Assembly (NCBI GenBank): GCA_030429345.1
Contig: JAUIFJ010000034.1
Location: 1 to 30,504 of the forward strand
Reading direction: 5' to 3'
Length of the DNA stretch: 30,504 nucleotides
From: a bacterium
GTDB lineage: Bacteria; CAIWAD01
In this document: positions 1 to 30,504 of the stretch, in pieces
How positions within the stretch are numbered: the stretch's first letter is position 1
How the letters are laid out: each line of letters opens with the position of its first letter
Made by a program: the position numbers and the translations under genes
The notes under the pieces: generated by a model
The model's input: only the letters and a program-made list of their open reading frames with translations
Told to the model about the DNA's origin: nothing
Database searches by the model: none

Positions 1-276
1 GTTGCCATTGAGATACAGCACTGTCAGCGAACTGAGCTGCCCCAGGGCATCGGGAAGAGTTGTAAGCTGGTTGCCATTGAGATTCAACTTTGTCAGCGAA
101 CTGAGCTGCCCCAGGGCATCGGGAAGGGTTGTAAGCTGGTTGTTATAGAGACTCAGCACTGTCAGCGAACTGAGCTGCCCCAGGGCATCGGGAAGAGTTG
201 TAAGCTGGTTGTTATTGAGATACAGCACTGTCAGCGAACTGAGCTGCCCCAGGGCATCGGGAAGGGTTGTAAGCCT
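1..276 (-). repeat. Four tandem 69-bp repeats encoding identical LRR units
   Basis: Units lie at 1-69, 70-138, 139-207 and 208-276. Each encodes 23 residues. About 50 bases of every unit (the part coding for PDALGQLSSLT) are identical, and differences are confined to the variable strand residues (YLN, SLY, NLN, YLN) and one synonymous ACT/ACC site. The array continues past the left edge. Confidence 0.95.
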
Positions 277-366
277 AAGACCTGAAAGATCTAACTCCTG
301 CCTTCCCGTGCGTAGAGCCTCTGCGATCCGCTGTTCAGCCTCCTGGAATCCGGTCCTCTCGCTCAT
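1..366 (-). CDS. Leucine-rich-repeat protein, N-terminal part (runs off the left edge)
   Basis: Reading minus from ATG at 366-364, 122 codons stay open to the window edge. A short N-terminal helix-like segment (MSERTGFQEAEQRIAEALRT) is followed by LRR units of 23 residues with the consensus LTTLPDALGQLSSLTVLYLNNNQ. This is the bacterial LRR pattern LxxLPxxLxxLxxLxxLxLxxN. Four full units are visible, plus a divergent first cap (ELDLSGLR). The start is supported by AGGAG five bases upstream (about 372-376). N termini like this, with residues around 'EAEQRIAEAL', precede LRR blocks in bacterial Roc-COR GTPases and related scaffold proteins, but the part that would decide function lies outside the window. 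LRRs are protein-binding solenoids. Only the LRR assignment is secure. Confidence 0.85.
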   Translation of the reverse strand, partial: MSERTGFQEAEQRIAEALRTGRQELDLSGLRLTTLPDALGQLSSLTVLYLNNNQLTTLPDALGQLSSLTVLSLYNNQLTTLPDALGQLSSLTKLNLNGNQLTTLPDALGQLSSLTVLYLNGN

Positions 367-425
367 GATCGCTCCTGCCGCATGGTGTTAGCACTGAACA
401 AGGTGGGCCGCTGCAGAAGATCCGC

Positions 426-610
426 TCAACCCTGGTGATTTGGTTCCAGCTCTTCCAGTTTCTTTGCGTCGCAGATCTGCACAGTGAACCATGACCTGCT
501 GTCTTTCAATAGGGCAAGGATCGCATCCTCAGCGCGTTGATTCGACCCGCACCTGCAAGGCGAATGATCAGGCTTTCGGCATCGATCTCTTCCCCGCCAC
601 ATACCCTCCT
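426..610 (-). pseudogene. Possible frameshifted coding remnant downstream of the GT2 gene
   Basis: Between the GT2 stop (568) and the LRR gene start (366) no intact gene is seen. Two minus-strand reading frames read like one protein if joined near 535-540: EEIDAESLIIRLAGAGRINA in one frame, then AEDAILALLKDSRSWFTVQI and a further 20 residues to a stop at 426-428 in the other. The composition looks protein-like and the switch needs only a one- or two-base indel. AGGAGG stands at about 605-610, but only the second frame has an ATG close by, and at an unusually short spacing. It could be a decayed gene end, or chance. The rest of 367-567 shows nothing else recognisable. Confidence 0.25.
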
Positions 611-1521
611 GAGTAATGCAGAAATACGCAAAGATTGTAAAGCCCCTCGTTGAAATAGAGCCCCGCCCCCTCCCAGGCCAACAAGGCACGCCGCCCCCCG
701 AACCTGCCGAGCAACCCTATCAGCACTCCCTGCACTCCTTTTTCCCGGCGCCCGAGCGCCAGCGCCTCGTAGAGTTCCGGGTGCCGCTGCACCAGTCGCG
801 GAAGCACCTCGCGCCCGAAGAGTTCCAGGTTGGCGCAATGGGCCTGGAAACTGCGCTCCTGGCCGTGCCAGGCCAGGGCCTGGGGCCTGTAATACAAGGT
901 CCCGCCGGCCTGCGCCAGGCGAAGGCCCATGTCGATGTCCTCGCCGCCCCAGACCTTGAGCTGCTCGTCAAAGGGGCCCGCCGCCTCCAGCAGGTCGCGG
1001 TGCAGCATGGAATTGCAGGTGTAGAAATGCCGCGGCGGCAGCTCTTCGCCGGCCTCGCGGCGGGCGGGGCCGCGGCCCTGCAGATAGAGCTGATAGCGCG
1101 CCAGCGGCAGGTCGCGGCCCTTTTCGTCCTGCACCCGGTAGCGCATGGAGCCCACGTGCACATGGCGCTTGTTTCCCAGTCCCCGCGAGAGCTGGGCCAG
1201 CCAGTCCGGCCGCGGCTGCAGGTCGGCGTCCAGGTAGACGATCCACTCGCCCCGCGCCAGCTCGAAGGCCCGGTTGCGGGCCGCGCTGCGGCCGCGGTTC
1301 TGCGGCAGGGCTTCGTGGATCACGGACAGGCCGCCCAGCTCCCCCTGCTCGAGCAGCCGCGTGATCCTCTGCGGACTGCCGTCCGTGCTGCCGTCGTATA
1401 CGACGACGGCCTCCATCTCCCCCGCCTCACGCTGAAGCGCGAGGGCGCGCAGGCAGGCCTCCAGCTTTCCGCCGTCGTTGTAGCTCGGAACCAGGATGCT
1501 TTTCAGGCCCGCCCGGCTCAT
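568..1521 (-). CDS. Family 2 glycosyltransferase
   Basis: A 317-residue GT-A fold glycosyltransferase, probably transferring a sugar from a nucleotide donor in envelope polysaccharide or glycan assembly. It opens with the GT2 nucleotide-binding strand (ILVPSYNDGGKLEACLRAL). It has the NRGRSAARN segment, the metal-binding DXD (IVYLDADLQPRPDW) and the acceptor-side motif WGGEDIDMGLRLAQAGG (ED catalytic-base type). A C-terminal region rich in aromatic residues (EGLYNLCVFLHYSGGY) may sit at the membrane. The start was taken as ATG at 1521-1519 because it overlaps the upstream TGA as ATGA. An in-frame GTG 15 codons earlier lies inside the preceding gene and is less likely. It is the last gene of a three-gene unit with a GT4 and a deacetylase-like protein. 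Substrate unknown. Confidence 0.85.
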   Translation of the reverse strand: MSRAGLKSILVPSYNDGGKLEACLRALALQREAGEMEAVVVYDGSTDGSPQRITRLLEQGELGGLSVIHEALPQNRGRSAARNRAFELARGEWIVYLDADLQPRPDWLAQLSRGLGNKRHVHVGSMRYRVQDEKGRDLPLARYQLYLQGRGPARREAGEELPPRHFYTCNSMLHRDLLEAAGPFDEQLKVWGGEDIDMGLRLAQAGGTLYYRPQALAWHGQERSFQAHCANLELFGREVLPRLVQRHPELYEALALGRREKGVQGVLIGLLGRFGGRRALLAWEGAGLYFNEGLYNLCVFLHYSGGYVAGKRSMPKA

Positions 1522-2657
1522 GCGAAGGCCTCCAGCAGGGTTTGTTCGGCTTTCTCCCAGCACCACTTCCGGCGGGCTGCCGCCAGGGCATCACGCAAAA
1601 CCGGATCCTCCAGCCGCCCACCCAGGCGGTCGAGGGCCCGGCCCAGGGAATCGGCGCTGCCGCAGTCGGCCAGTTCGCCCAGGCCCTCACCCTGGATCAC
1701 ATCTTCCAGTTCGGGCAGTCCGCTGGCCAGCAGGGGCAGGTCGGCCTGGATGTACTCGAAGAGCTTGTTCGGCATCAGGTAGCGGTAGGAGCGTCCCAGG
1801 TCGGGGACGGGAATCACGCCGGCATCGGCTCCGCGGCTCAGGGCAGGAAGCTCCCCGGACGGAACCTTGCCCGGCAGGTGCAGCCGCGCGCCGTGCGACA
1901 GGCCGGCGGCGTGTTCCACCATCGCGGCGTGGCCCGGGCCGTCGCCCAGGGCGAGCAGATGCCATTCCGGCCGCGAGGCCAGGCAATGAAAAAGCGGACC
2001 GAAGTCGTAGCCGGGCCAGAAGCCCCCCTGGTAGAGCAGGATCCTGTCCGCGCCCCGCAGGCCCGGGAAGCGCTCGCAGAGCTCCTGCCGCGCGCGACAC
2101 CGGGCGTCCGGCTCCAATAGGGAAGACGGCGTGAGACGCGGCGTATTGGGCAGGACCGAGGGAAGGGGGCACTCGTAGTCTTCCGCCAGGGCCCGGGCAA
2201 TGCGCGGCCCGACGGCGAAACTGCGCTGGGCCCGACGCATGCCGTAGCCCTCGGCGAAGCGCCAGAACTCGCGCACGGCGGCGCGCCGGCGAATGGTCGG
2301 CAGCTCGCAGTAGTACTCGCGGCTGTCGTAGACCAGGCGGTAGCCCTGGGAGCCCTGCCGCAGCGCGGCGGGCAATAGCGCCGGCGGATCCACCGCCAGG
2401 ACGGCCTCCGGCCGCTCGCCGGCGATCAGTCCGTATACCTGCCTCATGAAGCGCAGGAAATAGCTCTTGCGCCGCCCCTGCCGCGGATTGGGCAGCGCCA
2501 CACACTCCCGGCCGCGCCAGAACCCCGAGGGCGGGTGCAGGCCGTTGTCGACCCGTGTGACACGCAGTTGGTGGCCGGCGGCCTCCAGGCTTTCCGCCAT
2601 GCGCTCGAGGCGCGTTTCGTGGGACAGTTCGGAAAGCAGCAGGGCAAGGATCCTCAT
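1518..2657 (-). CDS. Group 1 (GT4-type) glycosyltransferase
   Basis: A 379-residue GT-B fold protein. The N-terminal half (MRILALLLSELSHETR) is the acceptor domain. The C-terminal half has the donor-domain strand RILLYQGGFW, the ALGDGP nucleotide-binding turn, and the EX7E-like segment MPNKLFEYIQADLPLLAS followed by GLPELEDVI. These are features of retaining GT4 enzymes using nucleotide-sugar donors. No signal peptide; expected at the cytoplasmic face of the membrane. The ATG at 2657 overlaps the upstream stop (2654-2656) as ATGA, and its own stop overlaps the next gene the same way, so the three genes are translationally coupled. Family call confident, sugar specificity unknown. Confidence 0.85.
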   Translation of the reverse strand: MRILALLLSELSHETRLERMAESLEAAGHQLRVTRVDNGLHPPSGFWRGRECVALPNPRQGRRKSYFLRFMRQVYGLIAGERPEAVLAVDPPALLPAALRQGSQGYRLVYDSREYYCELPTIRRRAAVREFWRFAEGYGMRRAQRSFAVGPRIARALAEDYECPLPSVLPNTPRLTPSSLLEPDARCRARQELCERFPGLRGADRILLYQGGFWPGYDFGPLFHCLASRPEWHLLALGDGPGHAAMVEHAAGLSHGARLHLPGKVPSGELPALSRGADAGVIPVPDLGRSYRYLMPNKLFEYIQADLPLLASGLPELEDVIQGEGLGELADCGSADSLGRALDRLGGRLEDPVLRDALAAARRKWCWEKAEQTLLEAFA

Positions 2658-4174
2658 GGCAGTTCCCCGCGACGATAAGCCTCCCGGCGGCGCCAGCGGG
2701 CGGCGATTCCGCCTGCCGTGTCAACGTGCGGATCCTTCGCCAGGGCCTCCTCGAGCAGCCCTTCGTAGAGCCCTCGCAGGCCCGGAAAATCGGCCTCGCA
2801 GAGCACGTGCGGATGCCAGTTGGCAGTCAGCAGTCCGCCGCTGCGCGCCAGGATGTCGACCAGCGAACGGATCTGCTCCGCCGCCTCCCTTTCCTGCAGG
2901 GGGCCGTCGAAGTAGAACTGGCTGTCCATCAGCACCAGCGGCAGCTCGAGAATCGGCAGAGCCTCCTGCTCCGCGGGGTCCCAGGGAAAGAAGGGGAGGC
3001 TGGTGCCGGCGCGGAATCCGGGGCGATCGTTCCAGCCCAGGCTGCTGTCCGTCCCGAAGCCGCAGACCAGCTGGTCGACCCAGCTGCGGGAAGGGTCGAA
3101 GCGCAGGTAGTGCTGGCGTGTGACATCGCTCTCGATGCCGGCGCAGCGGTCGAGCATCACCTTCTGGTCCTGCAGCTTCTCGCGATCGGCAAAGCTGTAC
3201 CAGCCGCCATGCAGGGCCAACTCGAAGCCGGCCTCGCGCACGCGGGACAGCAGGGCGCGCACCGCCGCCTTGTAGAGATGGTAGCGATAGGTCTTGTGGT
3301 CATGGCTTTCCGCCAGGAAGAAGAAGGTCGACACCAGGCCGCGCCGCTTCTCCAGGTCTATCATCTCCTCGACAAGGAACCAGGGGTCCTCGCCTTCGGC
3401 CAGTTTCCGGTAGAGTTCGCGCCATTGCCTGGCCAGCAGGCGGAAACGGCCGCGAAAGACATAGAGGGGGCTTTCCAGCAGCAGGCGCAGCGCGCTGCGG
3501 AAGCGCCACTTGAAGAGCATGTCTACATCATGCCCCAGGCAGAGCGCCCAGCGCTTCCCTTCCGGCCAGCGCGCCAGGGGACCGCTGCGGCCATCGTCGG
3601 GTTCTGGAAGGTCGAGCAGCCGGGCCAGCACCTGGGCCAGCCGGTCGCCCCAGGGGTGATCCACCAGTTCGGCGCTGCTGGCTTCCGAAGCAGTGGAAAG
3701 CCCTTCGACGAAGGCGCGCTTGTCCCCGCTGCCGCGCTCCTCTTCGCGCGACAGCTGGCGGAAGAGCGGCCCCAGCGGATCGAAGCCCAGGCGCACCCGC
3801 ACCTGGGTGCCATGCTGGCTCCAGGAGATGGGGGAGCTGCCGTCGCGGTAGGTCCAGGGCAGGCCCTCGACGGCCTCGAAGCGCTCGCAGTGCCCGAAGA
3901 CGGGAATGCCGCCCGGTGTGACACGGTCCTCCAGCAGGCGCGCGTCCGCCTGGTCCAGCTGGCAGGGCAGCCGCAGGATCAGGCGTGCCCGCTCCTGTTC
4001 CTGCCCTTCCTCCCCCACCACCAGCAGGCGCTCGCTTTCGCCGGGCTGGTCGGGCAGAAGAAAGCGCAGCTGGATGCCCATCCAGGCCGCCAGGGAGTCC
4101 AGGGTCCAGCCCAGCCGCGCGTGCAGATGACGCGGACAGGCCAGGCGGACATCGATGGTCGGAACCAGGCTCAC
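2654..4174 (-). CDS. Polysaccharide deacetylase-like protein (DUF7033-type N terminus)
   Basis: A 506-residue protein with a GTG start. GGAGGG lies four to five bases upstream, which decides the start. The N-terminal ~200 residues resemble the poorly described domain that precedes polysaccharide-deacetylase-like domains in surface-glycan clusters. The C-terminal ~300 residues carry the NodB-type opening motif as LGHDVDMLFKW, then FFFLAESHDHKTYRYH, LALHGGWYSF and a final TANWHPH. These would supply the metal and catalytic residues for N-deacetylation of a glycan. The order of motifs matches family CE4 loosely, so the substrate and even the activity are inference. It heads the unit with the two glycosyltransferases (ATGA overlap) and lies 112 bp after the alpha/beta hydrolase gene, with no terminator seen between them. 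Confidence 0.75.
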   Translation of the reverse strand: MSLVPTIDVRLACPRHLHARLGWTLDSLAAWMGIQLRFLLPDQPGESERLLVVGEEGQEQERARLILRLPCQLDQADARLLEDRVTPGGIPVFGHCERFEAVEGLPWTYRDGSSPISWSQHGTQVRVRLGFDPLGPLFRQLSREEERGSGDKRAFVEGLSTASEASSAELVDHPWGDRLAQVLARLLDLPEPDDGRSGPLARWPEGKRWALCLGHDVDMLFKWRFRSALRLLLESPLYVFRGRFRLLARQWRELYRKLAEGEDPWFLVEEMIDLEKRRGLVSTFFFLAESHDHKTYRYHLYKAAVRALLSRVREAGFELALHGGWYSFADREKLQDQKVMLDRCAGIESDVTRQHYLRFDPSRSWVDQLVCGFGTDSSLGWNDRPGFRAGTSLPFFPWDPAEQEALPILELPLVLMDSQFYFDGPLQEREAAEQIRSLVDILARSGGLLTANWHPHVLCEADFPGLRGLYEGLLEEALAKDPHVDTAGGIAARWRRREAYRRGELP

Positions 4175-4286
4175 CTTGCCCTCCGGCAGGTCAAGAACAA
4201 TCCCTTCGCCACCCGGCCGCCTCCGCCGCAGAAAGGGGAAGCGCAGATGAGATCGAAAACGGCTTCAGCGGCGATCCTGGATGCTC

Positions 4287-5027
4287 TCATTGGGGAAGGG
4301 ACTCCAGGAACTCCCTCGTATACGCCGAAAAAGCCTTCGGGGATTCCATTGGCCCCAGGTGGCCGGACTGCCCCGGGAGCAGGCGCCAGCGGGCCTGCGG
4401 CAGGCGATGGGCCAGTTCTTTCATCTCGTGCGGGGGACTGATCCGGTCCGCGGCCGCGGCGAGCACCAGGCTCGGCATGTCCAGGGCGCCGAGGGCCTCG
4501 CAGGTGCCCCTTCTCTGCAACAGGCAGGCCTGCTGCTGTTCCCAGAGCCCGGCTCCCAGGCGGCGGAACATGGCCGCCAGGCGCTGGCACAGCCCCTTGT
4601 CCTCCAGGCTGTCCGGCCCCAGGAGCGCCGCCCGGAACTCCGGCCAAAGCTCTTCGAAGCGCCCCTGGCGCAGGGCGCGGATCGCCGTTTCGCGCTTTTC
4701 GCGCCCGGCCGCGTCGTCGGGGCGGCACCGGGTGTGCGCCAGGATCAGGCCGCGCAGCATGCCCGGAAAGTCGAACGCGAAACGCTGGGCCAGGGAACCG
4801 CCCATGGAGACTCCGCCCAGAGTGCAGCGTGTGATACGGCGAGCGGCCAGCTCCTCGTGCAAAGCGCGGGCTTCCTGCCCCAGGTCGGCCCCGTCGACGA
4901 GCACGCAGAGCACACGGTGATCCACGCGCAGTTCTTCCCGCTGGGCGGCGAAGAGCTCCTCGTCGCAGAGCATGGCGCAGGCCAGGATGAGGGCAGGTCC
5001 TCTGCCTTCGTCGGACAGGATCTTCAA
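4287..5027 (-). CDS. Alpha/beta hydrolase
   Basis: A 246-residue single-domain alpha/beta hydrolase. The nucleophile elbow is GGVSMGG with Ser74. The likely acid is Asp194 (AAAADRISPP) and the base His223 (PGQSGHLGPMESP), giving a complete triad. The length is typical of the MhpC/esterase-like group. The substrate cannot be told from sequence. The start is TTG at 5027-5025 (MKILSDEGRG), with AAGGGAG a few bases upstream. It begins 58 bp beyond the hairpin terminator that ends the EF-G-like gene, so it needs its own promoter or read-through. The polysaccharide operon follows 112 bp downstream on the same strand. Confidence 0.8.
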   Translation of the reverse strand: MKILSDEGRGPALILACAMLCDEELFAAQREELRVDHRVLCVLVDGADLGQEARALHEELAARRITRCTLGGVSMGGSLAQRFAFDFPGMLRGLILAHTRCRPDDAAGREKRETAIRALRQGRFEELWPEFRAALLGPDSLEDKGLCQRLAAMFRRLGAGLWEQQQACLLQRRGTCEALGALDMPSLVLAAAADRISPPHEMKELAHRLPQARWRLLPGQSGHLGPMESPKAFSAYTREFLESLPQ

Positions 5028-5086
5028 GGACTCCCTTCCGCTTTCTTTGGGCGACCCGCGGTCGTCCTCCCCATTGCCCGGAATCG

Positions 5087-5120
5087 AAAACGGGCGCGGA
5101 AGAAGTGCTTCCGCGCCCGT
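5087..5120 (-). terminator. Rho-independent terminator after the EF-G-like gene
   Basis: A perfect 13-bp stem (ACGGGCGCGGAAG at 5090-5102 with its complement at 5108-5120) has a 5-base loop. Read on the minus strand it is followed by a short T run (5087-5090). It lies about 50 bp after the stop at 5172. Confidence 0.9.
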
Positions 5121-5171
5121 GTGACACCCGGTACAGGGACGGAGTGCCGGCCCGGGGCGCAGGCCGACGAC

Positions 5172-7244
5172 CTAGGCGTGTTCGCGGCTCGCTTCGTATT
5201 CCTCGATCACCTTCTGCTGCACCATGGCGGGGCATTTCTCGTAGTGCGAGAAATGGCGCTTGTGAGACGCGCGCCCCTGGGTCATGCTGCGCAGGGTGGT
5301 GCTGTACTGGTAGAGTTCCGCCAGCGGCACCTCGGCCTGGATCAGCTGGTACTTGCCGGAGGCCTCCATGCCGAGGATCTTGCCGCGGCGCGTGTTCAGG
5401 TCGCCCATCACGTCGCCCATGAAATCTTCCGGCACCTTGACCTCGACCTTCCAGATGGGCTCGAGCAGGATCGGATTGCATTCCTTGAAGCCCTGCTTGA
5501 AGGCTTCGCGTCCGGCGATCTGGAAGGCGATGTCCTTGGAGTCCACGCTGTGCATCTTGCCGTCGTAGATCTCCACCGCCACATCGACCACCTGGCAACC
5601 GGAAATGATGCCTTCCTTGAGCACGGCGGAAATGCCCTTCTCCGTGGCCTGGATGAAGGGCCCGGAGACATTGCCGCCGACCACCGAGCTGCTGAACTCG
5701 AAGCCCGCGCCCCGCTCCTGGGGCTTGATGCGGATCCAGACCTCGGCGAACTGTCCCGCGCCGCCGGTCTGCTTCTTGTGGCGATACTTGACTTCCGTGT
5801 TGCCGGTGATCGTCTCGCGGTAGGGCACGCGGGGCTTGGTCAGCACCACGTCGACGCCGTAGCGGTCATGCAGCTTCTGCAGCAGGACCTTGAACTGCTG
5901 TTCGCCCATGCCGGCCATGATCACCTGGTGCAGCTCCCCGTCCTGGTGGATCGAGAAACTGGGGTCCTCGTGATGGATCACGGTCAGGCCGGAGATCATC
6001 TTCTCGTCGTCGTCGCTGCTCGCCGGCTCGATGGCCGTGCGGATCACGGGATCCGGGAAATTGATCCTGCCGATGGTCGCCACTCCGCCCTTGGCGCAGA
6101 GGCTGTCGTTGGTATGCGTGTGCTTCAGCTTGACCGTGCAGGCCATGTCGCCGGCGTGCAATTCGCCGATCTCGTCACGGTGCCTGCCCCAGGTGCTGAA
6201 AATGGTGCCGATCTTCTCGTGATCGCCCTGGCTGGCGTTGATCAGATCCGCGCCGGGCGCCAGCTTGCCCGAGTAGAGCCGGAAAAAGCTCAGCTCGCCC
6301 ACATGCTGCTCGTTGACGGTCTTGAAGACCAGGGCTCGCGCCGGAGCGCTGTCGTCGCAGGGAATCTCGACGTCCTTGCCGTCGGCCTCCCCGTGCTGCG
6401 CCGGCATCTGCGTCGGCGCGGGATAGTCCTCGACGAGGATCTCGAGAATGCGTGATACGCCGGCCAGGTTCTTGCCGCTGCAGCAGAAGACGGGGCGGAT
6501 CTTGCCGTTGCGGATGCCCGCGTCGAGGCCTCTGTGGAAGTCCTCCTCGCTCAGTTCGCCATCTTCGAGGTACTTCTCCATCAGCGCGTCGTCGCTTTCG
6601 GCGACGGCCTCGTGCATGCCCTCGACCAGCTCGTCCAGGTGCGCATGGTCGCCCTCGATCTCCTCTTCCGTGTAGTTCCCCTCGGCGTCGAAGACCAGCA
6701 TCTTGCGGTCGAGCACGTCGACGATCTTGTGGAAGCCGCTGCCGCCCTCGTCGACGGGATACTGCAGGGGCACGCTGCGCCGGTACTGGTCGCGCAGGAT
6801 CGCCAGCTCCTCTTCGAACTTGGTGTGCTCCCTGTCCAGCATGTTGAAGACGAACATGCAGGGAATCACGCGCTCGTTGATGATTTCCATTACCGCTTCG
6901 GTCATCACCTCGGGGCCGTTGATCGGATTGATCATCACCATGGCGATGTCCGCCACGCGCAGGCCGGCCCGGGCATCCCCGATGAAGTCCGCGAATCCCG
7001 GCGTGTCCAGGAAATTGAGCTTGTGCTCCTTGAACTCCGTCTGCACCAGCGTACAGCTGAGCGATTTCTGGATATCCTGCTCCACCGGGCTGAAGTCACT
7101 GACCGTGCTCTTCTCCTCGATGGTGCCCATGCGGCCGATCTTCCCCGTACATTTCAATACGGCCTCGGCGAAGATCGTCTTGCCGGTCGCCTCGTGCCCC
7201 ACCAGGGCCACGTTGCGGATCCGCTCCGAGGGATAGACTTTCAA
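5172..7244 (-). CDS. Elongation factor G-like GTPase (EF-G paralogue)
   Basis: A 690-residue translational-GTPase paralogue with full EF-G domain order. G1 is GHEATGKT (16-23), G3 is DTPGF (80-84), followed by a domain II with HVGELSFFRLYSGKL, a domain IV opening YRETITGNTEVKYRHKKQTG, and a domain V ending QGRASHKRHFSHYEKCP. Its N terminus KVYPSERIRNVALVGH is that of the EF-G-like/FusA2 group rather than housekeeping EF-G. The G4 motif, NKxD in the family, reads NMLD (134-137; codons near 6840), so the lysine that stacks on guanine is missing. The start is TTG at 7244: GGAGGT sits four bases upstream and the codon overlaps the preceding stop as TTGA. The ATG twelve bases earlier lacks a good site. 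The job of this paralogue group is not settled; translation or ribosome-linked stress is the usual guess. Confidence 0.88.
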   Translation of the reverse strand: MKVYPSERIRNVALVGHEATGKTIFAEAVLKCTGKIGRMGTIEEKSTVSDFSPVEQDIQKSLSCTLVQTEFKEHKLNFLDTPGFADFIGDARAGLRVADIAMVMINPINGPEVMTEAVMEIINERVIPCMFVFNMLDREHTKFEEELAILRDQYRRSVPLQYPVDEGGSGFHKIVDVLDRKMLVFDAEGNYTEEEIEGDHAHLDELVEGMHEAVAESDDALMEKYLEDGELSEEDFHRGLDAGIRNGKIRPVFCCSGKNLAGVSRILEILVEDYPAPTQMPAQHGEADGKDVEIPCDDSAPARALVFKTVNEQHVGELSFFRLYSGKLAPGADLINASQGDHEKIGTIFSTWGRHRDEIGELHAGDMACTVKLKHTHTNDSLCAKGGVATIGRINFPDPVIRTAIEPASSDDDEKMISGLTVIHHEDPSFSIHQDGELHQVIMAGMGEQQFKVLLQKLHDRYGVDVVLTKPRVPYRETITGNTEVKYRHKKQTGGAGQFAEVWIRIKPQERGAGFEFSSSVVGGNVSGPFIQATEKGISAVLKEGIISGCQVVDVAVEIYDGKMHSVDSKDIAFQIAGREAFKQGFKECNPILLEPIWKVEVKVPEDFMGDVMGDLNTRRGKILGMEASGKYQLIQAEVPLAELYQYSTTLRSMTQGRASHKRHFSHYEKCPAMVQQKVIEEYEASREHA

Positions 7245-8848
7245 TGGGACCTCCATTGTTCCGTGTTGCGGTATTTGTACTTGAGTTCCTTGCGCAGTTT
7301 GCGTTCCTCGTCGTCATAGGGAATGTGATCCACGAAGGTGACGATGCTCGGACGCAGGTAGGGCGGGAAGAGCTCCTCGCAGGCCTGTAGCAGGCTTTCG
7401 GCGGTCCAGCGCTCCTGGCTGCCGTCGGACTGGTGGACGAAGACCTGGATCCGGTCCGGCTGGCGGTAGCGCGGCGCGTTGACCGCCGCCACGTCACGAA
7501 TGCCGGGCAGGGCGAGCAGGGGCTGCTCCACTTCCAGCGGACTGACCTTGAAGCCGAAGACCCAGATCACATCGAAGACCTCGTCGGCCAGGTGCAGGAA
7601 GCCTTCCGTGTCCAGCATGGCCATTTGCCCGCTCGGCTGCCAGTCTTCGACCGGGGCCTCGGGATTCTCTTCCTGCTCCCCGGTCCAGCCTTCGCAGACG
7701 CGCGGACCCTGCAGGTGGATCTCGCCCCATTTCCCCGCCGGGCGCTCGTGTTGGCCATCATCGCGAATGCTGAGCTCGAACCCGGGCAAGGGCTTGCCCA
7801 CCGTATCCTCGCGGATCTGCAGCCAGGGCAGGTTCATCGCAATGAAAGAGGCGGCCACATGGGGAGCGTAGCCTTCCAGCAGGTGTCCGCCGACGCTCTT
7901 CTGCCACTCCTCGCGGAAGTCGACACGCACGCCATCCATCAGCAGCAGGCTGTGCATGACGCTGCCCTGCAGCGGCCGGCCTTCGGCGGCAGAACGCTGC
8001 AGGCTGCGGTGCAGGTACCAGAAATACTTGCGGGTATTGATCATCAGGCGCGGCGACCATTCGTCGATGGCCCGGCGCACGTCCTCGTCGTCGTCGCTGC
8101 GGTCCAGCAGGACCAGGGTGCCGCCGCTGAAGAGGGCCGGCAGCAGCTGCGAGGCCAGGCTGATGCTGTGGCTGAGGCTCATCTGGGCCAGCACCACCGA
8201 ATGGCGCCGCAGGGTGAAGAGCTTGACCATGGCCTGGGCGCTCTCGGCCAGGGCGGCAAGGCTGAAGAGCGCTCCGCGCCAGGCGTCCTCGCGGTCGACG
8301 CGGTAGTAGCAGACGCGCGCCCTGGCGGCGTCCTCCGCCGGCGGCATGCGAGGATCCTTCTCCTCTTCCAGCAATTCGCGCAGCAGGGGATGGTCTCCCA
8401 GGGAGGCCTGGTGCTCCTCGTCCGCGCTGCGCACGGCAATCGCCTCGCGCCGCCCTTCCCCGATCAGCTCGCGCACCTTGTCGCCGACGCTGTTGTGATA
8501 CACCACCAGCGTCGGGTCCAGGTCGGCGGCGATGTCGGCCAGGGAGCTTTCGGAACTGCGGATCTCGCAGGGAGCGAAGGTGCAGCCGAGCTTGAGCAGG
8601 GCCAGCTGGAGCCAGATCATCTCCGGCGAGTTGGTGACCAGCAGCAGCACGCGGCTGCGGGAGCCGTGGCCGCGCTTCATCAGCGCGCCGGTCAGGCGCT
8701 CGACGCAGTCCAGCAGCTCGCCATAGGTCTGGCGGCGGGATCCGAAGACCAGGGCCAGGTCCTGCGGGCGGGAACGGCATTGTTCCTCGAAGGCGCTGAA
8801 AGTGTCGAAGAGCGCGGGTTCCTTGAGGAAGTCGAGGTCGAGGGTCAT
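7241..8848 (-). CDS. ANL-superfamily (acyl-CoA synthetase-like) protein, probably degenerate
   Basis: A 535-residue protein whose length and overall order match adenylate-forming enzymes: an N-terminal opening (FEEQCRSRPQDLALVFGSRRQTYGEL), the hinge region, and a C-terminal subdomain (VFGFKVSPLEVEQPLLALPGIRDVAAV, then ERKLRKELKYKYR). The catalytic motifs are eroded. Where the P-loop YTSGTTGxPKG should be, residues 179-196 read CYYRVDREDAWRGALFSL. The EGYGxTE motif reads EGYAPHVAA (325-333). The ribose-binding TGD is SGQ near 406. Activity as a ligase is therefore doubtful. The ATG at 8848 was chosen because the domain begins at once; a GTG at 8872 is possible and neither has a strong ribosome site. 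Its stop is coupled to the EF-G-like TTG start. It diverges from the SARP-like regulator across 275 bp. Confidence 0.8.
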   Translation of the reverse strand: MTLDLDFLKEPALFDTFSAFEEQCRSRPQDLALVFGSRRQTYGELLDCVERLTGALMKRGHGSRSRVLLLVTNSPEMIWLQLALLKLGCTFAPCEIRSSESSLADIAADLDPTLVVYHNSVGDKVRELIGEGRREAIAVRSADEEHQASLGDHPLLRELLEEEKDPRMPPAEDAARARVCYYRVDREDAWRGALFSLAALAESAQAMVKLFTLRRHSVVLAQMSLSHSISLASQLLPALFSGGTLVLLDRSDDDEDVRRAIDEWSPRLMINTRKYFWYLHRSLQRSAAEGRPLQGSVMHSLLLMDGVRVDFREEWQKSVGGHLLEGYAPHVAASFIAMNLPWLQIREDTVGKPLPGFELSIRDDGQHERPAGKWGEIHLQGPRVCEGWTGEQEENPEAPVEDWQPSGQMAMLDTEGFLHLADEVFDVIWVFGFKVSPLEVEQPLLALPGIRDVAAVNAPRYRQPDRIQVFVHQSDGSQERWTAESLLQACEELFPPYLRPSIVTFVDHIPYDDEERKLRKELKYKYRNTEQWRSH

Positions 8849-9123
8849 GCGGCGTCCGGGACCAGAGGGCACAGGCCTGATCGCCTGCGTCCGGTTTCGT
8901 TGTTGGTGCTGAATTCGGAGGTCCGATGGCAGGGTCCGGGCCGGATTCAGGCAAGAGCGTGTAAGCTATTTCTTGGGTCGCACAGAAGCAATCGACCCGC
9001 GCTTCGCATCCGGATCCGTGATGCCCTTGTCGGCGCGGAATCTCCGGCCCGAAGCAGACAACTCTGGCGCATGCGGACAAAGAAAAGTACATCCAAGTCG
9101 TCAACCGGACACGCCGGATCCCT

Positions 9124-12100
9124 ATGCAATTTCAGAACATCCAGTCCTTGCCTCCCGGGCTTCCACGGCTGTTGCAGGCCGCGCTGGAAATCCAGGGCTC
9201 CTCGCCGGAAAACGGCACTCCCCGGGGTTTGCTGCTCAGCGCGCCCTCGCAGGCCTGCATTCGGCTCCTGCGGCAGGAACTGATCCGCAGACTGGAAGCC
9301 GGCGACCGCGTGGTGCTGGCCTGTCCCGGCCTGGCGCCGCTGCCCGTGGAACTGGCCGCGGCACTGACTGCCCGCCGCGATCTGGCCTCCCTGCTGCACC
9401 AGAGGGTCCGGGCGGACTCCGTGGCGCTGGGAGGCATCCTGCGCCGCCTCTGCAGGCTGCGGGCCGTCAGCCTGGTGCTCGAAGCCACCCCGAACGGCGC
9501 GCCAGAGGACGAAGGCCTGTTCTCGGCGCTGGAAGGCGAATCCTTTTCGCTGTATCTGCTTGAGGGGCCGCACACACCTATCACCAGCTCCTGGACCTTC
9601 CGGACCCGCAAGGAGCTGCGACTGGAGATCCCGACCGCGCAAGACCTTCAGAGCTGGCTGGAAGAGCGGGACCTGCAGAGCACTACGACTCCCGGAGAAC
9701 TGCGGCCCTTTCTCCCCGGGGAGCTGGAACGCCTGCAGGGCCTGCACGAAGAAGCCCTCGCCAGCAAAGGTTCCCTGCTGCAGTTGCTGCGCGAGGATGC
9801 CCGCCGGACATTCGAGCGACTGCGTCCCCCGGAGAAGCTTCGCGCGTCCTTCCGGGAACTGGCCTGGCTTCATGGTCCCTGGTCGCTGAGGCTCGCTGCG
9901 GAGCTGGGCCTGGAAGAAGCCTGCGACCTGGGGCTGGAAACGGGGCTCCTTCGGCAGGAACGCGAATCGCGCGCCTTGTTCGGAAAGGACGAGGGGCCGA
10001 GGGCGGACTTCGCCCGCCCCGTCTTCGCCTCCCTGATGGCCGAAGGGGCCGGCGACGCCAGCGGCTTCCTGCGCCGCCTGCTGGGACGGCAGGACCTGGT
10101 GCTGTATCACCCTGCACCCCTGCTGCAGTTCGCGTCCCTGCTGGCCGGGCGGCAGAGCATGTCCGGGAAGGATTTCCTGGAGGATCTGGCCCTGCTGGCC
10201 GAGCACCAGCACGAGCTGGATTTCCGCCTTGCGCTCCGCCTGCAGGAAGGACTGGCTTCCCGCGTGGAACGGGCCCTGGCGGAGAATCCCGACGAAGACT
10301 GGCTGGAAGCGCGCGTCGTCCTGCTCAATACGAAATTGTACACGAACAAGCGGAGAATGCACCAGCCGGAGCTGCTTGCCGAGGCGCGGCGAATGGAAGA
10401 GCTGGCCCGCGAGCTTCCGCGCGGGGAACGCAATGTGCTGCGCGCCCTGCTTCACCAGGGGCGCCACTACGGGGCGAGCGGCCGGCCCTTTCCGGAAGAC
10501 CTGCGCCGACGCGCCCTGCAGTGGGTGCGCCTGCATCCGGCGCTGGAACGAAGCCAGACCTGGCGGATGCTGATCGGCGACCAGGCCCTGCTGGGCTGGA
10601 CGCGCCGTGATACAGCCATGAGCGACTGGGCCGCCGGGGCCATGGAGTCCTGCCTGGAGCAGTCCGGGCTCTCCGAAGAGGATGCCCTGGACCTGCGCCG
10701 CCGCGTCGAGCCCTTTCTGCTGTACCGCTACTCCAGCGAGGAAGAGGTCTCGCACTGCCTGCGGCAGGTGCCGCGGATCGACGCCCTCTACGGGGACAAG
10801 GACCTGACCTGGCTCACCATTCGCCAGATCCTGTGGATCCAGCTGGGCGAGTTCGGCAGCGCGCTGGAGCACGCCGGGGACCTGGGGCGCCGGCTGCGCG
10901 AAGCCGGGCTCTGGCGGAATCTCGTGACACACGACAGCCACACTCTCCTGCTGCACTTCCTGGCGACGGACCTGGGGCCGCATCTCGACGACTGGGTGGA
11001 AGGCCTGCTGCTGCAGGAGCCGCACAACCGGACCGACCTGACCTGGCCCGCCCTGCGCTTTCACCATGCCCTTTCCCGCCTGCTCGCCGGGGACGACGAG
11101 CACTGCCTGCGCCTGCTGCGGGAAGTCGAGAGCGAGACGCCACGCTATCCTTTGGCCCGCCTCTGCCTCCTGCTGCTGGAAGGGCGGGCCGGCACCCTGC
11201 TGCAGGAAAAAGACCAAAGGGCCTGGTATCACCTGCGTCACTGGCACGGCATCTGGGAGCTCGTCGCCGAACAGGCCCGGGGCGCTTCCTGCGACAACGA
11301 GGCTCTTGCCCGGCTGGCCCGTTCCCCCCTGCTGGACCTTTTCGATCTCTTTCGCCTGCCGCTGCTGCTCTGCCTCTGCCGCCGCCGGAACACGAAGCCG
11401 CCGGCCTGCCTGCGCGAGGCGCTGCAGCGCCAGCTGCTGTGGTACGAGCAGCGAGGCGCCGCCCAGGGCATGCAGATGCTGCTGGATGCCTGGGGCGGAC
11501 TGCTGGAGGCCGGCGCGCTGAAGCAGTGGCGGGAAAGGACCCTGCTGCTGCGGGAGCCTATTGAAAGCGCTGCCGGGAACGTGATCCAGATCCAGATGCT
11601 GGACAGGATTCGCCTGCAGATGCCCGACGGCAGCGAACGCAGTCCGCGCGGCAGCCGCCTGCGTCGCCTGCTGGGCCTGCTGGTTGCCGCGCGCCTGCTG
11701 CGCCAGCCCATGAGCCGGGAGGAGTTCACCCTGCTGCTCGCCGGCGAGGAGCCGCGGGAACGGATGCACAATATCCAGTCGATCAGCCTGCACCGGCTGC
11801 GCGAGCTCCTGGGTCCCCGCGCGCTGGAGTCGGTGGACGATCTGCCGCGCCTTCATCCGGAACTCGTCCGTTGTGATCTGGACGAGGCATGGCAGGCCCT
11901 GCGCGAGGCCGAGCGGCAGGAACACGAGCCCTCGCTGGTCGGCGCGGTCCGGGCGGCGCGCCGGGCCCTGGAGGAGCTGGCCGGCAAGGAGCTCTTTCCC
12001 GGCCTCTACCACCGCTTCTTCGAGGCCTTGCGCGACGATGCCGCCGCCCGCCTGCGCGGAATCACCCTGCGCCTGGGCCATCGTCTGCTGCTGGAGAAGG

Positions 12101-12270
12101 ATGCCGAACGCGCCGCCGAACTGGGCAGCCTGCTCTTCGAACACACTCCGGACGACCCGGATCTGGCGGAGTTCCTGGCCGAGGCCTGGACGGCGGCCGG
12201 CCAGCCCCTGGCGGCCGAGCGCGCCCGCATCCGGCACCAGCTGGCGCTGGAACAGTCACCGAAAGAGTGA
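9124..12270 (+). CDS. Large SARP/BTAD-like transcriptional regulator with degenerate ATPase-like N terminus
   Basis: A 1048-residue plus-strand protein. From about residue 819 it reads like the winged-helix domain of SARP/AfsR regulators (DRIRLQMPDGSERSPRGSRL, LVAARLLRQPMSREEFTLLL, then a recognition-helix-like HNIQSISLHRLRELLG). This is followed by an all-helical BTAD-like bundle (SLVGAVRAARRALEEL, GKELFPGLYHRFFEAL, ending near 1040). The middle is helical, with TPR-like pairs. The N terminus has the outline of the NTPase domain of MalT/LuxR-type regulators, but the expected Walker A position (LLLSAPSQACIRLLRQE) has no GxxGxGKT. No signal peptide or membrane segment. ATG 9124 lacks a clear ribosome site; TTG or GTG alternatives downstream cannot be excluded. 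Divergent to the ANL/EF-G-like pair, which it may control (inference). Confidence 0.7.
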   Translation: MQFQNIQSLPPGLPRLLQAALEIQGSSPENGTPRGLLLSAPSQACIRLLRQELIRRLEAGDRVVLACPGLAPLPVELAAALTARRDLASLLHQRVRADSVALGGILRRLCRLRAVSLVLEATPNGAPEDEGLFSALEGESFSLYLLEGPHTPITSSWTFRTRKELRLEIPTAQDLQSWLEERDLQSTTTPGELRPFLPGELERLQGLHEEALASKGSLLQLLREDARRTFERLRPPEKLRASFRELAWLHGPWSLRLAAELGLEEACDLGLETGLLRQERESRALFGKDEGPRADFARPVFASLMAEGAGDASGFLRRLLGRQDLVLYHPAPLLQFASLLAGRQSMSGKDFLEDLALLAEHQHELDFRLALRLQEGLASRVERALAENPDEDWLEARVVLLNTKLYTNKRRMHQPELLAEARRMEELARELPRGERNVLRALLHQGRHYGASGRPFPEDLRRRALQWVRLHPALERSQTWRMLIGDQALLGWTRRDTAMSDWAAGAMESCLEQSGLSEEDALDLRRRVEPFLLYRYSSEEEVSHCLRQVPRIDALYGDKDLTWLTIRQILWIQLGEFGSALEHAGDLGRRLREAGLWRNLVTHDSHTLLLHFLATDLGPHLDDWVEGLLLQEPHNRTDLTWPALRFHHALSRLLAGDDEHCLRLLREVESETPRYPLARLCLLLLEGRAGTLLQEKDQRAWYHLRHWHGIWELVAEQARGASCDNEALARLARSPLLDLFDLFRLPLLLCLCRRRNTKPPACLREALQRQLLWYEQRGAAQGMQMLLDAWGGLLEAGALKQWRERTLLLREPIESAAGNVIQIQMLDRIRLQMPDGSERSPRGSRLRRLLGLLVAARLLRQPMSREEFTLLLAGEEPRERMHNIQSISLHRLRELLGPRALESVDDLPRLHPELVRCDLDEAWQALREAERQEHEPSLVGAVRAARRALEELAGKELFPGLYHRFFEALRDDAAARLRGITLRLGHRLLLEKDAERAAELGSLLFEHTPDDPDLAEFLAEAWTAAGQPLAAERARIRHQLALEQSPKE

Positions 12271-12327
12271 ATCCCTCTCCCCCGCGGGTCGTTTCGCAGG
12301 GAATGCGCGGTGCATTCGACAGGAGAG

Positions 12328-12356
12328 AGAAAAGGCGGATCCGACTGGATCCGCCT
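12328..12356 (-). terminator. Rho-independent terminator after the ferredoxin gene
   Basis: The stem AGGCGGATCC (12333-12342) pairs with 12347-12356 around a 4-base loop. On the minus strand it runs into TTTTCTCTCT. It lies in the convergent gap between the ferredoxin and the regulator gene, but has a T run only in the minus direction. Confidence 0.9.
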
Positions 12357-12383
12357 GGCGGGTGTCTTCGATTGGCGGGACTA

Positions 12384-12617
12384 CTAGTCGCCGTCGTCGC
12401 CGATGCACTCGACGGGGCATTCGGCAATGGCGTCCTGGCACTGCTTTTCTTCTTCCTCGTTCTCCGGCTGCTTGAAGACGACGTCGTGATCCCCGTCGTC
12501 GCTCTCCTTGAAATTGTTGGGAGCCGCGTCAATGCAAGCGCCGCAGCTGATGCAGTCCTCGTCCACGTAGTACTTGCCGGGGACGTTGTCTTCGAAGCGT
12601 CGTGTCTTGTCGGCCAT
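12384..12617 (-). CDS. Small acidic ferredoxin, single [4Fe-4S] cluster type
   Basis: A 77-residue electron carrier. The motif CISCGAC (Cys22, 25, 28) and the distal ECP (Cys67) give the four ligands of one [4Fe-4S] cluster, as in the 60-80-residue Thermotoga/Desulfovibrio-type ferredoxins. Cys60 and Cys71 are extra, and a 60/67/71 arrangement could allow a disulfide, as some of these proteins have. It is very acidic (long D/E runs at 38-45 and 52-58 and a GDDGD end). The ATG at 12617 is preceded by GGAGAA at ideal spacing; an in-frame upstream ATG at 12662 has none. It is the last gene after dedA (96 bp gap) and is closed by its own terminator. Its redox partner is not in the window. Confidence 0.93.
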   Translation of the reverse strand: MADKTRRFEDNVPGKYYVDEDCISCGACIDAAPNNFKESDDGDHDVVFKQPENEEEEKQCQDAIAECPVECIGDDGD

Positions 12618-12713
12618 GGGTTCTCCTTGCTGGCTTGCCGCCGTTGCGGTTGCCGGTTCCACTGCCCTCGGGGGCGGAACGATTCCATCTTCTCGATCTT
12701 ACGAAACGACCCG

Positions 12714-13325
12714 CTAATGCGCCACAACCTTGATCAGCCAGAAGCCCAGAAGCAGGAGCACGGTGAAGCCCACGGCCAGCAGGTTGAACCAGCGGTCGAT
12801 GAAGCGCGTGATCCCCGCCCCATAGCGATGCAGCAGCGCCGCCACCAGGAAGAAGCGTCCCGCGCGTCCCACCAGGCTGGCCAGGACGAACATCGGGAAG
12901 GGCACGTGGAACACGCCGGCGCTGATCGTGATCACTTTGTAGGGAATCGGCGTGAAGCCCGCGGTGAACACGATCCAGAAATTGTACTGCTCGTAGAGGC
13001 CGCGCACGGTCTCGAACTTGTGCTCGCTGAATCCGGGCACGTGATCGAAGAAGAACTGCGCCAGGGCGCTGGCCTCTCCCCCCGGCGCGTGCCACAGCCA
13101 GTAGCCGATGCCGTAGCCGACGATGCCCCCGATCAGGGAACCCAGGGTGCAGATGAGGGCGAAGCGATAGCTCTTCGTCAGCGCGCCGACGCACAGGGCG
13201 ATCAGGAGCACATCCGGCGGAATGGGAAAGAAACTGCTTTCGGCAAAGGCCAGCGCGAAGAGCGCCCAGGCGCCGTAGCGCGTCTCGGCCAGGGAAAGCA
13301 CCCAGTCGTAGAGGCGTCGTATCAT
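12714..13325 (-). CDS. DedA/YqaA family (VTT domain) membrane protein
   Basis: A 203-residue integral membrane protein of the DedA/VTT family, implicated in membrane lipid or undecaprenyl-phosphate flipping and envelope homeostasis. It shows the re-entrant-loop motif after the first helix (FALAFAESSFFPIPPDVLLIAL), the glycine-rich GSLIGGIVGYGIGYWL helix, and the second loop GFTPIPYKVITISAGVF followed by the conserved arginines (GRAGRFFLVAAL). A C-terminal helix (LAVGFTVLLLLGFWLI) ends it. ATG 13325 overlaps the pcm stop as ATGA, with GGAAG seven bases upstream. Part of the GT2-pcm-dedA-ferredoxin unit. Confidence 0.88.
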   Translation of the reverse strand: MIRRLYDWVLSLAETRYGAWALFALAFAESSFFPIPPDVLLIALCVGALTKSYRFALICTLGSLIGGIVGYGIGYWLWHAPGGEASALAQFFFDHVPGFSEHKFETVRGLYEQYNFWIVFTAGFTPIPYKVITISAGVFHVPFPMFVLASLVGRAGRFFLVAALLHRYGAGITRFIDRWFNLLAVGFTVLLLLGFWLIKVVAH

Positions 13326-13969
13326 GCGGGCTTCCATCCTTCCCGGCCCACAAGGGGCACGAAGGCGCAGCCGCTGTCGCGGTTCTCGACCAGCCGGCCA
13401 TCCCGTTTGTGGATCACAACCAGTTCCTGGCGCGCGCGGTCCCCGACGGGGATCACCAGGATGCCGCCTTCCCCGAGCTGCCGCGCGAGGGCCTGGGGCA
13501 GTTCCGGCGCTCCGGCCGTGACCAGGATGCGGTCGAAGGGCGCGTGATCGCTCCAGCCGATGGTCCCGTCGGCCGTGCGACAAAGAATGTTGTCCAGCCC
13601 CAGGTCGCCGAAACGCTTCTTGGCCAGGCTGGTCAGGGCGCTGTGCCGCTCGACCGTATACACGCGTCCGCAGAGGGCGGCGAGCACGGCCGCCTGGTAG
13701 CCGCTGCCGGTGCCGATCTCGAGCACGCGCTCCTTCCCCCCGAGGCAGAGCAGCTCGGTCATGCGGGCGACGATCCAGGGCTGGCTGATCGTCTGGTCCT
13801 GGCCGATCGGCAGGGCGCTGTCCTCGTAGGCCCGTGTTCTCAGCGGGCCTTCGACGAAGAGGTGCCGCGGCACGCTCCCCATGGCCTGCAGGACCCGTGG
13901 ATCACGAATGCCGCGCGCCGACAGATGCTCCCGCACCATGCGCTCGCGGGCCGCGTCGAATGTGTTCAT
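13322..13969 (-). CDS. pcm: Protein-L-isoaspartate O-methyltransferase
   Basis: A 215-residue SAM-dependent methyltransferase that starts repair of isoaspartyl damage in aged proteins. It carries the family signature GQDQTISQPWIVARM (56-70), motif I VLEIGTGSGYQAAVL (83-97), the post-I acidic residue VYTVERHS, and motif II DRILVTAGAPELP. The length equals the bacterial enzyme. ATG 13969 is preceded by GGAGAC and overlaps the stop of the GT2 gene (ATGA), with the dedA gene overlapping its own stop. The open frame extends to 14218, but that part lies inside the upstream gene and is not protein-like. Cytoplasmic. Confidence 0.95.
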   Translation of the reverse strand: MNTFDAARERMVREHLSARGIRDPRVLQAMGSVPRHLFVEGPLRTRAYEDSALPIGQDQTISQPWIVARMTELLCLGGKERVLEIGTGSGYQAAVLAALCGRVYTVERHSALTSLAKKRFGDLGLDNILCRTADGTIGWSDHAPFDRILVTAGAPELPQALARQLGEGGILVIPVGDRARQELVVIHKRDGRLVENRDSGCAFVPLVGREGWKPA

Positions 13970-14703
13970 GCGTCTCCAGATCCTTGCCGCCCGTAGGACG
14001 GCGCCAGGCTTTCGCAGAGCAGCGATGCGAAGCGCAGGCTGTCCTTCAGCCGATGAATGCTGCTCTTCTGCGGTCCGTAGAGGCAGCTGATCGGCGTGTG
14101 TGCCACGCGCGCCCCCTGCAGGAGCGCCTTCAACAGCAGCTCGCTCTCCATGTCGAAATGGCGGCGCTGCAGGTCCAGGCTTCGCAGCAGGCTGGCCCGG
14201 TAGAGGCGGAAGCCGCACTGGCTGTCCGCCAACCGCCGTCCGCTGCGCCAGGCCAGCAGCGCCGTGGAGAGGCTGTTGCTCAGCCGCCGGTCCCAGGGCA
14301 TCTGCTCCCTCGCACTGCTGCGGTCGCCCAGGACCAGGTCCGCTCCCGGCGCCGCCGCCAGGAACTCCGGCAGGAAGCGCGCCTCGTGCTGGCCGTCCGC
14401 GTCCAGGCTCAGGACCCAGGGGCGCTTGCGGCGCAGCCAGATGTTGAATCCGCGACGCAGGGCGGCGCCTTTGCCCTGGCGTAGGAAATGCCCATAGACC
14501 TCGATGCCCAGCGATCGGGCGCAGGCGGCGCTGCCGTCGACGCTGCCGTCATCGACGACCAACAGGGCCTCGGGCGGCAGGAGTTCGAGCAGCCCTTCCA
14601 GGCAGGCCCTCAGGCCCTGCTCTTCGTTGTATACCGGAAGCACGACCCCGATCTCTTCGGGGCGCGGCCGGGCCTCGGGGGTCTTGTCTGTGGCTGCGCT
14701 CAT
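13966..14703 (-). CDS. Family 2 glycosyltransferase (polyprenyl-phosphate sugar transferase type)
   Basis: A 245-residue GT2 of the DPM1/DPG-synthase type, which transfers a sugar to a lipid phosphate. Motifs in order: VVLPVYNEEQGLRACLEGLL, LLVVDDGSVDGS, RQGKGAALRRGF, the DXD WVLSLDADGQH, and a Q-C-G-F-R segment (ADSQCGFRLYRASLL) followed by FDMESELLLKAL. No C-terminal membrane helices, unlike some relatives. The first 16 residues are a charged, proline-rich extension. ATG 14703 has no clear Shine-Dalgarno. First gene of the pcm-dedA-ferredoxin unit; it follows the REP-like spacer after miaA. Confidence 0.85.
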   Translation of the reverse strand: MSAATDKTPEARPRPEEIGVVLPVYNEEQGLRACLEGLLELLPPEALLVVDDGSVDGSAACARSLGIEVYGHFLRQGKGAALRRGFNIWLRRKRPWVLSLDADGQHEARFLPEFLAAAPGADLVLGDRSSAREQMPWDRRLSNSLSTALLAWRSGRRLADSQCGFRLYRASLLRSLDLQRRHFDMESELLLKALLQGARVAHTPISCLYGPQKSSIHRLKDSLRFASLLCESLAPSYGRQGSGDA

Positions 14704-14781
14704 CTTGTGCGGGGAATATATCCAAAGCCGAAGGGAGTTCCTCGCTTTCCGGAGGTCCTGGGCCGCCGCCTGCGCGGGAGA

Positions 14782-14811
14782 GTGTCATCCCGTGGCTTGA
14801 CCACGGGATCC
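14782..14811. repeat. REP-like palindrome, copy 1
   Basis: The core CCCGTGG-CTTGA-CCACGGG forms a 7-bp hairpin flanked by GTGTCAT and ATCC. This is the familiar 'TCATCCCGnGGCTTGACCnCGGGATCC' style of dispersed intergenic element. It lies between miaA and the GT2 gene. Confidence 0.7.
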
Positions 14812-14869
14812 GTGTCACCGCCGCGGGCCGGAGGTTGACGGGACGCCCTCCGGTCTGCGACGCGGAACA

Positions 14870-14899
14870 GGGTCCCGCGGTCGAGCCGCGGGATGACAC
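14870..14899. repeat. REP-like palindrome, copy 2 (inverted to copy 1)
   Basis: CCCGCGG-TCGAG-CCGCGGG lies between GGGT and ATGACAC, the same element as copy 1 in the opposite orientation. The 58 bp between copies 1 and 2 hold a further hairpin (CCGGAGG with CCTCCGG, about 14828-14853). Confidence 0.7.
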
Positions 14900-14929
14900 T
14901 CCGGGGGTGGTAGGATGTGGTGTAATCGT

Positions 14930-14957
14930 CGGGATCCTTGCTTTCGCGGGGATGACG
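14930..14957. repeat. REP-like palindrome, copy 3 (diverged)
   Basis: CGGGATCC-TTGCTTTC-GCGGGGATGACG resembles the widespread 'GTCATCCCCGCGAAAGCGGGGATCC' type, in the same orientation as copy 2, 20 bp before the miaA stop. Confidence 0.55.
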
Positions 14958-14977
14958 GGGTGGTGGTGTGCGGGTGT

Positions 14978-15928
14978 TCAGCCGTTTCGGTGCTGGTCGA
15001 AGCGGTGGATCACTTCCAGGGCCTCGGCGGCGAGGGAGGGTGTATCACGCTCCGCCTCGATCCGCAGCCAGTGGATCGGCAAGCCCTGGCGCTCCATGCG
15101 GCGGAACCACATCCGCTGGCGGCGGGCCAGGGTGCGAATGCCCTTTTCCAGGCCGGCCAGCATCTCCGATTCGGTGATCTCTTCCCGGATCCAGCGCGTG
15201 AGCCAGCGGTACTCCAGGCCCAGGCGCTCCAGGCGCTCAGCCGTGTGACCGGCGGCCAGCAGGCGCTCGCACTCCTCGCGCATGCCCTCCTCAAGGCGTT
15301 GCCGCAGGCGCAGGCCGATGCGCCGGCGCAGTTCCTCGCGAGGGCGATCCAGGCCGATCACAAGGCCCTTGAAGGCGGCGTGTCCGAGCCGGACGGGCGG
15401 CGGACCGGCCTGCGCCACTTCCAGGGCCCGCAGCATGCGTTCGCGGTCCTCCAGGTCCGTTTCATTGTGCAGCCCCGGAAGTTCCCGGACCACCCGCTGC
15501 CGCAATTCTTCGTGATCCAGCGCTTCCAGCTCGGCTCGCAGGGCGGGACGCGGCGGCGCGGGACGCAGGTCGTAGCCCGCCAGCAGGCAGTCCAGGTACA
15601 GGCCGCTGCCGCCGCAGAGCAGGGCGCGCCGCTTGCGGGCGGCGATCGCCTGCAGGGCCCTGTGCGCCTCCTGCTGGTAGTCGTAGAGGCTGCCTTCCCC
15701 GCCCAGGTCGAACAGGTCGATGCCGTGTACGGGGACCGGCGCTCCGCCGGATGTATACTCTTCGCGGTCCTTGCCGCTGCCCAGGTCCAGTTCGCGATAG
15801 GCCTGCCGGGAATCGACGGAGAGGATCTCCGCTTCCAGCTCGCGGGCCAGGGCCACGGCGAGAGCGGTCTTGCCCGAGGCCGTCGGTCCGAGCAGGCAGA
15901 GGGTCGATGGGGGAAGCGGAACCTGCAT
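14978..15928 (-). CDS. miaA: tRNA dimethylallyltransferase
   Basis: A 316-residue enzyme adding a dimethylallyl group to the N6 of A37 in tRNAs that read U-starting codons. It shows the P-loop GPTASGKT (14-21), the catalytic segment ILSVDSRQAYRELDLGSGK (normally DSxQVYRxMDIGTAK), GGSGLYLDCLLAGYD, and the tRNA-binding end LARRQRMWFRR. The length is normal. ATG 15928 overlaps the preceding stop by one base (TGATG) and has no Shine-Dalgarno, so translation probably depends on coupling to the diguanylate cyclase gene. Last gene of the long hut-led operon. Confidence 0.95.
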   Translation of the reverse strand: MQVPLPPSTLCLLGPTASGKTALAVALARELEAEILSVDSRQAYRELDLGSGKDREEYTSGGAPVPVHGIDLFDLGGEGSLYDYQQEAHRALQAIAARKRRALLCGGSGLYLDCLLAGYDLRPAPPRPALRAELEALDHEELRQRVVRELPGLHNETDLEDRERMLRALEVAQAGPPPVRLGHAAFKGLVIGLDRPREELRRRIGLRLRQRLEEGMREECERLLAAGHTAERLERLGLEYRWLTRWIREEITESEMLAGLEKGIRTLARRQRMWFRRMERQGLPIHWLRIEAERDTPSLAAEALEVIHRFDQHRNG

Positions 15929-17475
15929 CAGGAGGGGTCGCGTGTGACCTCGGGATCCTCGAAGACGGCCACCTGGTTGCGGCCGTTGTCCTTGGCGAAG
16001 TAGAGGGCCTTGTCGGCGCGCTTGATCAGGTCTTCCAGGCGCTGGATCTGCTCGTCCTGGGCGGCGCAGCCGATGCTGACCGTGAGACAGCCCCCGGGCT
16101 GCTTGTCGCCGTGTTCGAAGACCTCTTTGGCAATGCGCGTGCGGATCTTCTCCGCGACGCGCCAGCCCTGGACCAGGCTCGCGCCGCTGAGCAGGATGAT
16201 GAACTCCTCGCCGCCGTAGCGCGCCAGGAAGTCCACGCTGCGGATCGTGCCCTTGATCAGCTTGGCGACCCGGATCAGGACCTGGTCGCCGGCCAGGTGG
16301 CCGTTCTGGTCGTTGTAGTTCTTGAAGTGGTCCACGTCGAGCATCAGCAGGCACAAAGCGCCGGAGCCGCGCTTCTGGCGCTGCACTTCCAGGTCGTACT
16401 GCTCCTCGAAATAGCGCCGGTTGTGGATGTTGGTCAGCCCGTCCTTCGTCGCCAGTTCGAAGACGCGCGTGTGCTCCCGGGCATTGAGGATCGCGTTGGC
16501 CAGCAGGGCGGACAGCTCCTCCAGCCAGCCGAGGCGCTCCGTTCCCAGGTGCAGCTGGCTGCTGTAGAAGAGCTTGAGCAGGCCCACGCCCTCCGTCGCC
16601 GTGTGCAGCGGCAGCAGGATGGCCGTGCGCAGGCCGAGCACGCGGATCAGCCGCTGGTTGAGCACCAGCGGACTCTGCATCACATCGGACACGAAGACCG
16701 GCGCTCCGGCCTTGAAGAGCTCCATCTGCTGCTCCTGCTCGAGCAGGATGCGGATCTCGGCCTGGTCGCGGGCCTCGTCGGGACCGGTCCAGGACTTCTT
16801 GTGATGCAGCTCGCCATCCTCTTCCAGCAGCTCGATCTCCCCGAAGGCGAAGCCGAAGGTCTCACGCATGATCTCGCCGGTCAGCTCGAGCAGGCGATCG
16901 AAATCCAGTTCGCTGCTGATCGCCTTCTGCACGCGCAGAATGCCGGTGATTAGGCTCAGCGAGTGGCGGCTCTCGAGCAGATGGCTTTCCAGGTACTTGA
17001 TGAAGCGCTTGGAGAATTCGGCGGAAAGGGCTTCCGCCCGCGGTTCCTTCGGGATCTCGCGCTGCCGCTCGCCCAGCATCTCCAGCACCTGCTCGCACAG
17101 CGGCGCGCTGAAGCCCCAGGCCAGCTCGACGGGCAGGCGCTGCTGGAAGACCGACTGGCCGGGGTTCTCCACCAGCCGCGCGGCCATGGCGAAGCGTTCC
17201 TCCCCGCAGGCCAGGCTCAGAAAAAGCTGCCCGGCTTCCGGGGGCGAGAGGCGCCGCAGTTCCACCTCGCCCAGGTCGCCCCGGCCGGGAAAGGGCGGAA
17301 GCAGCGGGTAGGCGCTTTCGTCCCAGGCCAGGGCCAGGCGGCCGGAGAGCTTCCATTCGGCCAGCAGGTCGAAGAGAATCCGCAGCATGCGGCCGACCGT
17401 GTACTGGCTGAAGACCTCGTAGGAGGCTCGGCTGCCGGTTGCGCCGACCAGCTCGCGAAGGGGGTTGGATTGCAA
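15928..17475 (-). CDS. GAF-GGDEF diguanylate cyclase
   Basis: A 515-residue cytoplasmic protein that should make cyclic di-GMP from two GTP. Residues 1-180 form an uncharacterised N-terminal domain (cystatin-like or sensor). About 185-335 is a GAF-type sensor. The GGDEF domain follows (TKDGLTNIHNRRYF, LDVDHFKNYNDQNGHLAGD), with the active-site loop GGEEF at 421-425. The inhibitory I-site RxxD is present as RSVD at 412-415, five residues before it, so product feedback is expected. No membrane helices. The start is TTG at 17475 with GAGGT six bases upstream; no ATG or GTG is available in frame upstream. Downstream of hutI on the same strand, overlapping miaA. Confidence 0.9.
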   Translation of the reverse strand: MQSNPLRELVGATGSRASYEVFSQYTVGRMLRILFDLLAEWKLSGRLALAWDESAYPLLPPFPGRGDLGEVELRRLSPPEAGQLFLSLACGEERFAMAARLVENPGQSVFQQRLPVELAWGFSAPLCEQVLEMLGERQREIPKEPRAEALSAEFSKRFIKYLESHLLESRHSLSLITGILRVQKAISSELDFDRLLELTGEIMRETFGFAFGEIELLEEDGELHHKKSWTGPDEARDQAEIRILLEQEQQMELFKAGAPVFVSDVMQSPLVLNQRLIRVLGLRTAILLPLHTATEGVGLLKLFYSSQLHLGTERLGWLEELSALLANAILNAREHTRVFELATKDGLTNIHNRRYFEEQYDLEVQRQKRGSGALCLLMLDVDHFKNYNDQNGHLAGDQVLIRVAKLIKGTIRSVDFLARYGGEEFIILLSGASLVQGWRVAEKIRTRIAKEVFEHGDKQPGGCLTVSIGCAAQDEQIQRLEDLIKRADKALYFAKDNGRNQVAVFEDPEVTRDPS

Positions 17476-17539
17476 ATAGACCTCGAACTCAACAAGGAAC
17501 AGGAATGTGGCAATTTCCCGTGCGTTTCCGGCCCTGCAT

Positions 17540-17626
17540 TCAGCCTTCGTGAAAAGGCTGTCCGCCGGTGCTGTCCGGGAATCGGCAGCACTCCTTCCCG
17601 CAAAAATCGGCGAACCGACGGGGCAT
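17540..17626 (-). CDS. Candidate 28-residue cysteine-containing small protein
   Basis: ATG at 17626-17624 begins two bases after the hutI TAA. A perfect AGGAGG, lying inside the last hutI codons, sits seven bases upstream. The frame encodes 28 residues starting MPRRFADFCGKECC and ends in TGA at 17542-17540. The CxxxCC group could bind metal or be redox-active. It may instead be a leader or a chance frame that only keeps ribosomes moving toward the diguanylate cyclase gene 64 bp on. The best evidence is the site and spacing; no family is recognised. Confidence 0.4.
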   Translation of the reverse strand: MPRRFADFCGKECCRFPDSTGGQPFHEG

Positions 17627-17628
17627 CT

Positions 17629-18888
17629 TTATTCCTCCTGGCCCAGGACCTCGCCGCCCAGGATGACCCGGGCCGGGCGATTGTCGCCGCAGGTGTAGGG
17701 CAGTTGGGCCAGGTCCTGGAAGGGCCAGAGGCACAGGTCCGCGGCGGCGCCGGGCTCGAGGCAGCCGATTTCGCCGGCAGCGTCCAGGGCGAGCGCCCCC
17801 CCGGCCGTGGCGGCCCAGACAGCCTCCTCGGCGCTCATCTTCAGGCGGCAGGTGGCCAGGCTGAGGATGAAGGGCATGCTCTGGATGTGGCTGGATCCGG
17901 GATTGAAATCGGTGCAAAGTGCAATCCGGCCGCCGGCCTCGATGATCCGTCTTGCCGGCGCCCAGCGCTCCATGCCCAGGAAATAGGTCGAGCCGGGCAG
18001 CAGGGCAAAGACCGTCCCCGCTTCCACCATGGCTTGAATGCCGGCCTCGTCGATCTCCTCCAGGTGATCGGCGCTGAGGGCTCCCAGGCGGGCGGCCAGG
18101 GCTCCTCCGCCGGCGGACTCGATCTGCTCGGCGTGCAGCTTGATGCCCAGCCCGGCCTCGCGGGCGCGGCTCATCAGGGTTTCCGTTTCCTGCAGGCTGA
18201 GCACCGCGGGCTCGCAGAAGGCGTCGGCGTGTTTCGCCAGGCCTTCGCGCACGACGACAGGCAGGATCTGCTCGTTGATGCGGCGGAACCACTCCTCGCG
18301 GTCCTCCCTGTGCTCGGGCGGCACGCTGTGCGCCGCGAGCAGGGTCGGGTAGAGCCGCGGCATGGGGGACTCCGCGTCCAGCTCCTTGAGCAGCCGCAGG
18401 CTGAGCAGTTCGTGTTCCACGCTCAGGCCGTAGCCGCTCTTGGCCTCGACGGTGGTCGTGCCGAGCCGCAGGAAGCGCTTGAGGCGTTGTCTCACGCGCG
18501 CCTTCAGCTCCGCGGGGTCGGCGGCCATCAGGCTGCGCCGGCTGCTGAGGATGCCGCCCCCCGCCCGCTGGATCTCCAGGTAGTCCCGGCCGGCATTGCG
18601 CATCTCGTACTCTTCCGCCCGGTGGGCGAAGAAGACCGGATGCGTGTGGCTGTCGACGAAGCCCGGCAGCAGCAGGGCATCGGAGGCGTCACACAGGGGC
18701 AGGCCTTTCCTGCGCAGGGCCTCGATCTCGGCGGCCTGGCTCGCGGAATCCAGCCAGGCCTCGATGCGGCCCTCCCGGCAGTAGAGGCAGTCGGCCTGCA
18801 GGAGATCCACGCGGTAGGGGCTGTCGGGGCGCGGCGCGAAGGCCTTGCCGATACTCGTGATCAGGAGGGATCGAGGGGTGTCACTCAT
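17629..18888 (-). CDS. hutI: Imidazolonepropionase
   Basis: A 419-residue amidohydrolase-superfamily metalloenzyme that opens the ring of imidazolone-5-propionate to N-formimino-glutamate, step three of histidine breakdown. Seen are the metal-binding LLPGFVDSHTHPVFFAHRAEEYEMR, the substrate segment TTTVEAKSGYGLSVEHELL, the second-shell HAEQIESAGGGALAARLGALSADHLE, and the catalytic ALCTDFNPGSSHIQSMP. The length and motif order are those of the family. ATG 18888 has GGAA about seven bases upstream. It sits between plsC (49 bp upstream) and the small ORF and diguanylate cyclase. Cytoplasmic. Confidence 0.97.
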   Translation of the reverse strand: MSDTPRSLLITSIGKAFAPRPDSPYRVDLLQADCLYCREGRIEAWLDSASQAAEIEALRRKGLPLCDASDALLLPGFVDSHTHPVFFAHRAEEYEMRNAGRDYLEIQRAGGGILSSRRSLMAADPAELKARVRQRLKRFLRLGTTTVEAKSGYGLSVEHELLSLRLLKELDAESPMPRLYPTLLAAHSVPPEHREDREEWFRRINEQILPVVVREGLAKHADAFCEPAVLSLQETETLMSRAREAGLGIKLHAEQIESAGGGALAARLGALSADHLEEIDEAGIQAMVEAGTVFALLPGSTYFLGMERWAPARRIIEAGGRIALCTDFNPGSSHIQSMPFILSLATCRLKMSAEEAVWAATAGGALALDAAGEIGCLEPGAAADLCLWPFQDLAQLPYTCGDNRPARVILGGEVLGQEE

Positions 18889-18937
18889 GCATGGTTCCGG
18901 AATTGTACAGGGCGGGCCGCGCAGTCGAACCGACCGC

Positions 18938-19558
18938 TCAGTCCTGCGCCTTCGAAGCGAGTTCGTGATCCAATGCGGCCTTCATTTCGTAGATGTGCTC
19001 CATCACCTCCCTGGCCTGGAGGCGCAGGGCATCGTGGTGTTCCCTGTCCACGGGAAGGGGCTGCAGGCGGATCGCAGTGCCTACCCGCACGCGCAGGCGT
19101 CCGCGGCGCGGCCACTTCGCCCCGGGCGGAAGACATTCGCGGGCTCCGGCGACGGCCACGGGCACCACGGGAACGCCGGCCAGCTGCGCCAGGCGCACGA
19201 AGCCGGTGTGGATCACGGCGCTGCCGTCCCCCTTGTGGTGGCGAGTGCCCTCCGGAGCCAGGAAGAAGGGCCGACCTGTCCGCAGCAGGCGCAGGGCCTC
19301 GTCCATGGCGCCCGTGTCCCCCCGGCCCCGTGCGACAGGCACACCGCCCATGGCGTAGAACCAGGATCCCAGCGGCGAGCGGAAGAGCTCCTGCTTGCCG
19401 AAATAGTGCACCGGCATCGGCACGGCCAGGGCCATGGCGGGAATGTCCATCTGGCTGCTGTGATTCATCACGCCGACGAAAGCGCCGTCAGGAAAGTTCG
19501 CCTGGCCGTCGACCCGTGTGTCGAACCAGCGGCGGGCGATCCAGCGCATCAGTCCCAT
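18938..19558 (-). CDS. 1-acyl-sn-glycerol-3-phosphate acyltransferase family protein
   Basis: A 206-residue PlsC-type acyltransferase of phospholipid synthesis. The catalytic NHxxxxD motif is NHSSQMD, followed by FGKQELFRSPLGSWF, the substrate-binding APEGTRHHKGDGS (EGTR block), and GVPVVPVAVAGARECL. The length is short but complete for the catalytic domain. ATG 19558 has only a weak site (AGG), and the frame continues openly upstream with a plausible hydrophobic sequence, though without a start codon. It lies between hutU (74 bp upstream) and hutI, an unusual place for lipid metabolism. Membrane-associated, cytoplasmic side. Confidence 0.88.
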   Translation of the reverse strand: MGLMRWIARRWFDTRVDGQANFPDGAFVGVMNHSSQMDIPAMALAVPMPVHYFGKQELFRSPLGSWFYAMGGVPVARGRGDTGAMDEALRLLRTGRPFFLAPEGTRHHKGDGSAVIHTGFVRLAQLAGVPVVPVAVAGARECLPPGAKWPRRGRLRVRVGTAIRLQPLPVDREHHDALRLQAREVMEHIYEMKAALDHELASKAQD

Positions 19559-19632
19559 GCTGGGCCTGTAGACCCAGGGAACGATGCGCGCTTCCCGCCT
19601 CCGCGCGGGCGCGCCTTGCTCGTGTCCCGGAC

Positions 19633-21318
19633 TCAGCGTCGCGCCATGGGCAGGATCACGCCCTGCTCGCGGGCGCAGGCCTCGGCCTCCTCGTAGCCCG
19701 CGTCCACGTGGCGGAAGACGCCCATCATCGGATCGTTCTCGAGCACGCGGCCCAGGCGATCGGCCGCATCCTGTGTGCCATCGGCGACGGTGACCTGGCC
19801 CGCGTGCAGGCTGTAGCCCATGCCGACCCCGCCTCCGTGATGATAGCTGACCCAGCTGGCGCCTGAGGCCGTGTTGAGCATCAGGTTGAGCAGCGGCCAG
19901 TCGGCGACGGCGTCGCTGCCGTCCTTCATGGCTTCCGTCTCACGATTGGGGCTGGCCACGCTGCCGCAGTCCAGGTGGTCGCGCCCGATGACGATCGGCG
20001 CCGAGATCCTTCCTTCGCGGACGGCCTCGTTGAAAGCCAGGCCGGCGCGGGCCCGTTCGCCCAGGCCCAGCCAACAGATGCGCGCCGGAAGCCCCTGCCA
20101 GGGAATCTGCTCGGCGGCCTTCGTGATCCAGTTCATCAGCGCCGTGTCCTGCGGGAAGAGCTCGCGGATGATGCGGTCCGTCTCGGCGATGTCGGCGGGA
20201 TCGCCGGACAGGGCGGCCCAGCGGAAGGGACCGCGGCCGCGGCAGAAGAACGGCCGAATGTAGGCCGGCACGAACCCGGGGTAGCGCCAGCGGCCCTCCG
20301 CGTCGCGGGCCTCGCTTTCCGGCATGCCGCCCTCGACGGCCTTGGCGCGCAGGTTGTTGCCGTAGTCGAAGGTCACCGCGCCCCGTTCCTGCAACCGGAT
20401 GTTGAGCCGCACGTGCTCGGCCATGGTGGCGTAGCTGGCCCGCAGGTAGGCTTTCGGATCCTCCTGGCGCAGGGCGAGGGCGGCCGCGAAGCTCAAGTCC
20501 GCCGGCACATAGCCGTTCAGTTCGTCGTGGGCGCTGGTCTGGTCCGTCAACAGGTCGGGCACCACGCCGCGTTCATCCAGGCGGCGCAGCAGTTCGACGA
20601 TGTTGCCCTGCCAGCCGATGCTGAGGGCCTCGCCGGCCTCCCGGGCCTGCAGCGCGCGGTCGATGGCCGCGTCCAGGTCCTCGATCACCTCGTCCAGGTA
20701 GCGCGGGCGGGCGCTCTTGAAGCGCTTGGCAATGCGTTCCGGGTCCACTTCGGCGCCCAGGTAGACGCCGCCGGCCATCACCGCGGCCAGGGGCTGGGCT
20801 CCGCTCATGCCGCCCAGTCCGCCGCTGACCACCAGCCGGCCCTTCAGGTCGTCCTGGCCCAGGTCCTGGCGGGCGGCGGCGACGAAGGTCTCGTAGGTCC
20901 CCTGCAGGATGCCCTGCGTGCCGATGTAGATCCAGCTGCCGGCGGTCATCTGGCCGTACATCATCAGCCCTGCCCGCTCCAGTTCGTGGAAGTGCTCCCA
21001 GTTGGCCCAGTTGGGCACCAGGTTCGAGTTGGCGATCATCACCCGCGGCGCGTTCTTGTGCGTGCGGGCCACGCCGACGGGCTTGCCCGACTGCACGAGC
21101 AGGGTCTGGTCCTCCTCCAGTTTCCGCAGGCTGTCCAGGATCGCTTCCAGGCATTCCGGATTGCGCGCCGCCTTGCCGGTGCCTCCGTAGATCACCAGGT
21201 GTTCCGGATCCTCGGCGACTTCGGGATCCAGGTTGTTGAGCAGCATGCGCAGGGCGGCTTCCTGGACCCAGCCCTTGCAGCTGATCTCCGTGCCGCGGGG
21301 CGCGCGATAGGTGGCCAT
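19633..21318 (-). CDS. hutU: Urocanate hydratase
   Basis: A 561-residue NAD-dependent hydratase turning urocanate into imidazolone-5-propionate. The sequence matches the family along its length: [63 protein letters not shown]-like [20 protein letters not shown], the cysteine region [20 protein letters not shown], and [19 protein letters not shown] near the NAD site. ATG 21318 has AAGGAG upstream. First gene of the hut-led operon; the 218 bp before it carry a long inverted repeat shared with the divergent S4-domain gene. Cytoplasmic. Confidence 0.98.
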
Positions 21319-21421
21319 GAGGGGACTCTCCTTCTGAAGCGGTTCACTGGCTTAGAAGATAGGAATCCCGCACTTCCCGGCTGCTCTTCAGCCCACGCTT
21401 TCCAATGAATGAAACGAATAG

Positions 21422-21521
21422 AAGAACTCTCACGGAGCACACAGAGAGGACAGAGACCGCAGAGAAATCTTTTTCTAACTCCGTGATCTCCGTATTCTCC
21501 GTGTGCTCCGTGCGAGTTCTT
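21422..21521. repeat. 100-bp imperfect inverted repeat (43 + 14 + 43)
   Basis: The arms 21422-21464 and 21479-21521 match at 35 of 43 positions (my count). Both are built from a CACGGAG/CAGAG-like decamer repeat (ACGGAGCACAC, ACGGAGAATACGGAG). It lies in the divergent spacer between hutU and the S4-domain gene, whose Shine-Dalgarno follows a few bases later. Similar 'CTCCGTG' repeats occur in many environmental genomes. Confidence 0.85.
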
Positions 21522-21536
21522 ACTGGAGAGTTCCAT

Positions 21537-21959
21537 ATGCCCGAAAAACCTTCGCTGGATGAGGTGCGCCTGGACAAGTGGCTGCAGGTGGCGCGCATCT
21601 ACAAGACCCGCAGCCAGGCCGCGGAAGCGATCCAGGCCGGCCATGTCAAGATGGAAGGGCGCCGGGCCAAGGCCGCGCAGGCCATCAAGGTCGGCGACGA
21701 GATCCTCGTCACCAAGGGAAGCCGCAAGCTCCAGCTGACCGTGAAGGGCCTTGCGGCCAAGCCCATTGCCAAGGAGCTGGCCCGCGAATTGTATACGGCG
21801 AAGGAAGAGTTCGAGCAGACCGACGGCCTGGACGAGGAACAGCGCGAGATCGTCCGTCGCATGCGGCAGATGGACCGCCTGCAGCAGGCCGCCCGCCAGG
21901 GCAAGGGCCGGCCGACCAAGAAGGAACGGCGGGACATCGGCAAATCGCGAGGGCGCTAG
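21537..21959 (+). CDS. S4-domain RNA-binding protein (Hsp15/HslR-like)
   Basis: A 140-residue basic protein. The N-terminal S4 domain is clear: VRLDKWLQVARIYKTRSQAAEAIQAGHVKMEGRRAKAAQAIKVGDE, with the family's conserved R-L-D-K-W and G-x-V motifs. The C-terminal ~60 residues are highly charged and helical (a likely coiled coil), ending in a lysine/arginine-rich RNA-binding tail (GRPTKKERRDIGKSRGR). Hsp15 relatives bind stalled 50S subunits carrying peptidyl-tRNA; that role is inferred. ATG 21537 has GGAGAG upstream; the longer frame back to 21405 runs through the inverted repeat and is not used. Stands alone on the plus strand. Confidence 0.88.
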   Translation: MPEKPSLDEVRLDKWLQVARIYKTRSQAAEAIQAGHVKMEGRRAKAAQAIKVGDEILVTKGSRKLQLTVKGLAAKPIAKELARELYTAKEEFEQTDGLDEEQREIVRRMRQMDRLQQAARQGKGRPTKKERRDIGKSRGR

Positions 21960-22001
21960 GGGCTGGATAACCTGGGCGCTGCCTACCGCGACAGACATCC
22001 C

Positions 22002-22015
22002 TTCGATGAATCGAA
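22002..22015. promoter_or_regulatory. Small palindrome upstream of the secreted SUMF1 protein gene
   Basis: TTCGAT-GA-ATCGAA is an exact 6-2-6 palindrome. It is followed 10 bases on by the AT-rich TTATAT, which could serve as a -10 element about 75 bp before the start at 22104. No convincing -35 element. Weak evidence. Confidence 0.25.
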
Positions 22016-22103
22016 CTCTCTTCCATTATATCTTGCATTCTACCTCGAAAATGCGCTCCATTCAGGGAGAAACTCTTTCAAGCAGCAGCTCTCTGGAGAC
22101 ATC

Positions 22104-25100
22104 ATGTCCTGGCAATATTCCTTTCCACTGATCCCTCTAGTGGGCCTTGTCCTGCTCCCCTGCAGGGCAGACGCCGAAACCCTCTTCACGGTGGAAGCAG
22201 GCGACTTCCCCCCTTCCGTGGATCCGGCGACAATCAGCGGCACGGCGACCGTGCAGGGCTTTTCCGGCTTTCCCCTGGAAGTCGTCGACTGCGCCGTCAG
22301 CGGGCCCGACGCCTCGGATCAGATGCGTTTCCTGATCCAGGCCGACCATTTGTTTCCCGTAAGCGCTGCACTGATCACTGAACTCAGCGTCAGCTTCCCC
22401 TGCCTGGGCGAAACCCAGACCGCTGTCGAAAGCTATGCCCCCTTCAGCTTCTTCTACTTTCCCGGTCCGGCGCTGCCGCCCTCCGCGCCCACGAGCTTCG
22501 ACATCGACTCGGAGCAGTTCTGCGGCGGACACATCACGGGAAGCTTCCTGACGGAAACCTTCGACCATGGCGGCAGCCTGCCCGCGGGCTGGATCACGGA
22601 CGCTCCGTCCCGGACCAGCGCCTGGTCCGCCGTGCTGGTGGATGGAAGCGACTACGCGGCGCGCTCCGTGTATACAGCGCCGGACAGCAACGAAGAGCGC
22701 CGCCTGCGCAGCCCGGGCTTCGACCTGAGCCATGTGCAGGACGTGGAGGTCGGCTTCCTGCAGAATTTTGCGGCCCATGGCGCGACGGCCAGCCTGTGGG
22801 CCTCCACCGACGACGGGCTCAGCTGGAGCCAGCAGTACACCTTGGACCAGGACGCCTTCGGTCCTGTCTACCTGGACCTCTCGGCGATCGCCGATCAGTG
22901 TCCGGCCTTCCGGCTCGAGTTCCGTTTCGATCCTGCTTCTTCCGCGGGCGCAAGCTCCTGGCAGATCGACGACCTGGTCGTCAACGCAGTGGCAACTCCG
23001 CCCCTGGCCAGCCAGCCAGTACCCGCCCAGCCGCCAGGCATCTGGGCCGACCGATTCGGGGAGGTCGGCTGCCTCTGGCAGCATCCGGCCTTCGCGATAG
23101 ACGGCAGCCAGGTCGAAGTGCGCATCGATCGCGACGGGGACGGTGCGTACGGACCCGCGCCGGAGGAAGACTTCATCGCCCTCCCCTCAATGTCCGACGG
23201 GTCACCGCTGGCCGTGACACGGCTGATCGAGGATCTTTCCGACGGCGTCCACCTCTTCGAGTTCCGCGCGCGGGCAACTGAAAATGGCGCCTGGGGCTAT
23301 TCCGGCAACAGCGGCCTGGAAGGACCGGCCGACGACTGGTACGTGGAAGTGCTTTCGGACCAGGACCCGCCGGTCTTCTCCGCCTACCTGCCCGCAGGAC
23401 AGCCGGAACCGTCCTGGGTGGCCAGCCGTACCCAGACGGCCGGCGCCCTCGTCCAGGATGACGGATCCGGCCTCGAGCCCTTTTCGATCTGGATTCGCGT
23501 GGACGGCAACGGCAACGGTGTCTTCGGCAGCGGCGAACACTGGGAAAGCCTGGGCGAGATCCCGGGCGGAAGCGCGTATACGATCAGCGAAGAGTTGAGC
23601 TTCGACCTGGACGGGGAATTCCTCTTCCAGTTCCACGCAGAGGACCTGCAGGGCAACGAGGCCTTCAGCGAGATGCTGAAGATCCGTGTCGACACGACGC
23701 CTCCCCAGCAGCCCGTCCTCGCCGTGCTGCAGGTGGAAGAGACCGCACACACGCTCACTTTCCTGCCGAGCACGGAGGCCAACTTCGCCCGCTACGAGAT
23801 CGCCGTCTCCCTGGACAGTCTCGCCGACGGGAACGACATGTTGTGGAGCACGATGCAGGATCCCGCGCTTGGAGTACAGGAGACCAGCGAGGCGGTCATC
23901 AGCGGCTTGCTGCCGGGAACTCCCTACTGGTACAGCCTGCGCGTCATCGACCTGGCGGGCAATGTCAGCCCCTGGTCGAACACGGTGAGTCCCGGCGACA
24001 ACGGGGTGCCGCTCGGCCCGGTGCGCGATTTTGCGATCCAGGTGCTGGAAAACGGCGTGCAGCTGGACTGGAGTGCGCCGACCGTGGACTTCCAGGGCCT
24101 GCCGCCGGTGCATGTGGAGGGCTATGATGTATACGCATCCTCCGTGCCCTGGTTCAGCGAAGGGGAGGGAACCTTCCTGGGCAGCCTCGCCGCTCCCGGA
24201 CTGCTGGCGCCGCTTCCGCCGGACAATGCGCACTTCTACCGGATTGTCGCACATGGCTTCGGGCTTTCACCGCCTCCGCCGGGGCTGTTGCCGGTGCCGG
24301 CCGGCAGTTTCACCATGGGCCCGGACCCGCTGGGCGACGGGGTGGCGCACACGGTACAACTGACGCGTCCCTTCTGGCTGGGCGAGCACGAAGTGACCAA
24401 TGCCGAGTACATGCAGGCCCTGCAGTGGGCCTTCGACCAGGGCGGGCTGCTGGGGATCGACGCGAACACGGTCGTCCTGCGCGGGCGAGAGGTTCTCGAC
24501 CTGGACAACACCGCCTATGGGGGCTGCGAGATCCGCTTCAACTTCCAGGACGAGGTCTTCTACCTGGAGGAGCGGGACGAGACGGTCTCCGGCAGCTGGG
24601 GACCGGGCATCGCCTACCCGGACGGCTACGATCCGGCGCAGATGCCGGTGAAGCTTGTCACCTGGCACGGGGCGGCGGGCTATTGCGACCTGCTCAACAT
24701 GATGCAGGGCTACGACCCGATTTACCTGGTCGACAACATGTGGAACGACAACCTGCCGACCCCGGATCCCCATCAGCACAGCGGCTACCGCCTGCCGACG
24801 GAAGCCGAATGGGAATACGCCGCGCGCTACGACGACGGCCGCCTTTTCCCCTGGGGAAACAACGCGCCCGTGGCCTGCGAACCGCTCAGCAATTCGGAAC
24901 TCTGCCTGGGCTGGACCTGGCCGGTCGGCTCGGAAGCTTCCGGCAACAGCGCCCTGGGCCTGGCGGACATGGCCGGCAACCTGCTGGAATGGTGTCACGA
25001 CTGGCACGAGGACGGCTATCCCGGCGGGGACGCCAGCAATCCCTACGGGCCGGATCTTGGCAGCCGGCGCGTACTGCGCGGCGGGGACTTCGGCGCGGCC

Positions 25101-25199
25101 CCGATCCTCTACTCGCAGAGCACGACGCGCCAGCGATCGCTGCCCTACGAAGCGCGCAGCTGGATCGGCTTCCGCGTCGCCTTCCAGGTCAACGACTGA
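22104..25199 (+). CDS. Secreted multidomain protein with C-terminal SUMF1/FGE-sulfatase domain
   Basis: A 1031-residue exported protein. Signal peptide 1-24 (SFPLIPLVGLVLLPCRADA); a lipobox reading is possible but the cysteine context is poor. About 150-300 is a MAM/lectin-like beta-sandwich ending SSWQIDDLVVNAV. Two calcium-loop-like stretches follow, IDRDGDGAYGPAPEED (near 341) and VDGNGNGVFGSGEHW (near 465). FN3-like modules span about 532-632 and 635-720. From 728 comes a SUMF1 domain (VPAGSFTMGPD, LGEHEVTNAEYMQAL, GYRLPTEAEWEYAARY, DMAGNLLEWCHDW, RVLRGGDFG, GFRVAF). The region that holds the active cysteine in true formylglycine-generating enzymes reads YSQSTTRQRSLP, without cysteine, so a binding role is more likely. 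GGAGAC precedes ATG 22104. Ends at a bidirectional terminator. Confidence 0.85.
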   Translation: MSWQYSFPLIPLVGLVLLPCRADAETLFTVEAGDFPPSVDPATISGTATVQGFSGFPLEVVDCAVSGPDASDQMRFLIQADHLFPVSAALITELSVSFPCLGETQTAVESYAPFSFFYFPGPALPPSAPTSFDIDSEQFCGGHITGSFLTETFDHGGSLPAGWITDAPSRTSAWSAVLVDGSDYAARSVYTAPDSNEERRLRSPGFDLSHVQDVEVGFLQNFAAHGATASLWASTDDGLSWSQQYTLDQDAFGPVYLDLSAIADQCPAFRLEFRFDPASSAGASSWQIDDLVVNAVATPPLASQPVPAQPPGIWADRFGEVGCLWQHPAFAIDGSQVEVRIDRDGDGAYGPAPEEDFIALPSMSDGSPLAVTRLIEDLSDGVHLFEFRARATENGAWGYSGNSGLEGPADDWYVEVLSDQDPPVFSAYLPAGQPEPSWVASRTQTAGALVQDDGSGLEPFSIWIRVDGNGNGVFGSGEHWESLGEIPGGSAYTISEELSFDLDGEFLFQFHAEDLQGNEAFSEMLKIRVDTTPPQQPVLAVLQVEETAHTLTFLPSTEANFARYEIAVSLDSLADGNDMLWSTMQDPALGVQETSEAVISGLLPGTPYWYSLRVIDLAGNVSPWSNTVSPGDNGVPLGPVRDFAIQVLENGVQLDWSAPTVDFQGLPPVHVEGYDVYASSVPWFSEGEGTFLGSLAAPGLLAPLPPDNAHFYRIVAHGFGLSPPPPGLLPVPAGSFTMGPDPLGDGVAHTVQLTRPFWLGEHEVTNAEYMQALQWAFDQGGLLGIDANTVVLRGREVLDLDNTAYGGCEIRFNFQDEVFYLEERDETVSGSWGPGIAYPDGYDPAQMPVKLVTWHGAAGYCDLLNMMQGYDPIYLVDNMWNDNLPTPDPHQHSGYRLPTEAEWEYAARYDDGRLFPWGNNAPVACEPLSNSELCLGWTWPVGSEASGNSALGLADMAGNLLEWCHDWHEDGYPGGDASNPYGPDLGSRRVLRGGDFGAAPILYSQSTTRQRSLPYEARSWIGFRVAFQVND

Positions 25200-25220
25200 C
25201 GGCACCCATGATGCAGACGA

Positions 25221-25250
25221 AAAAAGGCCCGGCGAATGCCGGGCCTTTTT
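25221..25250. terminator. Bidirectional terminator between convergent secreted-protein genes
   Basis: AAAAAGGCCCGGC-GAAT-GCCGGGCCTTTTT: a perfect stem with A and T runs on both sides, located 21 bp after one stop and 21 bp before the other. Confidence 0.97.
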
Positions 25251-25270
25251 CGTGTTTCGTGAAGCGGGCT

Positions 25271-27412
25271 TCAGCGCCTTGCGGTGGGAGCGGCCGGCAG
25301 GTCTGCTGTGACACGATAGTGGCGCAGATCATGCGAATTCAGTTCGCCGACCAGCTGCCAGCTCGTGTCCGTCGTCGAGCCCAGGGTGTTCCAGGCCTCC
25401 CCGTAGGACGCGCGGCTTTCGACGGTGTAGGACAGGGCGCTCTCCAGCGGGGTCCACTGCAGCTGGACTTCAGCGCCCGTGACGGTGATCCCGAGGACCA
25501 GCTCCTGCGGTTCCGTGTGCTCGAGAACGCCGCGGATTTCCAGGTCGTCGATGTTCCAGCCGCAGAAGCGCCAGCCGGCGTCCGTCGGGCCGATGCCGAA
25601 ACGCAGGCGGAAGGCGGAGTTGCCGTCGGCCCACTCGGAAAGATCGTAGAGCTCCTCGTGCCAGCCGCTGTCCTCGATCGTCGTTGATCCGTTTTCCCAG
25701 ATCGTCTGCCACTGGCTGCCGTCCCAGGCCTGGAGAGTGCCGTTGTCGTAGAGATCCCGCTCCAGCCCCAGCAGGCGCTGGAAGGTTAGCTGGCAATTCG
25801 AGGCCAGGCCCAGGTCGTAGACAGGGCTGGTCGCCCAGCGTGTCTGGGCCAGGTTGTTCTCGTAGTCGCCGCCGATCTGGTAGCCCAGCAGGCGGTTGTC
25901 TTCCGTCGGACTGGTGTCTTCGGCGGGATCCGGGGGGCCGTGCTCGCCGCCGCCGGCCTGGGCCGCGTCCACCTGCCAGCCCGTGTCGAGCTGCCAGTCC
26001 GCCGCGTCCGCGAAATCCTCGCTGACCAGGGTCGCGGGCAAGCCGATGAACTGCAGCTCCACGTCGACAACCGTCGCCGCGCCCGAGCCCACCACAATGC
26101 CTGAAATCTCGGCGGAGGCATAGCCTTCGGCACGGACCTGCAGCGTATACGTTCCCGGCAGACAGACGCGGTGATAGTCGCCGACCTCGGGATCCGAGAC
26201 CATGCGGCTGTCCACGCCGAGCAGGGCGACCTCCGCTTCCAGGGGCTCGCCGCTGTCCGCGTCGCGCACGATGCCGCGAATGCCCGTCAGGCTCTTCTCC
26301 ACGTACTGCAGCATGCTCTCGCGGTTGTCGTTCCAGTAGCCGGGAAGGGTGCCGGAGCTGGGCCACTTGATCTGCGAGACCTCCAGCGTAATGTCGAGAC
26401 CGCCCTCCCAGAGGTAGGTCCAGTCCTGCATGCTTCCGCGGATCACGTACCAGTCGCTGCCGTTGGTAATGCCCTGGGGCCAGGTGAAACTGTTGTACAT
26501 GGGCAGGTTCTGCGAGGAATAGGTCAGCGCCAGGTCGATGAAGAGATCGTCGTCCGGCGCTACGGAGTACACGGGAGAGCCGCTGGCGCTGCCGTCGAAG
26601 GGATAGCTGGCGACGACGGCTCCGCCGTGGTAGTTCATCGAGAGCACGAAGTTGCGCTCGCGGGTCCATTGCATCACGGCGACGGTTTCCGGCTCGCGGC
26701 CCTCGAAGGTGTCCACCGGGTCCGTGTACTGGTCCGGAAAGTCGCGGTTGAGGTCCACGCCGTGGGCGTTGTAGCGGCTGCCGGCCTCCATGCCGTCGGG
26801 GTTCATCAGCACCAGGATGTGCAGGTCGATCTCGTCGACGATCGTCGTCAGGCGCGGGTCCGCGCCGTAGCCCTCGAGCAGGTCCTCGATCAGGTTGAGC
26901 AGCATCACCGTGCCCACCACCTCGTCCCCGTGCATGGTCGAGATGAAACGGAACTCGGGCTCGTCGGAGGGCGTGTCCAGGTTGTCGCCGATCTGAAGCA
27001 CGAGCAGCTCCCGGCCCAGCACGCTCTGGCCGATGGAGTACAGGCGGCAGATCTCCGGGTAGGCCGTCGTGTCGGCGACCAACTCGTCGTGCAGCTCCGT
27101 ATACGAGCGATAGCTGAAATTGTCGCGCGGCGCGCCCTCGGGGCGGTTGACCCATTCCCGCCAGGCCTCCTCCACCGGGTTGGGGATCTCGCGCGCCCGG
27201 ATGCCGTTGTGCGACAGGCGCAGCAGCTCCTCGTGGTTCAGCCACAGGGTCCAGGCTCCGCCGTTCCAGTGGTCGATGTCGATGCCCTCGTCGGCCAGCC
27301 ATTGCAGCTGGGCCGCGTCCAGGTGATCCACCTGGTGCGGGTGGCGATCGCCGAAGGCCTGGGCAGCCGAGGCGCAGAGGAGCAGAAGGGCCAGGGGAAG
27401 CAGTCGTTTCAT
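25271..27412 (-). CDS. Secreted M14 zinc carboxypeptidase with accessory beta domains
   Basis: A 713-residue exported metallocarboxypeptidase, expected to trim C-terminal residues from peptides outside the cell or in the periplasm. Signal peptide 1-19 (KRLLPLALLLLCASAAQA). The catalytic domain runs about 95-375, with zinc ligands His161 and Glu164 (MHGDEVVG), His262 (MNYHGG), the substrate-binding LMNPDGMEAG and VDLNRDFPD, and catalytic Glu344 (DITLEVSQ). Next come a carboxypeptidase-regulatory-like domain (about 377-450, IRGIVRDADSGEPLEAEVAL), a MAM/lectin-like beta-sandwich (about 460-630, ending GWNIDDLEIRG), and an FN3-like module (635-705). ATG 27412 has a weak site (AAAGA). No sorting domain or anchor is seen at the C terminus. 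Convergent with the SUMF1 protein, which shares the beta-sandwich. Confidence 0.93.
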   Translation of the reverse strand: MKRLLPLALLLLCASAAQAFGDRHPHQVDHLDAAQLQWLADEGIDIDHWNGGAWTLWLNHEELLRLSHNGIRAREIPNPVEEAWREWVNRPEGAPRDNFSYRSYTELHDELVADTTAYPEICRLYSIGQSVLGRELLVLQIGDNLDTPSDEPEFRFISTMHGDEVVGTVMLLNLIEDLLEGYGADPRLTTIVDEIDLHILVLMNPDGMEAGSRYNAHGVDLNRDFPDQYTDPVDTFEGREPETVAVMQWTRERNFVLSMNYHGGAVVASYPFDGSASGSPVYSVAPDDDLFIDLALTYSSQNLPMYNSFTWPQGITNGSDWYVIRGSMQDWTYLWEGGLDITLEVSQIKWPSSGTLPGYWNDNRESMLQYVEKSLTGIRGIVRDADSGEPLEAEVALLGVDSRMVSDPEVGDYHRVCLPGTYTLQVRAEGYASAEISGIVVGSGAATVVDVELQFIGLPATLVSEDFADAADWQLDTGWQVDAAQAGGGEHGPPDPAEDTSPTEDNRLLGYQIGGDYENNLAQTRWATSPVYDLGLASNCQLTFQRLLGLERDLYDNGTLQAWDGSQWQTIWENGSTTIEDSGWHEELYDLSEWADGNSAFRLRFGIGPTDAGWRFCGWNIDDLEIRGVLEHTEPQELVLGITVTGAEVQLQWTPLESALSYTVESRASYGEAWNTLGSTTDTSWQLVGELNSHDLRHYRVTADLPAAPTARR

Positions 27413-27446
27413 GGGCGTCTTTCGTTGTGCGTCAATTCGCGCGGGG

Positions 27447-27481
27447 AAAAGAAAAACCCGGCCTTCTCTTGAGGCCGGGTT
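27447..27481 (-). terminator. Rho-independent terminator after the sigma54 activator gene
   Basis: AACCCGGCC (27455-27463) pairs with 27473-27481 around a 9-base loop. On the minus strand it runs into TTTTTCTTTTCCCC. It lies 22 bp past the stop and before the carboxypeptidase start, so the two minus-strand genes are separate units. Confidence 0.95.
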
Positions 27482-27502
27482 CGTCGTGTCCGGTGCATGC
27501 GG

Positions 27503-29533
27503 CTAGACCAGCCGCTTGTTGCTCAGGCTGATGCCGTGGCTCTTCAGTTTCTGGTAGAAGGTCGGGCGGCTGATCTTCAGCACGCTGCAGGCCTTGTTCA
27601 CCGAATCACACTGCTTGAGGATCTTCAGCAGGTATTCGCGTTCCGCGGCCAGGACGTGTTCCTTGAGACTGGTCTGGTCTACAAGTTCGCGGTTCTCGAA
27701 GGGGACGACCTTCTTCTCGTCGGCAACCGGCGCTGCCACCGGGGCGGGCGCCTCCTGGCGCTCGACTTCCGCGCTCCAGCCTTCCTGGGCCGCCGGACGC
27801 TCGGCCTGCCTGGGCCGCAGTCCGGTCTTCTGGAAGTAGCGCCGCACGTCCTCTTCCGTGATCTGGCGTCCCTTGCTGGTCAGGTAGGCCGCGCGGATGA
27901 TGTTCTTCAACTCGCGCACATTGCCGTGGAAGTGGTAGTCCTCCAGGGCCTGCAGGGCTCCCTGGGTCAGCACCTTGTAGTACTTGTCGTACTCCTCGTT
28001 GAGGCTGAAAAGGAAGTGGTTGACCAGGACGGCCACGTCCTCGCGGCGCTCGCGCAGAGGCGGCAGATCGATGCGGATCGTGTTGAGCCTGTAGTACAGG
28101 TCCTCGCGGAAGCGGCCGGCGCGGACTTCCTCCGCCAGGTCCTTGTTGGTGGCGGCGATGATCCGCACGTCGACCTTGATCAGCTCCGTCGACCCAAGGC
28201 GGTAGAACTCGCCGTACTCCAGCACGCGCAGCAGCTTGCTCTGCAGGTTGATCGGCATCTCGCCGATCTCGTCCAGGAAGAGCACTCCGCCGTCGGCCTG
28301 CTCGAAAATGCCCTTGCGGTCGCTGGTGGCGCCGGTGAAGGCGCCCTTGACATGGCCGAAGAGTTCGGACTCGATCAGGTTCTCGGGAATCGCCGCGCAG
28401 TTGCGCTTGAAGAAGACGGACTCGCGCCTGGGACTGGCCAGGAAGAGCGCGCGCGTGGCAAGTTCCTTGCCCGTGCCTGTCTCACCGATGATCAGCACCG
28501 GATCGTTGCAGGGACCGAAGGTCTTGATCGCTTCTGTGACACGCTGGATCTCTTCACTGTAGCCGATCATCTCGAACTCCTGCGCGCTCTCGCGCTCGAG
28601 CTCGGCGATCAGCTTCTCTTCCTCGTAGAAATCGTTGATGTGCGCGCTGATCTGTTCCAGGGTATCCAGGAAACGCGCGCCCTCGGCATCCATGCCCGCG
28701 TCGCGGCCCAGGATGATCGCCTCCTCGGCGTAGCTCTTGGCCTCGTTCAGCTTGCCGGTCTTGAAAAAGGCCCAGGCGAAGTCGTTGAGGCACTTGGCGC
28801 TTTCCACCTGGAAGCCGGCGCGCTTGGCAATGCGGATCGCCTTCTTGAGGTGCTTCAGGGCCTTGTCGTAGGCTCCCTGGCGCAGGTGCTGGTTGCCCAG
28901 CTGCCAGAGGCTGCGGCAGATGTCGTACTGGTTGTCGCCGGACTCGGCCAGCGTGACCGCTTCTTCCAGGTAGCGCAGGCCAAGCGCGGGATCCTGCTGG
29001 CGGTTGGCCAGGATGCCGGTGTAATACAGACAGTAGGTCTGCAGGTGCTTGTCCTCGATGCCCTCGGCCAGTTCCCGAGCCTGGGCCAGCAGCTTCTGCG
29101 CCTTGTCCAGGTCCTTGAGCTGAATGTGAGTCAGCCCCAGGTTGAGCAGCAGCATGCTGCGGTCGTACTCCCCGAGCCGCTCGCCGTAGAGCGAACGGAA
29201 CTTCTCGTAGATGCCCAGCCCCTTCTCGCGGTTGCCGCTGGCAACCTCGACGACGGCCAGATTGAAGACGCAGGCCATGCGCATGCTGCGGTCCTCGGAG
29301 CGGCCGGCCCACTTGTTGGTCTGCAACAGGTAGCGGCGGCAGGCAGGATAGTTGCCGAGCACGAAGTGGCACTGGGCCGCGTAGAAGCGGGCATATTCGC
29401 GCGGCTTCCGTTCGGCGCCGCGCTGGATCTCGCCTTCGAAGTGTTCAAGCGCGAGCTTGAACTTCCGCTCTTCGAAGAGGCGAAAACCTTTGGAGTTCTC
29501 ATAGAACTCGCGATAGGTCTCTAGACATTTCAT
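27503..29533 (-). CDS. TPR-containing sigma54-dependent transcriptional activator
   Basis: A 676-residue enhancer-binding protein. Residues 1-310 are TPR helices (for example [40 protein letters not shown]), replacing a receiver domain and acting as a likely protein or peptide sensor. The AAA+ domain has Walker A GETGTGKE (350-357), the sigma54-contact loop GAFTGA (397-402), Walker B GGVLFLDE (415-422), and [23 protein letters not shown]. After a proline/alanine linker (about 580-620), a Fis-type helix-turn-helix ends the protein ([20 protein letters not shown]). All residues needed for ATPase and sigma54 contact are intact. ATG 29533 has AGGGG about ten bases upstream. It follows the small secreted protein gene by 47 bp, probably in one unit. 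Targets unknown. Confidence 0.93.
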
Positions 29534-29580
29534 CCGATCGTGATCCCCTGGTTTGCCGGCAGGACCGGCAGACTTCTGCG

Positions 29581-29865
29581 CTAATTGGCTTCCCGTCCGT
29601 TCAGCGCATGCAGGCCTCCCCTGCGGTGCAGGGGAACTCGGCCGATGAATACGATTCCCTCGTCCTCTTCGGCGGGGCCGATATCAATAATGATGATGGG
29701 GTCGTCGAGCTTGATGATGTCGTCCTCGTGTCCCACCCAGGGATGCACGATGACAGGCTTGCCGCTGTCTCCGGGCACGAGACCGCCGGAGCCCCAGCTG
29801 GAACCGGCAAGCACCGGCGCCGACAGCAGGGAGGCAAGCAGGAGGGAGGCAAGAAGGCGTTTCAT
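29581..29865 (-). CDS. Small secreted protein of unknown function
   Basis: A 94-residue product with a textbook signal peptide (MKRLLASLLLASLLSAPVLA, cleavage after A20). The mature ~74 residues begin GSSWGSGGLVPGDSGKP. They contain an acidic, isoleucine-rich stretch (DDIIKLDDPIIIIDIGPAEE), then a basic tail. No cysteines and no recognised family. ATG 29865 has AGGAG at good spacing, so expression is credible. It stands just upstream of the TPR-sigma54 activator on the same strand; a secreted peptide sensed by the TPR domain is an attractive but unproven idea. Confidence 0.7.
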   Translation of the reverse strand: MKRLLASLLLASLLSAPVLAGSSWGSGGLVPGDSGKPVIVHPWVGHEDDIIKLDDPIIIIDIGPAEEDEGIVFIGRVPLHRRGGLHALNGREAN

Positions 29866-30418
29866 GATTCTCCTCTGGAGATTGTTTTCGAATCGCTTGG
29901 GAAAATACGGGACGCAAGGCCTGAGTGTCTAGAAAATTTTACGTCCGACCGTAAAAAAGCGAGGATTGTGCCAGAAGTTGATGAGAACTTTAACAGGCAG
30001 CGGCTCCAGGCGCTCCAACTCCGCCGCAGCAGCGGTCTGCAGAAAAATTCTAAAAACGACGAATCTTGAAATTCTTACACCCGGAACAGCATATGTCCCG
30101 CCGCGAAGGACAGATTGTCTGGATTTCTGAACACTCCCGGAACTCAAACACCTATACCGCTTACTGAATGCACCCAGGTGCGGTTCCTGGCTGCCACGCA
30201 ACGGGGCGCCGAAGTCGAAATGCGGGAAGGGAAAGGGCTGTCCGGCAGGGGGGAAACGGCAAAAGAGCAAGGGGAAGAAATCGGGACGGCGGACCGGCGG
30301 AAGGGACGAGGCAGCTGACTTTCCCCGCTTCAAAAAGGCCATTGCCCGCAACGAGGCGACGATTCGCCTGCCGGGTCAGGCCCCCCCCCGGGGCTGATGC
30401 ATCCCCACAAATAGCGTG
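29866..30418. other. Noncoding stretch with several palindromes
   Basis: About 550 bp without a supported gene. Its base composition is more AT-rich near 29930-30160. Small hairpins are seen at 30170-30181 (GCACC-CA-GGTGC) and 30354-30369 (AGGCGA-CGAT-TCGCCT), and a nine-C run at 30381-30389 is followed by GGGG. A minus-strand open frame (29929-30351) lacks a ribosome site and protein-like composition. It must hold the promoter for the secreted-protein/activator unit. Confidence 0.5.
29937..29956. promoter_or_regulatory. Possible operator palindrome
   Basis: TTTTACG-TCCGAC-CGTAAAA, a perfect 7-bp inverted repeat, lies about 71 bp upstream of the secreted-protein start. It suits a dimeric regulator. 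Neither a sigma54 GG-N10-GC element nor a clear sigma70 promoter was found beside it. Confidence 0.4.
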
Positions 30419-30504
30419 TCATTGTAGCGCCTCGATCCGACAGTGCATGGCCCTAACTGCGGCTTTGATCTCGGACCAGCTCGGATCGAGCCAGCTTCTG
30501 GCGC
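30419..30504 (-). CDS. C-terminal tail of an unidentified protein (runs off the right edge)
   Basis: A minus-strand frame enters from the edge and ends with TGA at 30421-30419. The last 27 residues include WLDPSWSEIKAAVRAM, which has the composition of a real protein end. Too short to name; the rest lies outside the window. Confidence 0.45.
   Translation of the reverse strand, partial: ARSWLDPSWSEIKAAVRAMHCRIEALQ

Follow-up and report, generated by a model that had tools for sequence, protein, structure and literature searches.

A putative ANL-superfamily pseudoenzyme shares a conserved operon with the elongation factor G paralogue EF-G2 in four deep bacterial lineages

The sequence analysed here, a window of 30,504 nucleotides (contig JAUIFJ010000034.1, positions 1 to 30,504; assembly GCA_030429345.1; GTDB lineage CAIWAD01), carries a derived form of a conserved operon made up of a gene of the ANL superfamily, a gene for the elongation factor G paralogue EF-G2 and a gene of the HIT family. 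The reading that we favour, with moderate confidence, is that the ANL protein, apparently a pseudoenzyme, is co-produced from this operon with a GTP-sparing EF-G2 and serves it without catalysis, as a partner or as a regulator that senses a ligand. The initial annotation had described instead a module of three genes (ANL, an EF-G paralogue and a divergent SARP-like regulator), each with a degraded nucleotide site, and had taken the three losses side by side as a sign of signalling or ribosome-linked control rather than metabolism. The coupled pair of ANL and EF-G genes withstood our analysis, the link between them being in fact stronger and wider than had been claimed; the three losses, on the other hand, are not one event.

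The ANL gene is the first of the pair and lies on the reverse strand at 7241-8848, encoding a protein of 535 amino acids that matches Pfam PF00501 (E=1e-40) and PF13193. Its start at 8848 was set by the N-terminus M-T-x-D-L-x-F-L, conserved in all four members of the window family. The EF-G2 gene follows on the same strand at 5172-7244, and its product of 690 amino acids belongs to the EFG II subfamily, scoring 824.8 bits against NF009381 with a cutoff of 583. The two genes overlap at 7241-7244 (reverse strand) in the four bases TTGA, which contain both the ANL stop codon TGA and the EF-G2 start codon TTG, with a GGAGG placed five bases before that start. An ATG at 7256 was considered as the EF-G2 start and rejected in favour of the TTG at 7244, given the position of the latter behind the GGAGG and the TTGA overlap, a geometry found unchanged in 4/4 window-family genomes. 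Such an arrangement is the classical layout of translational coupling. All three genes formerly placed at 7241-12270 do exist, although EF-G2, at 5172-7244, falls outside that interval; the spacer between ANL and the regulator (8849-9123) measures 275 bp, as had been stated.

The pairing is found well beyond the window family. In 64 of the 65 loci sampled, ANL is immediately followed by EF-G2. These loci come from four deep lineages (the window family and those of genomes G005, G049 and G057), and a profile search of 386 genomes returned, among the best loci, linked copies in these same four lineages only. When the phyla of G057 and G049 were searched with their own linked ANLs, EF-G2 was directly downstream and on the same strand in 59 of the 60 best loci, and at the sole exception the contig ends. 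Among 77 EF-G2 neighbourhoods from many families, ANL directly precedes EF-G2 in seven genomes (the four of the window family plus G005, G049 and G057), and a HIT gene directly adjoins EF-G2 in ten. Of 20 loci sampled from the G057 and G049 phyla, 17 could be assessed, and in 14 of these HIT comes after EF-G2, as it does in the sister genus (G001-G003). The HIT product resembles the HIT-family ATP adenylyltransferase/Ap4A phosphorylase (NF052622, with a score below the NCBI cutoff), and in most other lineages its gene stands third in the operon; the window genome differs in having its HIT gene apart on contig C71, unlinked to ANL and EF-G2. Upstream of ANL, other lineages carry different genes, and by eye we noted a FadL/OmpP1-like gene near the pair in G001 and G003. 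A literature search covering few subscription journals returned nothing relevant on the ANL-EF-G2-HIT linkage or on ANL pseudoenzymes, and the papers that we consulted on the EFG II subfamily describe no coupling to ANL of the kind seen for the EF-G2 gene in the window.

The window-family ANL shares a predicted two-domain fold with the ANL acyl-CoA synthetases (PF00501), but differs from them in the motifs used for ATP binding and adenylation, as each of A3, A5 (YGxTE), A7 (TGD), A8 (Arg) and A10 (GK) has been replaced in all four family members. The loss of the P-loop A3 (TSGTTGxPKG), already reported for the window, is genuine: the motif is replaced by YYRVDREDAWRGA, and the former A3 region (8258-8314, reverse strand) now reads VCYYRVDREDAWRGALFSL, with a core Y-x-R-x-D-R-E-D-x-W-R-G-A-x-F that is invariant in family alignments (Y189, R191, D193, R194, E195, D196, W198, R199, G200, A201 and F203, in a numbering counted from 8872). 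The sister-genus ANL has YFRxDREDxWRGA at this position, and the R, D, R, E, D, W, R, G and A of the replacement motif are invariant across genera that share 41-44% of ANL residues. In 4/4 family members the A7 motif, with its ribose-binding Asp, has become SGQ or SQQ, the A8 Arg is E, and the A10 lysine is R or F, the local alignment at A10 being less certain because of nearby lysines, with no GK motif present.

The same catalytic residues, replaced in all four members of the window family, were lost again in EF-G2-linked ANLs of other deep lineages. Of 64 linked ANLs, 21 retain the A10 lysine and 43 have lost it, as opposed to retention in 43/43 unlinked ones, 20 of which come from the G049 phylum itself; the P-loop lysine is retained in 23/65 linked versus 42/43 unlinked ANLs. 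Fisher p-values for these two comparisons (4e-14 and 4e-12) are descriptive and overstate independence, since loci of the same phylum share ancestry. Of 25 further top matches without linkage, examined as a second set, one (L269) does not have the A10 lysine. The EF-G2-linked ANLs form one clade: in a tree of 108 rows, a branch with SH-aLRT 99 separates the 65 linked proteins from the 43 unlinked ones, and within the linked group the position of the window family is weakly supported. On this tree, loss of A10 needs about 5-6 changes, one of them owing to a truncated row. The EF-G2 tree is compatible with that of ANL, in that the window-family EF-G2s join those of G049 and G057 in one group (SH-aLRT 98), within which G061 also falls. 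A smaller ANL tree of 32 rows that split the linked ANLs was set aside, as two duplicated rows were labelled both ways and few linked rows were included. A single union of ANL and EF-G2, followed by repeated loss of adenylation, fits these data best. How far the loss has gone varies: in the G049 phylum, the A10 lysine is replaced by arginine while the A5 Glu, A7 Asp and A8 Arg are kept, and in the G057 phylum about a third of the linked ANLs keep the A10 lysine and some the full P-loop. Because of these intact motifs, the linked ANLs probably descend from an active acid-CoA ligase and may in part still serve a metabolic role. Since the adenylation residues were lost repeatedly in EF-G2-linked copies, whatever function is retained would not need adenylation, and the pairing of ANL with EF-G2, together with recurrent loss of the same kind in distant groups, suggests a hidden partner or sensor in low-energy translation.

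Operon linkage, however, can reflect shared regulation only. According to the main rival explanation, to which we give a minority chance, ANL and EF-G2 are both needed in starvation and make no contact, ANL having an unrelated role as a thioester- or acyl-binding protein, whether in acyl/CoA binding or as an altered acyl-transfer enzyme. Adenylation depends on the A10 lysine but the thioester half-reaction does not, and the probable origin from an active ligase, the motifs still kept in the G057 and G049 phyla and the FadL/OmpP1-like gene mentioned above would all be in keeping with such a role. Speaking against it are that the window-family ANL has lost every ATP motif and not just A10, that the coupling with EF-G2 is preserved exactly in four genomes, and that one and the same catalytic residue disappeared on about five occasions, all of them, in the main sample, in EF-G2-linked copies.

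In spite of the motif losses, the window-family ANL is predicted to keep the acyl-CoA-synthetase fold. An AlphaFold (AF2) model built from 37 sequences reached a pLDDT of 87.9 and a pTM of 0.83, superseding a poor first model from four sequences (pLDDT 61), and, with a TM of about 0.8 over the full length, Foldseek matched it to CoA ligases and amide bond synthetases, which are its closest solved structures; the best NCBIfam subfamily is NF004837. Between sister species, dN/dS is 0.30-0.36 for ANL and 0.16-0.22 for EF-G2, and although these values are rough, given high dS and high GC, they lie well below 1 and point to purifying selection. The faster evolution of ANL (42% identity between genera, against 62% for EF-G2) might also be taken for neutral decay, that is, for a dying gene carried along by EF-G2 and kept open only insofar as its own translation supports that of EF-G2. 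This explanation, improbable in our opinion and already disfavoured, is hard to reconcile with full-length open reading frames in nearly all linked loci, with the dN/dS values, with the invariance of the replacement motif in the window family, with a confident fold model and with the long retention of ANL in several deep lineages. The window ANL thus appears, from its sequence, to be a maintained pseudoenzyme and not a decaying gene.

The EF-G2 of the window is an extra copy, as the same genome encodes a canonical EF-G1 with DTPGHVDF and NKMD (C9:72580-74628). Like EFG II proteins in general, it is an additional EF-G paralogue with a GKT P-loop and a G2 of the form xxxSx (here IQKSL). Its nucleotide site had been described as degraded, which holds for the NKxD lysine, lost in the G4 motif NMLD (NGLD in the sister genus), but not for the GTP P-loop, which is intact (GHEATGKT); a further hallmark loss had been left off the list, namely the replacement of the switch-II His by Phe (DTPGF). 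Margus et al. 2011 (PMC3150367) reported that G1, G3, G4 and G5 are conserved in EFG II, while G2 is now xxxSx instead of RGITI. The window family departs from that description in having lost the G4 lysine, as have many of the other proteins sampled here. In a motif table of 37 EFG II proteins from many families, in fact, the GKT P-loop is kept in all 37, the switch-II His is absent from all 37, with Tyr or Phe and rarely Ser in its place, and 22 proteins, from many lineages, lack the NKxD lysine. Its loss is therefore a family trait and not part of a linked triple loss, and in this wider sample the G4 NKxD does not define the subfamily. The EF-G loss that matters is most likely that of the switch-II His. 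The closest solved structure by sequence, 7uvp, is labelled TetQ, has Ser in switch II and NQLD in G4, and is probably a Bacteroides EF-G2, considering its length, its alignment and its match to NCBIfam EFG2_Bacteroid. Passages in two papers (PMC10294740 and PMC12775393), both citing Han et al. 2023, state that Bacteroides EF-G2 enables GTP-independent translation, and its mRNA (FusA2) was reported to rise 238-fold under carbon limitation (PMC6989115). Given that the window EF-G2 shares with this GTPase-lacking type the absence of the catalytic switch-II His, it has likely lost GTP hydrolysis as well, and by the same analogy would most likely support slow, GTP-sparing translation in starvation. 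EFG II type alone is no proof of lost hydrolysis, however, since the EFG II of Thermus hydrolyses GTP (discussed in PMC3150367).

The third gene, at 9124-12270 on the forward strand, encodes a large regulator-like protein of 1048 amino acids, whose homologues (L037:3265-6543(-) and L097:608-3856(+)) carry an N-terminal AAA_16/STAND-type NTPase that is degenerate here. In size, and in the NTPase of its homologues, it resembles STAND/AAA_16 regulators (AfsR/SARP-like, MalT-like), which have a C-terminal effector; by eye, its own conserved C-terminal region looks DNA-binding-like, resembling a winged helix and helical repeats. It differs from the AfsR/SARP-like proteins in lacking Walker A and B and any SARP/BTAD profile match. 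The window copy gave no significant match in Pfam or NCBIfam, and for BTAD and Trans_reg_C no Pfam match at E<=10 was obtained in the window copy, its paralogue or the G001 copy, where a divergent domain is possible. The SARP assignment, supported by neither profile nor PDB, was rejected, and with it goes the earlier label. The reported loss of Walker A is real, with SAPSQACIRLL in place of the GEAGVGKT or GEEGQGKS of homologues, and Walker B is gone too (VLEATP versus LLDDAQ and ALDQCD). Both losses are an event private to the window genome. Walker A is intact in the paralogue that this genome carries on contig C50 (29% identity; AAA_16 E=3e-11) and in the sister-genus regulator of G001 (L037; AAA_16 E=1e-4), which has the same divergent layout as in the window. 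In G002 and G003 no homologue was found; in G003 the contig breaks off a short way upstream of ANL, but the search covered the whole genome. The regulator is a local addition rather than a constant member of the module. The spacer at 8849-9123 contains two weak inverted repeats, and a search of it found no sigma-70-type promoter match and no terminator. That regulator, ANL and EF-G lost nucleotide handling together, as one three-gene signalling module, is very improbable and, as a conserved unit, already refuted: all three losses are present in the window and the regulator is divergent in G001 as well, yet Walker A is intact in the G001 regulator and the own-genome paralogue, the regulator was not found in two sister-genus genomes and NKxD loss is widespread in EFG II. 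The ribosome-linked direction of the initial annotation was a fair one; its argument from a triple loss fails.

If ANL is indeed a non-catalytic partner of EF-G2, as we favour, the operon might work as follows. Carbon or energy stress would induce it, in the window perhaps via the divergent regulator, and coupled translation, as the gene layout indicates, would co-produce ANL and EF-G2. GTP-bound EF-G2 would then promote translocation with little or no hydrolysis, by analogy with its family. In what is the weakest step of this scheme, ANL, unable to adenylate, would contact EF-G2, the ribosome or a small ligand through its old ligand pocket or its surface and thereby tune EF-G2. HIT, finally, could process an adenylated molecule or a dinucleotide of that pathway. 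A more specific proposal, tentative and on the unlikely side, makes the EF-G2-linked ANLs a dedicated family of ligand sensors without catalytic activity: by binding EF-G2, or the complex of EF-G2 with the ribosome, they would let GTP-sparing translocation respond to the status of adenylates, acyl-CoA or Ap4A, a signal that HIT would remove.

These findings have a direct implication for annotation, in that EF-G2-linked ANL genes should not be annotated as long-chain-fatty-acid-CoA ligases. The EF-G paralogues of the EFG II subfamily are widespread, and a conserved, coupled partner provides a concrete handle on the role of EF-G2 and on its control, while the repeated loss of adenylation residues in EF-G2-linked ANLs amounts to a natural experiment. 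Should the ligand-sensor proposal be true, such ANLs would represent a hitherto unknown layer of translational control in starved bacteria.

Within the same genome, the window's regulator has a paralogue (L097:506-3859), in which Walker A is intact and a clear match to AAA_16 is found. The HIT/Ap4A-phosphorylase-like gene, which in relatives comes after the gene for the EF-G paralogue EF-G2, sits here on a separate contig rather than in the window (C71:48149-48664; loci L094 and L098). Other genes of the window encode two glycosyltransferases (568-2657, minus strand), a protein-isoaspartate methyltransferase (13322-14218, minus strand), an FGE-sulfatase-like protein with fn3 (22104-25199, plus strand) and an M14 zinc carboxypeptidase (25271-27412, minus strand), and several long frames, at 14915-16003, 16963-19866 and 19975-21408, gave no Pfam match.

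The genome of DYSB01000100.1 (locus L088), a MAG titled Acetofilamentum, which in NCBI is a genus of Bacteroidaceae, was placed in the small separate family of the window, and the label of this record looks doubtful. Among the ANL genes counted as unlinked to EF-G2, the one at L269 (genome G199, C77:40-1536) also lacks the A10 lysine, with GT in place of GK; it lies at a contig end, and could be linked to something past that end.

In genome G358, a second EF-G2 reading frame seems to lie immediately 5' of the ANL-EF-G2-HIT operon (L227:2-1093 and 2968-6580). Directly upstream of ANL in the sister-genus genome G002 is a same-strand gene whose 226-aa product matches no Pfam family (L038:5048-5728, minus strand), a position that in other genomes is taken by the regulator or by unrelated genes. 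In two sister genomes, a protein that by eye resembles the FadL/OmpP1 outer-membrane proteins is encoded a few genes 3' of the operon (L037:12193-13461 and L039:3400-4668), and its proximity may hint at a connection with fatty acids.
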